Source: Phycisphaerales bacterium (GTDB taxonomy: Bacteria > Planctomycetota > Phycisphaerae > Phycisphaerales > SM1A02). Taken from it: DNA of 64,000 bases. The stretch covers positions 1-64,000 of the forward strand of contig JABABM010000009.1 in the NCBI GenBank assembly GCA_014238205.1, in the 5' to 3' direction. The translations under genes and the position numbers were made by a program. The notes under the pieces are model-generated. The model worked only from the letters and a program-made list of their open reading frames with translations. It ran no database searches and was not told where the DNA came from. Positions 1 to 64,000 of the stretch are shown piece after piece. Within the stretch, counting starts at the first letter, position 1; each line of letters begins with the position of its first letter.

Positions 1-162
1 AACATATCCCTCGGCCTGGAACGGGATATTGGCGCCATACCCCCAGGACATGCTCGCGCCGATGACGGCGACCCGATCCAGTGGGCCGGGCGGTGTCGCA
101 TCCGAGACCGGTTCCACGGTAACCTGGGAAAGGATGATGGCCAGGCTGTGCAGGAGCATCAT
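1..162 (-). CDS. SGNH/GDSL-type hydrolase, N-terminal fragment
   Basis: This is the 5' end of a minus-strand gene that runs off the left edge of the window; 54 codons are visible. They begin with two consecutive ATGs preceded by a good GAGGGA ribosome binding site. A short hydrophobic segment (MLLHSLAIILS) looks like a signal peptide. About 25 residues later comes VAVIGASMSWGYGA, which resembles block I of SGNH/GDSL esterases, where the Ser of a GDS-like GAS triplet is the nucleophile. I infer an exported lipase/esterase or similar deacylase. The family call rests on this one motif, and the substrate cannot be judged from the fragment. Confidence 0.5.
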   Translation of the reverse strand, partial: MMLLHSLAIILSQVTVEPVSDATPPGPLDRVAVIGASMSWGYGANIPFQAEGYV

Positions 163-233
163 TCCCTCACTTTAGCAGCCCCGATCTCGCTTGGGATTGT
201 GGCATAAGCGGGACCAGCGTATCCTGCCCACTT

Positions 234-1556
234 ATGGACCTAAACAGCATCGATACAGGTATGACGGAAGCATCCGTCTGGTGGGCCGCATTTAACGATC
301 ACCTGGTGTCAATCGGCATCATTCTTGGTGTGGCACTTGTCATCAACATCATCCAGGCTTTCATCCTGCGTAACTGGGCAAGGCGAATGAACCGAGGTGG
401 TTTCCAGTGGACGGCTGGTATTGCGTCAAGCTTGACGGCGCCACTTGGATGGGCGATATGGTTCGTTGCGATCTCGATCATCGCCCAGTACATGGTTCAA
501 CCAGATACGGCCAAATGGGTGGAGGACACCCTGGTGCATCGAATCGGCCAGGTTCGACTTGGGCTTGTTCTTCTCCTCGGGGCCTGGTTCGTCGTACGTT
601 CAATCCGCTACTTCGAATCCCTGCTGTCGGCCATTGCCAGGGAAAAAGACGGCGTCGATCTGACGATCGTAAAGGCACTCTCAAACTTCTTCGTCATCTT
701 CACCTGGCTCCTCTTCCTGCTCATTGGTCTGCAGTCCTACGGCGTGAACATGACCGCGATCATCACGATCGGTGGTGCAGGTGGCTTTGCATTGACGTTC
801 GCCTTCCAGGATGTCTTCAAGAATCTCTTCGGTGGGGTGATGATTCTCTTCAGCCGACCGTTCAAGCTTGGTGACGATATCGAGGTGAGCTCGATTCTGG
901 GCACCGTGGAAAAGATCGGGCTCTACCAGACCATCGTTCGCGGTTGGGACTCAGTGCCCTTCATTCTTCCCAACTCGATGTTCCTCACCAACCCCGTGAA
1001 GAACTTCGGCAAGCGATCACAGCGACGAATCAAGTTCGATATCGGCCTTCGCTACGAGGACTTCAGCCGGGTCGAAGGCGTCGTCGACGATATCACCGAG
1101 TTCCTGAATTCCCACGATCTCGTGGATCACGAGAAGTTCCTGCGGGTGTATTTCTCCTTGTATGGAGATTCGAGCCTGAACATCAGTATTGCCTGCTTCG
1201 GACTCCCCGACCTCGGTGAGGTCATGTGGTTCGAGTTGGAACAGTCGATCCTCCTGGGTGTTGGTGACATCGTCTCGGGCCACGGCGCTGATTTCGCATT
1301 CCCGACGACGACCCTGGACCTGCCCGACGCGACCAGTCCACCCGCCCGCAGGACGAGGGGGCGACGAAAGACAATTCGCAAGAAGGCTTCCAAGAAGAAG
1401 GCTACTCGCAAGAAGGCTTCCAAGAAGAAGGCCACTCGCAAGAAGGCTTCCAAGAAGAAGGCCACTCGCAAGAAGGCTTCCAAGAAGAAGGCCACCAGGA
1501 AGACGACTGCCCGGAAGAAAACATCCAGGAAAAAGACCAGTCGCAGGAAATCCTGA
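234..1556 (+). CDS. MscS-family mechanosensitive ion channel with lysine-rich repeat tail
   Basis: Small-conductance mechanosensitive channel of the inner membrane, a pressure-relief valve during osmotic downshock. The 440-residue protein has four hydrophobic segments in its first about 200 residues. Next comes the characteristic MscS pore helix and beta domain (GGAGGFALTFAFQD, then FGGVMILFSRPFKLGDDIEV), and then the cytoplasmic cage domain. The last about 75 residues are unlike MscS: a strongly basic Lys/Ala/Arg/Thr/Ser tail containing four copies of a 10-residue KKASKKKATR-type unit, resembling histone-H1-like tails. The ATG has no clear Shine-Dalgarno sequence, and an ATG at 261 is an alternative. 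The channel call is firm; the tail's role is unknown. Confidence 0.9.
   Translation: MDLNSIDTGMTEASVWWAAFNDHLVSIGIILGVALVINIIQAFILRNWARRMNRGGFQWTAGIASSLTAPLGWAIWFVAISIIAQYMVQPDTAKWVEDTLVHRIGQVRLGLVLLLGAWFVVRSIRYFESLLSAIAREKDGVDLTIVKALSNFFVIFTWLLFLLIGLQSYGVNMTAIITIGGAGGFALTFAFQDVFKNLFGGVMILFSRPFKLGDDIEVSSILGTVEKIGLYQTIVRGWDSVPFILPNSMFLTNPVKNFGKRSQRRIKFDIGLRYEDFSRVEGVVDDITEFLNSHDLVDHEKFLRVYFSLYGDSSLNISIACFGLPDLGEVMWFELEQSILLGVGDIVSGHGADFAFPTTTLDLPDATSPPARRTRGRRKTIRKKASKKKATRKKASKKKATRKKASKKKATRKKASKKKATRKTTARKKTSRKKTSRRKS
1380..1499 (+). repeat. Four tandem 30-bp in-frame repeats encoding the basic tail
   Basis: Four direct copies of a 30-bp unit start at 1380, 1410, 1440 and 1470. They differ at one synonymous position (GCT/GCC) and at the end of the fourth copy. 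Because the unit is a multiple of three and lies inside the MscS-type gene, it adds ten residues (KKASKKKATR) per copy. Near-identity at DNA level implies recent expansion by slippage or unequal recombination. Confidence 0.95.
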
Positions 1557-1569
1557 GTTTCCCCGCTCC

Positions 1570-2034
1570 CTATGTTGAACTCATTGCAGCCTCTGCAATG
1601 AAGTCATTCCATGGGGCAGGAAGTGCCACGGCAAGATCCAGGAGCGTCGCTGAAATCTCGGGGGCAGGCTGTGAAGACAGCAGTGCACCCAGGTAATTCA
1701 AGCCCGCTGCTATGACGAACAGGTACCGAAGCAGTCCGGCCAGGCGTGCATCGGCATCGTCAGCCTTTGCAAAGGTGACCTTCGCCTGCTGCTTAAACTC
1801 CTCCAGTTCAGCGGCGCTCGGGCTCCCTTCCAGCGACAGGAACCAGGAGCCAGGACTGTTATCCAGTGCCGAATGCAGCCAGGTTTCACCATCTGCCTGC
1901 TGGAGTCGTTCAATGAGCCGGTCCACCGGTCGATTCTTCTGTTCAACACCCAGCTGCAGAAAGTTCGTAACGGAGTTTCCGTCGAGGGGTCCCGGGCCTG
2001 ATTTCTTCATGCTGTCTTGATCCGAGGCATTCAC
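1570..2034 (-). CDS. Hypothetical protein coupled to an ECF-like sigma gene
   Basis: A 154-residue protein starting with GTG, whose first bases overlap the stop of the upstream sigma-like gene (GTGA), so the two are probably translationally coupled. I recognise no domain. The N-terminal half is hydrophilic. Around residues 98-120 there is one moderately hydrophobic stretch (LLRYLFVIAAGLNYLGALL), possibly a membrane segment or buried helix, and the C-terminus is again hydrophobic and acidic. Position directly after a sigma-factor-like gene suggests a regulator such as an anti-sigma factor, but it lacks the zinc-binding HxxxCxxC motif of ZAS anti-sigma factors. Function is therefore open. Confidence 0.6.
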   Translation of the reverse strand: MNASDQDSMKKSGPGPLDGNSVTNFLQLGVEQKNRPVDRLIERLQQADGETWLHSALDNSPGSWFLSLEGSPSAAELEEFKQQAKVTFAKADDADARLAGLLRYLFVIAAGLNYLGALLSSQPAPEISATLLDLAVALPAPWNDFIAEAAMSST

Positions 2035-2717
2035 TGCATGATCTCCATGAGTCGCAGGAGTTCACCATCAACATCATCCTCGTGCAGGCCGTCGAGAAGG
2101 ATGCGCATTCGGAGAGCATTCTTGAAACGGCCTGTTGCCGTTCGAACCATGACGGCCGCCTGTGATGGAGATACGTCGAATTCCTCGACACACAGCTTGT
2201 AGGGGACCCCATCAACATGGTGGCGGATGAACAGTCGCCAGTGATTCCCCAATCCTTCCTCATCACAGGAAGATGCAGCGTCTCTCCATGCATCCTGGAC
2301 CATCGACATGGCCCAGGCTCGATCAAAATCAAGGTCGGGGCTTGCATCAACGGGGGAATGGAGTTCATGGTCAAGGGATGAGTCACCGTGCCGTTTCTGC
2401 CTCCTGATCTCCTCTTTCAAGTGAAAGAGGAACCCATTTATGAGCCATCGTCGAAGTCGAAGGCCGCTTTCCTTCCACTGGTCGAAATAGCTTTCCTTCT
2501 GGAGCCTGCTGGCGAAGAAGCCGTCGACCATGTCATCCGGTTCACCAAGTGTCCGCAGGCTTGACCCGAGAAAGTAGATCTTCAGTGGGTGTGCGTAGAC
2601 TGACATGATGTGGCTGTTGACGACATCCCGTCCCACGGACCCTTCCTGCAATTGCTTGTCGATCCAGGTCCCCATGGTTTTCGGGAAGGCATCCGGTTTA
2701 TCAGCTTCTTTGCTCAT
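2031..2717 (-). CDS. ECF-type sigma-70-like factor
   Basis: A 228-residue protein with the layout of an extracytoplasmic-function sigma factor. The region around residues 25-110 resembles region 2 (helices ending in RLRRWLINGFLFHLKEEIRR). A middle acidic linker follows, and residues about 160-205 resemble region 4, with a helix-turn-helix pattern around VSPSQAAVMVRTATGRFKNA. It probably recruits RNA polymerase to a small regulon. It is divergent from textbook ECFs, so a sigma-derived regulator remains possible. The downstream 154-residue gene overlaps it by four bases. The divergently transcribed arfB begins only 33 bases away, so both promoters are compressed or lie within the opposite gene. 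Confidence 0.6.
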   Translation of the reverse strand: MSKEADKPDAFPKTMGTWIDKQLQEGSVGRDVVNSHIMSVYAHPLKIYFLGSSLRTLGEPDDMVDGFFASRLQKESYFDQWKESGLRLRRWLINGFLFHLKEEIRRQKRHGDSSLDHELHSPVDASPDLDFDRAWAMSMVQDAWRDAASSCDEEGLGNHWRLFIRHHVDGVPYKLCVEEFDVSPSQAAVMVRTATGRFKNALRMRILLDGLHEDDVDGELLRLMEIMQ

Positions 2718-2750
2718 CTGGTGCCATGGTACACTCGAACCACCTCCACC

Positions 2751-3170
2751 ATGATCGAGATCACTCGCTCATTGCGCATCCCGGATTCGGAACTCCGTCT
2801 TGAGTACTCGCGTAGTACGGGACCTGGAGGACAGAATGTCAACAAGCTTGAAACCCGCGTGACGATTCTCTTTGATGTCGAGGGGTCGCCATCACTTTCA
2901 GAGACGCAGCGTGACAGGATCCACGCCGGGCTCCGAACGCGTATTACGAAGAAGGGCATTCTTCGAGTTACTTCGCAGCGACATCGAACACAGGCCGCCA
3001 ACAGGAATGCGGCGATGGAACGATTCATCGACCTGTTGAAGGATGCGATCAGGCCTGTCAGGAAACGTAAACCCACGAAACCCACGAAGGCATCCAATCA
3101 GCGGCGGCTCGATTCGAAGAAGAAGCGGGCGGATTCGAAGCGTGGTCGGGGCGGACGCTGGGAGGGGTGA
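2751..3170 (+). CDS. arfB: Alternative ribosome-rescue factor B (peptidyl-tRNA hydrolase)
   Basis: A 139-residue homologue of ArfB/YaeJ, which hydrolyses peptidyl-tRNA on ribosomes stalled at mRNA 3' ends. The catalytic GGQ motif is at residues 26-28 in STGPGGQNVNK. The C-terminal about 45 residues are extremely basic (RKRKPTKPTKASNQRRLDSK), matching the ArfB tail that enters the empty mRNA channel. Length fits the short ArfB family and not RF1/RF2. An in-frame upstream extension exists, but this ATG places the family's usual N-terminus (IPDSELRLEYSRS) correctly. It is divergent from the sigma-like gene. Confidence 0.93.
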   Translation: MIEITRSLRIPDSELRLEYSRSTGPGGQNVNKLETRVTILFDVEGSPSLSETQRDRIHAGLRTRITKKGILRVTSQRHRTQAANRNAAMERFIDLLKDAIRPVRKRKPTKPTKASNQRRLDSKKKRADSKRGRGGRWEG

Positions 3171-3179
3171 AGAACCGGT

Positions 3180-4400
3180 TCACGGTTTCCGGGAGCCGCT
3201 GGGCTCGTCCCGGTCTTCGACATCCGGTGCTTCCGGAACACTCCACTCGATGATGGGTGCAAACCGGGGCATCGTGAGAGACATCATCGCCAATGCCGTG
3301 GAGTAGCCCGCTGAGCGGGGAAAGACGCGATCATTCCAGGTGCCCTCTGGACTTCGTACGGAGAGAATCCGTTCACGCAACTGGTCGCGATACTCGTCCC
3401 GAACTCCCTCTGGCAGGAGTTCGATGGCCTGTGCAGCGTACAGGTGGGCGTAGAAGAAGTAATAGGGAGCAACACCCCATGGCCCTTCATGTGTTCCAGT
3501 CTTCGCTCGCCGTGCCTCGAGCGCGTCCCAGTGAGCAAGGAAGGCATCCAGTGCGCCTCGTACTCGTGCAACAGACCCGCGGCCAGCCATGAGGAGTGTT
3601 GATTCTGTCACGAGCATCCTGCCAGCAGAGCCGGGGACATGAGTTCCAGGAGCAGCCCGTGAATCACCGCCACTGTATTCGACTGCGCCGGTAATGGAAC
3701 GTGAGCGTTCGAGCGCACCAAGTGCGAGCATGATGATGCCTGGATCAACATCCCTTCCACTGGCGGAAGACATCATGAGCGCCTGGATGGCGGGCCCAGT
3801 CATGAAGGGTGCCTGGGGAGAGGGCCGCTTGATGTTGCGACGCCGGGAATAGTTCCATCCTCCCCACTCGGGAATCGAGATCACTTCAAGTCCTCTGGTA
3901 TAGAACTCAATGGCCTGCTCTACGGTGTCTTCGAGTTCATCTGGAACAAGGCCACTTGCCTGGAGTTCACAGAGATATGTCAGTCCGTAGATGTAGCCCC
4001 ACCCACGAACGTCATATCCACCGCGATACTCCTGAAACTGCATGAGTGGGTGCGAGGTTGATTCACAGATGAACCGGGTTGCCCGTTCAAGAGCCTCGGA
4101 ACGACTACTGATGTCCTCTTCGGAATCCAGCCGGAGCAGTGCCGTGGAGACCAACGCAGTTCCCCCGACCCTGTACCCGATCGGGATGACCGATTCTCCA
4201 TCCTGGTTGACCCGGTAGACGCCCTCGTAGGGCCACTCTGCATTCCCGGATCCTTCCTGTACTTCAAGGAGATACGCAGCACCACGGGTAAGGAGATCTT
4301 TGTCGGCAAGGGATTGACCGGGCTCTTCGAGGCTGGTTGCGACTGCAGGCAGTGCACATGCCATGGCGATGAGGATTGAAATGCCGCCTGATCGACGCAC
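3180..4400 (-). CDS. Exported prenyltransferase/squalene-cyclase-like repeat protein
   Basis: A 406-residue protein starting with GTG after an AGGAC ribosome binding site and carrying a Sec signal peptide (ISILIAMACALPAVA). The mature part resembles the alpha/alpha barrel of the terpenoid cyclase/prenyltransferase superfamily, with repeats such as LLTRGAAYLLEVQ, ALERATRFI, YGLTYLCELQ and GTWNDRVFPRSAGYSTALAM. Exported proteins of this fold are frequent in planctomycetes. I see no DxDD cyclase motif, so terpene cyclisation is unlikely; polysaccharide or protein binding is an alternative. The gene is convergent with arfB and divergent from the operon starting at 4473. Confidence 0.65.
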   Translation of the reverse strand: MRRSGGISILIAMACALPAVATSLEEPGQSLADKDLLTRGAAYLLEVQEGSGNAEWPYEGVYRVNQDGESVIPIGYRVGGTALVSTALLRLDSEEDISSRSEALERATRFICESTSHPLMQFQEYRGGYDVRGWGYIYGLTYLCELQASGLVPDELEDTVEQAIEFYTRGLEVISIPEWGGWNYSRRRNIKRPSPQAPFMTGPAIQALMMSSASGRDVDPGIIMLALGALERSRSITGAVEYSGGDSRAAPGTHVPGSAGRMLVTESTLLMAGRGSVARVRGALDAFLAHWDALEARRAKTGTHEGPWGVAPYYFFYAHLYAAQAIELLPEGVRDEYRDQLRERILSVRSPEGTWNDRVFPRSAGYSTALAMMSLTMPRFAPIIEWSVPEAPDVEDRDEPSGSRKP

Positions 4401-4472
4401 GGAAGCGTCCTTTCACTGCGAGGGCACCTGGATAGGCCCCTGTTGCACTGTCATCGTATCATCGGCCCTGTG

Positions 4473-5609
4473 ATGCATACCAGGAGACAGGCAAGGCGTT
4501 TGATTCGGATCAGTACGGTCCTGGCACTCTGTGCCGTGACGGTCTCCTCCGCCATGGCCCTGCTGCTCTGCCGGTACACCGTCCGGGATATCGGGTTCGT
4601 CAGCCTCGGTGAACCCAACTGGATCCTGGTCATTGACGAAAACAACTCCGGACTCGAATCGGCCGGCAGGGTCCTGCTTCAAGATTCGAATGTCGATCTA
4701 GAGACCCGCAGGCTGGGACAGGATGTTGCAGGTGATGCCTGGCTTGAGGACCGGGACGGGCGGATGCTGCAGTTGCCGCTTCAACCTGGACTCTCGGACA
4801 TGCAGAAGATTGAATCCGTCGTGCGCTCCGATGCGAGAACACGCATTGCCGATGCCGCCCTTGATCGATTTGCCGTCATCCTGCTGCTCGAAGGAACTGA
4901 TGCGAAGGCAAACACGAGGGCGAGGGAGGCCATCGACTCGGCCGAAGCGATGCTTGCGGAACTTGATGCAGATGGAACATCACTTCCACGTCGCATCGGC
5001 AAGGGGCCAGATCAGGTCATCGTGCCCGTGGATGCGGGCGAATCCGTGCTCCGTTGGAGCCTTGGGCTGCCGATTGAACCTGGAAGACAGCCCTCGATCG
5101 CCGTGCTCTACGGACGATCCAAGCTCGCGGGTCGTGTACTGCATGGTCCAGGCATGACTGCAGGTGACATCCTCGATCAACTGTCAGTCGTCGGTCTTTC
5201 CTGTGAATGTGAACAGGCGAGGGATTGGGCATTGAGGCCGTCTCTTCCCGGTACATGGACTCGCTCATATCACATGTCTGCAGTTGATCAACTTGGATTC
5301 GATCCTTCGCATCCTCTCGTGTTGGCCGAGGTCCGTCGAATCCTTGCACGTGGAAACGATGCACCAGTACTCACGAACCCTGGTGACACGTCCGAGGATC
5401 TTGTACTTGGGTACAGCGAGTCAACTGTCATCGAGGACATCCCCGTCTCCCCGGCCGCCGAACGACCCGAACCGATTGCGCCCCCCGCGCAACGTGCCCC
5501 TGGCAGCCGATCCAACGAGTCGCTTGGTTGGATTTCGATTCTGCTCGGAGCGATCGTGGCGGCGGGCATCGCCGGTGCCCTGGTCATTCTCCGAAGGGGT
5601 CGTCCCTGA
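4473..5609 (+). CDS. Unknown bitopic membrane protein, first gene of a ten-gene operon
   Basis: A 378-residue protein with a hydrophobic helix near the N-terminus (STVLALCAVTVSSAMALLL) and another at the extreme C-terminus (SILLGAIVAAGIAGALVIL), followed by a short basic tail. The about 290 residues between are probably periplasmic. They contain a VRDIGFVSLGEPNWILVIDE segment and a proline-rich stretch before the second helix. I do not recognise the family. Its stop overlaps the ATG of the FtsX-type permease by one base, so it probably works with that ABC pair, for instance as a periplasmic partner. An upstream TTG (4443) is a possible alternative start. Confidence 0.6.
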   Translation: MHTRRQARRLIRISTVLALCAVTVSSAMALLLCRYTVRDIGFVSLGEPNWILVIDENNSGLESAGRVLLQDSNVDLETRRLGQDVAGDAWLEDRDGRMLQLPLQPGLSDMQKIESVVRSDARTRIADAALDRFAVILLLEGTDAKANTRAREAIDSAEAMLAELDADGTSLPRRIGKGPDQVIVPVDAGESVLRWSLGLPIEPGRQPSIAVLYGRSKLAGRVLHGPGMTAGDILDQLSVVGLSCECEQARDWALRPSLPGTWTRSYHMSAVDQLGFDPSHPLVLAEVRRILARGNDAPVLTNPGDTSEDLVLGYSESTVIEDIPVSPAAERPEPIAPPAQRAPGSRSNESLGWISILLGAIVAAGIAGALVILRRGRP

Positions 5610-6745
5610 TGCTGCTTCGACTGGTCATCTCGGAGCTTCGACATCGCTGGAGTGGAGCGGCCTTGGGCCTCATCATGATCGCTGTGGCGACAAGCACGGT
5701 TCTGCTGGTGGCCATGCTCGCCGAGAGTGGTGAACGACAGACACGGCGTATCCAGCGGGACATCGGGCTGAACGTCATCATTCTTCCCCCGGGAACAGAC
5801 ATTGACGAGTACTGGATGACAGGCGTTGCGACCGGGTCGATGCAGGCTGATGTCATGGACCGGCTTGTCGATCAGGACGTCGCCAATCGCCTTGTGCCGA
5901 TGCTCAAGCAGTCAATCGAGATCAATGGTCACCAGGCAATGCTCGTTGGACTGGAAGATGAGTGGTACAGGCGGAATCGAACCATGCCGGACGTCTTTAC
6001 GACGGAGGTTCCCTTGGGCAGCGTGGTGCTCGGCTCGGCGATTGCCCGGTCATTGGGTGCAGGGCAGGGGGATGTGGTCCAGGTTCTTGGAGAGTCGATG
6101 AACGTTGACCGCGTCCTGGCTTCCACGGGAACACGTGAAGATGTTGCAGTCCATGTCACGCTGGCCGATGCACAGCAATTGCTCGATCAAGCGTCGACTC
6201 TCAACGAGATCCAGGCCATCGAGTGTCACTGCGCCCCGGGCGAGACGGACCCGCTTGGCCGGCTTCGTACGGCGCTTGATCCGATCATCCCGGGGGTGAC
6301 CATCATCCGCCGGGAAGCAGCAGCCAATGCACGCCTGCAGCAGCGTCACCAGGCAGAGCGGGTCCTCGCAGTCACATCTCCCCTGGCGCTGCTGCTCTGT
6401 GCCGGGTTGGTCGCTGCCCTGGCGACGATGAACATGCGAGAGCGCCGCGTCGAGATCGGCCTGCTGCATGCAGTGGGTCGAAGCGGGGGATTCATCGGGA
6501 TGCTCTTGCTGGGTCGCTGGATTCCCATCGGCTTGCTCGGTGCGGTCCTGGGCTGGGTGCTTGCCATGGCCTGCGTCACGTTCATCAGCCCGGGACTCTT
6601 ACCGAATGGTGGGCAGATGGCGATCCCGGTTTCAACGTTCACATTTGTTCTCGTGCTTGCTCCTGCGGGAGCGATTTCTGCCAGTGCAGTGCCCGTAGCC
6701 TTCGCACTACGTCGCGATCCTGCCGAGGTACTTCGATCGATCTGA
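5609..6745 (+). CDS. FtsX/MacB-type ABC transporter permease
   Basis: A 378-residue permease with the four-helix topology of the FtsX/LolC/MacB group. One helix is near residues 12-32. A periplasmic domain of about 210 residues follows, then three C-terminal helices (around SPLALLLCAGLVAALATMN, WIPIGLLGAVLGWVLAMAC and FTFVLVLAPAGAISASAVP). The inter-helix loop MRERRVEIGLLHAVGRS is the typical FtsX-family coupling segment. Such permeases do mechanotransmission or lipoprotein/peptide extrusion rather than classical import. The ATG overlaps the preceding stop, and the partner ATPase starts four bases downstream. Substrate is unknown. Confidence 0.85.
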   Translation: MLLRLVISELRHRWSGAALGLIMIAVATSTVLLVAMLAESGERQTRRIQRDIGLNVIILPPGTDIDEYWMTGVATGSMQADVMDRLVDQDVANRLVPMLKQSIEINGHQAMLVGLEDEWYRRNRTMPDVFTTEVPLGSVVLGSAIARSLGAGQGDVVQVLGESMNVDRVLASTGTREDVAVHVTLADAQQLLDQASTLNEIQAIECHCAPGETDPLGRLRTALDPIIPGVTIIRREAAANARLQQRHQAERVLAVTSPLALLLCAGLVAALATMNMRERRVEIGLLHAVGRSGGFIGMLLLGRWIPIGLLGAVLGWVLAMACVTFISPGLLPNGGQMAIPVSTFTFVLVLAPAGAISASAVPVAFALRRDPAEVLRSI

Positions 6746-6749
6746 CACC

Positions 6750-7424
6750 ATGCCCATGATCCAGATCCAATCCGTCAGTCGCAGGTTTCAACGTGGAAGC
6801 CAGGTCGTCGATGCACTCGTCGACTGCTCCATGGATGTCGAGCAGGGAGAGTGTGTCGTGGTTCGAGGTCCCAGCGGGAGCGGCAAGACGACCTTGCTCA
6901 TGGCAGTGGGCGGTCTTCTCAGGCCTACGAGCGGATCAGTCATCGTGGAGGGCAGGCCCATCTGGGAGGGCAGCGAAGCCTCCCGGGCGGTCTATCGCTC
7001 GAACACGGTCGGCTTCGTTTTCCAGGATCCACATCTGCTTCCCTGGTTGAATGCCCGTGACAACATTGCCATCGCAGTACAAGGCCGGGCTTCCATGGGG
7101 GAGATCGACCAGTGCCTTGAAGGCCTGGGTCTTGGAGATCGGGCGGAACATCTGCCGGGTGAACTGAGTACGGGTGAACGCCGCCGTGTTGCCCTGGCCC
7201 GCGCGCTCGTGAATAAACCAGCCGTACTGCTGGCTGATGAGCCCATCAGCCACCTCGATCAGGAATCTGCCGCATCAGTCCTCCAGATCCTGTCTTCCTG
7301 GTGCATTGAAGGTGGTACCGTGGTGATGGTGAACCATGGGGAACAGTCGCCTCCCTGCAAGCACCGGTTCATGGACCTGCTCGAGGGTCGACTGCACGAC
7401 CAGGGAAGGGCGGAAGCAAGGTGA
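6750..7424 (+). CDS. LolD/MacB-type ABC transporter ATP-binding protein
   Basis: A 224-residue ABC ATPase, the usual size of LolD/FtsE proteins. Visible motifs are Walker A GPSGSGKTTLL, Q-loop FQDPHLLPW, signature LSTGERRRVALARAL (the common LSGGQ is LSTGE here), Walker B VLLADEPISHLD and the switch histidine in MVNHG. It should energise the adjacent FtsX-type permease. The next gene begins within its stop codon (GTGA), consistent with translational coupling. Confidence 0.92.
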   Translation: MPMIQIQSVSRRFQRGSQVVDALVDCSMDVEQGECVVVRGPSGSGKTTLLMAVGGLLRPTSGSVIVEGRPIWEGSEASRAVYRSNTVGFVFQDPHLLPWLNARDNIAIAVQGRASMGEIDQCLEGLGLGDRAEHLPGELSTGERRRVALARALVNKPAVLLADEPISHLDQESAASVLQILSSWCIEGGTVVMVNHGEQSPPCKHRFMDLLEGRLHDQGRAEAR

Positions 7425-8803
7425 AGAACAGGTTGAACATCATCGTCTTTCTGTTGACAGCAGGCTTCCTGGCTTTGCCGACTGTTGCTGACTGGCCAGG
7501 CTACGGCGGGGACATGGCTCGGAGTCGAGTCGCTGACTCGTCACTGGACAGGAACCTGGTGGAGGCCTGGCATTGGAGTTCCCCGGTCCCACCTCGCCCG
7601 GCATGGCCTGGGCCGGCCAAGTGGGATGCCTACAACAAGGTCCATGACATGAAGTCACGGCTCATGTTCGATGCAGCCAACCACGTGGCAATCGGGCCGG
7701 AACGTGTCTACGTCGGAAGTTCAGGCGATGACAAGGTCTATGCGATTGATCGACAGTCCGGGTCGGTGGAATGGACCTTCTACACGGAGGGGCCGATTCG
7801 ATTCTCTCCCTGGCTTGAGGGAGATCGACTCCTTGTTGGTTCCGATGACGGGCGGATCTACTGCCTTGATGCCCGGACGGGTGAAGAGGTCTGGTCACGG
7901 CGACCGGCGGGCGCTGACCGGAGGGTTCCCGGGAATGGGCGAATCATTTCTGCCTGGCCGATCCGAACCGGACCAATCGCGCGTGATGGCATCGTCTACT
8001 GCACCGCGGGACTGTTTCCCCTGGAAGGGGTCTATCTGTCCGCCTACGACCTTGATGAGGGCAATGTGCTCTGGTCACGTCGTTTCGAGGACCTTCCAGC
8101 GCAGGGCTACCTTCTGGCATCTCAGGACCGGTTGTACGTGCCGACCAGTCGCGATGCGCCGGTCATCTTCGACCGCTCCGATGGCACTCGAATCGGCAGG
8201 GCTGGTGGGCAGGGTGGCACATGGGCGCTGCTGACCGGTGATACGCTCGTATACGGTCCTGGCAAGACGGGCACCATCGGTGTGCACGAGGCAAGCAAGG
8301 GTGACCAGTTGGCGACCTTCACGGGGAACCACATGATCGTGACGCCCTCGATGTCCTACCTCCACACCGACACGGAACTGGTTGCTCTTGATCGCGCGGA
8401 ATACCTCCGCCTCTCGGCAGGCCGGGCAGTTGCAGCTTCTCGTCAACAGGAAATATCGGAACTGCTCGCCGCAGGAGGCAACGAACGGGCTGCACTTGAA
8501 TCGGAAGCCATGGAGTTGGGAGCGAGGATCGATGCGCTTGCCGCTGCAATGAAGAACTGCTTCAAGTGGAGAGCCCCATGCAGTCATCCCTATTCAATCG
8601 TCCTGGCTGGGGATCTCGTCATCGCCGGTGGGGATGATGAAGTTGCTGCATACGATGCCGCCGATGGCTCGCTTGCATGGAGCGCCCCAGTCATCGGCGC
8701 AGCACATGGCCTGGCCGTCGACGATGGAGTCCTCTACGTAACAACCGATACGGGTGTTCTCTACTGTTTCGAACCGGTCTCGGTTCCAGGGGGAACGCCA
8801 TGA
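7421..8803 (+). CDS. Exported PQQ-type beta-propeller protein
   Basis: A 460-residue protein with a Sec signal peptide (IIVFLLTAGFLALPTVA) followed by DWPGYGGDMARS, a common opening of planctomycete propeller proteins. Repeated blades carry VYAIDRQSGSVEWTFYTEG, IYCLDARTGEEVWSR and LSAYDLDEGNVLWSR, the tryptophan-docking pattern of PQQ-dependent dehydrogenase/BamB propellers. A coiled-coil-like insertion rich in Ala/Glu lies around residues 325-370. I see no PQQ-binding vicinal disulfide, so it may be a scaffold and not a quinoprotein. GTG start overlapping the ATPase stop; its own stop overlaps the next ATG. Confidence 0.82.
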   Translation: MKNRLNIIVFLLTAGFLALPTVADWPGYGGDMARSRVADSSLDRNLVEAWHWSSPVPPRPAWPGPAKWDAYNKVHDMKSRLMFDAANHVAIGPERVYVGSSGDDKVYAIDRQSGSVEWTFYTEGPIRFSPWLEGDRLLVGSDDGRIYCLDARTGEEVWSRRPAGADRRVPGNGRIISAWPIRTGPIARDGIVYCTAGLFPLEGVYLSAYDLDEGNVLWSRRFEDLPAQGYLLASQDRLYVPTSRDAPVIFDRSDGTRIGRAGGQGGTWALLTGDTLVYGPGKTGTIGVHEASKGDQLATFTGNHMIVTPSMSYLHTDTELVALDRAEYLRLSAGRAVAASRQQEISELLAAGGNERAALESEAMELGARIDALAAAMKNCFKWRAPCSHPYSIVLAGDLVIAGGDDEVAAYDAADGSLAWSAPVIGAAHGLAVDDGVLYVTTDTGVLYCFEPVSVPGGTP

Positions 8804-11800
8804 TCCACCTGGTCCTCTGCATGGCGATAGGCACTCCACCCCTCGTGGGTTCGGCCTTGCCCTACCCACCCGAAACACCGACCTGGGAGCGGTATGCATC
8901 CTGGGGCGTCGGTGATGATCATGTCGAGGGAACAACCGTTCTCAGAGAGTTGCCCGGTCGCATTGACGGACGAATACGAATGGTGACGTCGCCTGTGGAA
9001 GCACTGGTCCTCGATGGACGAAGCGTGAAGGTGCATCTGGGCGATGATCCCGCTGCACTGCTTCCTGCCGGCAACTTCTCCGTCGAGGCCTGGGTCGTCA
9101 TTGATCGTGCCCAGCAATGGGGGGGGATCGTGTCGGCTCTCCAGGACAACGGGGCCTCGGAACAGGGTTGGCTGCTTGGCTTCCGTGACGATCGGCCCTG
9201 CTTTGCGCTGGCGTCGAAGGGGGCAGACGATGGTGATGGCAAGATGACCTATCTCGTCTCGGATCGACCCTTTGAACCGGGAACACTCCATCATCTGCTT
9301 GGGACCTGGGATGGGAGCACGATGCGGCTCTACATGGATGGCCAACTCGTCGGCACGTCCGAGGAACAGTCCGGTGAAGTGCTGTACCCGGCACGCGCGC
9401 CCGTGACGCTCGGCTCCTACGAGGACGACAACGAGCATTACCCCATGGCAGGCCTGCTTGGTCGTATCGGGATCTGGGACCGTGCGCTCGGGACCGAGGA
9501 AGTCGCCTGGTGGCATACCCAGAGCGGTCCCGCTCCGATCACACAGGCACCCCTGAAACCAGTTGCCAGTTATGACTCGGCCTACCTCATTCCCGATGGC
9601 CTCGACGAAGAGGGCAAACCGTTTCGGCCCGACCCGAGAAGGCCGATACCACTGGAGGGGACATCTCCAAGTTCAATCGGCCCATCGTTCCGTGTCGTCG
9701 AGCCTGGATTGATGAACATGCCCGAGGAACGCTTCTCGATCGAAGCACTGCTCTCGCTGGACCGTGTACTTCCCGAGGGAGGGGTTGTTTCATGGGCCGA
9801 CGAGGATGGGCGGGGATGGGTGCTGGGCCAACGTGAGGGTCACCTGGGATTCGGCCTTGCCAGCGAGGATGGCCAGAGGCATTGGGTCACTGCGCCGCAA
9901 CCCTTCATACCGGGGCAGTGGTATCACGTTACGGCGACGTTTGATGGGTCATCCACGCGTCTTCATGTCGATGGCGAACCTGTTGCCATGTCCCGCGAGG
10001 TCATCGGTTCGGTACAACCCTCCGAGGGCACCCCGTTGTCATTCGGTGCTCGATATCGGGATGATGCCGAGGGCGCGGAGCACGGTGGAGTCTTCTTCGC
10101 GACGCTCCACAACCGGAACATGTCCACATCCGAGATCAAGGAGGCAGCTGTCGCTGCTGCGAAGCGAGTTCCACCATCGCTTCAACTGCGCATGAGCCCG
10201 GCCATGAAACCGCTCGGGAAAGGTCGTTGGTTGATGACCTGGGAAACCAGCACTTCGGGGCCGTCTGCAGTCGAGTGGGGAACAGTCTTTCCACTTTCAA
10301 ATCGTGTCGACTCCAAGGGCATCGGGACACGACACGAAGCCATTCTTGATGATGTACCGAGGGATCGACTGGTTCGATTCCAGGTTCTTGGATTGGTCGA
10401 TGATCCGCGACCGGTGACCATGATCCAGCCACAGGTCCGCCCTGGGCTCACGCCACCACCACCTGTACCCAGTGGACCCACGACAGTCGAGGCTCGCTCG
10501 CCCCAGATGTCATTTGACACCGCCTTCGACTACTCCGATCAGGGGAAGGGGTACATCCTTGTCTGGGGACTGGAGGATGGGAAACGGGCGAGTGCTCTTG
10601 CCAGGCGATACGACATGCAGGTCATTGCGATCGACGAGGATCCTGCGAAGGTCCGGATTGCCCGGGAAGCCGCTGAAGCAGCCGGGTTGTATGGAGATCG
10701 GGTCCGAGTTCATCAGTTTTCCGGTGAGACACTTCCCTATGCCCCGTACCTCTTCGACTACGTGACGACGGAGCGACCAGTCGACGGCACGGCATTCACT
10801 GACAGGCAGAACCAGGAACTCTGGCGTGTGCTGCGGCCTGCCGGGGGCGTGCTTGATGTCGACAAGGACCTTCTTGGAACGTACAAGTCTCCTCCCGTGA
10901 GACGAGGCAGCAGCGAGGCCATTGTCGATCGACATCGCAGTGGACGGCGCATCTACAGGCGTGCGCCCTTGAAGGAAACCGGAACATGGACGCACCAGTA
11001 TGGCGATGCCGCCAACACGGCCTGCAGCCAGGATGACCTGGTGAGGGGTGACATGGGCGTACTCTGGTGGGGACGGCCAGGCCCACGGCCCATGATGGAC
11101 CGGGGCGCTCGGACACCCGCGCCCCTTATGGCAGGCCACCGGATGTTCATCCAGGCCAACAGGCAGCTCATTGCCGTCAATGCATACAACGGGGCGATTC
11201 TCTGGAGCCTCCAGGTTCCAGGGCTTCGCAGGGTCAACGTGCCTCGAGACTGCAGCAACATGGTCGCAAGTCTCGACGACAAGCTCTATGTCGCAATCGA
11301 TGACAGGCTCTGGGTGATCGATGCGGAAACGGGGGAACGAGTGGCCATGGTGGATGTTCCCGTGCAGGTCGATGCTCCCCTTGACTGGGGCTTCATTTCG
11401 CGGATGGATGGACACGTGCTCGGTACCGGGGTCCGCCCGGGGTCGACCTACACCGGTGCCGAGGGAGAATGGTATGACGGCGGAGGCGAGGAATCCTGGC
11501 GGGTGACCAGCGATGTCCTCTTCAGTCTTGATTCTGCAGATCACGACCTGCAATGGTCACATGTGCCACGAGGCAGGTTGCTGAACTCGACGATCACCGT
11601 CGACGAGGGCAATGTGTATTACATCGAGGCACGTTCTGGATCGGCCAATGGGGCGGTATCGGGCCGGATTGGCCAGGCGTCGCTGCGTGAGCAGTACCTT
11701 GTCGCGGTTGATCTTGAAACAGGCCGTCGATCCTGGGAGACACCCATCGAAGTCGATCACTTCGATCGCATGACGTATCTCCTGAAGAGCAATGGTGCGC

Positions 11801-12279
11801 TGGTGGTTGTCGGTACTTCCGACAAGTTCCATGTGCTCGTATTCAATGCCGATGACGGATCACTTCGTTGGCAGCAGGACCATTCCTGGGATCGTGATCA
11901 TCATGGCGGCCCGCTTCAGCACCCGGTCATCTTCGGCAACGAGGTCTTCGTTGAACGCCTTGCCTACGATCTGGAGAACGGGGACATCACCCGGGAAGGT
12001 ATTCCACAGGGTCGGGGCTGTGGAACGAAGACAGCTTCCAGTCATCTCGTCCTGTTCCGGCATTACTTCCATTCCTTCTGGGATCCAGGATCAGATTCCT
12101 GGACCGAGTGGACAGGTACTCGTGGAGGCTGCTGGCTGGGGATGCTCCCGGTCGGGGGGATCGTGCTGGCTCCCGAGTCCAGCAGCGGATGCTCCTGCAC
12201 CCATGCCATCCAGACATCGATGGCTTTCGTGCCGCGTCGATCTGATCCCACCTTCAGTCGCATCGAGGGAGATGACTGA
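8800..12279 (+). CDS. Exported multidomain protein: LamG-LamG-methyltransferase fold-beta-propeller
   Basis: A 1159-residue protein with a short signal peptide. Two concanavalin-like LamG domains lie at about residues 85-240 and 310-455 (FSVEAWVVIDRA...WDGSTMRLYMDGQLVG; FSIEALLSLDRV...FDGSSTRLHVDGEPVA). A fibronectin-III-like segment follows (about 460-540). A Rossmann methyltransferase-like region is at about 580-690 (VWGLEDGKRASALARRY, MQVIAIDEDPAKVRIAREAA, LWRVLRPAGGVLDVD). A C-terminal PQQ-type propeller spans about 727-1159 (LIAVNAYNGAILWSLQV). A methyltransferase fold in an exported protein is odd because SAM is not expected in the periplasm; it may bind another ligand. Start ATG overlaps the previous stop, and the next gene follows after three bases. 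Confidence 0.8.
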   Translation: MIHLVLCMAIGTPPLVGSALPYPPETPTWERYASWGVGDDHVEGTTVLRELPGRIDGRIRMVTSPVEALVLDGRSVKVHLGDDPAALLPAGNFSVEAWVVIDRAQQWGGIVSALQDNGASEQGWLLGFRDDRPCFALASKGADDGDGKMTYLVSDRPFEPGTLHHLLGTWDGSTMRLYMDGQLVGTSEEQSGEVLYPARAPVTLGSYEDDNEHYPMAGLLGRIGIWDRALGTEEVAWWHTQSGPAPITQAPLKPVASYDSAYLIPDGLDEEGKPFRPDPRRPIPLEGTSPSSIGPSFRVVEPGLMNMPEERFSIEALLSLDRVLPEGGVVSWADEDGRGWVLGQREGHLGFGLASEDGQRHWVTAPQPFIPGQWYHVTATFDGSSTRLHVDGEPVAMSREVIGSVQPSEGTPLSFGARYRDDAEGAEHGGVFFATLHNRNMSTSEIKEAAVAAAKRVPPSLQLRMSPAMKPLGKGRWLMTWETSTSGPSAVEWGTVFPLSNRVDSKGIGTRHEAILDDVPRDRLVRFQVLGLVDDPRPVTMIQPQVRPGLTPPPPVPSGPTTVEARSPQMSFDTAFDYSDQGKGYILVWGLEDGKRASALARRYDMQVIAIDEDPAKVRIAREAAEAAGLYGDRVRVHQFSGETLPYAPYLFDYVTTERPVDGTAFTDRQNQELWRVLRPAGGVLDVDKDLLGTYKSPPVRRGSSEAIVDRHRSGRRIYRRAPLKETGTWTHQYGDAANTACSQDDLVRGDMGVLWWGRPGPRPMMDRGARTPAPLMAGHRMFIQANRQLIAVNAYNGAILWSLQVPGLRRVNVPRDCSNMVASLDDKLYVAIDDRLWVIDAETGERVAMVDVPVQVDAPLDWGFISRMDGHVLGTGVRPGSTYTGAEGEWYDGGGEESWRVTSDVLFSLDSADHDLQWSHVPRGRLLNSTITVDEGNVYYIEARSGSANGAVSGRIGQASLREQYLVAVDLETGRRSWETPIEVDHFDRMTYLLKSNGALVVVGTSDKFHVLVFNADDGSLRWQQDHSWDRDHHGGPLQHPVIFGNEVFVERLAYDLENGDITREGIPQGRGCGTKTASSHLVLFRHYFHSFWDPGSDSWTEWTGTRGGCWLGMLPVGGIVLAPESSSGCSCTHAIQTSMAFVPRRSDPTFSRIEGDD

Positions 12280-12282
12280 GCC

Positions 12283-13767
12283 ATGCCGGGTGTCCGATGG
12301 ACCATCATGCTTGCTGTCGCACTCCTGGTACCGATGGGTGTGCATGGTGCATCGACGGATCCGGAGCCGTTGCTTGTCTACTGCGCAGCTGGAATCAAGA
12401 AACCCGTTGTCGAAGTTGCAAGACTCTGGGAGGAGGAGACCGGACAGGAAGTCCAACTGCAGTTTGGTGGTTCCGGAACGCTCCTGAACAACCTGGCACT
12501 GGCCGGGAAGGGAGATCTCTACATCGCGGCGGAGGAATCCTACTTCCAGATGGCACGGGAGCGGGGGCTTGTCAGGGAGGTCATCCCCCTGGCGACACAG
12601 CAATTGGTGATCACCGTTCCCACGGGGAATCCGAAATCAATTGAATCCCTTGAAGATCTCACTGCAGAAGGTGTACGAATCTCGATGCCCAATCCCGAGG
12701 CCGCGGCTGCTGGCAAGGTGGCCAGGTCGGTGCTCAGGTCACATGGACTTTGGGAAGACATCTCCGGGAATACGAAAGTGTTCAAGCCGACCGTCGGGGA
12801 TGTTGCTGTCGATGTCCGCCTTGGCGCAGTCGATGCAGCCATCATCTGGGACAGTACCGCCTCGCAGTTCGAGGGAATCGAGGCCGTGCACGACCCTCGT
12901 CTCGAGCAGAGTACGGAGGTCGTCGGGATCGGGGTGCTCGAATCAACGAAGGATCCTGCACGGGCGATCGGCTTTGCGCGATTCGTCGGCGCTGCCGATC
13001 GTGGGCAGATCAACATGCAGGCGCACGGGTTCGGTCAGGTCGCGGGGGATGACTGGTCCTCAAGGCCGCGATTGGTCCTGTTTGCAGGAGCCATGCTTCA
13101 TCCGGCCATCGAGACCCGGGTCGATGACTTTGCCCGCCGTGAAGGTGTCGACATCGAGCGTGTCTACAACGGGTGCGGCATGCTGGTCAGCCAGATGAAG
13201 GCTGGTTCGAAGCCCGATGCCTACTTCGCCTGCGACCGATCATTTCTCGAACTGGTTTCAGATCGCTTCCAACCAGGCATCGACGTTTCCACGAACCCAC
13301 TGGTCATACTCGTTCCAGCGGAAAATCCCAGGAACATCCAGTTACTTTCCGACCTGGTGCAGCCAGGAACCCGCGTGGGCATTGCGCATCCGGAGCAATC
13401 GGCACTCGGAGCCCTGACACGGAAGATCCTGCTCCAGGAGGAACTGCATGGATCGCTCGAGGCTTCGGGGAACATCAGGGTTGTCTCACCTACGGGCGAG
13501 TACCTCGTCAACCAGTTGCGTGTTGGAGGACTTGATGCCGTCGTCGTCTACGGAAGCAATGCCAATGCGTCTGCTGCAACTCGCCAGACCTGCGTGAGCA
13601 TTTCACTGGATCTCCCGGGGTCGATTGCCCACCAACCCTGGGCAGTCAGCCGGGATTCCAACCATGCCCTGACCATGAACCGCCTGTACGAGGCCCTTTC
13701 AAGTGATGAATCGGCGGATCATTTCCGATCGCTTGGATTCGGTTGGGTGACATCGACCGGGCAATGA
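12283..13767 (+). CDS. Two-domain ModA-type periplasmic binding protein
   Basis: A 494-residue exported protein (signal peptide IMLAVALLVPMGVHGA) built of two consecutive periplasmic-binding-protein domains of the molybdate/tungstate ModA class. The first (about residues 25-250) begins LLVYCAAGIKKPVVEVA with GGSGTLLNNLALAGKGDLYI. The second (about 262-490) begins LVLFAGAMLHPAIETRVDDF with NGCGMLVSQMKAGSKPDAYF. Each has the later ModA landmark (VRLGAVDAAIIWDS; LRVGGLDAVVVYGSN). ModA is normally a single domain of about 250 residues, so this is a fusion or duplication. It is followed directly by modB and modC genes and should deliver an oxyanion to them. The usual ligand Ser after AA is Gly or Met here, so the substrate may differ from molybdate. 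Confidence 0.85.
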   Translation: MPGVRWTIMLAVALLVPMGVHGASTDPEPLLVYCAAGIKKPVVEVARLWEEETGQEVQLQFGGSGTLLNNLALAGKGDLYIAAEESYFQMARERGLVREVIPLATQQLVITVPTGNPKSIESLEDLTAEGVRISMPNPEAAAAGKVARSVLRSHGLWEDISGNTKVFKPTVGDVAVDVRLGAVDAAIIWDSTASQFEGIEAVHDPRLEQSTEVVGIGVLESTKDPARAIGFARFVGAADRGQINMQAHGFGQVAGDDWSSRPRLVLFAGAMLHPAIETRVDDFARREGVDIERVYNGCGMLVSQMKAGSKPDAYFACDRSFLELVSDRFQPGIDVSTNPLVILVPAENPRNIQLLSDLVQPGTRVGIAHPEQSALGALTRKILLQEELHGSLEASGNIRVVSPTGEYLVNQLRVGGLDAVVVYGSNANASAATRQTCVSISLDLPGSIAHQPWAVSRDSNHALTMNRLYEALSSDESADHFRSLGFGWVTSTGQ

Positions 13768-14687
13768 GCGGACAGAACAAAGTCATCCTGGAACGCCTTG
13801 GAAGGCCTCATCGGTCCAAGCCCGACATGCCCTTCCACGCCCTCTTCATCGGCTTGACGGGGTTCTTCATCCTGTTGATCGTCGGACTGCTCGCCGCCAA
13901 CGCATCCTTTACAAGTCTCGATGACATCAGGACGGCGCTGGCGGATGATGCGATCTTCGCCTCAGTACGCCTGAGCCTCGTGACCTGCACTATTACGGCA
14001 TTTCTCTCGCTGCTCTTTGCGATTCCTGCTGGGTATGTCCTTGCGAGGTATCGATTCCCTGGTCGATCAATCGTCGACGCGATCGTCGATATTCCCATCG
14101 TTCTACCACCGCTTGTCGTCGGAATCAGTCTCCTGATCCTCTTCAACCAGACTGGCCCTGGGCGGGCGATCGAAGACTGGTTCGTCTCGTTCGTCGCCTG
14201 GTGCAACAGTACCGTCCCCTGGCTCATGGACCTGCTCGGATTGTCGAGGATCCGGGGAATCACCTACGACGTTCCAGCTGTCATCCTCGGTCAGTTCATG
14301 GTCGCTTCAGCCTTCGCGGTCCGGACGATGCGTGTCACCTTTGACCAGATCGATCCACGACGGGAGCAGGTGGCTCTTACGCTTGGCTGCAGTCGTGGGC
14401 AAGCCGTACGACGGGTGGTGCTTCCCGAGGCTCGGCGCGGAATGGTTGCCGCAGCCACCCTTGCCTGGTCCAGGGCCATCGGCGAGTTCGGCCCCATTCT
14501 CGTCTTTGCCGGGGCGACGAGGATGAAGACAGAGGTCCTGCCGACGACGATCTTCCTGGAACTGAGTGTCGGGAACATCGAGGCCGCGGTTGCCGTTTCC
14601 CTGGTGATGGTTGCCATTGCCCTGGCAATCCTCATCCTGGCGCGTTCGCTTGGACTCTGGACAGGACGGGATCACGAACTTCAATGA
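13764..14687 (+). CDS. modB: Molybdate/tungstate-type ABC permease (ModB-like)
   Basis: A 307-residue inner-membrane permease of the ModB/CysT class with about six hydrophobic helices. The cytoplasmic EAA coupling loop is clear: QVALTLGCSRGQAVRRVVLP ending in SRAIGEFGPILVFAG. The ATG overlaps the stop of the binding-protein gene (ATGA), and the stop overlaps the ATPase start. It is somewhat longer than E. coli ModB owing to an N-terminal extension and a loop around residues 130-160. The oxyanion specificity (molybdate, tungstate, sulfate) cannot be settled from sequence alone. Confidence 0.87.
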   Translation: MSGQNKVILERLGRPHRSKPDMPFHALFIGLTGFFILLIVGLLAANASFTSLDDIRTALADDAIFASVRLSLVTCTITAFLSLLFAIPAGYVLARYRFPGRSIVDAIVDIPIVLPPLVVGISLLILFNQTGPGRAIEDWFVSFVAWCNSTVPWLMDLLGLSRIRGITYDVPAVILGQFMVASAFAVRTMRVTFDQIDPRREQVALTLGCSRGQAVRRVVLPEARRGMVAAATLAWSRAIGEFGPILVFAGATRMKTEVLPTTIFLELSVGNIEAAVAVSLVMVAIALAILILARSLGLWTGRDHELQ

Positions 14688-15337
14688 TTGAACTTGATGC
14701 CATTTCGATTCGTGCCGGCTCCTTCCACCTTGACGGGGTGTCACTGAAGGTGTCGAAAGGTGGATACACCGCATTGATGGGGCGAACAGGTTCAGGCAAG
14801 ACCACACTGCTCGAAGCAATCTGCGGGCTTCGTGGCGTCGAGTCGGGAACGATCCGGATTGCAGGGCAGGATGTCACGCACGCCAGGCCCTCCCAGCGGG
14901 GCATCGGGTACGTACCGCAGGACCTGGCCCTCTTTCCGACGATGACCGTGGCCAGGCAGTTGGCCCTTCCCTTGTCGATTCGACGCCTCGACAAGCGATT
15001 CATCTCTGAACGGGTCGACAACATCGCTTCGATGCTCGGGATCGGAGACCTGCTCAACAGGCGACCTTCAGGACTCAGCGGAGGTGAGTTGCAGCGTGTT
15101 GCATTGGGGAGGGCACTCTCCTTTGCACCATCGGTCCTCTGCCTTGATGAGCCGTTGAGCGCTTTGGACGATGAAACGCGAGAGGAGATCTGCGGCGTGA
15201 TCAAGCGTGTCCAGGAGGAGGTGGAGGTGACCGTGCTGCATGTAACGCACAGTCTCAAGGACGCGGAAATGCTGGCAGACGCTACCCTGACCATTCGGGA
15301 GGGAACGATTGTTCCTCTCCAGGAGGAAACGGCGTGA
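14684..15337 (+). CDS. ModC-like ABC transporter ATPase lacking a regulatory domain
   Basis: A 217-residue ABC ATPase with Walker A GRTGSGKTTLLE, Q-loop PQDLALFPTMTV, signature LSGGELQRVALGRAL, Walker B VLCLDEPLSALD and the switch histidine in HVTHS. It resembles the nucleotide-binding half of ModC/WtpC but lacks the C-terminal TOBE/Mop domain that senses molybdate in long ModC proteins. Import here is therefore probably not trans-inhibited by that route. ATG overlaps the permease stop; the following MoaD-like gene starts inside its own stop codon. Confidence 0.88.
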   Translation: MIELDAISIRAGSFHLDGVSLKVSKGGYTALMGRTGSGKTTLLEAICGLRGVESGTIRIAGQDVTHARPSQRGIGYVPQDLALFPTMTVARQLALPLSIRRLDKRFISERVDNIASMLGIGDLLNRRPSGLSGGELQRVALGRALSFAPSVLCLDEPLSALDDETREEICGVIKRVQEEVEVTVLHVTHSLKDAEMLADATLTIREGTIVPLQEETA

Positions 15338-15606
15338 AGGTCACTCTCGAGTATTTCGGCATGCTTCGCGAAGCTGCCGGGTTGAACCAGGAGGACCTGG
15401 AACTTCCGGAGGGAGCGGATGCCCAGTCGCTCGTTCAGTTCGCAGCAGAGCGGCATGGAGAACCGCTTCGAAGCCTGCTGTTGAGTGCCCAGGAAGTACC
15501 CCATCCATGGTTGTTGATTGCAATTGATGACGTCGTTGAATCACACCAGGTCGAACTGGCCCAGGGATCCCATGTCCTGCTGTCCTCACCGATTTCCGGA
15601 GGCTGA
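15334..15606 (+). CDS. MoaD/ThiS-family sulfur-carrier protein
   Basis: A 90-residue beta-grasp protein ending in the diagnostic SPISGG. The C-terminal Gly-Gly is the site adenylated by a MoeB/ThiF enzyme and converted to thiocarboxylate for molybdopterin or thiamine synthesis. The N-terminus MKVTLEYFGMLREAAGLNQE is typical of MoaD (molybdopterin synthase small subunit). GTG start overlapping the ATPase stop. Next to a Mod-type transporter and a MoeB-like gene, molybdenum or tungsten cofactor assembly is the best inference; no MoaE partner is present in the window. Confidence 0.85.
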   Translation: MKVTLEYFGMLREAAGLNQEDLELPEGADAQSLVQFAAERHGEPLRSLLLSAQEVPHPWLLIAIDDVVESHQVELAQGSHVLLSSPISGG

Positions 15607-15608
15607 GC

Positions 15609-16331
15609 ATGTGTCCAGGTGAACTTACGGATGGTGATCGAGCCAGGTACCAGTGGCAACTGGGGGTTTCCGGTTTCGGAGAAGAAGGACAGGCTCGTCT
15701 CAAGGCCGCCTCGGTACTTGTCTCCAGGGTGGGGGGGCTGGGCTCGCCCGTCGCCTATGAACTTGCTGCGGCTGGAATCGGGAGACTGGTTCTTGCCCAT
15801 GCAGGAAACCTCAGGGCCGATGACCTGAATCGGCAACTCCTCATGACCGATGACTGGATCGGCAAACCTCGTGTCCAGTGCGCAGCTCGCCGAATTCGAG
15901 AGCTCAACCCGGACCTGGAGGTCGTAGCCATCGATGCGAACATCTCTGATGCGAATGCCGCTGAACTGGTGGGAGAGGTCGACCTGGTCGTCGATTGCGC
16001 GCCACTCTTCGAGGAACGGTACGCGATGAACGAAGCCGCATTCGCGAAGGGAATACCGATCGTCGAATGCGCCATGTACGACCTTGATCTCACGATCACC
16101 TCCCAGCAACAAGGGCGGACACGATCATTGCGGGAGCTTGTTCCTCAGCCACCGGTGCACTGGAAACGGGAGTTCCCCGTGTTCGGCGCAGTCTCCGGAA
16201 CGGTGGGGTGTCTTGGCGCGATGGAGGCGATCAAGATCCTCGCGGGGTTCGGCGAACCCTTGTGGAACCGCATGTTGATGATGGATCTTCGAACCATGTC
16301 GACGCGGCTGGTGACCCTGCCCACGCCTTGA
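15609..16331 (+). CDS. Degenerate MoeB/ThiF (E1-like) protein
   Basis: A 240-residue homologue of MoeB/ThiF, which adenylate the C-terminal glycine of MoaD/ThiS. The overall fold is evident from VGGLGSPVAYELAAAGIG, LNRQLLMTDDWIGKPRV, VVDCAPLFEERYAMNEA and GCLGAMEAIKILAGFG. Several functional positions differ from E. coli MoeB. The first Gly of the nucleotide loop is Arg. The DxDxxxLSNLQRQ acidic pair is replaced by AHAGNLRADDLNRQ. The essential Asp of DCTDN is Pro in DCAPL. Both zinc-binding CxxC pairs are missing. The NRQ arginine is retained. It may bind the sulfur carrier without normal adenylation. Two bases separate it from the MoaD-like gene. Confidence 0.82.
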   Translation: MCPGELTDGDRARYQWQLGVSGFGEEGQARLKAASVLVSRVGGLGSPVAYELAAAGIGRLVLAHAGNLRADDLNRQLLMTDDWIGKPRVQCAARRIRELNPDLEVVAIDANISDANAAELVGEVDLVVDCAPLFEERYAMNEAAFAKGIPIVECAMYDLDLTITSQQQGRTRSLRELVPQPPVHWKREFPVFGAVSGTVGCLGAMEAIKILAGFGEPLWNRMLMMDLRTMSTRLVTLPTP

Positions 16332-16335
16332 GGGT

Positions 16336-16896
16336 TCAGGCCTTCTGCATGGCCTCGTAGCGATCGATGCTCTCGGTGATGATCTTGTGTGCCACCACGC
16401 GATCCTGCCAGCCATAGGTATCTGCGTGCTTGCCTTCAAGGTCCTTGTAGATGTGGAAGAAGTAATCCACCTCGGTCAGCACATGCTTTGCCAGGTGCTG
16501 CAGTCCCTGCATCTCGCTTCGCCTGGGATCGGTCGTTGGAACGGCGAGGATCTTGTGATCGGGCCCCTTCTCATCCTGCATCTCAAGTACCCCCAGCGGC
16601 CTGACTTCGAGGACGGCCCCGGTGAAGGAGTAGCCATCGAGCAGGACCAGGACGTCCAGGGGATCATTGTCCAGGGCATGGGTTCCGGGGATGAATCCGT
16701 AGGCACCCGGGTAGTGGACCGGGCTGTAGAGCGTCCGATCAAGCTTGAAGACATTGAGATCCTTGTCGTACTCGTACTTGTTGCTCGAGCCTGATGGAAT
16801 CTCGATGACGGCATAGAGCGTCGAGGGAGGGTCGGTCCCGGCAGGAATGTCGGTCAGGTAATTCGGCACGGGTCCATGGTAACGGACCAGGTCCAA
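16336..16896 (-). CDS. ppa: Inorganic pyrophosphatase, family I
   Basis: A 186-residue soluble pyrophosphatase that hydrolyses PPi to two phosphates and drives biosynthetic reactions forward. Family I hallmarks are visible: VIEIPSGSSNKYEYDKD, YPGAYGFIPGTHALDNDPLDVLVL (the DxDPxD-type metal site) and HKILAVPTTDPR with a later DYFFHIYKDLEGK. The start shown is TTG with no obvious ribosome binding site; GTG at 16869 is an alternative that shortens the N-terminus by nine residues. It is convergent with the MoeB-like gene (five-base gap) and follows threonine aldolase on the same strand. Confidence 0.93.
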   Translation of the reverse strand: MDLVRYHGPVPNYLTDIPAGTDPPSTLYAVIEIPSGSSNKYEYDKDLNVFKLDRTLYSPVHYPGAYGFIPGTHALDNDPLDVLVLLDGYSFTGAVLEVRPLGVLEMQDEKGPDHKILAVPTTDPRRSEMQGLQHLAKHVLTEVDYFFHIYKDLEGKHADTYGWQDRVVAHKIITESIDRYEAMQKA

Positions 16897-16917
16897 GAGC
16901 AGGTGAAGGAGGGCTGT

Positions 16918-17964
16918 TCAACTCGGCAGTGACTGCAGGACCTGGATCACGTGCTCGATCGCCTCGTCGTCGACTGCGAGGCTGGTTACGGCCCGCATGG
17001 TTCGTGGCCCGATGTCGAGCATCCGTACGCCTTCCCGGTCAAGTGATGCCATGAGTTCCAACGGACTGCTACGAGTGGGATCGACATCGAAGTAGACGAT
17101 GTTCGTCTGGACTGCATCGAGTTCGACCGAGAACCCGGGACACTCGTTGATGGCTTCCGCCAGGCGGCTCGCACGTTCGTGATCATCGGCGAGTCGATCC
17201 ACGTGATGATCAAGTGCATGGATGCAGGCAGCCGCGAGGAGGCCCGATTGACGCATGGCCCCCCCGTACATCTTCCTGAAACGATGAACACGTGCCATGG
17301 TTGCTGCATCGCCTGCAACCACGGACCCGGCGGGAGCGCCAAGTCCCTTGGAGAAGCAGACGGAGATCGTGTCGAAGTGTGCGGCAATCGTTCCAGGAGC
17401 GTCACCAGTTGCAACTGCTGCATTCCACAGGCGTGCTCCATCGAGATGGCACCGGAGTCCATGTGAACGTGCACGTCTGGTCACGGATTCAAGCTGCTCC
17501 ATCGGCCAGGCAACACCGCCACCCCTGTTGTGCGTATTTTCGATGACAAGGAGTTTCGAGTTGGGAAAGTGATGATCATCCGGACGAATGTGAACATCGA
17601 TGGAATCGGCATCGAAGATTCCCCGATCACCGGACAGGAATGCCATGCTGCATCCAGCGAGCGCAGCTGGGGCACCTGATTCATAGTGGTAGATGTGGGA
17701 ATCCGGGTGGCAGAGAATTTCATCCCCGGGTTCGGTCTGGGCCCGGATGGCCAACTGGTTGGCCATCGTCCCGGAAGGGACGAAGCAGGCTGCATCCTTC
17801 CCGAGCATCTCGGCAACCCGGGCCTGGAGCGCCTGTACTGTCGGTTCGTCCCCGAGTACGTCATCCCCCAATTCCGCATTCATCATGGCTTCACGCATGG
17901 CCTTGGTAGGCATGGTGATGGTGTCACTGCGAAGATCTGCTCTCAGGGGCTGCATCTCGTGCAT
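16918..17964 (-). CDS. ltaE: Low-specificity L-threonine aldolase
   Basis: A PLP-dependent fold-type I enzyme that cleaves L-threonine/allo-threonine to glycine and acetaldehyde. About 348 residues are counted from the chosen ATG. Family landmarks are DLRSDTITMPTKAMREAM near the N-terminus, VPSGTMANQLAIRAQ, HCHLDGARLWNAAVATG-type active-site text and the PLP lysine in SVCFSKGLGAPAGS. An upstream GTG (17997) and an ATG at 17955 are alternatives; none has a strong ribosome binding site. It lies 21 bases upstream of ppa on the same strand and may be cotranscribed. Confidence 0.9.
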   Translation of the reverse strand: MHEMQPLRADLRSDTITMPTKAMREAMMNAELGDDVLGDEPTVQALQARVAEMLGKDAACFVPSGTMANQLAIRAQTEPGDEILCHPDSHIYHYESGAPAALAGCSMAFLSGDRGIFDADSIDVHIRPDDHHFPNSKLLVIENTHNRGGGVAWPMEQLESVTRRARSHGLRCHLDGARLWNAAVATGDAPGTIAAHFDTISVCFSKGLGAPAGSVVAGDAATMARVHRFRKMYGGAMRQSGLLAAACIHALDHHVDRLADDHERASRLAEAINECPGFSVELDAVQTNIVYFDVDPTRSSPLELMASLDREGVRMLDIGPRTMRAVTSLAVDDEAIEHVIQVLQSLPS

Positions 17965-18130
17965 TCTAGGGGGAGGAAATTGATTGGTGAAATTCACGAG
18001 GGCAGGTGCAACCCACGGCTGGTTTCCGGCGTATCAACTCCTGAACGCACACACCTCTCTTTCCTCAAAGACTGAAGACCACACAACGAAACGAGCGGAT
18101 GGCGGGCACGATGGTGGGACCGCCCTCCCC

Positions 18131-18165
18131 GCGACCGGACCTCCGGGGGTCCGGTCGCCGTTTTT
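18131..18165 (+). terminator. Intrinsic terminator in the leader of the symporter gene
   Basis: A perfect 11-bp stem (GCGACCGGACC / GGTCCGGTCGC) with a six-base loop is followed by CG and five Ts on the plus strand. No plus-strand gene lies directly upstream, because the neighbouring gene runs the other way. The hairpin therefore ends either a short RNA from the 17965-18130 region or a leader transcript of the symporter gene that begins at 18226. A second small hairpin (GGCGG/CCGCC) sits just before it. The rest of the 18000-18225 interval shows no coding potential. Confidence 0.75.
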
Positions 18166-18225
18166 GCTCCTTGTTCAGCCTGGTTGATATCCTGTCGGCT
18201 TGCCCCTGATAGGAACAACCACACG

Positions 18226-19539
18226 ATGAACAGCACAGCAATTGCGCCACGAATGGGCCTGGGACTGGGCAGCCGCCTGTCCTTCATGATGTTCCTGCAG
18301 TACGCGATCTGGGGGGCATGGCTTCCAATCCTCTATCCATTCCTTCTGGGGTATCGAGGATTCACCTTGAGCCAGACCGGCATCTGCCTTTCAGCGGGGG
18401 CCGTCGGCGCCATCTTTGGGCCATTCATCGCAGGCCAGTTGGCCGATCGTGTCATGTCAACGGAGAAGTTGTTGGGTATCAGCCATCTGATCGGCGCAGT
18501 GCTCGTCTACATGCTTGGTGTGGCGGATACGTTTCAGACATTCGCGATTCTTTCCGGTGTGTATGGATTCGTCTATGCGCCAACCATAGCGCTGACGAAT
18601 TCCCTTGCATTGCACCACATGCCTGATCGCGATCGTGACTTCGGGTTTGTCCGCCTGTGGGGGACTGTTGGCTGGATCGTTGCAGGCATCGTGGTGGGGC
18701 AATACCTGTTCCGATACGCCACGCCGAGTGAAGGATCCCTCGAGGATATCAAAGGCGCTCAGGATGCCGGTCGGGTCTTCGCGTTCTCGCTCAGTGCAGG
18801 GCTTGGATTGCTCATGGGTCTGTTCTGTTTCACGCTGCCCCACACTCCGCCATCGAAGGAAGAGGGCAAGAAACTCGCATGGGCTGAAGCATTGGGTGAG
18901 ATTACGCTGCAGCCATTGCTGACGTTGTTCCTGGTTGCCGTTCCGGTGAGCATGATTCACCAGTTCTACTTCGTGTTCACAAGTGAGTTCGTGTCAGGCA
19001 TACAGAATGCAGCTGGAAGTGACAGTGCCGACTCATTCGCCGCGACTATCAATCAAGTGCTCGGCGTCGGCGGCGGTGGCTTGATGACGATTGGACAGAT
19101 GAGCGAGATCGTCGTTCTGGCGTGCATGCCACTTCTGGCGAAGGGAATGAGCAAGAAGTCATTGTTGCTGATAGGACTGGCTGCCTATGCAGCCAGAATG
19201 GCGATCTTCGCCTACGCCCCTTCGCTCCTCCCGGTTCTGGTGGGCGTTGCGTTGCACGGCCTGTGCTTCGGATGCTTCATCTTTGTCGCCTTCATGGTCG
19301 TCGATGAGTACACGACGAAGGATGTCAGAGCAACGGCTCAGAACCTGTTCAACCTGGTCATTGTCGGCATCGGCATCATCGTTGGCAGCTGGTTTGCAAC
19401 CGGTGTCGTCGGCGAATGGGCGGCATCAAGCGGCGAGATGGACTTCGTCAAACTGTTCTCCGTCCCCATGTGGATGGCACTGGCGTGCCTTGCAATTCTG
19501 CTCGTGTCCTACCCGGGGCGGAAGAAATTGTCCGCTTGA
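18226..19539 (+). CDS. Major-facilitator nucleoside:proton symporter-like transporter
   Basis: A 437-residue inner-membrane protein with about twelve hydrophobic helices. It fits the nucleoside:H+ symporter branch of the major facilitator superfamily (NupG/XapB type): N-terminal LSFMMFLQYAIWGAWLPILY, FIAGQLADRVMSTEKLLGI, and FGFVRLWGTVGWIVAGIVVG are typical. The start ATG follows an AGGAAC ribosome binding site. A loop after helix six is acidic and about 50 residues long. The gene stands alone behind a terminator-bearing leader, so expression may be attenuated. Substrate might be a nucleoside or a sugar. Confidence 0.85.
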   Translation: MNSTAIAPRMGLGLGSRLSFMMFLQYAIWGAWLPILYPFLLGYRGFTLSQTGICLSAGAVGAIFGPFIAGQLADRVMSTEKLLGISHLIGAVLVYMLGVADTFQTFAILSGVYGFVYAPTIALTNSLALHHMPDRDRDFGFVRLWGTVGWIVAGIVVGQYLFRYATPSEGSLEDIKGAQDAGRVFAFSLSAGLGLLMGLFCFTLPHTPPSKEEGKKLAWAEALGEITLQPLLTLFLVAVPVSMIHQFYFVFTSEFVSGIQNAAGSDSADSFAATINQVLGVGGGGLMTIGQMSEIVVLACMPLLAKGMSKKSLLLIGLAAYAARMAIFAYAPSLLPVLVGVALHGLCFGCFIFVAFMVVDEYTTKDVRATAQNLFNLVIVGIGIIVGSWFATGVVGEWAASSGEMDFVKLFSVPMWMALACLAILLVSYPGRKKLSA

Positions 19540-19552
19540 ACCCCGGCCCGGC

Positions 19553-20599
19553 TCAGTCATCGACGGTGTTGATGATCTGCGCATTGATGAAGGTGGCCGT
19601 GGCGTTCAGAGCGGTATCACTGATGGGTCCCAGGCGTCCTTCCTGTTCAGGGCCCAGTTGGTGGCCAATGCCGGGAAGTATGCGCACCTTGAGATTCGGG
19701 AGCACACCCGATGTCGCGAGTGATTGCAGTACCGGGGCGTGGTAGGCTTGTGCTTCATCGAGGTTGCCATAGAGCACCAGGGTGGGAAGCGGACGCGCCT
19801 GCAGCGAATCCTCCCCGAAGGGCATCCCGCTCTTGTCCGGCAATTTGCCTTGGATCGAGTCTCGAGCCTTCATGGCCATCGAAGCAGATAATTCCCAGGC
19901 GCGAAGAATGCCGTCTCCATCAAAGTCAAGCGTGTCTGGAATTTCCTCGCCCTGTACCAGGCCATCATGATCCAGATCCAGTGCGTCGAGTCGTTCAGCA
20001 GCAGAGGTCCGCTGGAGATTGCGACCAGGGTCATCCGGACCGGTACGAGTCATCTGGGCAGCGCCAATCAGAACGAGGGCTTTGACATGTGGATCCTCCG
20101 CGGCCTGGGCGCATGCTCGCTGCGCACCCATGCTGTGGGCCAGCAGGACAAGGTGATCAGTTCGCGTCTCGGGACGTTCGCTGGTCACCCTCGCTGCAGC
20201 CTGGGCGAGCAGGAGGAGATCAGCGGGAGTCATGAGCGTGATTTCAAGGGGCCAACCGTCACGCTTGGGATCTTCATGGGCAATGGTCGAGTAGTGCATG
20301 ACCGCGTGGCCATGGGCGGTGAGTGAACGTGCGATTCGCGGGGCATCGTGATGCGTCGTGCCATCGATGGTCATCTGCGTCGATGATCCATTCCATTCGA
20401 GAGTTCCCGGGACCGTCCAGTCGAGATCGTTGCCAATGCCGCCGCCGATCATGAGCACCGTCAGGCCGCTTCGTTTGCCTGCAGGCTCGAGGAGACGAGC
20501 GTCGTATGTCCAGCCATTGGGGCCGGTGAATGCCAGGTCGTGAATGATTGGTTCAGGAGGCGTTGCCGAGGCAACGAGCAGCGTGGCAACAAGGATCAT
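19553..20599 (-). CDS. Exported alpha/beta hydrolase with inserted EF-hand pair
   Basis: A 348-residue protein with a short signal peptide (LVATLLVASA). The alpha/beta-hydrolase core is marked by the nucleophile elbow AHSMGAQ (Ser156), a likely acid near Asp281 and the catalytic His313 in GIGHQLG. Between core strands it carries two canonical 12-residue EF-hand loops at 208-219 (DLDHDGLVQGEE) and 225-236 (DFDGDGILRAWE), where the cap domain normally sits. Calcium binding could stabilise or gate the active site. It is the last gene of a six-gene minus-strand operon and overlaps the preceding isomerase stop by four bases. Substrate unknown. Confidence 0.8.
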   Translation of the reverse strand: MILVATLLVASATPPEPIIHDLAFTGPNGWTYDARLLEPAGKRSGLTVLMIGGGIGNDLDWTVPGTLEWNGSSTQMTIDGTTHHDAPRIARSLTAHGHAVMHYSTIAHEDPKRDGWPLEITLMTPADLLLLAQAAARVTSERPETRTDHLVLLAHSMGAQRACAQAAEDPHVKALVLIGAAQMTRTGPDDPGRNLQRTSAAERLDALDLDHDGLVQGEEIPDTLDFDGDGILRAWELSASMAMKARDSIQGKLPDKSGMPFGEDSLQARPLPTLVLYGNLDEAQAYHAPVLQSLATSGVLPNLKVRILPGIGHQLGPEQEGRLGPISDTALNATATFINAQIINTVDD

Positions 20600-21519
20600 G
20601 ATGGATCGACGCTGCGGTAGGCCTCGATGAGGGCGACCTCGCCTTCCTTGCCGCCGATGCTCTTGCCATGTTCCATGCCCACGATGCCCGTGTAGCCACG
20701 GCCGTGGATGTGCTTGAACACGTTGGTGTAGTTGATCTCGCCCGTTCCAGGCTCGCGGCGACCGGGATTGTCTCCCACCTGGAAGTAGGGGATGTAGTCC
20801 CAGGCGGCATTCATGTGATCAATGAGGTTTCCCTCGGTGGCCTGCTGGTGGTAGAGGTCCTGCAGGATCATGCATGAAGGGGAATCGACCGCCTCCATGA
20901 TCTCGATCGACTGCGGCGTGTACTGCAGGAACAGACCGTGGTGGTCTCGCCAGTTCAGCGGTTCGCACACCATGACCAGTCCGTGGGGTTCCAGTACGGC
21001 CGAGGCTTGCTTCAATCCCTCGATGACATTGGCGGTCTGCACGTCCATCGGGATATCCTCGGCGACCTTGCCGGGTACCACGGTCATCCACCTTGCATTG
21101 GTCCGCTTGGCGACTTCGACCGAGTCCCTGGCATTCTTGACGAACTTGTCGATCTCCTCCTGCTTGCCCGTGCTCAGGCTCGGGTACCAGGCTCCATCCA
21201 TGTTCATCACGAACACGCCCATGCGCATGCTGTTCCGTTCAAGTGCATCGGCGATGCGTTGCTGGTCCTCGACCGACCGGCTCCGCATGCCGTTGTCCTC
21301 GATGGACCGGAAGCCGGCTTCGGCCATGAAGTCGATCTGGTCGACCTTGTCATCGCCTGCATGGTTGTTGAACATGCCGAAATGCGGCGCGTAGTCGAGG
21401 GTGAACGTGTTGTTGCCGGCAGGTGCAGCATCTTTCCGCTGCTTCGCGATCGCCCTGTGTCCAAGGCCTGCTGCCAGGGATGCTGCCGCGGTGGTTGCGA
21501 TGAACTCGCGTCGCTTCAT
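20596..21519 (-). CDS. Tat-exported hydroxypyruvate-isomerase-like TIM-barrel protein
   Basis: A 307-residue member of the xylose-isomerase-like TIM-barrel (AP endonuclease 2) family. It has a Tat-type leader (MKRREFIATTAAASLAAGLG). The sequence FQVGDNPGRREPGTGEINY and metal-ligand regions CEPLNWRDHHG and ILQDLYHQQ are characteristic of the hydroxypyruvate isomerase (Hyi) branch. Metal ligands appear conserved, so it is probably an active sugar/keto-acid isomerase or epimerase. It is flanked by Gfo/Idh/MocA oxidoreductase genes, suggesting stepwise oxidation and isomerisation of a sugar in the periplasm. A 4-base overlap joins it to the hydrolase gene. Confidence 0.82.
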   Translation of the reverse strand: MKRREFIATTAAASLAAGLGHRAIAKQRKDAAPAGNNTFTLDYAPHFGMFNNHAGDDKVDQIDFMAEAGFRSIEDNGMRSRSVEDQQRIADALERNSMRMGVFVMNMDGAWYPSLSTGKQEEIDKFVKNARDSVEVAKRTNARWMTVVPGKVAEDIPMDVQTANVIEGLKQASAVLEPHGLVMVCEPLNWRDHHGLFLQYTPQSIEIMEAVDSPSCMILQDLYHQQATEGNLIDHMNAAWDYIPYFQVGDNPGRREPGTGEINYTNVFKHIHGRGYTGIVGMEHGKSIGGKEGEVALIEAYRSVDPS

Positions 21520-21530
21520 GACGTCGTTCC

Positions 21531-22826
21531 TCAGATGACCTGGTCTTTGCCGGGTTGGGGCACGGGTGGCGTTTCGATATTCCCGAAGGCATAGGTCTTC
21601 GGAGTCAGGTCGAGGGTAGAGGCCATCGCCTGTTCCCAGGTCACATCCTGGCCGGTATAGGCGGACATGCGACTCATGATGGCGGTCATGGTCGACTCCG
21701 CCACCCGCCTGCCCTCATTGAGGTGGGGTCCATCGCCACGGATGCTGGCGATGAGATCTTCGTGCTCGACGACGTAGGGATTGGGCGTGGGGCCATCGAA
21801 GGTCCATTCCTTGCCGCCGACGATGATCGAGCGGCCGGGATTCAGGTGCAGGATGCCCTTTGTCCCATGCACGTGTTCTTCGACGCGGCCGGCGCACCCG
21901 TCAGTCTGTCGGCACATGCTGATGGCGTGTCGATCACCGGGGTACTCCAGGTCAATCGCGAAGTGGTCGAAGATGTGTCCGTATCGTTCACCGGTACGCA
22001 TCTGGCGTCCACCCATGCCGACGGCCTTGACCGGGGGGCCGCCCATGGCCCAATTCACCACGTCGAGGTTGTGGATGTGCTGCTCGCAGATGTGGTCACC
22101 ACTGAGCCAGGTGAAGTACAGCCAATTGCGCAGCTGCCATTCCATCGGGGACCAGTCGTCACGAGGCTCGTGGCTCCAGAGTCCGCCCATGTTCCAGAAA
22201 CATCGACCCATCACAACATCCCCGATGGCTCCATCCTGGACTTGTTCCATGGCGGCGATGTAGTTGGGCTGGTGGCGTCGCTGCGTGCCGGCGACCACGG
22301 AGAGACCCTTCCGGTCAGCGGATTCAGCGGCGGTGATCACACGGCGAATACCCACCGGATCGACCGCGACCGGCTTCTCCATGAAGACATGGTGTCCCTG
22401 CTTGACAGCTTCCTCGAAGTGGTAGGGGCGAAAGTGCGGGGGCGTTGCAAGGATGACCATGTCGATGTCATTGCGGGCCATCAACTGCTTGTATGCATCG
22501 ATGCCCGTATAGGTGTCTTCCTCGGTCAGGACGACCTGTGACGAATGATCTTCCTGCTGTCGGAGGTGACCGAGGCTCGACTGGAGTCGATCAGGGAAGA
22601 GATCGGCCATGGCGACGATGTGGGTCGAGGGATTGGCCTGCATCGCATTCACGGCAGCACCGGTTCCCCGGCCACCACAGCCGACGACTCCGCAGCGGAC
22701 GACTTCCTGTCCCTGTACATGAGCGCTGCGGCCAAGTGCAAGTGGAGAAGCCGCCAGCATGGCGCCTGCGGCTGACGTCTGCACGAAGCGACGACGTGTC
22801 ACATTACCAGTGGGTTCATTCGACAT
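21531..22826 (-). CDS. Tat-exported Gfo/Idh/MocA-family oxidoreductase
   Basis: A 431-residue NAD(P)-dependent oxidoreductase with a twin-arginine leader (NVTRRRFVQTSAAGAMLAA). The Rossmann motif is VVGCGGRGTGAAVNAM, and the family's active-site sequence is EKPVAVDP. Planctomycete relatives commonly oxidise sugars or inositols with tightly bound cofactor. The chosen ATG has a strong ribosome binding site (CAGGAGAAGAGC) and excludes an 11-residue upstream extension. Eleven bases separate its stop from the next isomerase gene. It is paralogous to the gene at 23797-25119, so the operon contains two oxidoreductase-isomerase pairs. Confidence 0.88.
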   Translation of the reverse strand: MSNEPTGNVTRRRFVQTSAAGAMLAASPLALGRSAHVQGQEVVRCGVVGCGGRGTGAAVNAMQANPSTHIVAMADLFPDRLQSSLGHLRQQEDHSSQVVLTEEDTYTGIDAYKQLMARNDIDMVILATPPHFRPYHFEEAVKQGHHVFMEKPVAVDPVGIRRVITAAESADRKGLSVVAGTQRRHQPNYIAAMEQVQDGAIGDVVMGRCFWNMGGLWSHEPRDDWSPMEWQLRNWLYFTWLSGDHICEQHIHNLDVVNWAMGGPPVKAVGMGGRQMRTGERYGHIFDHFAIDLEYPGDRHAISMCRQTDGCAGRVEEHVHGTKGILHLNPGRSIIVGGKEWTFDGPTPNPYVVEHEDLIASIRGDGPHLNEGRRVAESTMTAIMSRMSAYTGQDVTWEQAMASTLDLTPKTYAFGNIETPPVPQPGKDQVI

Positions 22827-22855
22827 GCTCTTCTCCTGCCTGTTCAAGCCCGGTG

Positions 22856-23800
22856 TCAAGCCTGGAGTGATCGTTCCATCCTGTTGGCGACGTCCGTAAG
22901 TCGGGCGGTATCACCGCCCCCGACCTCGGCACTGGCCCAGCCGCTGTAGCCGATGTCGTCCAGTGCCACGCCGACAGCCGGCCAGTCACAGTCGCCGTCA
23001 CCGATCTCGACGCTGAATCCCTTCCAGACACCTTCCTCCCGCATGCGTTTCAGGCTGTATTCCTTCACATCGAGTTTCATGATGCGAGGGCCGAGCACCT
23101 CGACGCATGTCGCGGGCCTGGCGTACCGGACGATGTTGCCCACGTCGAAGTAGAACCCGACGTAGGGAGAGTTGATCTCGTCGATGTAGCGAGCAGACTC
23201 ATGCGGACCCATGAGGAATCCATTCCATACGTTCTCGATGGCGATCTTCACGTCCAGTTCCTCGCAGAGCGGAAGCACCTTCCGGATTTCCTCCTGCGAC
23301 CGCGTCCAGACTTCCCCGTAAGACACGTTGTTGTTCACGACTCCGGGAACCAGGAGTACCGTCGTAGCGCCGACGGCCTTGGCATCACGCAGTGCCCCTT
23401 CAAGGGCAGCGAGGCCCTTGGCTCGTACAGCAGGATCCGGATCGGACAGGCACTGCTGCCAATGGACGGAGTCGACCACCCCCGGAACGACGAGCCCGGT
23501 CTCGGCCATGGCGGCCTTGACCTCTTCAAGATCAAGGTCACTGGGGCTGTCGATCTCAACGCCTTCAAAGCCCGCTGCCTTGGCGCTCTGGAACTTCTCC
23601 AGCACGGTGGAGCCATCACCGATCATGCCGTACTTCAGTGCTTTCTTGATGTCACGTTTCCGAGTGCCTGGGGGGGTCATGGCACCAGCCTCCTGCGCCG
23701 CCGCGGCCGATGCAAGTCCAGCACCGCCAAGGACGGCTGAGCCGGCGAGCATGGCTGTTGACGTGGCAATGAATTGGCGTCGATCCTGTTTTTCCATCAT
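22856..23800 (-). CDS. Exported sugar phosphate isomerase/epimerase-like TIM-barrel protein
   Basis: A 314-residue TIM-barrel protein with a Tat-like leader (QDRRQFIATSTAMLAGSAVL). Family sequences include FEGVEIDSPSDLD, VAIENVWNGFLMGP, VGFYFDVGNIVRY and a C-terminal GDGDCDWPAVGVAL, as in inosose dehydratase/xylose isomerase-like proteins. It is a distant paralogue of the Hyi-like gene downstream. Start ATG overlaps the stop of the upstream oxidoreductase (ATGA), implying translational coupling with that enzyme. Substrate is unknown; a periplasmic 3-keto-sugar or inositol pathway is an inference from neighbours. Confidence 0.82.
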   Translation of the reverse strand: MMEKQDRRQFIATSTAMLAGSAVLGGAGLASAAAAQEAGAMTPPGTRKRDIKKALKYGMIGDGSTVLEKFQSAKAAGFEGVEIDSPSDLDLEEVKAAMAETGLVVPGVVDSVHWQQCLSDPDPAVRAKGLAALEGALRDAKAVGATTVLLVPGVVNNNVSYGEVWTRSQEEIRKVLPLCEELDVKIAIENVWNGFLMGPHESARYIDEINSPYVGFYFDVGNIVRYARPATCVEVLGPRIMKLDVKEYSLKRMREEGVWKGFSVEIGDGDCDWPAVGVALDDIGYSGWASAEVGGGDTARLTDVANRMERSLQA

Positions 23801-25119
23801 GTGCCTGCCTTGGCGATCTTCGCCGAATCGGGCTTGGTGACGGGCGGCATCGGATAGTCGCCGAATGCATACGTTTCGGGACCAAGTCGCTCTGGACTGT
23901 TCAGGGCATCGTCCCAGGTGACCGACTCACCCGTGTAGTTGGCCATCCGGCCCATGATTCCCATGAGCGTGCTCTGTGCCATGAAGTCGCCGTCGTTGAC
24001 AGGCGTGCCTTCCCTAATAGCCTTGAACAACTCGTCATGTTCGACCTGGTACATGTTCGGGTTCGGGCCCTTGTACTGCCAGGCGACCTCGTTGTCCGGA
24101 CCCTTGATGATCTGGGTCGGCCCCCACGAGTTTACGAAGCAGTTGCCTTTCGTCCCGATGATGTACTCGGTGTTGTCTCCCCAGCATCCCGGGATCTGGC
24201 GACACATGTGAAAGGCCCTCGCGCCATTGTCATACTCGTAGAGCACGGCGTGGTGATCATAGATGTCTCCGGACTCAAGCCCCTCGCGGCAGAGTCGTCC
24301 ACCCACTCCATAGCACCGAACCGGCGTTCGGTTGTTCATGGCCCAGTTGATCTTGTCGATCGCATGTACGGCCTGCTCGACGATGTGATCACCCGAGAGC
24401 CAGTTGAAGTGCTGCCAGTTGCGCATCTGCCATTCCATGTCCGACCAGCCATCCTGCCGGGGTCGCTTGCCAAGCGGGCCTGCAAGGTAGGTCGAGTGGA
24501 CCGTGGTGATGTCGCCGATCGCTCCGTCGTGAAGGCGTGCATAGCATTCGCGGTTCGGGATGTTGTACCGCCAGCAGAACCCGGACATCAGGGCGGTGCC
24601 CTGTTGCTTCGCCTGCCTGGAGGCTTCGAGCACCTTGCGGACACCGGGGCCGTCGACGGCCATGGGCTTCTCGGTGAAGACATGCTTGCCCGCCTTGACT
24701 GCTGCTTCCAGATGCTCGGGTCTGAAGTGCGGCGGCGTTGCAAGAATGACCACATCGACATCGCTGTCAATGACCTTCTGGTACGCATCAAAACCGACAA
24801 AGCGTTGGTCTGGTGGGACGTTGACGCGTTCACCGGCATGCTTGACGAGGTTGGTGCGGCTGTTCTCAAGCCGGTCGGAGAAGGCGTCTCCCATCGAGAC
24901 GAGCACGACACCTGGATCGGCATTGAGGGCCTGCTGTGCAGCGCCGCTGCCCCGTCCCCCGCATCCAATGAGGCCGACGCGTATGCGGTCGTCACCACGG
25001 GCGAAGGCCGAGGAGGCCAAGGCAGGTGAAACCAGTGCTGCAGCACCAACGGCCGCAGTCGATGCGGTAACGAAGCGGCGGCGGGAAACGTCATTGGCAT
25101 GTTCATTCGATGTATTCAT
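23797..25119 (-). CDS. Tat-exported Gfo/Idh/MocA-family oxidoreductase
   Basis: A 440-residue oxidoreductase with a twin-arginine leader (VSRRRFVTASTAAVGAAALV), Rossmann motif VGLIGCGGRGSGAAQQAL and active-site EKPMAVDG. It shares the blocks HFNWLSGDHIVEQAVHAIDK and GTKGNCFVNSWG with its operon paralogue at 21531-22826, including near-identical VDVVILATPPHFRPEHLE text. The ATG has an AGGAAC ribosome binding site; a longer start (25152) is less likely. Probably oxidises a sugar or polyol in the periplasm. Confidence 0.88.
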   Translation of the reverse strand: MNTSNEHANDVSRRRFVTASTAAVGAAALVSPALASSAFARGDDRIRVGLIGCGGRGSGAAQQALNADPGVVLVSMGDAFSDRLENSRTNLVKHAGERVNVPPDQRFVGFDAYQKVIDSDVDVVILATPPHFRPEHLEAAVKAGKHVFTEKPMAVDGPGVRKVLEASRQAKQQGTALMSGFCWRYNIPNRECYARLHDGAIGDITTVHSTYLAGPLGKRPRQDGWSDMEWQMRNWQHFNWLSGDHIVEQAVHAIDKINWAMNNRTPVRCYGVGGRLCREGLESGDIYDHHAVLYEYDNGARAFHMCRQIPGCWGDNTEYIIGTKGNCFVNSWGPTQIIKGPDNEVAWQYKGPNPNMYQVEHDELFKAIREGTPVNDGDFMAQSTLMGIMGRMANYTGESVTWDDALNSPERLGPETYAFGDYPMPPVTKPDSAKIAKAGT

Positions 25120-25138
25120 GGAAGTTCCTTTACTTCGT

Positions 25139-25933
25139 TCAACTGTTGGCATTGCTGACTATGCGAAAGCCGATGAAGGGGCCGTCAGCCAGCCACCAGA
25201 CGCTCCTGGGTATCTGTGGATCACTTTCGTTCCAGTCGCTTGTATCAGGTTGGTTGCTGCCGCACCCCAACTCCTGCATCGAGGAGAGGAAGGACCCGCC
25301 CATCACCACGCCATTGCCGTTGTCATCAACAGCCCATTCAGCGACATTGCCGTGCATGTCATGGAGTCCGAGTGCATCTGCAGCCCTTGTTCCGACCGGG
25401 TGCGTCGTCCAGTCCGCATTGACGTCGTACCAGGCGTAGTCCGACATGCTTGCAGTCGGTACCTTGCCCAGTTTGCACGCATGCGACCATTCGGCCGTAG
25501 TTGGAAGTCGATAGCTGCGACCGCTTTCCTGGCTCAGCCAGAGGCAGAATGCTTCCGCGCCACGGCGTGACATCGAGATCGCCGGGTAACCCGCATGCCC
25601 GAACCCACGGTCAACGAGCATGTACGGTCTGGTCGGCCGGGTCTCGGCTTCTGGAGTTCCCTTGACCGGCAGTTCCTCGAGGTCGAATACAAATGCATCG
25701 AAGACGTCCCAGTCGACCTCGTGATCGGACATATAGAAGGAGTCGACCCCGCTCCCTCCCTTGACCGGGACGAAGTGGATGCCCAGGCCCGAATCTCCAA
25801 CCGTCTGGTCATAGGCCATCTTGGCAGGAAGATGATCCTGGGTGCTTTTGGAGGGTGCGGTGCAGGCACCCAGGAGAGTGACGGATAGCACCAGGGCCGT
25901 GCGTGTGGCTGGATTGACTACAGTTCGAGCCAT
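25139..25933 (-). CDS. Lipoprotein with FGE-sulfatase (SUMF1-like) domain
   Basis: A 264-residue lipoprotein: signal sequence with lipobox LLGACTA, then a formylglycine-generating-enzyme-type domain. Domain landmarks are GIHFVPVKGG, FYMSDHEVDWDVFDAF, LPTTAEWSHACKLG, GLHDMHGNVAEW and the terminal GFRIV. The catalytic cysteine pair of true FGE in the RGGSW...C...R region is not evident (the region reads VVMGGSFLSSMQELGCG), so sulfatase maturation is unlikely; many bacterial homologues only bind ligands or act in other oxidations. First gene of the six-gene sugar-catabolism operon. The start has a GAGGAA site and sits head to head with the apbE-like gene. Confidence 0.8.
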   Translation of the reverse strand: MARTVVNPATRTALVLSVTLLGACTAPSKSTQDHLPAKMAYDQTVGDSGLGIHFVPVKGGSGVDSFYMSDHEVDWDVFDAFVFDLEELPVKGTPEAETRPTRPYMLVDRGFGHAGYPAISMSRRGAEAFCLWLSQESGRSYRLPTTAEWSHACKLGKVPTASMSDYAWYDVNADWTTHPVGTRAADALGLHDMHGNVAEWAVDDNGNGVVMGGSFLSSMQELGCGSNQPDTSDWNESDPQIPRSVWWLADGPFIGFRIVSNANS

Positions 25934-25955
25934 GGATTCCTCATTCCCACCTTCC

Positions 25956-26930
25956 ATGTTCATGATACTCCTGATTTCGATCTCCACGGCGGGCTGTTCC
26001 TCAAGGGATCCGGGGATCGACCTGGGGCAGGCTGAAGCCGTTATTCAATGCACTCCATACGAGTATGCGCGGATTCGAATGGGCACTCGTGTACGTATTC
26101 TCATTGATGCAGGGGATGAACACCAGGCTCGCCAGGCTGCCCAGGCGGCATTCAGGAGTATTACGCGGCTTGAAATGGTGTTGAGTGACTACAACCCGAA
26201 AAGTGAGATCCGCCTCCTCGAGGAGAAACTGCATGGCAAGCCCCATCGAGTGAGTCGGGAGTTGGCATCTGCACTGTCCCGATCACTGGAACTCTCCTCG
26301 GAAACAGGTGGAGCATTCGACGTGACCTGCGGGTCCTTGACCCGACTTTGGCGAGTTGCCTTCGAGACCGGTCAGCCCCCGGGCGACGAGGACATTTCAA
26401 CGGCCATGAAGTCCGTGGGCTGGGATCGAGTTGAAGTAGACGAACAGGCGTCAATCGTCACGTTTCACGAACAGGGAACAACCATTGATTTCGGTGGCTT
26501 CGGCAAGGGAATGGCGGCTGACGTGGCCTTGGCTGTCCTTGCAGAGCATGGCTGCAGCAGGGCATTGGTTGACATTGGTGGCGATCTTGCAATTGGAGAT
26601 CCTCCGGAAGGTCGATCCGGTTGGTCGGTCGGCATAGCGCTCGATTCAGGACGATCAACAAGGAACATGGATGCGGCCAATTGCGGGATTGCAACTTCGG
26701 GCGATTCCGAACAGTTCCTTGAGCATGGGGGCATCCGGTATTCACATGTACTGGATCCTCGGACAGGCCGGGCGTTGACTACGGGGTATGCCGTGACGGT
26801 TCTGGCAGGTGATGCAGCTACGGCTGATGCACTCGCATCCGCATTGAGTGTCCTGGGCCCGGGAAGCGGCAGCCGTTTGCCGGGATCCCTTGATGGAGTC
26901 CAGGTTGTTTCGGACTCCACGGCCCCCTAG
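25956..26930 (+). CDS. apbE: FAD:protein FMN transferase (ApbE family), lipoprotein
   Basis: A 324-residue homologue of ApbE, which transfers FMN from FAD to a threonine or serine of exported or membrane flavoproteins. Motifs are RMGTRVRILID, SDYNPKSEIRLL, DFGGFGKGMAADVAL, ALVDIGGDLAIG and HVLDPRTGRALTTGYAV. The short N-terminal sequence MILLISISTAGCSS has a lipobox, so it should be anchored on the periplasmic side of a membrane. ATGs at 25932, 25956 and 25962 are all possible; the first would overlap the start of the divergent lipoprotein gene. No target flavoprotein with an obvious flavinylation motif was noticed nearby. Confidence 0.87.
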   Translation: MFMILLISISTAGCSSRDPGIDLGQAEAVIQCTPYEYARIRMGTRVRILIDAGDEHQARQAAQAAFRSITRLEMVLSDYNPKSEIRLLEEKLHGKPHRVSRELASALSRSLELSSETGGAFDVTCGSLTRLWRVAFETGQPPGDEDISTAMKSVGWDRVEVDEQASIVTFHEQGTTIDFGGFGKGMAADVALAVLAEHGCSRALVDIGGDLAIGDPPEGRSGWSVGIALDSGRSTRNMDAANCGIATSGDSEQFLEHGGIRYSHVLDPRTGRALTTGYAVTVLAGDAATADALASALSVLGPGSGSRLPGSLDGVQVVSDSTAP

Positions 26931-27026
26931 AAAATCTTCCAGCTCAACTGCCTTTCCGGCAGCGGTTCGAGGGGCATGGCAGCGGGTGCCACCGGCATGT
27001 CACAGGGTCAAGGAGACGGAAACATA

Positions 27027-27040
27027 CGAACATCCGTTCG
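27027..27040. promoter_or_regulatory. LexA-like palindrome upstream of the hsp20 gene
   Basis: The sequence CGAACATCCGTTCG matches exactly the CGAAC-N4-GTTCG operator recognised by Gram-positive-type LexA (DinR box). It also overlaps a second inverted repeat, CGAACAT...ATGTTCG (27027-27048). It lies about 165 bases upstream of the first Hsp20 start, in an otherwise featureless 274-base gap. Whether the host's LexA uses this box is not known, so the assignment is tentative. Confidence 0.35.
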
Positions 27041-27147
27041 CATGTTCGCCATTGATGAGGTCCCATGCGGCGATTTCCATGTGCAACAGGGAAGTGGCAC
27101 GGAATCGGCATGGACTTTGTGACTGTATCAATGAGTCGCGGAGGACA

Positions 27148-27166
27148 GTTTCGAATGGTTCGAAAC
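27148..27166. promoter_or_regulatory. 19-bp palindrome just upstream of hsp20, candidate operator
   Basis: GTTTCGAATGGTTCGAAAC is a perfect 8-bp inverted repeat with a three-base spacer, ending 38 bases before the Hsp20 ATG, a typical repressor or activator position. It does not match the CIRCE element (TTAGCACTC...GAGTGCTAA) used by HrcA. It could be a heat-shock or stress operator specific to this lineage, or the 5' part of an mRNA hairpin. Confidence 0.45.
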
Positions 27167-27204
27167 ACTCCGCAGAAACAAGTCGAAACACAAGGAGAAC
27201 AGTC

Positions 27205-27651
27205 ATGACCATTTCAACCACCATGACGCCGAATACGACGGTCGCACGAGTCCAGAATCAGTTCGATCGCATTCTTGAGACTTCAAGGAATACATCGATG
27301 CTCCCAGCACTCATGCATCGAAAGGGTTTCAAGATGCCCTCCCTGAACGTCTATGAAGATGCTTCCATGATCTACGTGGAAACCGAACTTCCGGGAGTAC
27401 CCCTGGATGACGTCGATGTCACCATTGTCGGCCAACAGTTGACGATCACGGGACGACGCACACTGCTGGTTCCAGATGAGGCAGCGATTGTTGCAAAGGA
27501 ACGCGGTTCACTGAAGTTTCAGCGAAGCGTGATGCTGTCAGAACCCGTCATCGAAGAAGGAATTCAGATCAGCATGCATCGAGGAATACTGACAGTCAGC
27601 ATGCCGAAGATGACTTGGAATACGGAACATCGTTCCACGTTCACTGCCTGA
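27205..27651 (+). CDS. Hsp20/alpha-crystallin small heat-shock protein
   Basis: A 148-residue small heat-shock protein that holds unfolding proteins for refolding. The alpha-crystallin domain (about residues 45-140) starts MPSLNVYEDASMIYVETELP, continues with LDDVDVTIVGQQLTITGRR and ends with GILTVSMPK. The final I/V-x-I/V oligomerisation tail is absent. A good AAGGAG ribosome binding site precedes the ATG. A second Hsp20-like gene follows 61 bases later. The upstream gap holds two palindromes. Confidence 0.92.
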   Translation: MTISTTMTPNTTVARVQNQFDRILETSRNTSMLPALMHRKGFKMPSLNVYEDASMIYVETELPGVPLDDVDVTIVGQQLTITGRRTLLVPDEAAIVAKERGSLKFQRSVMLSEPVIEEGIQISMHRGILTVSMPKMTWNTEHRSTFTA

Positions 27652-27712
27652 TAAACGTACCAGGCAGGTACATGAACACGGAACAGGAACAATCAACATA
27701 AGGAGCCTTGAA

Positions 27713-28582
27713 ATGGCTATCAACGTACAAATCAAGGGCGACAAGAAGTTTGAAGATACAGTCGCCACCAACGAATACCGTAACGGTACTACCGTCAACA
27801 ACGCGTACACGCAGCCCTGGATCTCAGGACTCGACGCGTTCAACCCCAACCAGATGTACACGACCCCGATGCTCGACGGCATGTCTGCGCAGGCGTTCTA
27901 CGCCAACCAGGTCCCCTCGAGCTTCGCGAGCCTGTACGGAAACAGGACATTCCAGGCAGCCAATCCATTCGTGACAGGGTTCAACAGCCCGTTTGCATAC
28001 ACGAATTACGCCTCGACTCCATTCTCGACGGCCCAGTACGCCACGACACCATCATCCCTCGCGATGATGAATGCCCAGGCTGACCTGGCAACCGCCTCAA
28101 GGATGAACAACTGGCAGAGCACGATTGACCCGATGTTCGCCGCCTGGAAAACTGCAGCACAGCAGGCTCTCCAGTTTGCATCAAATACTCCGTACTGGAG
28201 CACGGCTGCTCAGCAGGCAACACAGTACGCATCAATGATGCCCGTAGACATCTATGAAACAGAAGATGAGTTCATTCTTCTCACCGACATTCCAGGTGCC
28301 TCGATCGAGGACATCAGCATTCTTGTCGAAGAGAGCATGCTCATCATCAAGGGCACGGTCAAACCGGTCAGTTGGGAAAATTTCGCCATGAAGGATAATG
28401 CCGTCGCACTTCTCCAGGAGAAGCCGGCAATCAGGAATATTCATCGCACCTTCCCAATCAGCACCAATGTCCTGGTCGACAAGCTCGCGGCCAGGCTCAG
28501 TGACGGTGTGCTCACCATCACGCTGCCCAAGGTGAAGGCCAACTGCACTTCGACACGTCGAGTCGCAGTCGCCAACGCCTGA
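27713..28582 (+). CDS. Hsp20-type chaperone with long Gln/Asn/Tyr/Ala-rich N-terminal region
   Basis: A 289-residue protein whose last about 115 residues form an alpha-crystallin domain (MPVDIYETEDEFILLTDIPG, EDISILVEESMLIIKGTV, LSDGVLTITLPK). The first about 170 residues are unlike standard small heat-shock proteins: low-complexity and rich in Ala, Gln, Asn, Thr, Tyr, Phe and Ser with almost no charge (for example AYTQPWISGLDAFNPNQMYT and TPFSTAQYATTPSSLAMMNA). Such composition is typical of prion-like or condensate-forming regions. A strong AAGGAG ribosome binding site precedes it and an intrinsic terminator follows. Confidence 0.85.
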   Translation: MAINVQIKGDKKFEDTVATNEYRNGTTVNNAYTQPWISGLDAFNPNQMYTTPMLDGMSAQAFYANQVPSSFASLYGNRTFQAANPFVTGFNSPFAYTNYASTPFSTAQYATTPSSLAMMNAQADLATASRMNNWQSTIDPMFAAWKTAAQQALQFASNTPYWSTAAQQATQYASMMPVDIYETEDEFILLTDIPGASIEDISILVEESMLIIKGTVKPVSWENFAMKDNAVALLQEKPAIRNIHRTFPISTNVLVDKLAARLSDGVLTITLPKVKANCTSTRRVAVANA

Positions 28583-28606
28583 CAGGAAGGTCATCTTCAT
28601 GACCAC

Positions 28607-28650
28607 GATGCCGGCCGGTCCAAGGCTTGACCGGCCGGCATCATTTTTAT
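28607..28650 (+). terminator. Intrinsic terminator after the two Hsp20 genes
   Basis: A perfect 14-bp GC-rich stem (GATGCCGGCCGGTC and its complement) with an eight-base loop is followed by ATTTTTAT on the plus strand, 24 bases after the stop codon of the second Hsp20 gene. This closes the two-gene heat-shock transcript. Confidence 0.93.
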
Positions 28651-28785
28651 TCCTGCCGGCATGCCAGGGGCTCGCGGTCACGAGCCCCTGTCCGTTTCAT
28701 GGCAGAGGGATTCTCAGGAGTCGGGGATCTTCCCCAATCCAGCGAGCATGAGTACCATGCAACCTTGAACAAGGAGACACCCTGG

Positions 28786-29367
28786 ATGTCTGAATCCACT
28801 GTACGTCCGGCTGACCTGCAGCAACTCATGCGGGAGAAGCGATGGATCTTTCTTGCGGAGGGAATACTGCTCCTCTGCGGGGGTTTCTTCGCGATCATCA
28901 TGCCGATGGTGATGTCAACACTGGTGGCGTACTTTCTCGGTTGGATGTCGATCGTGGTTGGTGTCCTGCTGTTCGTCCGTTCAGCGGTAACCGGCCCTTC
29001 GGAGGATCGCCTGTCCACCCTGGTGACCGGGGTTCTCTTTGGGATCATCGGCATCGTTCTCATCGCCTGGCCCTTCAAGGGGCTCGAGGGAATCACGCTC
29101 CTGATGGCCGGCTTCTGCATACTTCGAGGCCTGATGGATCTGTCCGGAAAGCCTGTTCGGCATTCTTCAACTCCAGGTCTCCAGGTGCTTTCGGGTATCG
29201 CCGGAATCGTGCTGGGCGTGCTCCTCCTCCTCTGGTGGCCGGGAGATGCCTTGTGGGCAGTTGGCCTGCTCTTCGGGATTCAACTGATCTTCATGGGGTG
29301 TGGATTGCTGGCGATCTGGAACAGTCTTGATCATCCACTGGCAGGGAAGACCCCGGTCGGAGCCTGA
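28786..29367 (+). CDS. HdeD-family membrane protein
   Basis: A 193-residue protein made almost entirely of six hydrophobic helices, matching the HdeD family linked to acid stress in enteric bacteria. Family pattern: LAEGILLLCGGFFAIIMP, GWMSIVVGVLLFVRSA, VLFGIIGIVLIAWP, GLQVLSGIAGIVLGVLLLLW and ALWAVGLLFGIQLIFMG. The ATG follows an AAGGAG ribosome binding site. The function of HdeD proteins is poorly understood; the setting beside Hsp20 genes and a sigma factor suggests a general stress role. Confidence 0.87.
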   Translation: MSESTVRPADLQQLMREKRWIFLAEGILLLCGGFFAIIMPMVMSTLVAYFLGWMSIVVGVLLFVRSAVTGPSEDRLSTLVTGVLFGIIGIVLIAWPFKGLEGITLLMAGFCILRGLMDLSGKPVRHSSTPGLQVLSGIAGIVLGVLLLLWWPGDALWAVGLLFGIQLIFMGCGLLAIWNSLDHPLAGKTPVGA

Positions 29368-29375
29368 AGGAGCTG

Positions 29376-30254
29376 TCAGCCGACACGGCGATCGTGCTTG
29401 ACGTTCGGTTGATCAACGTAGGTGGTCGGCAGAACATGCTTGAAGCCGCGTTTCAGTCCTTCAAGTGCATCACGTTCAATCTGTCTCACCCGTTCACGAG
29501 TCAGTCCGACCACGCGGCCGATCTGCTTCAGGGTCATGGGAGGCCGGCCATCAAGGCCGAATCGCATGTCCAGGACCTGCTCCTCGATCGGTTCAAGTTC
29601 CTTGAGGAGAAGGCGTACTTTCTGAAGATCATCCTTCGAGGCCGTCAGGTCTTCAGGACCACTGGTGCCTGCAGGGTGCATGTCGAGAACATGATGTCGA
29701 TCTGAATCGTTGTTCCGCCCAAGCCCGCCTGGCTGCTGCAGGCATGCAAGAGTTCGTTCCAGAACAGGCAACTTGTTGACAGGCATGTTCATGGCATCCG
29801 CAACTTCCTTGCTCGTCGGACACCTCCCATGCTTCGTTTCAAGCTCGCGTACGGTACGTTTCAATGCTGCCATTCGTTGCATCATGTATGAAGGAACGTG
29901 CATTGGCATCCTGTGGCGACTCCAGGATCGCTTGACCGTCTTTCGAATCCACCATGTTGCATAGGTGGAGAATCGATGTCCATACGCCGGGTCGAATCGC
30001 TCGACGGCCCTGATGAGCCCGATGTTTCCCTCGTCAATGAGTTCAAGCAGTGAGAGTCCAGGGGTCTGGTAATGCTTGCAGATGCTGACGACGAGTCGCA
30101 GATTCGCGGCGATCATTCTGCACCGGGATTCTTCGCAGTTGTCATTGATGATCTTCCAGGAAAGTTCACGTTCTTCCTGGGCGGTCAACAACGGTACGCG
30201 AGCAATCTCGCGAAGATACGTTTCAAGATCATTTCGTGGAGCACTGCTGGTCAT
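29376..30254 (-). CDS. RNA polymerase sigma factor, sigma-70 group 2/3 (RpoH/RpoS-like)
   Basis: A 292-residue alternative sigma factor. Region 1.2 is [20 protein letters not shown]. Region 2 has [35 protein letters not shown] and [19 protein letters not shown]. Region 3 starts [18 protein letters not shown]. Region 4 ends with the promoter-binding helix-turn-helix [20 protein letters not shown]. It lacks the long region 1.1 of housekeeping sigma. The start ATG has a GGAGG ribosome binding site. It is convergent with the HdeD-like gene (eight-base gap); its neighbourhood suggests it may control the stress genes. The 552-base gap upstream holds a minus-strand terminator and an RNA candidate. 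Confidence 0.92.
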
Positions 30255-30535
30255 GGAGCCTCCGCTGTTTGGAGCACAGTTGCCGCGCAGTACATCCATC
30301 AGGTACAGCAAGCGGTCCCGGACTCCGGGGTGGAAACTGGGTTGTAGAAGCCGTGGACCATGGAAGCGGGTCCGTGCCCGGCCAGAAGAGAGATGTCCCC
30401 GTGGAAGAGACCAGTTCCCCAACTGATTTCCACAACGGTTGGTCCTGTTACGGAGCCGGTTCGATCAAGGTTCGTGCAGTTGAGCCACACGTGGGTCTGC
30501 AACTGTTTAGAGGTGTTTGTGGAAGTCCCAGGAGC

Positions 30536-30700
30536 AAAAAAAGGGACACCGCGGCACGAAGTCGCGGTGTTCCGGGAGGAGAGAAGAGAGAGACGTGTTC
30601 AGGTGGCAGGGGAAGTAGAAAGGAGCCTTGTGTGGTCCTGGGTTGGCCACCAAGGAGAGAATCAGGGGTCCCTGACTTCCTTTCAGGTATCCGAGAAAAA
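30536..30700 (-). ncRNA. Structured minus-strand RNA candidate ending in an intrinsic terminator
   Basis: On the minus strand a perfect 8-bp stem ACACCGCG/CGCGGTGT (30546-30570) is followed by CCC and seven Ts (complement of the A-run at 30536-30542), a good intrinsic terminator. No minus-strand gene lies upstream. The about 130 bases before it can fold: CCTTG-GTGG pairs with CCAC-ACAAGG, GGAAGT with ACTTCC, and TCAGGG with CCCTGA. This suggests a small RNA of roughly 150-200 nt or a terminated leader of the sigma-factor gene 280 bases downstream. I could not match it to 6S, SRP or tmRNA motifs by eye. The rest of the 30255-30806 gap appears non-coding. Confidence 0.45.
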
Positions 30701-30806
30701 TCAGATGAGTCTTCCAATACGTGGCTGGATAGGGCATAAATGCCTTCTCATGGTTATTTCATGATGCCGACGATGGTATAAGACAGTTTGGAACGCCCCT
30801 ATCGCC

Positions 30807-32249
30807 ATGTCGGATCTGCACCAGGACATCAAGTTTGAGACTCGTGAAACAGCCCGGCTGTGGCGTCGGGAAGTCTTTAGTTCCCGTGCATGGGCAAGGC
30901 ATGGCCTCTTCGTGGTCGCGGCTGTCCTGACGGGGCTGGTCGCCTGGTATTTTCAGCAGGCAGAAGTATGGGGACGGGACTGGTTCAAGTTCCTCCAGGG
31001 AGAAGCTGGACTCTTCGGAAGCGAGTGGCGGATGCCGGGGATACTTGGAATCCTGGTTCCAATGCTTGTGGTGACCGGCAGCATGCTGCTGATCATGCAG
31101 CTGCGGGATCGGTTCTATTCCGGTACGGAGGGAACAGGGATCCCACAGGCGATCGCCGCCCTGAAGACTCCAGAAGGTCCAATTCGAAACATGATGCTGT
31201 CCTGGCGGATCGCCATCGGCAAGATCCTCCTGTTGACCATTGGTCTCTTTTCTGGAATGACCATCGGTCGGGAAGGGCCATCAGTGCATGTGGGCGCATG
31301 CCTGATGTATCTCATCACGAAGATCACGCATTACCCGGCACACCTTGTCCGACGTGGCCTCATTCTGGGTGGAGGAGGTGCCGGCATTGCCGCGGCATTC
31401 AACGCCCCGATTGCCGGAATCATCTTCGCTTTCGAAGAGATTGGTCGTTCATTCGAGAAGAACAACGCAGGAACCGTGATCCGAACCGTGATCCTTGCAT
31501 CAGTGGTCGTCGTTCTTCTGCTCGGAAAGGACTACCTCTTCTATGGGGAGGTGGATATCGATGCCGGCAACTGGACCCTGCTCCAATGGAGCTCGATTCT
31601 CTTCATAGGAGTCATTGGCGGGTTTCTCGGTGGTTTCTTCGCACAATGCGTCGTAAAGGGCACGAGGGTTGTCGGCTGCTGCATGAAATGGAACATCTGG
31701 ATCACGCCACTCGTCATCGGTGCCTCCCTCGCGTTGCTCGGCCTGGTCTCCGGGGGCGAGACGTATGGAAGCGGATTTCCACAGGCCGAGGCCATCCTGA
31801 TACCTGACGCGGAAGGAAACACGTGGTCGGCTCCGTGGCACTACGCGCCTTTGAAGGCTTGTGCCTCCTTCTTCAGTCTCATCAGCGGGATTCCAGGCGG
31901 GTTGTTCGACCCGAGCCTTTCAGTTGGTGCAGGACTCGGGCAGACATTTGTTCCTGTCATGGATCAATTTCTTCCCGGGATCGCTCCCCAGGCCGTCATC
32001 ATGATGTTCATGGTCGCCTACTTCACGGGAGTCGTGCAGAGCCCACTGACCTGTGGAGTCATCATGATCGAGATGACCGGGGCAAGGCACATGACGATCC
32101 CGCTGCTGTTGACGGCAGTCGTGGCCTATGAATGTTCCCGGCTGATCTGTCGGACGGCCATCTACGAGGCCCTGGCCGACATCTTCCTCGGGCATGTCGA
32201 GCAGTGTGGCCCGACGCCTCCAGGGAAGAATCAACAGGCTGCGAAGTAG
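30807..32249 (+). CDS. clcA: ClC-family chloride/proton antiporter
   Basis: A 480-residue inner-membrane ClC protein. Selectivity-filter motifs are in place: GTGIPQAIAAL (GSGIP position), GREGPSVHVGA containing the gating glutamate, GGLFDPSLSVGAGLG (GxFxP) and a late RTAIYEAL with the central tyrosine. The gating Glu suggests a proton-coupled exchanger, and the lack of C-terminal CBS domains matches E. coli ClcA. In bacteria such exchangers support extreme acid resistance, consistent with the nearby HdeD and Hsp20 genes. Its last 19 bases overlap the convergent PilZ-like gene. Confidence 0.92.
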   Translation: MSDLHQDIKFETRETARLWRREVFSSRAWARHGLFVVAAVLTGLVAWYFQQAEVWGRDWFKFLQGEAGLFGSEWRMPGILGILVPMLVVTGSMLLIMQLRDRFYSGTEGTGIPQAIAALKTPEGPIRNMMLSWRIAIGKILLLTIGLFSGMTIGREGPSVHVGACLMYLITKITHYPAHLVRRGLILGGGGAGIAAAFNAPIAGIIFAFEEIGRSFEKNNAGTVIRTVILASVVVVLLLGKDYLFYGEVDIDAGNWTLLQWSSILFIGVIGGFLGGFFAQCVVKGTRVVGCCMKWNIWITPLVIGASLALLGLVSGGETYGSGFPQAEAILIPDAEGNTWSAPWHYAPLKACASFFSLISGIPGGLFDPSLSVGAGLGQTFVPVMDQFLPGIAPQAVIMMFMVAYFTGVVQSPLTCGVIMIEMTGARHMTIPLLLTAVVAYECSRLICRTAIYEALADIFLGHVEQCGPTPPGKNQQAAK

Positions 32250-32590
32250 CGAAGCCCGACATGGTAATTCGTGCCGACACGTCGGCACCATGCAACGATG
32301 ACCGAGGCTCGACCCGGAGTTCCACCCGGAAGCCGGGTACGGATCCTGCCAGTCATCCCTTCCATCAATGGGACGGTGCTTCGTACAAGTCCGCCACCTC
32401 CGCTTTCATTGATGAGGACGTATCGGCCCGGCATTCCAGGAATGGCGTGCCAGTCGATGACAAGTTCATCAGATGCCGGCGATCGATCTTCATCGCGTCG
32501 TTCACCTGTTGCAGCATCGCTTGATGCTGAATCGAAGATAAAGTCATGGAGCATGCTTCGGACAATCACATCCATGCCCATGGTGTGCAA
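32231..32590 (-). CDS. Small PilZ-like domain protein
   Basis: A protein of about 119 residues. The signature of cyclic-di-GMP-binding PilZ domains is recognisable: an RxxxR motif in ERRDEDR, about 30 residues later N-x-S-x-x-G in INESGGGG, and the terminal beta strands VIVAWCRRVG...YHVGLRYF. I infer a stand-alone PilZ effector, which would bind cyclic-di-GMP and act on surface or motility functions. The start is uncertain because three ATGs lie within the first six codons (MHTMGM). Its 3' end overlaps clcA by 19 bases. Alignment quality is modest, so the call is tentative. Confidence 0.6.
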   Translation of the reverse strand: MHTMGMDVIVRSMLHDFIFDSASSDAATGERRDEDRSPASDELVIDWHAIPGMPGRYVLINESGGGGLVRSTVPLMEGMTGRIRTRLPGGTPGRASVIVAWCRRVGTNYHVGLRYFAAC

Positions 32591-32658
32591 ACCTGCTCAT
32601 CAAAAACCGGGCCCGAGGTGTTCAGGCTGTAGGGTCTGGTTGCGTCATGCAGCCTTGA

Positions 32659-33696
32659 TCAACAGGATTGAGTCGTAGAAAGCTGCCTGGCCTGTTCCTC
32701 GGCGTGATAGGAACTTCGTACGAGTGGACCGGATTCAACGACCTTGAATCCCATGCCCAGCCCGATGGACCTGTAGGTTTCGAATTGCCTTGGCGGAACC
32801 CAGCGATCGACTGGAAGGTGGTTTCGCGTGGGTTGGAGATATTGTCCTACGGTCAGAATGTCGGTGTCAGCCTGTGTCCGGATGTCGTCCATGACTTCAT
32901 GCACTTCGTCATCTCGTTCCCCGATGCCGACCATGATGCTCGTCTTGGAAACCAATCCCTGACTCTTGATATGGGCAAGGACCTCGAGTGATCGTTCGTA
33001 CCTGGCCTGTGGTCGCACGGCGGGATGCATGCGTTGCACGGTCTCCATGTTGTGCGAGAGAATCTCAGGTCCCGCTTCGACTACGACCTGCAGATCATCG
33101 AGGTTGCCCTTGAAATCGCCGACAAGTGTTTCAACGGACAGGTCGGGGCAGGCATCGTGAACCCGGTGAATCGTTTCGGCCCAGATAGCGGCTCCGCCGT
33201 CGGGCAGGTCATCACGATCAACCGAGGTGATGACAACATGCGTCAGGCCGGTTCGGGACAATGCATCGGCTACCCGCCTGGGTTCATCAAGGTCCACCTT
33301 TCCAGGTCGTCCTGTCTTGACGTTGCAGAACCCACAGGATCTCGTGCAGGTATCACCGAGGATCATGATGGTTGCCGTGCCTCGGCTCCAGCATTCACCG
33401 ATATTCGGGCAGGAGGCCTCCTCGCAAACCGTGTGGAGGCTGTTGGCCTTGATCAAGTCCCGTGTTCTTGTGAACTCATCGCCACCAGGAGCTTGTGCCC
33501 TGATCCAGGCCGGTTTCCTCTCCTGCCTGAGTGACTGATTGTCCTGGCCCAGGTTGTTGAGAATCATCGAGTTCAGGTCCACGAGCCCTTCGCCGACATG
33601 TTGCCGGGCTGTATCTCCCCCAAGGGGGCGTGGATGCCTCATGAGGGTGGCATCTGGGCGTGGGGGGACGGATTTTCCTGATATGGAACTCGCCAT
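32659..33696 (-). CDS. lipA: Lipoyl synthase
   Basis: A 345-residue radical-SAM enzyme that inserts two sulfurs into octanoyl-lysine on lipoyl domains of 2-oxoacid dehydrogenases. Both iron-sulfur clusters are recognisable: the auxiliary cluster ligands CEEASCPNIGEC (Cys91, 96, 102) with the C-terminal RSSYHA serine, and the SAM-binding CTRSCGFC (Cys117, 121, 124). The first about 40 residues extend beyond most LipA proteins; internal starts such as the ATG encoding MILNNLGQDN are possible. No lipB or dehydrogenase gene adjoins it. It is divergent from the exopolysaccharide operon. Confidence 0.95.
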   Translation of the reverse strand: MASSISGKSVPPRPDATLMRHPRPLGGDTARQHVGEGLVDLNSMILNNLGQDNQSLRQERKPAWIRAQAPGGDEFTRTRDLIKANSLHTVCEEASCPNIGECWSRGTATIMILGDTCTRSCGFCNVKTGRPGKVDLDEPRRVADALSRTGLTHVVITSVDRDDLPDGGAAIWAETIHRVHDACPDLSVETLVGDFKGNLDDLQVVVEAGPEILSHNMETVQRMHPAVRPQARYERSLEVLAHIKSQGLVSKTSIMVGIGERDDEVHEVMDDIRTQADTDILTVGQYLQPTRNHLPVDRWVPPRQFETYRSIGLGMGFKVVESGPLVRSSYHAEEQARQLSTTQSC

Positions 33697-33836
33697 GGTG
33701 GGGATTGTACCCCCCCCTGATTGTCACAGAGGAGGTTTCACGGCTGCAGGGCTTGTTGAAGGCGCAGAAATGATGCTCTCGGGGTCTGATAACAGGGCAG
33801 TTCACTCTCTTGGGTGTCCTCTGGCTCAACCAAGGG

Positions 33837-33930
33837 GCCTCATCAAGTCGATGTGAGGCTCTACGGTGGCTCTTTCGTGGCACCGTCGCTGTCGTGCCGG
33901 GATGGGCGGCCCCATTCCAAGTTGTTTTTT
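33837..33930 (+). promoter_or_regulatory. Candidate attenuator/riboswitch leader of the exopolysaccharide operon
   Basis: Three successive hairpins precede the export-protein gene. Hairpin one is GCCT-CATC/GATG-TG-AGGC (33837-33859). ACGGTG (33863-33868) can pair with CACCGT (33881-33886), but the same bases are used by GGCAC/GTGCC (33879-33898), so two folds exclude each other. Immediately after follows GGGATGGG-CGGC-CCCATTCC (33899-33918) and then AAGTTG plus six Ts ending at 33930, an intrinsic-terminator shape 27 bases before the ATG at 33958. The layout is that of transcription attenuation. The ligand or sensor is unknown; I saw no known riboswitch consensus. Confidence 0.5.
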
Positions 33931-33957
33931 AGGGTCAAGAACGCGAACTCGCCAGTC

Positions 33958-35514
33958 ATGAAATCCGTACACGCTATCTGGAGACATGGAGTGCGGAGAG
34001 AAAAAGGACAATGTGCATTGTGGCAACGAAGCAGGGTATTCCTGCTGGCTGTTGCCATGGTCCTGCCGGCACTTGGATGTGAGGTCAACTCCTACTTTGA
34101 TCCATCCCGGACTGGTCGATTCATGCAGACGCCGACGACCATGCCCGTACTTGAAAGAATAGATGTGATCGAGCCGAGTCTCGATCTCTGGGGACAGACG
34201 ACGGGCGTGTCGCCGGAGGACCTGGTTCCAAGCAACCTGACGTACCGGATTCATCCTGGTGACACGTTGGCTATCGAGATCTACGAACTTTATGCAAAGG
34301 GTCAGTGGTACCCGATGTCCCGCCGTGTCGATGCAGGGGGCTACATCAGGCTGCCTTCACTTGATGAGGTCCTTGTTGCCGGGCGTACTGCGGAGGAACT
34401 TCAACAAGACATCGAGCGCAAGCTGAGTAGCGATGTCATGCGACATCCCACGGTGAACGTCTCGATCGACACCGGGAACGCCTTCACATACACCATCTAT
34501 GGTCATCTTGCCATGCCCGGTCGATTCACACTGAACGACCCGAGCCTGCGTCTCCTGGAAGCACTTTCAATGACAGGTGCAGTTCCCCTGAGTACGAAGT
34601 GGGTTTACATCGTTCGTCAGGTGTACACATCCGATGACCTTCGTGGCCACTGGGAGAAGGACGATGTTGCAGAGCAGGATTCCGGCTCCAAACCTTCTTC
34701 AGGTTCTGCCCCGGACATCGAGTCACTGATCGATCAGCTTGAAAATGCCAAACCGAAGCCAAGTCCAGGTGCCTACAGCATGGACGATGAACCGCTCGTA
34801 GACGTCGATGATCTCGACGTACCCTCGGTCCGGACCCCGAGCCCTGTCGACGTCGATGATCTGCAGACAGCTGTTCCCGAGGAATCGAATGACAACGCCT
34901 TCATCTACGTTCCTGAACGCGATGAATGGGTTCGTGTCGAGCAGTCGGATGTGAACGCGGCGATCGATACCGAGCGGGAACAGGGGAAAGAGCATCCAGG
35001 CTCACCGCCGAATCTCATTCTTGAGCGTGTCATCAAGATTCCGTACATGATGCTGACCCATGGTGACAACAGTTACAACATCATCGTCCGACCTGACGAC
35101 CAGATCTATGTGGATGGTCCACCAGTCGGAGTGGTCTATATATCCGGCGAAGTTCTTCGCCCAGGCGTATACAACCTGCCCAACTCGGATCCACTGACCC
35201 TGAGTCGATTGATCGCCGCAGCTGGTGGCCTCGGTTCACTGGCGGTTCCGGACCGGGTGGACCTGACGAGGATGGTGGGGGAGCACAGGGAGGCTACGGT
35301 CCGGATGAATCTTGCCGCCATACGGCGTCGTACAGAGCCGGACTTCTACCTGAAACCCAACGATCATGTCCATGTGGGGACAAACTGGCTTGCCTATCCT
35401 CTGGCGGTGTTCAGGAATGGACTCCGGATGAACTACGGGTTCGGGTTCCTTCTTGACAGGAACTTCGGTAATGATGTCTTCGGTCCACCACCGATCAGCG
35501 TCCGCCCGAACTAG
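33958..35514 (+). CDS. Wza-type polysaccharide export lipoprotein
   Basis: A 518-residue outer-membrane export protein. The signal sequence ends in a lipobox (VLPALGCEVN). The polysaccharide-export domain follows (YRIHPGDTLAIEIYE, MSRRVDAGGYIRLPSLDEV, VNVSIDTGNAFTYTIYGHL, MPGRFTLNDPSLRLLEALSM). SLBB-like repeats continue near the C-terminus (VVYISGEVLRPGVYNL, LSRLIAAAGGLGSLAVP). Between them, at about residues 234-340, is an acidic, proline/serine-rich insertion (DDEPLVDVDDLDVPSVRTPS) that ordinary Wza lacks. The ATG is placed just after a terminator-like leader. First gene of the exopolysaccharide operon. Confidence 0.88.
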   Translation: MKSVHAIWRHGVRREKGQCALWQRSRVFLLAVAMVLPALGCEVNSYFDPSRTGRFMQTPTTMPVLERIDVIEPSLDLWGQTTGVSPEDLVPSNLTYRIHPGDTLAIEIYELYAKGQWYPMSRRVDAGGYIRLPSLDEVLVAGRTAEELQQDIERKLSSDVMRHPTVNVSIDTGNAFTYTIYGHLAMPGRFTLNDPSLRLLEALSMTGAVPLSTKWVYIVRQVYTSDDLRGHWEKDDVAEQDSGSKPSSGSAPDIESLIDQLENAKPKPSPGAYSMDDEPLVDVDDLDVPSVRTPSPVDVDDLQTAVPEESNDNAFIYVPERDEWVRVEQSDVNAAIDTEREQGKEHPGSPPNLILERVIKIPYMMLTHGDNSYNIIVRPDDQIYVDGPPVGVVYISGEVLRPGVYNLPNSDPLTLSRLIAAAGGLGSLAVPDRVDLTRMVGEHREATVRMNLAAIRRRTEPDFYLKPNDHVHVGTNWLAYPLAVFRNGLRMNYGFGFLLDRNFGNDVFGPPPISVRPN

Positions 35515-35631
35515 CGTGTTCTGCCTGATCTGCCATGCGGTTCACGTGAGGCACCTGCGGGCGTATGTTGCATCGGTTGACTGCCAGCATGCATGGTCGT
35601 GCTCGGATGAACCGAACAGGGGAGAGGAGTC

Positions 35632-37407
35632 ATGACTGCAGGAGAGGTCCCACTGGAATCCAGAGAATCGCTTTCAGAGCGTTCGCTCTGGCTGATGAGT
35701 GGGTTTCTTCTCGTCATCATTGCCTGGCTCTTCTGGGATTACCTGCAGCGTCAGGTGCTCTTTGCGGTCAACCAGCAGGCTGACTGGGGTCACACCCTCG
35801 TCATCCCGTTCATTTCCGGGTATTTCGTCTGGCTGAATCGTGAGCAACTGCTTCGGGAGCCGTTCCGTTCGTCGTGGACAGGGCTGTTCCTGCTGGTTGC
35901 CGGCATGTCCTGGTATTCCTTCTGCGCACTTGGCCCTCAGGTTCTGAAGCATCACAACCTCATGGGGGTCGGTTTCGGTCTCTCGCTTGTCGGACTCACG
36001 CTCTTTCTCTTCGGCTGGCGATCGATGCGATGGTTGTGGTTTCCACTGCTCTACATGATTCTCTTCAGCCAGACGATCTCGGATCGCTTCCTGCAGATCG
36101 TGACCTTCCGTCTCCAGGATATCGCTGCATATGGATCCTACTGGGGCTTGACGCTGCTGGGCTATGACACGAGTAAATCCGGGAATACGCTTCGAATCTT
36201 TCTTGATGGTGAAGTGATTCCCGTGAACATCGCAGAAGCATGTTCAGGGATGCGCATGGTGGTGGCATTCCTCGCACTGGGTGTTGCCATGGCATACCGG
36301 GGCCTCGACTTCGCATGGCAGCGGTTTCTGCTTGTCGCTTTCGCAATACCGACAGCAATCCTTGTCAACATTCTCAGGGTCATCACTCTCGGGGTTCTTG
36401 CAACTCTGGATTCGAACTTTGCAGCTGGTGATTTTCACTCGATGGTGGGCATGCTGTGGCTGATTCCTGCATTCTTCATCTACCTTGGAGTGATGTGGTT
36501 GCTGCGAAATCTTGTCGTTGTTGATGATGAAGAAGGTTCATCCAGGGGCGAAGGGGATTCCGCAGAAGGCATCCTGTCAGTTCGATTCTCACGAGGAACC
36601 AGGAAAGCGTTCATCGTGGCCTGCCTGGTCATGGTGGGGGGAGGAGTCCTGTTCCAATTGCTCGCTGCTCAACTCAATGTCTATCTCCAGAAGGAACCAG
36701 TCAAGTTGAGAAGTTCCCTGGCCAATGTTGAAACAACACTTGGTAGCTGGAAGATGCTCCATGAGTACAGGATGTCCGAGGCGGCGGCGGAGGAACTTGG
36801 AACCAAGTACTACATCTCCCGCATCTACAGGAACAGGGCCGAGCCTGGATGGCCGGCACTCAATCTTCACGTGGCCTACTACACGGGTCAGATCGATGTT
36901 GTTCCTCATGTCCCGGACCGATGCCTGGTTGCAGGTGGGCTCGTGGAGCGATCGCCTGAACCATCGCATTACAATCTCAATGTAGATCAGTCAGACTGGA
37001 TAGAGGATCCATATCACCAGATCGACGGGGTTCCATTCCAACTGGGCAAGGCCAGGGGGCTTCACGAGGTCAGGATGCCAGTTGGAGATATCGTAGTGCG
37101 GACATCGGAATTCCTCGATCCAGCCCACCCTGAAGAGCGTATCTTTGCCGGGTATTTCTTCATAGCGAACGGGCGATTGACTCCAACTCCCGGGGGCGTC
37201 CGGATGCTTGCTTTCAACCCAATGGAGAAGTATGCCTATTATTGCAAGTTGCAGTTCATGATGACGGGAGACGCTGATTTTGAAGTCGATGACTTCGTCG
37301 AAGTCATAAGTGACGCGATGAATGAACTCCTCGGCGAAATCATGCTGTGTTTGCCGGACTGGGCTGAAGTCCAGGATGGCGTATTGAACGACCCAACCGA
37401 CACCTGA
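35632..37407 (+). CDS. Exosortase fused to an EpsI-type domain
   Basis: A 591-residue protein. Residues 1-310 form a multi-helix exosortase, the membrane transpeptidase-like enzyme that processes PEP-CTERM-type proteins. The conserved catalytic triad is visible: Cys204 in NIAEACSGMR, Arg249 in VNILRVITLG and His269 in AGDFHSMVGMLW. After another helix (around 330-350), residues about 360-590 match the EpsI/DUF3485 domain (LNLHVAYYTGQIDVVPHVPD), a separate protein in some systems but fused here. The ATG has a GGGGAGAGGAG ribosome binding site. No PEP-CTERM substrate gene was seen in the window. Confidence 0.9.
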   Translation: MTAGEVPLESRESLSERSLWLMSGFLLVIIAWLFWDYLQRQVLFAVNQQADWGHTLVIPFISGYFVWLNREQLLREPFRSSWTGLFLLVAGMSWYSFCALGPQVLKHHNLMGVGFGLSLVGLTLFLFGWRSMRWLWFPLLYMILFSQTISDRFLQIVTFRLQDIAAYGSYWGLTLLGYDTSKSGNTLRIFLDGEVIPVNIAEACSGMRMVVAFLALGVAMAYRGLDFAWQRFLLVAFAIPTAILVNILRVITLGVLATLDSNFAAGDFHSMVGMLWLIPAFFIYLGVMWLLRNLVVVDDEEGSSRGEGDSAEGILSVRFSRGTRKAFIVACLVMVGGGVLFQLLAAQLNVYLQKEPVKLRSSLANVETTLGSWKMLHEYRMSEAAAEELGTKYYISRIYRNRAEPGWPALNLHVAYYTGQIDVVPHVPDRCLVAGGLVERSPEPSHYNLNVDQSDWIEDPYHQIDGVPFQLGKARGLHEVRMPVGDIVVRTSEFLDPAHPEERIFAGYFFIANGRLTPTPGGVRMLAFNPMEKYAYYCKLQFMMTGDADFEVDDFVEVISDAMNELLGEIMLCLPDWAEVQDGVLNDPTDT

Positions 37408-37424
37408 TTACGGACAACATCGAG

Positions 37425-40400
37425 ATGGCCAAGAAAAAGAAAAAGAAGAAGAAGCAGAAGTTGAACATCAGACTCCTCCTGATCATCGCCCTCGTGCTGG
37501 GTGGCGTGGGTGTCGTCGGTGGTGGCGTGTTGTACTACCAGGGCTCATGGCGAGCCACTCGGAACATCACGTCGGGCCTCAAGGCCATGGATGAAGGCGA
37601 TTACAGGTTGGCGAAGAAGTACTTTGGCCGGGTGCTCTATCGCCAGCCCGACAACGTGATTGTCTATGAAAACCTGCTGACTACATATGACAACATCGTT
37701 CCGGTTTCCCAGGTCGAAGCCAGGGAGTTGTTCAACGAACGTCGTGCCGTCATGTTGTCTCGCGCAAAGAACCTGCCCGCGGCAGAGGAGAACTACATTC
37801 CCCTCATCGAGGAACTCTACTATTCAGCGAGAATTACGGACAGGGAAGAGTACCCGCAGCAGTTGATGCAGGTGTGCGATGAGATCGAGCGTCGATTCCC
37901 AGAGTCATCCGAGATCTACGCCGAGGCGAAGCTCTACAGGGGCCTTTGCACCCTGCGGCTCAGGGATGGAGAGATGACCGACGACCTGCGTATCGATGGT
38001 CGCATCTACTTCCCCGGGGAAGAAGAAATCATGGAGCATGTCGAACTGGTCCCCGGAAGTGACGAAGGCTGGGCACACCTGGCATTCGGTCGACTGGCCG
38101 TTGCGAGACGATTGGGCCTGGAGGGGCGTGTCGGGCAGGAGGCCAAGAATCTTCGGCATGCCAACACGACCTACAAGGAAGCTGTTGCAAACAATCCTGA
38201 TGGCGCCGCAACCACTTTGATGGTACTCCGAGACTACTACATCCAGAAGGTCGTCCAGACGGGTGAAATCCAGAACGACAGTGCTCGCATTTCGCAGGCT
38301 GAAATCGATGAACTCGAGGAGAGGCTCCAAGCGGCGCTTGATCACGCTGAGCGCATCGTGAAAACTGATCCAGGATCGATGCCCATCAAGGTGCAGGAAC
38401 TGCTCATGTACTTCAAGCGGGTGGATTTCGAACATGGGCAGGAACGTGCTGCTGCTCTACTTGAAGCCTACCTCGCTGATCAGCCGGAGGACATCCGATT
38501 CCGCCTTGCACTGGCGGATGTGTTTCACGTCATGAAGGACTATGTCTCTGCCTTGAAAGAGGTGCAGCAGGTCATTGGGGCAGACCAGAAGACCATCAGC
38601 CTTGAGTCGCTCGAGCAGTATGAATACAGGCTGGCAGCGGCAAGTCTTGATTTCGAGATTGCGCATTCCCTGTGGGTAGACGCCGATCAGGATGACAAGG
38701 AGATGTCGTTCGACATCATGATCGACAAGCGAGAGACGCTTGATGACATGATGAGTGGGGACAAGGACAACATTGTCGCATTGAATGCAGATGCTCGTAT
38801 CGCAATGGGGCAGGGTGAATACAAGAAGGCAGCCAACTTCTTTGAAAGACTCATCTTCATTGCGAATGCTCCCTCGGGTGTGATATATCGAAATGCGGCA
38901 ATCTGTCTTGAAAGAATAGGGCAGCAGGGACTGGCCTTGGAGCGGCTTGACGCGGCAGTTCAGGTACAGCCAATGCAGTTGAGCCATTACCTGGCGAAGG
39001 CCAGCATGGAAGGCCGCTTGAAGCGGGCGGAGGAGGGTATTCGCACACTCGAGTCTCTTCCGCCGGGGATCCAGCAAGATGATGAAGCTGTCAAGGAGCT
39101 CATGGCATCACTCCAACTCCTGTTGCGAACGAGCAATCAGACCGGGCTGGAGGGCATTGGTGATCCAGTTCTTCAAGTTATTGGCGAGGCGAACAATGAA
39201 GTGCGAGTGGGCAATCTCGATTTAGCTTTGGAAAAACTCCAGAGCATGGCAGCCGAGATGGACACGGTGGATGTTCGTCTGCTTCTGTCAATTGCCCAGG
39301 TCGAATCACTGCGAGGCAATATCGAGACAGCTTTGGAATTAATGGATGCTGCAATCGCCGCTGATCCAGACAATGAACGACTTGAGAGGATTCGATTGCA
39401 ACTCAGTGCAGCTGACATTCTTGAAGTCGCCCAGGAAAGTGTCCGCCAATCATATTCTGACAGCGAATCCCTTGAAGCGAAGGAGGCAATGTTCATTGCT
39501 TTGCACGTTGTAATTGCACAGCAGTCACAACGTGCTGAAGAGTTGGCTCGCCTCGGACAGCTTGAGGAGTCAGCCAAGACGAGGGGTGTTGCATCGCGGG
39601 CACAGGTTGAACTGGATCAGTTGGAACCCTCCGTCATGGGATCCGGTCCCTCCGGGAACCTGAACTTGTTCTCGATCCAGTTTGAACGTGCGATTGAAGC
39701 CAGAGACTGGCCGAAACTTGAAGAACTTGTCGAATACGGATCCGAGAGCAACATCGACTTGGCTGGTGGGGACATCTTCCGTTCCAGGTTTCATATCGCC
39801 CAGGCTTATGCGGAGAAGGAAGCGGGCAATGATGGGCTCCATGCCGAGCATGCAGAGGCAGCAGTGCTGGCCGCCACAAGGGCCACTGAAGTCAGCTCCT
39901 GGTCGGACAATGCATGGTTGGCACGGGCTATCTCACTGGAGGAACTTGGGAATGTGGAGGATGCCATAGATGCATATGCCGAGGCCTACAGGCGGAATCC
40001 GTCCCGTAGTCAAACGGCCCGCTTGTATGCAGGCATCCTTGTTAGATCAGGCAATGACCCCCTCGTGACATTGCGGGTTCTCAAGGATGCTCACGAACTT
40101 CTTCCGAATGATGACTTGATCAGGGAGGGGTGGCTGAAGGCAGAGTCCAATTCAGGAAGTGTCAGTCGAGTCTTGTCTGAACGGGGGGCGATACACCGGT
40201 CGCATCCCAACAACATCCAAAACAATCTTGAACTTGCAAATCTGCTTTCAACTCTCGAACTAAAGCCCGAATACATGATCGATGAGTATGGCAAGGAAGT
40301 ATTCACGGAACGTGAGTGGGGTTCAATGTCCAAGAAGTTCCAGGACAAGGCAATTGGTGATTACAGGAAGCAGTGGGAGAACACTAGATCCGCCATTCTT

Positions 40401-42551
40401 GAAAAAGCGGGGAAGTCGCCGGATGTGTCACTCGCCCACGCGATCCTCCATGCACAGATCTATGACAATCTGCAAATGAGGAATGAAGCAGTATTGGTTC
40501 TGCAACGTTTTCTCAAGGCCAATGAGAGTGATCCAAACTATGTTCCAATGGTCATTTCAGTTGCAAACATGCTGTTGCAGATCGATCGAGCCAGAGAAGC
40601 CGGAGAACTTCTTCTCAAAGCTGTTCCAAGGCAGGAGGCAAGAACAAGACCGGTCGACATTGCGCTTGGGCAGCTCTTTGTCATGGCTGGTGACTACAGG
40701 AGAGCTCTGCCGCACATTCTGGCGGGATACGAAGCTACGAAATCTCCAAAACTCCATGCAAGCCTGATCAGGGCCATGGTCAAACTCCGTCGATTCGAGC
40801 AGGCTCAATCCGAACTGGAGAAGTTCATTGGTGCTCAGCCGCCAACATACGATTCAATGATGTTGCGAGCGATGATGGCATCCGAGAAATTCTCGGTGGC
40901 CTCTTCCAAGGGAGATCAGGCAGGAGCTGTTGCGGCAACGGAGGACTATCGTCGTTGGCTGGCGGAGGCCAGCCAGACTGACAAGATGCAGCCCCGTCCA
41001 TACGTCGAGTTGATCGACAGCATGCTGCTGGAATACTCGACCACTCGCAATCAGGAGATTCTTGAACAGGCGGCATTCATCGCGGAGTCGGGGATTCGCC
41101 TGCTGCCCGAGTCGGATACGCTTGCTGTCAAGCGATCAGAGATCCTGCAGGCCCAGGGAAGAATCAACCTGGCGGTTCAGGAACTTGAATCGATTCTCAG
41201 GAAACACGCTGGCTCGGATGAACTGCGAAACAGGTTGACGCTTGCTTACCTGCAGGCGGGACAGAATGACAAGGCAGAGGACTTGATCAGGGAGGCGATC
41301 TCGCTGTATCCCGACAATGGCAAGTGGTACGAGGCTCTCGGTGACTTCTATCAGTCACTGCCGACCCCAAGCCTCGTGAAATCAACCGAAGCGTATCTCA
41401 ATGCCTATTCGAAAGAGCCGCGTCGTTCGATCATGCTCAAGTTGCGCAACGTGACACGCACGAGCGATCGCTGGGATTACGATACCTTGATCAGCCTGAT
41501 CAACAATGCAGGTGTACAGTCATCGCGTGATCCGAAGCTCATGGGTCTCTATGCCAGGGCATTGGCCGGGAAGGGATCATATGACCGTGCCGATGGTCAA
41601 ATTCGACGCTCCTATCCCATCTACACCAGCGAAATCGAAATCGGAAATCTTTCTCGAACAGGAATCAGGGACTGGTACGAGGATCTCTATGCGGTCTATG
41701 CAAACCGTGATCCGGCTGAGGGGGAAGTACTTGCAGTATTGGCAACCTCCGGGAAAGACAGTTTGTGGGATTCTGTTGGTCTGGCTACCTACTGGGGCCT
41801 CTTCGGCGAACCGGGTCTGGGTAAGGCGATTGAAATTCAGAAGAGAGCCGTTGAACAGTCGCTCAGTGATGAACCTGATGTCTACCTGGGAATGCTGATG
41901 ATCCTTGGAAGCTACCAGGTGGCCCATGGAGAACCACAGGACGCGGCTGCAGTCTTCAAGTCGATCATTGACCAGAATCCACAGGATTCAGGTGCTCTCA
42001 ACAACTATGCGTACATACTTGCAACGGAGTTGGGGCAGCCGGAGCAGGCACTTGAATATGCAACTCAGGCAGCATCGATCAGTCCAGATTCCACTGCGAT
42101 CCTGGATACGATTGCGACGATCTATGCTTTGACTGGGGAGCATGAGAAAGCCATGGTCAGCAGACTTCGGCAGCATTCACTGGAACCCGAAAATGCGGAA
42201 GTCCTCATCTCCATCAGCAATGCCTACTGCGATGATCTGGGAGATATGGAGAAGGGTTTGGACTATGCAAAGCGTGCGAATCAAATCATGTCGTCCGATC
42301 CGCACGTGCTCGACACGCTCGGCTGGGTGTATTACCGGACCGGGAACCAAGCCGAGGGAGAGGAGTACATTCGTTCCTCGATCAAATCATCCCCGACTTC
42401 GAACGCGCATCTGCATATGGCGCATATATTTATCGACCAAGGTCGTCGGGACAAGGCAAAGGATCATTTGCAGAAGGCGCTCGATTTATCACCAGATGAT
42501 GGAACCCGATCGGAGATCGAGCGGCTTCAGGACGATATAGGCAGGGACTGA
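37425..42551 (+). CDS. Giant TPR-repeat membrane protein of the exosortase locus
   Basis: A 1708-residue protein with a poly-lysine N-terminus (eight successive lysines within the first eleven residues) and a single transmembrane helix (LLLIIALVLGGVGVVGGGVL). The rest is tetratricopeptide repeats, for example EGDYRLAKKYFGRVLYRQP, GNVEDAIDAYAEAYRRNPS and GQPEQALEYATQAASISPDS. It probably projects into the periplasm as a scaffold for polysaccharide assembly, similar to the large TPR proteins (PrsT type) of exosortase/PEP-CTERM loci, but it is membrane-anchored rather than a lipoprotein. It begins 17 bases after the exosortase stop. Confidence 0.85.
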   Translation: MAKKKKKKKKQKLNIRLLLIIALVLGGVGVVGGGVLYYQGSWRATRNITSGLKAMDEGDYRLAKKYFGRVLYRQPDNVIVYENLLTTYDNIVPVSQVEARELFNERRAVMLSRAKNLPAAEENYIPLIEELYYSARITDREEYPQQLMQVCDEIERRFPESSEIYAEAKLYRGLCTLRLRDGEMTDDLRIDGRIYFPGEEEIMEHVELVPGSDEGWAHLAFGRLAVARRLGLEGRVGQEAKNLRHANTTYKEAVANNPDGAATTLMVLRDYYIQKVVQTGEIQNDSARISQAEIDELEERLQAALDHAERIVKTDPGSMPIKVQELLMYFKRVDFEHGQERAAALLEAYLADQPEDIRFRLALADVFHVMKDYVSALKEVQQVIGADQKTISLESLEQYEYRLAAASLDFEIAHSLWVDADQDDKEMSFDIMIDKRETLDDMMSGDKDNIVALNADARIAMGQGEYKKAANFFERLIFIANAPSGVIYRNAAICLERIGQQGLALERLDAAVQVQPMQLSHYLAKASMEGRLKRAEEGIRTLESLPPGIQQDDEAVKELMASLQLLLRTSNQTGLEGIGDPVLQVIGEANNEVRVGNLDLALEKLQSMAAEMDTVDVRLLLSIAQVESLRGNIETALELMDAAIAADPDNERLERIRLQLSAADILEVAQESVRQSYSDSESLEAKEAMFIALHVVIAQQSQRAEELARLGQLEESAKTRGVASRAQVELDQLEPSVMGSGPSGNLNLFSIQFERAIEARDWPKLEELVEYGSESNIDLAGGDIFRSRFHIAQAYAEKEAGNDGLHAEHAEAAVLAATRATEVSSWSDNAWLARAISLEELGNVEDAIDAYAEAYRRNPSRSQTARLYAGILVRSGNDPLVTLRVLKDAHELLPNDDLIREGWLKAESNSGSVSRVLSERGAIHRSHPNNIQNNLELANLLSTLELKPEYMIDEYGKEVFTEREWGSMSKKFQDKAIGDYRKQWENTRSAILEKAGKSPDVSLAHAILHAQIYDNLQMRNEAVLVLQRFLKANESDPNYVPMVISVANMLLQIDRAREAGELLLKAVPRQEARTRPVDIALGQLFVMAGDYRRALPHILAGYEATKSPKLHASLIRAMVKLRRFEQAQSELEKFIGAQPPTYDSMMLRAMMASEKFSVASSKGDQAGAVAATEDYRRWLAEASQTDKMQPRPYVELIDSMLLEYSTTRNQEILEQAAFIAESGIRLLPESDTLAVKRSEILQAQGRINLAVQELESILRKHAGSDELRNRLTLAYLQAGQNDKAEDLIREAISLYPDNGKWYEALGDFYQSLPTPSLVKSTEAYLNAYSKEPRRSIMLKLRNVTRTSDRWDYDTLISLINNAGVQSSRDPKLMGLYARALAGKGSYDRADGQIRRSYPIYTSEIEIGNLSRTGIRDWYEDLYAVYANRDPAEGEVLAVLATSGKDSLWDSVGLATYWGLFGEPGLGKAIEIQKRAVEQSLSDEPDVYLGMLMILGSYQVAHGEPQDAAAVFKSIIDQNPQDSGALNNYAYILATELGQPEQALEYATQAASISPDSTAILDTIATIYALTGEHEKAMVSRLRQHSLEPENAEVLISISNAYCDDLGDMEKGLDYAKRANQIMSSDPHVLDTLGWVYYRTGNQAEGEEYIRSSIKSSPTSNAHLHMAHIFIDQGRRDKAKDHLQKALDLSPDDGTRSEIERLQDDIGRD

Positions 42552-42591
42552 GCGTCCGGGTACAAGAAATATCATTCGAAGAGCAGATTTC

Positions 42592-44802
42592 ATGAGTAAC
42601 CAGGCACCAAGAAATCCAGGAAACCAGGGGCCGGCACGGTCAGGGACTCAACGCTCCCAGGCCAAGGGTGGACCTACCATCGATCCAATGCGGGTTCTCA
42701 GGCAGCATGTCCTGGGAATCATGGTTTCGATCACCTTGGGTGGCATCATCGGTGTCGTTACCTACTTCGCTCTTCGGTATACGTACCCACTCTATTCAAC
42801 GGATGTCATGTTCGAAGTCAGGCCGGGTCTGGTCGAATCGACTGATATCGGGACCAGCGAGTCCATGAGCGAAAAGGATGTTTCCAGGGTCGCCAACACC
42901 CAGGCCATTCTGATCAAGGGCAGGGATGTCCTGAGTGATGCGGTAGCAAATCCAGGAGTACGAGAGACAGGCTGGATGCAGGAATGGTTCATCGATCCAC
43001 AGACCGGGACGCTTCTTGAAGCTCAGGCGGTGGATGATCTCATTGAATCTCTCTCGACACCCGTCATTCGAAATACGAACCTCTTCTCGATCAGGTGGTC
43101 CTGGCACAACGCACAGGACGTGCCCATCATTCTCAACGCCATTGCACAGGCCTACCTGCGCAAGATCGAGAAGCTTGACAACATGCAGTTCAGTGACAAT
43201 GAAAAGCTCTTCCAGGACCAGTTGCGGGGGACACGGCTGGCGCTTGGTGACCTCAACGAGGAAATCCAGGGGTTCATCCTGACTCACGGTATTACGACGC
43301 TTGATGACCCGCGTTACTCGCAGCCCGCCGTCGAGAGCCTGAGGTTGACGGAGGCGGTGACCACAGCTTCGGCTGAACTGACAAGTATTCAGACGCAGTA
43401 CATGCAGACAGCTGCAAAGCTTGAAGGGACCATCGAGCCGACGCATGAAGATGTGCTTGAAGCCGAGTACGATGTCACCATGCAGCGGCAGCTGCAGACT
43501 CTTGAGATGCTCAAGTCCGAGGAGCGTTCCGTCCAGGAGCAGTTCAATCCGAATACGCCCCAGGTCAGGGGGATTGAACGGCAGGTACGTGCAACCGAAC
43601 TCCAGATCGAATCGAAACGGCAGGAGGTCATTCGTCGGAACCTGAACGCCAGGCTGAAGACGCTCGGGGACACGCGTGCACAACTTCAGGATGTCATCGA
43701 AAACCTTGAGATGGAGATCGAGGCCAAGGACACCATGCTTCGGGATCTGGCATCTTCTTCATCGATCTACGACTCTATGGTCGAGCAGCGGACACAGTTG
43801 GAAAGTCAGCGAAACGATGACCTCCAGCTTCTCAACAGCATCAAGTTGATGAAGCTGCGTGCGGATGCAGGACGAGTACGCCTGGTGAACTTTGCATTGA
43901 CGCCTCGCGAGCTGTCCTTCCCACTTCCGGAAATCATCATTCCAGCCGGCATTGTTCTGACATTGGGCTGTTACATCGGGATCATCTTCCTGAGGGAAAT
44001 GATGAACCAGAAGATACGTGGAGCAGCTGACCTGGCGATCATTTCGGGAGCAACCATCATTGGATCGATTCCAGAGGTTGACGAGGATCCAACGGACATC
44101 GAAGACGCCGAGCGGGCTGTCTCTTCAGAACAGCAGAGCATCATTGCCGAGTCCTATCGACAGGCCTGGACTTCCTTGAGTCGGTCATTGCAGCAGAAGG
44201 GATTCTCTTCCCTTCTCGTGGCGAGCGGCATGCCGGGATCCGGTGCAACGACAGTCGTCACCAACTTTGCAGATGCTGCATCAGGTGCCGGACTCTCGGT
44301 CGCAGTCGTTGATGCAAACTTCCGACGTCCGAGGTTGGCATCCATCTACGGAATTGAGGATGACACGCCGGGTCTGGGTGATGTTCTGAATGGAGCAAGA
44401 GAGGCACTTGGGGTTGTTCAACAGGTCGAAGGTACATCGATCTCGGTTGTGTCTGCAGGCACGCCTGGCAATCGAATCTATGATCGTTTTTCTGACCGTT
44501 CCTTCGATGAGTTCATGGCGACGCTCCGTGGCTCGTACTCGCTCGTCATCATTGATACTGCCCCAGCTATCGCGGCCGGTGACGCGTTCATTCTTGCCGA
44601 TCGTGTAGATGCCACGTGCATGGTCATCCAGGCTAACCGTGAGGAGCGGGGACTTGTCTCCCGACTGATCAACCAGTTCAACGCAGCTCGTTCCGAGTTG
44701 CTCGGCGTTGTCTTGAATCGTCCCCGACGTACCGCAGGTGGCTATTTCAAGAAGAACTACGAACTCATGGCGGCCTATACGTCAGAAGAGTCGGATGACT
44801 GA
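42592..44802 (+). CDS. Wzc-type chain-length/tyrosine-kinase-like protein with altered Walker A
   Basis: A 736-residue fusion of a Wzz/GumC chain-length domain (helix near residue 42-65, long coiled coil, second helix near 445-465) and a CpsD/BY-kinase domain. The ATPase half reads VASGMPGSGATTVVTNFADA where active BY-kinases have GxGK(S/T): the catalytic Walker A lysine is Ala552. Walker A' (VAVVDANFRRPRLASIYG) and Walker B (LVIIDTAPA) remain. The C-terminus has a few tyrosines (GGYFKKNYELMAAYT) but no Tyr-rich cluster. It should control polymer length; autokinase activity is doubtful although a cognate phosphatase gene follows. Confidence 0.88.
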   Translation: MSNQAPRNPGNQGPARSGTQRSQAKGGPTIDPMRVLRQHVLGIMVSITLGGIIGVVTYFALRYTYPLYSTDVMFEVRPGLVESTDIGTSESMSEKDVSRVANTQAILIKGRDVLSDAVANPGVRETGWMQEWFIDPQTGTLLEAQAVDDLIESLSTPVIRNTNLFSIRWSWHNAQDVPIILNAIAQAYLRKIEKLDNMQFSDNEKLFQDQLRGTRLALGDLNEEIQGFILTHGITTLDDPRYSQPAVESLRLTEAVTTASAELTSIQTQYMQTAAKLEGTIEPTHEDVLEAEYDVTMQRQLQTLEMLKSEERSVQEQFNPNTPQVRGIERQVRATELQIESKRQEVIRRNLNARLKTLGDTRAQLQDVIENLEMEIEAKDTMLRDLASSSSIYDSMVEQRTQLESQRNDDLQLLNSIKLMKLRADAGRVRLVNFALTPRELSFPLPEIIIPAGIVLTLGCYIGIIFLREMMNQKIRGAADLAIISGATIIGSIPEVDEDPTDIEDAERAVSSEQQSIIAESYRQAWTSLSRSLQQKGFSSLLVASGMPGSGATTVVTNFADAASGAGLSVAVVDANFRRPRLASIYGIEDDTPGLGDVLNGAREALGVVQQVEGTSISVVSAGTPGNRIYDRFSDRSFDEFMATLRGSYSLVIIDTAPAIAAGDAFILADRVDATCMVIQANREERGLVSRLINQFNAARSELLGVVLNRPRRTAGGYFKKNYELMAAYTSEESDD

Positions 44803-44852
44803 ATCACGTAGACTGCGGTCCAGGAACCGAAAGCACTCATGAGAGAGTATCG

Positions 44853-46145
44853 GTGAACGTGCCTGAAGCAACGCAACCCGGCAATGAAGTCTTCGAACTG
44901 ATTTCTTCTAGCATCAAGACCGCCAACTGGACTGACGTACTCCTTTCCAGCCTGCCAGTCCTGGTAGTCGCATTTTTTGTGACCCTGCTTGTAACCCCGC
45001 TGTTCCGTCGCCTCGCGATCTCGATGAACATCGTCGACACGCCCAGTGAGTCCAGGAAGGTCCACTCCAAGGCCGTGCCTTACTTCGGAGGGCTTGCAAT
45101 TGCCACGGGGCTGCTCGTCTCCCTGCTCCTGAGTTATCCACTGGTGGAACAATGGCCACTGGGTTACCGTGAGTTGCCCATCATGATTCTGGTTGGGATG
45201 ATCGCGATCTGTTTCACGGGCCTGCTTGACGATGTCAAGCAATGTGATTCCTGGATCAAGGTCTCCGGAATGCTCGTGGCTGCTGCGGGTCTTGCCATGA
45301 GCAACGTGGGTACCCGTGTTGCGGCCGGTCTTCTCGACTGGCTTTTCGGAATCGACCAGATCGCGCCCTGGTCGTTGCAAGTTGCAGGTTTCAGCCTGAA
45401 TCTCACGGAACTGATCGGCGGGATCATCATCGGGATCTTCGTACTCGGCGGCTGCAATGCAACAAACCTGATCGATGGTTTGGATGGCCTGCTGTCTGGC
45501 GTTGTTGCAGTGATCGCGATTGGACTGCTGGTTCTTTCGCTCGTGCTCATCGGGCACATCGATTCGATTGATGTCCATCGGATCCAGGCATCGATGTCTC
45601 CCCCCGGCAGCCAGCCGCAGATGGATGTCACGCTTGGGGGGGTGCGTGTCGTACTCTGCCTGGCCCTTCTTGGATCCGTGCTTGGTTTCCTGCCACATAA
45701 CTTCAACCCGGCGACGATCTTCCTGGGTGACTGTGGAAGCCTGTTGCTTGGATACATGTGCATCGTGATCATCCTGATGCTTGGTGAAGCAGGTCAGACC
45801 CACCTGGTCCTTGCCGGTCTGATCATCTTCTCGATCCCGATCATCGATACTCTCCTTGCCATCGTGCGTCGCTACGTACAGGGAGTCCCACTCTGGAATC
45901 CAGATGACAAGCACCTGCATCACATTCTGAAACGACGTGTTGGGAGCGTGCGTGGCGCGGTGCTGTCTATCTACGGAATCGGCATCATGTTCGCCATTCT
46001 TGGCGCGGGGCTTGGCATTCTCTGGCTCAAGGAAATAATTCCAGCCACGATCATCTACGTTGCATTCATTCTCATCGTCCTCATTGTCACCATGATCGGA
46101 TACGGGATTGGACGTGCTGCACGGGCCGGAGCGATTTCCAAATGA
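44853..46145 (+). CDS. Polyprenyl-phosphate glycosyl-1-phosphate transferase (WecA/MraY family)
   Basis: A 430-residue integral membrane enzyme with about eleven helices that transfers a sugar-1-phosphate (often GlcNAc-1-P) from UDP-sugar to undecaprenyl phosphate, starting repeat-unit assembly. Catalytic motifs are VDTPSESRKVHSKAVPYFGG, FTGLLDDVKQCDSWIK, GGCNATNLIDGLDGLLSG, ATIFLGDCGSLLLGY and DKHLHHILKRR. The loop between residues 225-265 is longer than in WecA. GTG start; the phosphatase gene overlaps its stop. It fits a Wzx/Wzy-type polysaccharide pathway. Confidence 0.9.
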   Translation: MNVPEATQPGNEVFELISSSIKTANWTDVLLSSLPVLVVAFFVTLLVTPLFRRLAISMNIVDTPSESRKVHSKAVPYFGGLAIATGLLVSLLLSYPLVEQWPLGYRELPIMILVGMIAICFTGLLDDVKQCDSWIKVSGMLVAAAGLAMSNVGTRVAAGLLDWLFGIDQIAPWSLQVAGFSLNLTELIGGIIIGIFVLGGCNATNLIDGLDGLLSGVVAVIAIGLLVLSLVLIGHIDSIDVHRIQASMSPPGSQPQMDVTLGGVRVVLCLALLGSVLGFLPHNFNPATIFLGDCGSLLLGYMCIVIILMLGEAGQTHLVLAGLIIFSIPIIDTLLAIVRRYVQGVPLWNPDDKHLHHILKRRVGSVRGAVLSIYGIGIMFAILGAGLGILWLKEIIPATIIYVAFILIVLIVTMIGYGIGRAARAGAISK

Positions 46146-46621
46146 ACTCCCGGGGTGTGCGATCGATCCTGTTCGTATGCATGGGAAACATCTGCCGGAG
46201 CCCGATGGCGGAAGTCCTGTTTCGCCACAAGGCGACATTACGAGGTGTCGAAGGCGAGTTCTTCATCGACTCGGCTGGCACGGGTGGCTGGCATGAAGGA
46301 GACAGGCCCGACGAACGCATGAGGCGAATGGCGAGTCGAAATGGAATAGAACTCGATGGTTCGGCCAGGCAGGTACGCAAGGATGATTTCGAGACGTTCG
46401 ACATGATCGTGTGCATGGATGAAGACAACTACAGGAACCTGCTCGCCATGGGGGCGCCACTCGATCGACTCAGCAAGATGCTTCAGCACGATCCCGCCTG
46501 TACGTTCGAAGATGTTCCCGACCCGTACTATGGTGATGGAGATGGCTTTCAGAACGTATTCGACATGCTTGAACAATCGTGCCACGTACTCCTGGAGAAC
46601 CTGCTCGAGGGCGATACGTGA
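46142..46621 (+). CDS. Low-molecular-weight protein tyrosine phosphatase (Wzb-like)
   Basis: A 159-residue phosphatase with the signature loop VCMGNICRSPMAE (catalytic Cys13, Arg19) and the general-acid motif DPYYGDGDGF. In capsule loci this enzyme dephosphorylates the Wzc kinase to allow cycling of polymer assembly. Here the partner Wzc-like protein has lost its Walker A lysine, so the target may be another protein. ATG overlaps the stop of the transferase gene, and its own stop is overlapped by the next GTG. Confidence 0.92.
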   Translation: MNSRGVRSILFVCMGNICRSPMAEVLFRHKATLRGVEGEFFIDSAGTGGWHEGDRPDERMRRMASRNGIELDGSARQVRKDDFETFDMIVCMDEDNYRNLLAMGAPLDRLSKMLQHDPACTFEDVPDPYYGDGDGFQNVFDMLEQSCHVLLENLLEGDT

Positions 46622-47487
46622 CCATCGACGAGTTGATCGTTCGCGCATGCACCAGCATCCTCGGCCTGGAGCCGTCTGGACAGACGAGACTTTCCGGTGG
46701 TTGCATTCATGAAGTGCTACACATCGAATGCCCGGAAGGGACATCATGTGTCATGAAGCTGGCCCCGATCTCGGATCGTGATATTCTTGCAGCCGAATCC
46801 GAAAACCTGCAGGCTCTTGCGAATCATGGAGCAATTCGTGTCCCAGCCGTTCTTGGATTGCATGAATCCGAAACGCATGCCGTGCTCGTTCTCGAGTCGC
46901 TCGCAGTCGGATCGATGGGCGATGCAAGGTGGGAGGAGTTCGGGCAGGCCTTGGCAGATCTGCATTCTGCATATGGGCCTGAACGGTATGGATTCAGTCG
47001 TGACAACTACATCGGTCGAACTCCCCAGGTGAATGCATGGACCGAGGACTGGGTCGAGTTCAACATCCAGTGCCGGATCAGCCCGCAGGTGGTTCGTGCG
47101 AGGGACACGGGACTGCTTGACAGCAGTGCGACGGCAATGCTTGATGCGGTCATGGAACGACTTGATCGTTTCATTCCCCGAAACCCGACCGCATCGCTCC
47201 TGCACGGTGACCTCTGGTCAGGCAATGCCCTGGTCCTGGAAACTGGATCGATTGCCTTGATCGACCCGGCATGTTCAATCGGTGATGCCTGGGCGGATAT
47301 GGCGATGATGAGGTTGTTCGGAGGATTCCCCGCAGGATGCCAGGATGCATGGCGATCAGCACTCGGGTTCAAGGAGGCAGACGATCGGGTTGCCGTATAC
47401 CAGCTCTACCACATGCTCAATCACCTGAACCTCTTCGGCGGGTCCTACCTCGGCGGTGTCATGGAGTTGGCCGGGCGTCTTTCATGA
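46618..47487 (+). CDS. Fructosamine-kinase-family protein
   Basis: A 289-residue aminoglycoside-phosphotransferase-fold kinase of the fructosamine kinase/ketosamine-3-kinase family, whose usual length is about 288. Motifs are the N-terminal LSGGCIHEV, ATP lysine in CVMKLAP, catalytic loop LHGDLWSGNAL and metal motif IALIDPACSIGD. Known members phosphorylate ketosamines formed by glycation so that they fall off proteins. The start is GTG overlapping the phosphatase stop (GTGA), so it is cotranscribed with exopolysaccharide genes, which is unusual. A role in amino-sugar metabolism or deglycation is inferred. Confidence 0.87.
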   Translation: MTIDELIVRACTSILGLEPSGQTRLSGGCIHEVLHIECPEGTSCVMKLAPISDRDILAAESENLQALANHGAIRVPAVLGLHESETHAVLVLESLAVGSMGDARWEEFGQALADLHSAYGPERYGFSRDNYIGRTPQVNAWTEDWVEFNIQCRISPQVVRARDTGLLDSSATAMLDAVMERLDRFIPRNPTASLLHGDLWSGNALVLETGSIALIDPACSIGDAWADMAMMRLFGGFPAGCQDAWRSALGFKEADDRVAVYQLYHMLNHLNLFGGSYLGGVMELAGRLS

Positions 47488-47496
47488 TGAGGCTCT

Positions 47497-48594
47497 TCAG
47501 CCGTTTCGTTCCGCGAAATCATTCATGAATGAGGCGAGCTGTTCACATCCTTCGAACGGGAATGCGTTGTAGATCGAAGCCCGAAGGCCACCAATGCTCC
47601 TGTGGCCCTTGAGGTTCCGCATTCCCGTGTCCTGAGCTTCAGCAAGAAAGAGAGTGTCCAGTTCAGGTGTCGGGCAGGCGAAGGTGACATTCATGGTTGA
47701 ACGGCAATCGGGTCTTGCATGTCCCGTGTAGAACCCGCCAGAGGCATCGATCGATTCGTAGAGTTTCGCAGCCTTTGCCAGATTTCGGTCATGCATCGCT
47801 TCGAGGCCACCTTGCTCAAGAATCCACTTGAACACGAGTCCCATGACATGAATACCGAAGGTTGGCGGCGTATTCAGGCAGGACCCCTGTTCCGCATGCC
47901 TGTCGAAGCGGAACATGGAAGGAAGATCTTGTCGCGACTGTTCAAGCAGTCCCTTCCTGATGATCACAAGGGTGACGCCAGCAGGCCCCAGATTCTTCTG
48001 GGCCCCGGCATACACGAGATCATGGACGTTCCAGTCAATGGGGCGACTGAACATTTCACTGCTGGCATCATTGACGAGCGTTCCCGTAGCTGCAGGTGGG
48101 GCAGGCCACATCGTTCCATAGATGGTGTTGTTCGAGCAGTAATAGGTATAGGCGGGATCGTCCGTCGGCTGAAGTTCTCCGTCTTCTGGAAGGTGGCGGA
48201 AGGAGCACGATTCTCCATCCCAGATGGTCCGTGCATCACCTATCAGACATGCGTCTGCTATGGCCTTGCGAGTCCAGGCGCCGGTGTGGATGTAATCCGC
48301 CGTCCGGCCTTCTGGAAGAAGGTTCAACGGGATGTAGGCGAACATGGAGGAGGCACCACCCTGGAGAAAAAGAATCTCGAAGTCATCCGGGATGTTGCCG
48401 AGAACCCGGCAGGTGTCCCGCGCATCATTGATCACCTTCGTGAACGCGGGTCCACGATGGCTGTGTTCGAGAATGCCGATGCCCGTTCCATCAAGTTCGA
48501 GTATTGACGCACGCGCCTGCTCTAGGACGGTCGCTGGCAGTATGGCGGGGCCGGCGGAAAAGTTCAGGAGGGTGTTTGATTGAGGGGTTGTCAT
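47497..48594 (-). CDS. serC: Phosphoserine aminotransferase
   Basis: A 365-residue PLP enzyme that converts 3-phosphohydroxypyruvate and glutamate to phosphoserine, the second step of serine synthesis. Landmarks: NFSAGPAILPATVLEQA, HSHRGPAFTKVI, FLQGGASSMFAYIPLNLL, PLP-binding GAQKNLGPAGVTLVII and SIGGLRASIYNAFP. The length is standard. It lies 22 bases downstream of serA on the same strand and converges with the fructosamine-kinase gene. The ribosome binding site is weak. Confidence 0.95.
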   Translation of the reverse strand: MTTPQSNTLLNFSAGPAILPATVLEQARASILELDGTGIGILEHSHRGPAFTKVINDARDTCRVLGNIPDDFEILFLQGGASSMFAYIPLNLLPEGRTADYIHTGAWTRKAIADACLIGDARTIWDGESCSFRHLPEDGELQPTDDPAYTYYCSNNTIYGTMWPAPPAATGTLVNDASSEMFSRPIDWNVHDLVYAGAQKNLGPAGVTLVIIRKGLLEQSRQDLPSMFRFDRHAEQGSCLNTPPTFGIHVMGLVFKWILEQGGLEAMHDRNLAKAAKLYESIDASGGFYTGHARPDCRSTMNVTFACPTPELDTLFLAEAQDTGMRNLKGHRSIGGLRASIYNAFPFEGCEQLASFMNDFAERNG

Positions 48595-48616
48595 GGTCGT
48601 CCCGCGGTGTCGTATT

Positions 48617-49885
48617 TCAGGTGGTAATGACTTCGGTCTGGTGCACGCTCAGCACGAGGGGGTGGGCACGGACGGCTTCGAGTTCATTGCCACCCAGTTC
48701 ATGATCAAGTTGTATTCGGGCACAGGCGGCCTTTCCTCCCTCGAAGATGACATTTTCCATTTCCTCGACATTGATTCCTGCTTCCCCGATGAGATCGAAG
48801 ACATGGGAGAGTACGCCAGGCTGATTGAGATGGCGTACAGCCAGTTGCAGTGCAGCGGCTGTCTTCGATGCCCTGTTGACGCAGTGCAGAACATCGCCCG
48901 TGGCAAGGTAGTGTTTCACGACCCGGACGGCCTCCGCTGCAATCGCATTCTGTGCCTGTTGAGTCGATGCGCCGACGTGGTGTGTTCCACATGTTGGCGG
49001 TATCGAAGAGATCGTCGAGTTGAAGTTCTCATCGCCGGAACCCGGTTCATCGGCGTAGACATCAAGTCCCACCTTGAGTCCCTTCGACTGGATCGCCGAG
49101 GAGAGAGCGTGTTCATCGACAAGACTTCCACGGCTGGTGTTCACGAAGATCGCGCCTTCCTTCATGGCTTCAAGGAAGGCGGCATCTATGAACTGTTCAG
49201 TGCCAGGCCCGGCTGCCAGGTGCACGCTGACGACATCCGAGCAGCGTGCCAGTTCCAGTGGATCTGCACACCTCTGGATACCGAGTTCTTCCGCCGTTTC
49301 ATCCGTCAGGCTGCGTGACCATGCTGCAATCTTCATTTCGAATGCTTTTGCCCGCTCGATGACGGCAAGTCCGATTCGGCCAAGTCCGAGGATTCCAATG
49401 GTCCTTCCATGCAGTCCCATCGAATCGGCATACCCCTTCTTGTCCCACCGGCCTTTTCGAAGGTCGATTGTCTGCTCCGCAATGCGTCGATCGCAGGCAA
49501 GAACCAGTCCGAAGGCCAGCTCCGCCACGGCAACCGCATTCATGCCGGGGCAGTTTGCCACAGAGATTCCCTGGGCGGATGCAGCGGCGATGTCGATCGT
49601 ATCGAAGCCGGCACCGGCTCGAAGGACAAGCGAGAGGCGAGGCGTGGCATTCAAGGATTCGGCTTCAACCCGAGTCGAGCGGACGACAAGGACATCAGGC
49701 TCCAGTTCCGCAAGCCTCTCCGGGAGTTCGTCCTTCGTGCAGGTGGGATCAAAGGTCACGTTGCATCCAAGTTGTTCCAGTGCTTCGAGGCCCTCGGCCT
49801 GGAAGGAGTCTGCAACGAGAATACGAGGCTGGTCCCTGTTCATGGGTTGAGTCATTGCCTGCGAGGGGGTTGGAGAAGTCGTCAT
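48617..49885 (-). CDS. serA: D-3-phosphoglycerate dehydrogenase with C-terminal ACT domain
   Basis: A 422-residue NAD-dependent dehydrogenase for the first step of serine synthesis. It shows VRSTRVEAESLNATPRLSLV, NAD-binding GILGLGRIGLAVIERAKAF, NTSRGSLVDEHAL (substrate Arg) and the catalytic His in GTHHVGASTQQAQ. After the hinge, an ACT domain (about residues 350-422, LSHVFDLIGEAGINVEEMEN) should mediate serine feedback. There is no intervening-domain insert, so it is the shorter SerA type. ATG preceded by AAGGAAGG. It sits between the DUF1015 gene and serC. Confidence 0.95.
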   Translation of the reverse strand: MTTSPTPSQAMTQPMNRDQPRILVADSFQAEGLEALEQLGCNVTFDPTCTKDELPERLAELEPDVLVVRSTRVEAESLNATPRLSLVLRAGAGFDTIDIAAASAQGISVANCPGMNAVAVAELAFGLVLACDRRIAEQTIDLRKGRWDKKGYADSMGLHGRTIGILGLGRIGLAVIERAKAFEMKIAAWSRSLTDETAEELGIQRCADPLELARCSDVVSVHLAAGPGTEQFIDAAFLEAMKEGAIFVNTSRGSLVDEHALSSAIQSKGLKVGLDVYADEPGSGDENFNSTISSIPPTCGTHHVGASTQQAQNAIAAEAVRVVKHYLATGDVLHCVNRASKTAAALQLAVRHLNQPGVLSHVFDLIGEAGINVEEMENVIFEGGKAACARIQLDHELGGNELEAVRAHPLVLSVHQTEVITT

Positions 49886-49908
49886 TGCAGTGCACCTTCC
49901 TTGGGAAA

Positions 49909-51153
49909 TCAGATATCCGCAGGTACGTGGGAATCAAGGGCATGTACGAACAGCCCGCTTCTCAATTTTGGTTCAAACCAGGTCGACTTGGGTGGCATGC
50001 ACATGGATGCATCGGAGACATCCATCATCGCATCGATCCGGGTGGGAAACATCGAGAATGCCGCTGCCGCTTCACCATCATCAACCCGCTTCTTCAAGCA
50101 GTCCGTTCCATGTATGCCACCTATGAACTGGAGTCTCGGGTCGGTCCGGGGGTCCGAGATGCCGAGCATCGGGCCGAGGATCCTGTCCTGCAGCAGTGCA
50201 ACATCCAGCGAGGCCACGGGGTCCTTCGGGGCCTGGGCGTCATCGAAGACGAATCTGTACCAGCCACTGGTCACCGCGATGCAGATGGCGCCTTCGCAGT
50301 CAGGAACCGGATCCTTCGTGGATTCGATGGAACCAATGTCCGAGAGTGCGGACAGGAATGCATCTTCATCGAGATCTCCCAGGTCGGAAACGGCGCGGTT
50401 GTAGGAGAGTACCTGCAACTGGCTTGCAGGAAAGAGGACCGACATGAACCAGTTGAACTCGGCATCTGGGTCGGCATCGGGGTGCATCTCTCTCATTGCC
50501 TCTGCTGCTCGCAGTGCACTGGCCGTTCGATGATGTCCATCAGCGACGTAGGCACAGGGAAGGCTGTTGAAAGCTTCAATGAACGGGGCGGTATCCACGA
50601 TGTCCCAGATCGTGTGCGTGACATTGTCGGAACTCTTGAAGTGGCAGGAGGGTCTGCCGACAATGGCATGTTGAACCAGTTCATCTATGGCTGCTTGATC
50701 ACGGTATGCCAGGAGAATGGGCCCGGTCTGTGCATCTATCGACAGGAGATGCCGAGTACGGTCATCCTCCTTGTCCGGTCGTGTCGTCTCATGCCTGCGT
50801 ATGACATCATTGACGTAATCATCAACATGGCAGCAGCAGACGATTCCATGCTGGGTACGTCCTTCCCATGAAAGGCGGTATACGGCGAGGGAAGGGGCTC
50901 CATCACGTTGCAGCACTCCTTCGCTGAGAAGTCGTTCGAACTGCGTGGCCGCCTCGCCATAGACGGCATCGTCGTTGTAGGCGGTGCCGATGGGCAAGGC
51001 AATTTCGGGTCGAATCACGTGGAGAAAACTCTCTGGCATTCCATCAGCCAAATCGCGGGCCTGGTCGGTGTCCACCACGTCATAGGGTGGGCAGGACACA
51101 CCGGCCGCACGGGCCGAATGGGGTCGGATCATGTTGAAGGGGTGAACTCGCAC
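49909..51153 (-). CDS. DUF1015-family protein of the serine operon
   Basis: A 414-residue protein of the DUF1015 (SerC-associated) family. Its conserved text is PFNMIRPHSARAAGVSCPPYDVV, then YVADGHHRTASALRAAEAMR, and the C-terminal MPPKSTWFEPKLRSGLFVH, where the HxR and Lys residues suggest a nucleotide or phosphate site. The GTG at 51153 has a GGAG ribosome binding site nine bases upstream and gives the family's usual N-terminus; a start at 51180 is less likely. The family is often found next to serA and serC, as here, and its enzymatic role is not known to me. First gene of the operon. Confidence 0.85.
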   Translation of the reverse strand: MRVHPFNMIRPHSARAAGVSCPPYDVVDTDQARDLADGMPESFLHVIRPEIALPIGTAYNDDAVYGEAATQFERLLSEGVLQRDGAPSLAVYRLSWEGRTQHGIVCCCHVDDYVNDVIRRHETTRPDKEDDRTRHLLSIDAQTGPILLAYRDQAAIDELVQHAIVGRPSCHFKSSDNVTHTIWDIVDTAPFIEAFNSLPCAYVADGHHRTASALRAAEAMREMHPDADPDAEFNWFMSVLFPASQLQVLSYNRAVSDLGDLDEDAFLSALSDIGSIESTKDPVPDCEGAICIAVTSGWYRFVFDDAQAPKDPVASLDVALLQDRILGPMLGISDPRTDPRLQFIGGIHGTDCLKKRVDDGEAAAAFSMFPTRIDAMMDVSDASMCMPPKSTWFEPKLRSGLFVHALDSHVPADI

Positions 51154-51387
51154 AAGTAACTTCTCCAGGGGTGTTGACACATTCTACTCGTGCAGCGTCC
51201 GGGTCGGTTTGTGCAGGTTGTTCCCTTCATGATGACTTCTCCAAAGGGTCTTTCGACCGGAAGAGGTGATCATGGCTCGTGTTCCGCTCAAGTTGGGTCG
51301 ATGACGACTTTCGAATGGACGGATAGCCGCATTGCCCGCCGGGCAGGCCCAGTCCTGATTCAGTCATGTTGCATGGAGCCCTTGGAT

Positions 51388-51840
51388 ATGAGTACACGAA
51401 CACACAACGCGGCACGAAATGCCTTCACCCTGATCGAAATCCTGATTGTGGTGGTGATTCTCGGCATCCTGGCTGCAATCGTTATTCCACAATTCACGAA
51501 TGCGGCGGATGATGCGAATGAATCCGGCGTCAAAAGCCAGTTGCAGACGCTTCGCAGCCAGGTGGAGCTCTATCGGGCACAGAATGCGGGTGCCGATCCT
51601 GCTTCTCTTGCAGCTTCAGGCGACTGGAGCACGATGATCAATGGGGGTTATCTGACAGGCCCTCCGCACAATCCCATGACCTCGAACAAAGATGTCGCGG
51701 CCACACCTTCGGCCACGGTTGGATGGGTCTGGGCCAAGGCTTATTGGAACCACTCAGGAACCTACACGGCTGACGCCACGAAGCCGTTCCAACTCTTTGC
51801 CGTGGACGCTGCAGGGGCCGTCTACGACGAATACCAGTAA
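51388..51840 (+). CDS. Type IV pilin / type II secretion major pseudopilin-like protein
   Basis: A 150-residue prepilin. After a short leader comes the processing motif and hydrophobic helix AFTLIEILIVVVILGILAAI with Glu at position +5 of the mature protein. The C-terminal domain is compact, with VGWVWAKAYWNHSGTYTA. The mature N-terminal residue would be Ala or Phe, depending on the exact peptidase site. It is followed by its own terminator, consistent with high expression relative to the rest of the operon. An upstream ATG at 51373 is in frame; the 51388 start has GGAG nine bases before it. The 51154-51387 gap shows nothing else. Confidence 0.9.
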   Translation: MSTRTHNAARNAFTLIEILIVVVILGILAAIVIPQFTNAADDANESGVKSQLQTLRSQVELYRAQNAGADPASLAASGDWSTMINGGYLTGPPHNPMTSNKDVAATPSATVGWVWAKAYWNHSGTYTADATKPFQLFAVDAAGAVYDEYQ

Positions 51841-51910
51841 ACAAAGCGTAGCTCATGGTTGTTCGGGCTCTCTGGAGCAGGGAGAACGACCATGACCAGG
51901 GCGCACAAGG

Positions 51911-51946
51911 AGACGCCGGTCGGAAGGGCCGGCGTCTCTCATTTTT
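51911..51946 (+). terminator. Intrinsic terminator after the pilin gene
   Basis: A nine-base-pair stem AGACGCCGG/CCGGCGTCT, loop of nine bases, then CTCA and five Ts, 70 bases past the pilin stop. It separates the pilin transcript from the pilus-assembly genes that begin at 52071; read-through could still feed them. Confidence 0.9.
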
Positions 51947-52070
51947 AGAGTCATCACGAAGTCTCTTATCGGACTCGGTGAAACGAGATTCCTCGCCGTC
52001 TACTGGATCCAACTGGGGAGGCTCCATGATCGGGTCGATGGACTGCGGGGCACCCCACAGGAGAATGAAC

Positions 52071-52421
52071 GTGAAAAGAGAAACACGACATGACAGCCTG
52101 CTGACTGCGATCGCCATCCTCCTGGGAATCATTGCATGGGGGCAGGTATCGAACCAGCCCATGGCAAGCACTGCTGTTGCGCAGATTCGCAGCAAGCCCG
52201 CGGGCACAGCCCGCGTGCCCGTCGTGGAAACCGATGGCGTATCAAGCCTCGGCAAGCGGTCCATCGAGCAGCGTGATGAACTCATTGCATCCCTTTCACG
52301 TCTTCGTACAGGGGTTGATGCCATCGCAAGCAGTCTTCGAAACGGCGACATCCGGGTCCGGGTTCTTGAAGAATCCGACGGTGACACAAGCCAGGACAGG
52401 CGCAGGGAGGTGCCCAGGTGA
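52071..52421 (+). CDS. Small membrane-anchored protein in the pilus operon
   Basis: A protein of about 116 residues with one N-terminal hydrophobic helix (LLTAIAILLGIIAWGQV) and a hydrophilic, probably periplasmic remainder rich in charged residues (QRDELIASLSRLRTGVDAIA looks helical). No domain recognised. The GTG at 52071 is preferred because AGGAG lies eight bases upstream; ATG at 52065 is in frame. It overlaps the GspH-like gene by four bases, implying a role in pilus or secretion assembly. Confidence 0.7.
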   Translation: MKRETRHDSLLTAIAILLGIIAWGQVSNQPMASTAVAQIRSKPAGTARVPVVETDGVSSLGKRSIEQRDELIASLSRLRTGVDAIASSLRNGDIRVRVLEESDGDTSQDRRREVPR

Positions 52422-52993
52422 GGCAGAAGGCTCGACCAAGCAGCAGGCGGTACGCCTACACCCTGATCGAGTTGTTGCTCGTTGTCGGGGTCCTTGGGCT
52501 TTCGGGTGCACTTGTCATCCCGAACCTGGTCGGCCTGTCAACGATGGAGACCCAGGCAGCTGTACGCCGCCTCATGGCCGACATCCATTTTGCGCAATCG
52601 GAAGCAGTCTCGAACCAGGAATACCGACGTGTTCAGTTCTTCGACGACGGACGTGGGTATTGCCTGTTGATCGTGGATGAGTCCAACTTCGATGACACAT
52701 ACGACGAGTCGACGGCAACGTTCGTGGAAGACCCTGCCGGGACGTTTGGAACACATGGCAGGTACCTCGTGGACTACGTACTCGATGATCGGTACGGCAC
52801 CATCCAGGTCGGTGACATCGAGACTGACGGAACAGGGAACTGGATCACCTTCGATGCCATGGGCAGCACGGTCGTTGCGCCTGGGATTGCCGCTGGATCA
52901 GGCCGGATCATGCTCGAGAGCCAGGAAGAACAGTGGGAAGTGCTGGTTACGCCCATGACGGGCAGGTTGTCAGTACGTCGGATTTCAAGCTGA
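52418..52993 (+). CDS. GspH/FimT-type minor pseudopilin
   Basis: A 191-residue pseudopilin with the class III leader and helix YAYTLIELLLVVGVLGLSGA, then IHFAQSEAVSNQEYRRVQFF as in the GspH/FimT family. Minor pseudopilins cap or prime the pseudopilus in type II secretion or type IV pili. GTG start overlapping the upstream gene's stop (GTGA). The next gene, PilM-like, follows after about 20 bases. Confidence 0.85.
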   Translation: MRQKARPSSRRYAYTLIELLLVVGVLGLSGALVIPNLVGLSTMETQAAVRRLMADIHFAQSEAVSNQEYRRVQFFDDGRGYCLLIVDESNFDDTYDESTATFVEDPAGTFGTHGRYLVDYVLDDRYGTIQVGDIETDGTGNWITFDAMGSTVVAPGIAAGSGRIMLESQEEQWEVLVTPMTGRLSVRRISS

Positions 52994-53013
52994 AGCATGC
53001 AGGGGACATGGAA

Positions 53014-54144
53014 ATGAAGTTTCCAGGATTTCAAACTCGAACAGGGGCCGTCGGCGTCGCCTTCGGTGATCATGATGTACGGATGCTCCAGGTTCGCGTA
53101 GCCAGGGGAAGGCTCGGCGTGACCGGTGCAGCTCATCGTGCTCCAGCCATGGAGGAACATGACCGAACCCGGCTGGCGACCGTACTTCGGGAAGCCATCA
53201 TCGGGGGCGGATTCACCGGTCGCCGTTGCATCGTCAGTCTTCCATGCAGAGATGTCTTTCTGCAATCAACACAGCTGCCGATGATGCCTGATGAAGAACT
53301 TGCCGAAGCAGTTGCCTGGGAAGCATCCCAACGAATGGGAGTGGCGCGAGAAGCAATCCAGTCCGACTGGATAAGGACGGGTGCGATCGACACGAATGGC
53401 CAGTCGCGTGCCGAGGTGCTCATGGTTGCAGCACGCCGGGAAACTCTTGACTTGAAGCTCGAGGCACTTGTCGAAGCAGGTCTTCGTCCCATCGCAGTTG
53501 ATACTGGATTTTCAGCACTTGCCCGCCTGCTGAGCCGGCATCATCGACGTCACGCAGATCGAGATGCATGTCGTGCAGTACTCGATGTGGGTGATACGGC
53601 GACGACAGTACTGGTTCTCCAAGGTGACTCGATCGCGTTCTGCAAGCGGATCGATGTGGGAGGACTTGACATGGATGCGAATGTCGCAGAACGCCTCTGC
53701 CTCGATACGCAGTCGGCAGGTGAACTGAGACTTGCCCGTCTGCAGCCTGGATCAACAGGAATCGACCCGACTACGGATCGAGCCCTTCGCGAGGCAATTC
53801 GGCCATTGGCAACCGACCTGGCCCGCCAGGTTCTGCTTTGCCTTCGGTATGCATCCGTGACGTTCCGAGGTTTGACTCCTACTCGCCTGATATCAACTGG
53901 AACGCACGGCCATGAGCCCGGCATCATCGAGGCTCTTGAAGCCACCTGCAATGTTGCAGTCCATGGCGATGATGCATCGAAGACGATTGCTGATCTTCGA
54001 GAAGGCCTCGCGGCTCGCAAATACCTGGCAACGGGGTCACCTGGAGCCTGGACTGTCGCAGCTGGCCTGAGCCTCAGGACCCTTGATCAGAACTCGTCAC
54101 TCGGTCGTGTTCCTGTTCGTGCACGCGGGAGGTCGGCAGCATGA
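53014..54144 (+). CDS. pilM: PilM-like pilus assembly ATPase-fold protein
   Basis: A protein of about 376 residues of the PilM (actin-like/FtsA-fold) family. Landmarks: MKFPGFQTRTGAVGVAFGDH start, CIVSLPCRDVFLQSTQLP, EAVAWEASQRM, and the phosphate-binding RAVLDVGDTATTVLVLQ. PilM binds the short N-terminal segment of PilN on the cytoplasmic face and links the inner-membrane ring to the assembly ATPase. The ATG at 53014 is preferred because AGGGGA lies at suitable distance; 53008 is an alternative. Followed by pilN- and pilO-like genes with overlaps. Confidence 0.88.
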   Translation: MKFPGFQTRTGAVGVAFGDHDVRMLQVRVARGRLGVTGAAHRAPAMEEHDRTRLATVLREAIIGGGFTGRRCIVSLPCRDVFLQSTQLPMMPDEELAEAVAWEASQRMGVAREAIQSDWIRTGAIDTNGQSRAEVLMVAARRETLDLKLEALVEAGLRPIAVDTGFSALARLLSRHHRRHADRDACRAVLDVGDTATTVLVLQGDSIAFCKRIDVGGLDMDANVAERLCLDTQSAGELRLARLQPGSTGIDPTTDRALREAIRPLATDLARQVLLCLRYASVTFRGLTPTRLISTGTHGHEPGIIEALEATCNVAVHGDDASKTIADLREGLAARKYLATGSPGAWTVAAGLSLRTLDQNSSLGRVPVRARGRSAA

Positions 54145-54782
54145 ATCAGCATCCGATCAACCTCATCACGGAGATCATGCTTGAGCGGTCACGTGCCGGC
54201 ATGCGTACGAGCAGGCTCGTAGTGACCGGCCTGGCTTTGACGATGTGCATGATTCTCACGGCAACACACTCCCGAATGGTCCTTGATGGCAATGAACAGG
54301 AGCACGCTTCGACTTCGGCGAGAGCAGAAATGGCACTTGAACTCGATCAGACTGCACGTACGCTCGAATCAGAGCAGCATGAACTGAAGCAGTTCATGGA
54401 TGATTACCATGCAGTTGCATTGCCACTGGATGCGACGCGGATCATCGCAACGCTGGTTGACACGCTTCCTTCAAGCGTGACATTGACCCAGTTCGACCTG
54501 AGATACGATGCTGATTCCCGGCAGCAGGGATCTGCTGAACCGGGAGATCGATACCTCGCTGGGACAATGGCGGGAATTGCCGCAAGTGATTCCGATGTCG
54601 CCGCACTGGTTCATGGCCTTGGACTGCGAGAACCTTTCGAGTCCGTGCAACTTGAATACAGCCGCTCGCAGGTCATTCGAAATCTGCCTGCACGCGAGTT
54701 CAGCCTGTCCTTCACGATTGATCTTGCAGGGCAATTCCATGTAATCCAGATGAGCAATGCAGCTACGGAGGCGCAGCCATGA
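54141..54782 (+). CDS. pilN: PilN-like pilus alignment protein
   Basis: A 213-residue bitopic protein whose N-terminus MNQHPINLITE carries the NxINLL-like PilM-binding motif. A transmembrane helix follows (residues about 25-42), then a coiled coil and a ferredoxin-like periplasmic domain. PilN pairs with PilO to form the inner-membrane alignment ring. ATG overlaps the pilM stop. The assignment rests on the N-terminal motif, topology and gene order (M-N-O-P-Q) more than on sequence conservation. Confidence 0.85.
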   Translation: MNQHPINLITEIMLERSRAGMRTSRLVVTGLALTMCMILTATHSRMVLDGNEQEHASTSARAEMALELDQTARTLESEQHELKQFMDDYHAVALPLDATRIIATLVDTLPSSVTLTQFDLRYDADSRQQGSAEPGDRYLAGTMAGIAASDSDVAALVHGLGLREPFESVQLEYSRSQVIRNLPAREFSLSFTIDLAGQFHVIQMSNAATEAQP

Positions 54783-55348
54783 ATCGACGAAGAGTTGAAC
54801 AATGTGCGTTCGGTGGTGTTCTGCTCGTGGTGGTCGGGGTTACGGCCTTCTTCACGTGGCCGAATTATGCACGTGCACACCAGTTGGCCGAGGAGGGTGC
54901 TGTTCTTGATGCGAAGATAGGACATCTCGTGGATGCGGAATCAGAGGTGGAGGAACGGCGGACGGACCTGGCTCGGCTTCGCGATGAATGCGACCAGATC
55001 TGTCTTGGCGTACCGACCCATCCCGATGTCGCAAATCTCATGAAGCACCTGTCAATCGGGGTCAACGGGGATACGGTGATCGACCAGACATTCACGGTCA
55101 GGGGAACGCCTGGCAGTGCAGGCAATAATCGATTCGAGATCCTGCCGCTCGTTGTCGAGATGGATACGACGTTTGAACATGCATTCGACATGATCCGTCG
55201 TGTTGAGAAGCTCAATCGCCTTGTTCGAGTTACTTCCGTACAGATGGAAGGATCAAGGCAGTCCTTTGAGAGTGGAAGTGGAACCATTCAGGCCTCTGTC
55301 GGTCTCGACGTGGTCTATGAGCGATCTGACAAGAAAGGAGCTCGTTGA
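54779..55348 (+). CDS. pilO: PilO-like pilus alignment protein
   Basis: A 189-residue bitopic protein: helix near residues 10-27 (FGGVLLVVVGVTAFFTW), coiled coil (AESEVEERRTDLARLRDECD) and a PilO-like periplasmic domain (DTTFEHAFDMIRRVEKLNRL, VRVTSVQME). It should heterodimerise with PilN. ATG overlaps the previous stop (ATGA), and its own stop shares one base with the next ATG. Assignment depends on topology and gene order. Confidence 0.83.
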   Translation: MNRRRVEQCAFGGVLLVVVGVTAFFTWPNYARAHQLAEEGAVLDAKIGHLVDAESEVEERRTDLARLRDECDQICLGVPTHPDVANLMKHLSIGVNGDTVIDQTFTVRGTPGSAGNNRFEILPLVVEMDTTFEHAFDMIRRVEKLNRLVRVTSVQMEGSRQSFESGSGTIQASVGLDVVYERSDKKGAR

Positions 55349-55926
55349 TGGAACGCATCGGAATGCTGTTTCGACGAATGATGGTCCAGATGACGGCTGA
55401 TCGGAGAAAGTTCGGTCTTCTCTGTGCCCTCGCGGCGGTGGGGCTGCTCTTCTGGGCCAGGATCATCGTCATCAAGAATCTTCCCAGGGCCGTGATGGCC
55501 GAGGGGGAACAGGCCCTTCTTGCAGCTGCTGAGGAACCGGGAAATGCGAATATGTCCGATAACCAGACCCAATTGAGTCGAACGTTCGTTCTAGAGGAGG
55601 TTCCGGGTCGAGATCCATTCGCCCTTAACCCAATGTGGTTCAGTGGGTTGGAAGAAGATGCATCCCTTTCCAATGATCAGCCTAAGTTAGCTCCCGGGAA
55701 GTCCGAAGATCCAGAACAGGTCATCAGTCACTTGAGGCTGGAAGCGGTCATGCAGGGAAGTCCCATGGCCGTGATCAGTGGTCGGACGTACCGGCCGGGT
55801 GATTTGATCGACTCGCAGGATTCGGGCTCCGTCCGTTTCGTCCTGATCGAGGTTCAACGGCGATCCGTTGTGCTTGAACATGCAGGGCGACGCTACGAGC
55901 TGAGGATGGGTGGGTCCGGAACCTGA
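55348..55926 (+). CDS. PilP/GspC-like inner-membrane protein
   Basis: A 192-residue protein with an N-terminal helix (FGLLCALAAVGLLFWARII). A periplasmic domain of the HR/PilP type follows (LRLEAVMQGSPMAVISGRTYRPGDLI, then VVLEHAGRRYELRM), which in GspC and PilP contacts the secretin. It links the inner-membrane ring to the outer-membrane secretin encoded next. A TTG at 55345 is an alternative start. The gene order matches PilM-N-O-P-Q. Confidence 0.78.
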   Translation: MERIGMLFRRMMVQMTADRRKFGLLCALAAVGLLFWARIIVIKNLPRAVMAEGEQALLAAAEEPGNANMSDNQTQLSRTFVLEEVPGRDPFALNPMWFSGLEEDASLSNDQPKLAPGKSEDPEQVISHLRLEAVMQGSPMAVISGRTYRPGDLIDSQDSGSVRFVLIEVQRRSVVLEHAGRRYELRMGGSGT

Positions 55927-55962
55927 TTCCAGGTTCCACAGGGGGGAGCTGGAGACAACAGG

Positions 55963-57789
55963 ATGCGGATCATGACACGCTTCACCTCAGGACAGGCAGG
56001 ACGACTTGCCATACTCGCCACGCTGTCGCTGCTTCTTGCGACGCCAGCTGTTGGACAGGACGTGGAGCCGGAAACACCGGAAGCTCCCGTTGAAGTTACG
56101 AGCTATGGGACGGTCGACATGGCGGTGCAGGACGCCGACCTTGTCCAGGTGCTCGAGATGCTCTCGATCCAGGGGCAGCGAAACATCATCGCCGGACGCG
56201 ATGTTTCTGCAACGGTGACCGCCAATCTCTACGACGTGACCTTCGAAGAGGCTCTCGATGCGATTCTTCGTGTCAATGGCTACGGCTACGTAGAGGAGGG
56301 CAGCTTCATATATGTCTACCCGTCCGACCAGATCGATGCGATCAAGGAATCGCTTCGTACGCTGGAAACACGGATTTTCGAACTCTTCTACCTCAACGCC
56401 GATGACGCGACCCAGGTCGTGTCCCCACTGCTCAGCGAAGCAGGAAACGTCGTTCCTCTCGGTACTGTCGAGGAGGGGTTCAACCCGGACGAAATCAAGA
56501 ACGGGAGCGACTCCTACGCATTCACGGCCAAGATCGTCGTGACCGACTATCCGGATCGAATCGAAGATATCGCGAAGCTGATCAGCAACCTCGACGTTTC
56601 ACCGAAGCAGGTCATGGTCGAGGCCACGATCCTGCAGACGAAGGTCGATGAGAACAACGCATTCGGGGTGGATTTCTCGATCGTAAGCCATTTGAACTTT
56701 GAACAGATCGTTGGTGGTCCGCTTGCTGCGGCAACGGGACTCATGAGTGGCGGTATCAGTACACACAACGCCGTTGCAGGCACTTCGACGGTCGGCAAGT
56801 CCGTGACCGGCAATGGTGGTTTCAAGGTGGGAGTCGTCAAGGACGACTTTGGAATCTTCCTGCGAGCACTCGACAAGGTCACGGATGTGACCGTTGTTGC
56901 GCGTCCAAAGGTCATGTGCCTCAACAGGCAGCGTGCCGAAATTCTCGTGGGTGAGAGGCTTGGATACCTGAGTACGACCCAGACCGAGACTTCAACGACG
57001 CAGACGGTCGAGTTCCTGGACACGGGCATTCATCTCATGTTCCGACCGTTCATTGCTCCCAATGACATGATCCGGATGGAACTCTACCCGCGACTGTCCA
57101 GTGGCTCATATCAGAATCTTGAGAACTTCACGGTTCCCAAGGAGGACGCCCACGAGATCTTCACCAACGTCAGGGTCAAGGATGGCGAGACCATCGTGCT
57201 CGGTGGTCTTTTCAAGGAGCAGACGCAGATGGACCGCGAGCAGGTTCCGATCCTGGGCGATATTCCCATCATGGGATCTGCCTTCCGTGGCCAGGACGAC
57301 AGGATCGAACGAGTGGAGATCATCTTCCTCCTGACTCCGACGATCATCGCCGATGAGCGTCTCTGGGAGATGGGCGAAGACGGACTTGAGATCGTGGATA
57401 CCGTCCGTGTCGGATCAAGGGCAGGCCTGCTTCCATTCAGTCGAGATCAGATCACGGCTGACTACAACCGTGACGCCATAGAGGCGTACAGGGACGGCGA
57501 CATTGATCTGGCGCTCTACTACACGAACAACTCGCTTCGGACATCCTCGATCCAGCCGGAAATGATCCGCCTTCGCGACTCGCTGACCAGCAGCAGCCGA
57601 AAGGTCTGGGAACGAAGCATCAACCAGCAGTTGCTGGACAAGGAGCTGAGGTCTGGTTTGGGCGGCGTGGACCGTGCCGAGCCGGGGGCCAGCGACGCTT
57701 CGAAGAATGAGGAACTTCCGACTCTTGAGGAAGCAACGGGTACGGGATTCGGCTCAACGCCGGTCACGGTCGTGGACACAACGGAATGA
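55963..57789 (+). CDS. Secretin (PilQ/GspD-type outer-membrane pore)
   Basis: A 608-residue secretin with a signal peptide (LAILATLSLLLATPAVG). An N0/STN-like domain is at about residues 45-110 (VLEMLSIQGQRNIIAGRDV) and an N1-like domain at about 120-215. The secretin barrel (about 225-465) carries VMVEATILQTKVDENNAFGV, VVARPKVMCLNRQRAEILVG, VRVKDGETIVLGGLF and VPILGDIPIMGSAFR. An extra about 120 residues after the barrel include an AIEAYRDGDIDLALYYTNNS TPR-like pair and an acidic tail. It forms the outer-membrane gate for pilus or secreted protein exit. The next gene overlaps its stop. Confidence 0.93.
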   Translation: MRIMTRFTSGQAGRLAILATLSLLLATPAVGQDVEPETPEAPVEVTSYGTVDMAVQDADLVQVLEMLSIQGQRNIIAGRDVSATVTANLYDVTFEEALDAILRVNGYGYVEEGSFIYVYPSDQIDAIKESLRTLETRIFELFYLNADDATQVVSPLLSEAGNVVPLGTVEEGFNPDEIKNGSDSYAFTAKIVVTDYPDRIEDIAKLISNLDVSPKQVMVEATILQTKVDENNAFGVDFSIVSHLNFEQIVGGPLAAATGLMSGGISTHNAVAGTSTVGKSVTGNGGFKVGVVKDDFGIFLRALDKVTDVTVVARPKVMCLNRQRAEILVGERLGYLSTTQTETSTTQTVEFLDTGIHLMFRPFIAPNDMIRMELYPRLSSGSYQNLENFTVPKEDAHEIFTNVRVKDGETIVLGGLFKEQTQMDREQVPILGDIPIMGSAFRGQDDRIERVEIIFLLTPTIIADERLWEMGEDGLEIVDTVRVGSRAGLLPFSRDQITADYNRDAIEAYRDGDIDLALYYTNNSLRTSSIQPEMIRLRDSLTSSSRKVWERSINQQLLDKELRSGLGGVDRAEPGASDASKNEELPTLEEATGTGFGSTPVTVVDTTE

Positions 57790-59012
57790 GAAGGGCCTGG
57801 AGACGAGCCATGCGAAAAGCAAACATGAACTTGAACACGCTCATCATGTCCCTGGCCATGCTTGGCCTGACCGCCTGCGGCGGGCCATCAAAAGCGGGGC
57901 TCGAAGCAAGGGATGCTGCCTACAGCCGCATCGATCTGATCAATACGCAGATCGGCTATTCGCAGGCCCAGCAGGCTTTCGAGACCGGCCAATTGCATGA
58001 TTCGCTTGAACTCATCGAGAAGACGGTCGAGCGTTATCCCGAGGCCGCTGAATACCACCTGCTGCATGGCAGGGTTCTTCTTGAACTGCATCGACTCGAT
58101 GAAGCACTGGCAGCGATCGAGGCGGCATTGGAACAGGATGAAACCCTGGCTGATGCCCACTACTTCATCGGCATCGTGCACCAGCGCTGGTCCGAGGATG
58201 ACGAAGCATACGAGCACTACCTCAAGGCGACCGAGTTGGATGACACCAGCCCCCAGTACCTGCTTGCAGCTGCCGAGGCGCTGGTTGCACTTGGTCGTAA
58301 TGAAGAAGCAAAGAACCTCTTGGAGGGGCGGCTCAGGAAGTTCGAGCACCACCCGGCATTCAGGCATCTGCTTGGCCAGATCGCACAATTGCAGGGTGAT
58401 CGAGAGGCTGCTGCCAGGCTCTACGAGGAAGCAAGCCTGCTTCAGCCTGATGACATGCAACTGGTCGAGGAACTCGCCAATGCACAGTTTCTTGCGGAAC
58501 AGATCCCGGCATGTCTGGACACGATTCGAATCATTGAATCCGGCAATCACATTCTGAACATGCAGATGACACTGCTGAAGGCGCGTTGCCTGATGCAATC
58601 AGAGCGATATACGGAAGCTCGGATCATCTATGGTGAACTGCGAACATCGGCACCAAACGACGTGCGCATCTGGGAGGAATGGGGCTGGCTTGCATGGTTG
58701 CTCGAGGATCGACGTGGCCTTCAAGAGGCCGGCGAGCGGGTGACGAAGCTTGCACCGGATCATTCCACCGGGTGGGTCATGCTTGCCGTGATCGATCGAA
58801 CGGAAAATGCACTAGCTGCCGCTGAAGCCCATCTCGAGACTGCAGTTGCATGCGAAGACGCCGGGTCGCTTGCCTGGGTCATGCTTTCCAGGATTCGACG
58901 GATGCGTGGTGATGCTGCAGGCGCTGACACGGCCTGGGCAAACGCAATCCACCTTGACGACAGCCTTCGAAACGACCCACGGGTTGTTGGCGTGATTGAT
59001 GGAAATGGTTGA
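57786..59012 (+). CDS. TPR-repeat lipoprotein (pilotin/PilF-like)
   Basis: A 408-residue protein with a lipoprotein signal (IMSLAMLGLTACGG). It has about eight tetratricopeptide repeats, for example PEAAEYHLLHGRVLLELHRL, EDDEAYEHYLKATELDDTS and GDREAAARLYEEASLLQPDD. In pilus systems small TPR lipoproteins such as PilF/PilW guide secretin assembly; this one is longer. The ATG at 57786 overlaps the secretin stop; ATG 57810 is an alternative. Function as a secretin pilotin is inferred from position. Confidence 0.83.
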   Translation: MRRAWRRAMRKANMNLNTLIMSLAMLGLTACGGPSKAGLEARDAAYSRIDLINTQIGYSQAQQAFETGQLHDSLELIEKTVERYPEAAEYHLLHGRVLLELHRLDEALAAIEAALEQDETLADAHYFIGIVHQRWSEDDEAYEHYLKATELDDTSPQYLLAAAEALVALGRNEEAKNLLEGRLRKFEHHPAFRHLLGQIAQLQGDREAAARLYEEASLLQPDDMQLVEELANAQFLAEQIPACLDTIRIIESGNHILNMQMTLLKARCLMQSERYTEARIIYGELRTSAPNDVRIWEEWGWLAWLLEDRRGLQEAGERVTKLAPDHSTGWVMLAVIDRTENALAAAEAHLETAVACEDAGSLAWVMLSRIRRMRGDAAGADTAWANAIHLDDSLRNDPRVVGVIDGNG

Positions 59013-59042
59013 TCCGTTCGGGATCTTCCAGGAGTACGCATC

Positions 59043-60518
59043 GTGAAGAAGACACTCACAATGATCCTCGGTTGCCTGATGTTCGCCATCCTGGCTGTCA
59101 GTCCAGCTATCGGAGCAGGGCTGCTCTGGGTACGTGAGTCGGGTGGAAACACGGCCATGGTTCCGTGGTTCTTTCTCTGGATCATCTCGGCAGGTTGTCT
59201 CTTCGCCATCCTGCTGCCCGTCTACCTTGCGGCTCGGTCGACACTTGCAAGGCTCCAGGTGTACGTGGATTCTGCAGACGATCGACTTGCTCCTTCGGCT
59301 CCTCGTGGTCCGTTCTGGCTGCGTCCAGTCCTGAAGACCTTCGTGGAAACCGTCGAGGGATTCCGTGCCAGGGAACGCGAGTTGCAGATGAACTATCGCG
59401 ACCTGGAGATCAGGAATCACGTCGGCACGACGGCTCGCATGCAGATTGAAGCCGTGCTTGAAGTGATGACCGATGCAGTCATCGTGACGAATACATTCGA
59501 CGAGGTCGTTCTCATCAACTCGGCTGCAGGCCGACTGCTCGGATGCGATCCCACCAACGCGATTGACAAGCCGCTCCAGGACATTCTTGAAGACAATACG
59601 ATCCTTGAAGCAATACATTCGACGAGGTCCGAGGGGAACCTCGTCGAGTGCCGTACCTTCAACCAGGTTCTCGGCGATGTCGAGCATGCCGGCGAGGGCG
59701 AAGGTCCAAGTTGCGAGTTCACGCTTGCCTGTGTCCCGGATCATCGTGAAGAGGTTGCCGCGATGGTGACCATCATCCGGGATCGCACACGGGAAGAAGA
59801 ACTTTCGAGGATGAAGAGCGAGTTCGTTTCGAAGGCATCCCATGAGCTGCGGACACCGTTGTCCTCGGTGCGGGCCTATGTCGAGATGCTCGTGGATGGT
59901 GAAGCCCGGGACGAAGAATCACAGAAGGACTTCTACAGGATCATCCAGGGTGAAACCGAACGGCTTACGCGACTGGTCGACAACATGCTGAACATCAGCC
60001 GTATTGAAGCTGGAATCGTCCATGTGGATCGTGAACTTGTCGACATGGGCGCCCTCATCGAACAGGCTGCCGAGACACTCGAACCGCAGGCTCGAGAAAA
60101 GAACATCACTGTGCACAAGTCCCTTACGCCTGTCGATCTCGGTGTCCAGGGTGACCGTGACATGCTCTACCAGGTCGTGCTGAACCTGCTCTCGAATGCA
60201 GTGAAGTACACGCCGCAGGGGGGTCGAGTCACGCTTTCGGTTGATTCCGATAACCTCACGCGTGCCGTTCATGTTTCGGTATCCGATACGGGGCTTGGAG
60301 TGCCACCACAGGACCATGAACGCATATTCGAGACGTTCTACCGCATCGAGAACTACAAGCGGTTCGCCGAAGGCACGGGCCTGGGGCTCAACCTGTGCCG
60401 TCATATCGTTGAAACGGTCCACAGGGGCCAGATCGGTCTGGACTCGAAACTGGGAATGGGGTCAAGGTTCTGGTTTTCTATCCCGATGGGAGAGGAAGCG
60501 GCCTCACGCGCCGCTTGA
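59043..60518 (+). CDS. PhoR-like sensor histidine kinase with PAS domain
   Basis: A 491-residue kinase with two N-terminal transmembrane helices (residues about 5-25 and 43-65), a HAMP-like linker and a PAS domain (about 138-250, VMTDAVIVTNTFDEVVLINS). The HisKA domain holds the phosphoacceptor His267 in SKASHELRTPLSSVRAYVEM. A complete HATPase domain follows (NLLSNAVKYTPQGG, DTGLGVPPQDHERIFE, GTGLGLNLCRHIVE). GTG start. It lies inside the pilus operon with its response regulator 11 bases downstream, and may sense an envelope or surface signal. Input ligand unknown. Confidence 0.92.
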   Translation: MKKTLTMILGCLMFAILAVSPAIGAGLLWVRESGGNTAMVPWFFLWIISAGCLFAILLPVYLAARSTLARLQVYVDSADDRLAPSAPRGPFWLRPVLKTFVETVEGFRARERELQMNYRDLEIRNHVGTTARMQIEAVLEVMTDAVIVTNTFDEVVLINSAAGRLLGCDPTNAIDKPLQDILEDNTILEAIHSTRSEGNLVECRTFNQVLGDVEHAGEGEGPSCEFTLACVPDHREEVAAMVTIIRDRTREEELSRMKSEFVSKASHELRTPLSSVRAYVEMLVDGEARDEESQKDFYRIIQGETERLTRLVDNMLNISRIEAGIVHVDRELVDMGALIEQAAETLEPQAREKNITVHKSLTPVDLGVQGDRDMLYQVVLNLLSNAVKYTPQGGRVTLSVDSDNLTRAVHVSVSDTGLGVPPQDHERIFETFYRIENYKRFAEGTGLGLNLCRHIVETVHRGQIGLDSKLGMGSRFWFSIPMGEEAASRAA

Positions 60519-60529
60519 ACGAGGTACTC

Positions 60530-60931
60530 ATGCCGTACAGGATCCTGGTTGTTGACGATGAGTTGCACATTCTGCATGTGCTGTCACTCAAGTTGCGCAA
60601 TGCCGGGTTCGAGGTGCACACTGCCAGGGATGGCGAAGAAGGGCACCAGTTGGCACGGACGATCATGCCGGATCTGGTCATCACCGATGTCCAGATGCCC
60701 TACATGACCGGGCTGGAGCTCAGCTCCGCATTGGCACATGACCCGACGACTTCATCGCTCCCGATCATCATTCTGACCGCCCGGGGGTATCTCCTGGACC
60801 GGGATGACATCGACAGTTCAAACATCGTAGAGGTGGTGAGCAAGCCGTTCAGCCCTCGTTCAGTCATTGATCTCGTCCATTCGACACTCGAGGGGGGTGC
60901 CGATCGGATTTCACCGCTTGAGGCAGCATGA
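60530..60931 (+). CDS. Single-domain response regulator
   Basis: A 133-residue receiver domain with no output domain. The acidic pocket is VVDDE, the phosphoacceptor Asp53 in VITDVQMP, the switch Thr in LTARG and Lys105 in VSKPF. It should be phosphorylated by the adjacent kinase and act by protein contact, as CheY or Spo0F do; a partner could be the HD-GYP protein encoded in an overlapping frame four bases on. The ATG follows GAGG at good spacing. Confidence 0.92.
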   Translation: MPYRILVVDDELHILHVLSLKLRNAGFEVHTARDGEEGHQLARTIMPDLVITDVQMPYMTGLELSSALAHDPTTSSLPIIILTARGYLLDRDDIDSSNIVEVVSKPFSPRSVIDLVHSTLEGGADRISPLEAA

Positions 60932-62571
60932 CGACGAAACAGTTCCAACATGAACACGCTGCAGATGACAGCGTCCGAAGCCGGCTTCGCGCCGCGGGGC
61001 TGTTCATGTTGTCCTGCGATCCCGAAGGCCGAGTCCTTGCAAGTACGAGGAAGAACGGTGACTGGCTTGCGTCGCTCATCGAGCAGCCGAAGATGGTGCA
61101 CCGTGGATTGTCGCAGTGCATCCGAACATGGGCAGACCGTGCAGAACCGGTTCAATGCCCAGGCGTACCTGGACTCTGGTTCGTCCCGATTCCAATTGAA
61201 CATCGCCGTGAACGAACAGGCTACGACGTGATCTGCATCCCATGCTCCGAACTTCTCGAGGCTGAGCAGTTCTCGACACTCTGCCAGGCGGCGTCCCTTG
61301 ACGAGATGCATGCAAGGGCCGCATTGGCGGCACTGCCGCCTGCATCGTCGGAGGACATCCGTCGCCTGGCCGTCCTTGCGTGTGGCGCCTTGTCCGATGA
61401 TCAGCGTCGACGTGAAGACCAGGTCGTTCTGCACGATGTCGGTCGTGAGCTCGGCGAATCCTATGAAGAAATCAACCTCCTCTATTCCATCACCCGGAAC
61501 ATGACCGAGGTCGAGTGTCCCGAGCGATTCCTCCACGTAACCTGCGAAGAACTGCTGCAGCAGCTTCCCTACGCGTGGGTTGCCGCGATCATCCAGGACG
61601 AACAGCGTGATCCATCCTTCCGCCGTGCACGTGTTGCAGTGGCTGGAACTCCGGGTCGCACGACCCAGGCTGTACGAGAGCTGGGCCAGGCACTGCTGCT
61701 TCGAGCCGAGCCAGGACAGTCGATCATCACGGCCCCGAGTCTCGATGGCGGTCTGCCGGGTCTTGATGGGACCGTAATCGCTCAACCCATCGTCAATGAA
61801 GGCCGCGTCATCGGACTCCTGATTGCCGCCGAAAAGTGTGGCGATGACCCTGACGCATCTTCCATGGACCTCAAGCTTGTCTGTGCCGCCGCCTCGCACA
61901 TGGAGATCTTCCTTGAAAATGCAGGTCTCTACGAGGACCTCAACGCGATGTTCCTTGGAACGCTTGAATCTCTCACTGCATCGATCGATGCGAAAGACAA
62001 GTACACGTGTGGACATTCCCGTCGCGTTGCAATGTTGACACGTCAGCTCGCCGCCGCCAGTGGTTGCGACTCGAACACACTTCACCGCATGCACATCGCG
62101 GGTCTCGTACACGATGTGGGCAAGATCGGTGTTCCGGAGCGTGTACTCGTCAAGCCGGGCAATCTTGATGATGAAGAAATCGAATGGATCCACCGCCATC
62201 CGGAGATCGGTCACCGCATCCTTCGTGACATTCCGAAATTCGATGATGTCCTTGCAGGCGTCATGCATCACCACGAGCGATGGGATGGTGGCGGGTATCC
62301 CGCTTGTCTTTCAGGCGAGCAGATTCCACTCGTTGCTCGAATGATCTCGATAGCGGATGCCTTCGATGCAATGACCTCCAGCCGGACATATCGGGAAGGC
62401 ATGTCGAGGGAACATGTGCTCGCTGAAATGAGAAAGTGCGCCGGAACCCAGTTCGATCCAGAACTCGTTCCGATCTTCGTCTCACTTGATTTCACCGAAT
62501 ACGACCGGATGGTCGAGGATCACACCGCCGCCGAGGGGCGTGCAAGGTCGATCCAGGAGCGTGCCGCATGA
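60928..62571 (+). CDS. GAF-HD-GYP domain protein, likely cyclic-di-GMP phosphodiesterase
   Basis: A 547-residue soluble protein. The middle (about residues 185-345) is a GAF-like domain (ERFLHVTCEELLQQLPYAWV, GTVIAQPIVNEGRVIGLLIA). A helix leads to an HD-GYP domain (about 350-525) with GHSRRVAMLTRQLA, GLVHDVGKIGVPERVL, HHERWDGGGYP and IADAFDAMTSSRTYR. The HD and GYP residues for metal binding and cyclic-di-GMP hydrolysis are intact. Translation is coupled to the response regulator and the STAS gene. It probably tunes cyclic-di-GMP for pilus function. Confidence 0.92.
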   Translation: MTTKQFQHEHAADDSVRSRLRAAGLFMLSCDPEGRVLASTRKNGDWLASLIEQPKMVHRGLSQCIRTWADRAEPVQCPGVPGLWFVPIPIEHRRERTGYDVICIPCSELLEAEQFSTLCQAASLDEMHARAALAALPPASSEDIRRLAVLACGALSDDQRRREDQVVLHDVGRELGESYEEINLLYSITRNMTEVECPERFLHVTCEELLQQLPYAWVAAIIQDEQRDPSFRRARVAVAGTPGRTTQAVRELGQALLLRAEPGQSIITAPSLDGGLPGLDGTVIAQPIVNEGRVIGLLIAAEKCGDDPDASSMDLKLVCAAASHMEIFLENAGLYEDLNAMFLGTLESLTASIDAKDKYTCGHSRRVAMLTRQLAAASGCDSNTLHRMHIAGLVHDVGKIGVPERVLVKPGNLDDEEIEWIHRHPEIGHRILRDIPKFDDVLAGVMHHHERWDGGGYPACLSGEQIPLVARMISIADAFDAMTSSRTYREGMSREHVLAEMRKCAGTQFDPELVPIFVSLDFTEYDRMVEDHTAAEGRARSIQERAA

Positions 62572-62918
62572 ATATTTCCTGTGAAGAACATCGATCCGCG
62601 GTCGTGCTGACTCTCAAGGGTGAGTGCACCTTCGATGACGTCGATTCGATGCGTCGATCGATCCAGCCATTCCTTGAACGGCCCGGGCTTTCCCTGGTCG
62701 TGGACGGGTGTGGACTTGAGCGCATCGATTCAACAGGCCTTGAATCGCTCCTGCAACTGTCGGAGGACATCAGGGCCACAGGAGGTCGTCTCTGTCTTGC
62801 AGGTTTCAGCGGGGATGCTCGAACTGCGCTTGTCTTGACACGCCTGGATCGACGTTTCGAACTTCGAGAAACGATCGAGGAGGCTGCTCGCGCCGTTTCG
62901 TTGGGAGAAGCGGCATGA
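62568..62918 (+). CDS. STAS-domain anti-sigma-factor-antagonist-like protein
   Basis: A 116-residue single STAS domain (SpoIIAA/RsbV type). The phosphorylatable serine is Ser55 in ERIDSTGLESLLQL, the family signature. Such proteins are normally controlled by a serine kinase/PP2C pair and sequester an anti-sigma factor or switch kinase; neither gene is seen in the window. ATG overlaps the HD-GYP stop, and the assembly-ATPase gene overlaps its own stop, so it is embedded in the pilus operon. Confidence 0.9.
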   Translation: MNISCEEHRSAVVLTLKGECTFDDVDSMRRSIQPFLERPGLSLVVDGCGLERIDSTGLESLLQLSEDIRATGGRLCLAGFSGDARTALVLTRLDRRFELRETIEEAARAVSLGEAA

Positions 62919-64000
62919 AGCCCCAGGAACGAACCATGGCGACAGGGATCGGACGAATGCCCATCGGGACCATGCTGGTTCAAAAAGGTGTCATCGATGA
63001 CACCCAGCTGGCCCAGGCCCTTGAACACCAGTCCTCGCAGACGGAACACCAACTGCTGGGCGAGATTCTTGTTGAACTGGACATGGCGGCGGAAATGGAC
63101 ATCGTCGAGGTCCTTGCCGAGGAATACGGTGTTCCATGCATCGATCAACTCGCTCGCGTCGCCGACCCGAGGACCATCGAGGTCCTGCCTCGTTCATTCA
63201 TAGAGGAACATCAGGTTCTTCCGATGTACCTGGTCCGTTCAACATTGACTGTCGCTGTCGCAGAGCCATCAAACATCTACCTCGTTGAGGAAATATCCAG
63301 GCGAACAGGGTACGACGTCCAGATCGTGGCTGCCTCCCGATCGGCCATCGAGTCGGCCATCAAGTCATGGCTGCCTGCCGCAAACATATTCGTCATCGAC
63401 GACATCTACGAGGACATCGCTGAAGAGGATTTCAGCGTCATAGAGCGACAGGTAACCGAGCTTGCCGATCTTGAACAGGTCGCTGGTCACGGGCCAGTGG
63501 TGAAACTCGTGAACTTCATCATCTACTCCGCAGTCCAGGAAGGGGCTTCGGACATCCACATCGAACCAGGTGACCAGGAACTGCGTGTCCGGTACAGGGT
63601 CGATGGTCGTCTCTGGGAGAAGATCGCTCCTCCCTACAGGATGCATGCTGCAATCACCAGCCGCATCAAGATCATGAGCAACCTCGATATCGCGGAACGT
63701 CGCATTCCACAGGATGGCGACTTCAACGTGATGCTCGAGGGGCGGCCCATCGATCTCCGTGTTTCAACGATGCCGGGTACATGGGGTGAAAAGACGGTCA
63801 TCAGGATCATCGACAGTGAACAGAGCCGACTTGGACTTGAACAGCTGGGCTTTGATGCCGACATGCTTTCAGGGTGGCAGGAGGTCATCGGACATCCCAA
63901 TGGCGTGGTGCTCGTGACAGGTCCGACAGGGTCGGGTAAATCCACGACGCTCTACTCGGTCCTGGGTCAACTCAACGCCGACGACCAGAACATCACGACG
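62915..64000 (+). CDS. PilB/GspE-type pilus or secretion ATPase, 5' part
   Basis: 362 codons are visible before the right edge. The N-terminal MshEN-like domain (about residues 15-150) starts IGTMLVQKGVIDDTQLAQAL. The N2 domain carries EGASDIHIEPGDQELRVRYR and IPQDGDFNVM. The Walker A is GPTGSGKSTTLYSV (Lys342) at the end of the window; Walker B and the Asp/His boxes lie beyond. It powers pilus extension or pseudopilus assembly with PilM-P. The ATG overlaps the STAS stop. MshEN domains can bind cyclic-di-GMP, which would fit the adjacent HD-GYP gene. Confidence 0.93.
   Translation, partial: MKPQERTMATGIGRMPIGTMLVQKGVIDDTQLAQALEHQSSQTEHQLLGEILVELDMAAEMDIVEVLAEEYGVPCIDQLARVADPRTIEVLPRSFIEEHQVLPMYLVRSTLTVAVAEPSNIYLVEEISRRTGYDVQIVAASRSAIESAIKSWLPAANIFVIDDIYEDIAEEDFSVIERQVTELADLEQVAGHGPVVKLVNFIIYSAVQEGASDIHIEPGDQELRVRYRVDGRLWEKIAPPYRMHAAITSRIKIMSNLDIAERRIPQDGDFNVMLEGRPIDLRVSTMPGTWGEKTVIRIIDSEQSRLGLEQLGFDADMLSGWQEVIGHPNGVVLVTGPTGSGKSTTLYSVLGQLNADDQNITT

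Follow-up and report, generated by a model that had tools for sequence, protein, structure and literature searches.

The window analysed here, a 64,000-nucleotide stretch of the genome of a marine planctomycete of the Phycisphaerales (contig JABABM010000009.1), contains a gene at 8800..12279 whose 1159-residue product joins what looks like an export signal to carbohydrate-binding-type domains, a methyltransferase-like segment and a propeller. This raises the question of what a methyltransferase fold might do outside the cytoplasm. The gene, like all features described below, lies on the forward strand. Its annotated start is sound because the start codon at 8800 (ATG) shares bases with the stop codon of the upstream gene (ATGA) and is preceded by a purine-rich stretch, GGGGGA. 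A frameshift or assembly artefact is ruled out by the single open frame and by orthologues with the same domain order, six of which could be aligned over their full length.

The predicted domain order is signal peptide, LamG, LamG, Fn3-like domain, pseudo-methyltransferase and propeller. The first LamG domain (residues 84-236, 9049..9507) is matched by Laminin_G_3 with an E value of 6.6e-41 and 140 bits against a cut-off of 27.6, and its nearest solved fold is that of PAPP-A (Z 20). A second Laminin_G_3 match in Pfam, together with Laminin_G_2, marks the second domain at about residues 312-455 (9733..10164), where a pentraxin-like fold spans residues 250-456 (Z 18); the two LamG domains reported in the earlier note are thus both there. 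They share the LamG fold of PAPP-A and the pentraxins, but the window protein lacks the protease or pentraxin context of those proteins. Judging from their family, the two domains probably recognize sugars on the cell surface or outside the cell. Missing from the earlier domain list was a Fn3-like domain at about residues 463-545 (10186..10434), which is all-beta in the model; at the same position the relative L211 gives a weak match to Pur_ac_phosph_N (E 2e-5, below the family cut-off).

The C-terminal domain (residues 728-1147, 10981..12240) matches PQQ_2 and resembles the propellers of BamB, tetrathionate hydrolase and YxaL, each with a Z score of about 18. The earlier designation as a PQQ-type propeller therefore holds for the fold, as a BamB-type propeller, and for the fold only; PQQ-dehydrogenase profiles give weak matches far under their cut-off. 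BamB and the other PQQ_2-type propellers are likewise exported, but they share only about 10-16% identity with the window domain, and four invariant cysteines and an arginine mark the latter as a separate family.

Export itself appears well founded. The N-terminus (residues 1-19, 8800..8856), MIHLVLCMAIGTPPLVGSA, resembles a signal peptide in its hydrophobic stretch and AXA-like end, though it has no basic residue before that stretch. We scored export with a simple home-made rule rather than with SignalP. The window protein passes, as do 59 of 62 family members whose N-terminus is complete; L009 is among the three that fail. Of the controls, the rule picks out none of the 68 cytosolic LolD, ModC and ThiF genes, but it does pick out 39 of 40 periplasmic proteins encoded in the same loci (ModA and propeller genes). 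Clear signal peptides are seen both in orthologues and in distant relatives. The sequence evidence is thus consistent with the signal peptide proposed earlier.

The segment first recognized as Rossmann methyltransferase-like, at about residues 580-690, proves to be part of a complete domain at residues 582-724 (10543..10971). Pfam matches Methyltransf_25 to residues 589-682 above its cut-off (E 1e-7). Residues 568-728 were folded and searched against the PDB separately, as the search with the full-length model returned propeller and LamG matches. The full-length AF2 model, built with six orthologues, has a mean pLDDT of 57 and is too poor to judge domain packing or cysteine geometry. Folded alone, the segment is predicted with a pLDDT of 78.9 and a pTM of 0.79, and it shows the full strand and helix order of a class I methyltransferase, so that the model argues against the absence of a Rossmann fold. 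The secondary-structure order and the PDB matches both indicate a seven-strand Rossmann-like sheet and place the domain, as a fold, among the class I SAM-dependent methyltransferases. Among solved structures it matches TleD with SAH best (Z 15.4, rmsd 2.3 over 134 residues), and essentially all of the 50 best PDB matches listed are methyltransferases. A Foldseek search with the domain model ranked AtmM and RebM first (E 1.5e-8), and AtmM is also the best match by sequence (E 3.5e-5). The domain thus has its fold and best sequence match in common with the sugar O-methyltransferases RebM and AtmM and the Methyltransf_11/25 enzymes. Unlike RebM and AtmM, it lacks an intact motif I and the helical cap before strand 1, is exported, and is embedded in a larger chain.

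The difference in motif I can be seen in an alignment with RebM, AtmM and 72 relatives. In place of the enzyme hallmark hhDhGxGxG, the window protein has YILVWGLEDGKR (10552..10587), in which VWGLEDG aligns with DVGCGIG of RebM. The acid before the loop and the middle glycine, two features of the SAM pocket whose inspection the earlier note had proposed in general terms, are gone from the sequence. Neither the acid after strand 3, on the adenine side, nor the stretch after strand 4 that forms the active site in RebM is kept. The SAM-side features that survive are G590 and G594, which represent two of the three motif glycines, and D612, the hallmark acid at the end of strand 2. An important caveat is that loss of motif I alone is no proof of lost SAM binding.

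Is this decay peculiar to the window protein? The combination of domains had earlier been called unusual, but a search for the same architecture shows that its methyltransferase-propeller core is widespread. Of 392 sampled Planctomycetota genomes, 63 contain it, as do 14 of 400 genomes from the same order (E 1e-40), which rules out a fusion unique to this genome. The searches covered Planctomycetota, plus one LamG-biased scan outside the phylum. The usual form is propeller-methyltransferase-propeller, to which LamG domains have been added, in shuffled positions, in 27 of 73 members. By its signal peptide and its core with C1074, C1111, C1131 and C1133, the window protein belongs to this exported family. 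Its chain lacks the N-terminal propeller, which is encoded by a separate upstream gene (7421..8803), as is also the case in L009-L013, L094 and L184. One core-family gene, G486:C240:57414-59339, has an in-frame TAA and is perhaps a pseudogene or an assembly error. In the open-access literature we found no published description of the family or of the gene cassette described below, and nothing relevant on planctomycete proteins combining methyltransferase, PQQ and LamG domains, on secreted methyltransferases or on links between molybdate and propellers, which is a weak form of absence.

Across the 73 members, motif I is intact in 7, kept as GxGxG in 24 and degenerate in 49. Pfam no longer recognizes the methyltransferase domain in the close relatives L013 and L094, nor in L211. 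LamG-bearing members keep on average 2.2 of five SAM hallmarks, compared with 3.2 in the others (Mann-Whitney p 0.003, uncorrected for relatedness). The motif appears to have been lost many times, because a tree built from the propeller only, drawn from its midpoint and with weak branches near the root, requires 17 changes of motif state. The direction of change, from intact to decayed, would follow from the fact that the methyltransferase superfamily at large has the motif intact. A decayed motif tends to occur together with the cassette and LamG domains, and an intact motif without either: neither a cassette nor LamG lies near the intact-motif members that were checked (L198-L203 and L205). 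The trend has exceptions, as L126 has cassette genes without LamG and L041 has cassette genes together with GxGxG.

One possibility is that the old pocket has kept a binding role, but for a ligand that is not SAM, such as a cation or a nucleotide-like molecule, in which case the domain would be an extracytoplasmic sensor or receptor module. In the 39 cases in which the middle glycine has been lost, an acidic residue stands in its place 24 times, a state that changes 14 times on the tree, and 56 of 73 members have the acid that ends strand 2. However, glycine codons have few one-step neighbours, and as two of these encode acidic residues, a degree of enrichment would be expected anyway; the closest orthologues, L009 and L013, have lost both the glycine loop and the strand-2 acid. 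We consider such a module unlikely.

The pattern of conservation points elsewhere. In the last propeller, C1074, C1111, C1131, C1133 and R1087 (12019..12198) do not vary among the 71 sequences covering them, which makes this the most strongly selected site of the protein, and the face that carries them is likely a ligand or active site, judging from conservation only. If the methyltransferase domain follows class I topology, its best-kept residues (G584, R622, G632, R634, P680 and G683, each in at least 69 of 73 members) would fall at the base of the sheet, either in helix B or ahead of strands 1, 3 and 5, and would be remote from the SAM side. Among the six orthologues, mean identity is 33% in the methyltransferase domain, compared with 52% in the propeller and 49% in LamG1, but LamG2 (27%) and Fn3 (26%) evolve faster still. 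Over the whole family the methyltransferase region is only slightly less conserved than the propeller, with a mean entropy of 2.42 versus 2.28 bits. This near-equality argues that the methyltransferase domain is not free of constraint and, together with the faster change of LamG2 and Fn3, that the contrast concerns specific sites more than whole domains.

These figures also bear on whether the domain is a functionless remnant that persists by chance. Repeated loss of the motif and fast change are what such a remnant would show. Nevertheless, the domain is always present and in frame among members from the core search, a count in which losses would be underestimated since the core profile includes the domain itself; its predicted fold is kept in the window, and so are the six family-wide residues named above. 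Persistence by chance therefore seems to us more doubtful still than a repurposed pocket. Least probable is an active exported SAM-dependent methyltransferase: seven exported relatives do keep DxGxGxG and the strand-2 acid, but the window protein lacks the acid before the loop and has only two of the three glycines, an intact motif is absent from the whole LamG-bearing group (0/27), and SAM is not known to occur outside the cytoplasm, which counts against this activity.

Taken together, the loss of motif I in the window protein and most relatives and the invariance of the propeller cysteines and arginine favour a model in which the segment is an exported pseudo-methyltransferase, its SAM signature mostly lost, that probably serves as a rigid, non-catalytic spacer. 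In this model, a complete class I methyltransferase fold would have been captured into an exported propeller protein of Planctomycetota and would then have lost most of its SAM-binding signature. The decayed domain would hold the other domains of the protein together, and the working site would more likely lie in the last propeller than in the methyltransferase domain. From the sequence we infer that the window domain would carry out no methyl transfer. The seven exported members with an intact motif I leave room for an ancestor that may have bound SAM outside the cytoplasm. The earlier note had offered two options, a methyltransferase that was lost and now binds another partner, or an activity that is new; the loss is borne out by a fold without its SAM signature and by repeated decay, and our data stop short of the binding or the new activity. 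There are precedents for such a change of role. METTL14 is a pseudo-methyltransferase, and it and the cyclase SpnF (4pne, among the listed matches) likewise use a methyltransferase fold for something other than methyl transfer. These proteins are cytosolic or nuclear, whereas the window pseudo-methyltransferase forms part of an exported chain that also has LamG and propeller domains.

The surroundings of the gene suggest a process in which the pseudo-methyltransferase protein may take part. It is the fifth of nine genes in a cassette that is tightly packed from the first gene, X, to ModC. Gene X (4473..5609), which is conserved in orthologous loci, encodes a putative envelope protein that is hydrophobic at both ends and contains three invariant cysteines, C33 and the two of an SCEC motif. 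It has no family match in Pfam, NCBIfam or the PDB, where a profile search gave chance-level matches only. An FtsX/MacB-like ABC permease (5609..6745, FtsX E 3.8e-10) follows, and then a LolD-like ABC ATPase (6750..7424) that matches the LolD-type NCBIfam model below its equivalog cut-off. The exported propeller protein at 7421..8803 (PQQ_2 E 1.2e-25) is the equivalent of the N-terminal propeller in fused relatives, whose N-terminal part is matched by its profile. The two proteins probably work together, because they form one chain in many relatives. Downstream of the fusion gene lie a twin ModA-like substrate-binding protein (12283..13767), a ModB-like permease (13743..14687) and a ModC-like ATPase (14684..15337), the latter two assigned by Pfam and NCBIfam profile matches. 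The twin ModA protein has two SBP domains, matches SBP_bac_11 twice and scores 105.5 bits against the ModA profile TIGR01256, for which the cut-off is 62.5, which places it by sequence among the ModA proteins. After a gap of 271 bases, a MoeB/ThiF-like adenylyltransferase (15609..16331, ThiF E 3.9e-43) completes the cassette, as it does in most orthologous loci.

This gene order recurs in L009, L011, L012, L013 and L094/L196, and L010 ends at a contig edge; in other genomes the cassette genes are present in a changed order. Gene X occurs in 18 of 392 genomes, all 18 of which have the core (Fisher p 5e-16, ignoring shared ancestry), and the twin ModA occurs in 53 of 392 Planctomycetota genomes, 46 of them with the core (p 5e-38, again with shared ancestry ignored). 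The strength of the association rests as much on gene order as on these p values. The transporter genes belong to the same families as the ModABC molybdate-type importer and the LolCDE/MacB-type ABC systems. The cassette differs from both in its twin ModA domains, its single FtsX-like permease and its two exported propeller proteins. In the system that we envisage, an ABC machine of the FtsX/LolD type and a ModABC-type importer would work with an envelope part made up of the fusion protein and the separate propeller. Going by the ModABC transporter family only, our guess is that the substrate is an oxyanion such as molybdate or tungstate.

Elsewhere in the window, at 33814-37407, a gene for an SLBB polysaccharide export protein precedes an exosortase EpsH gene, which suggests a PEP-CTERM-type surface system in this genome. 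Adjoining the exosortase gene is a 1708-residue protein consisting mostly of TPR repeats (37425-42551), followed in turn by a ParA/CbiA-like P-loop protein. A secretin of the type II/III secretion type lies at 55963-57789.

A bolder reading would extend to the whole family: Planctomycetota would possess exported proteins that place methyltransferase folds outside the cytoplasm, some of them with an intact SAM motif and the others with a pocket turned to a new ligand, all within an undescribed envelope transport machine. We give this reading only a small chance. For the window gene, the pseudo-methyltransferase assignment means that labels such as methyltransferase or PQQ protein, as given by annotation pipelines, are probably wrong. 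The family offers a natural series of exported proteins from an intact to a fully decayed cofactor motif, in which the passage of an enzyme fold into a structural part can be tested. The cassette, in turn, links the fusion protein to two ABC systems and provides a genetic handle on an envelope process of Planctomycetota.
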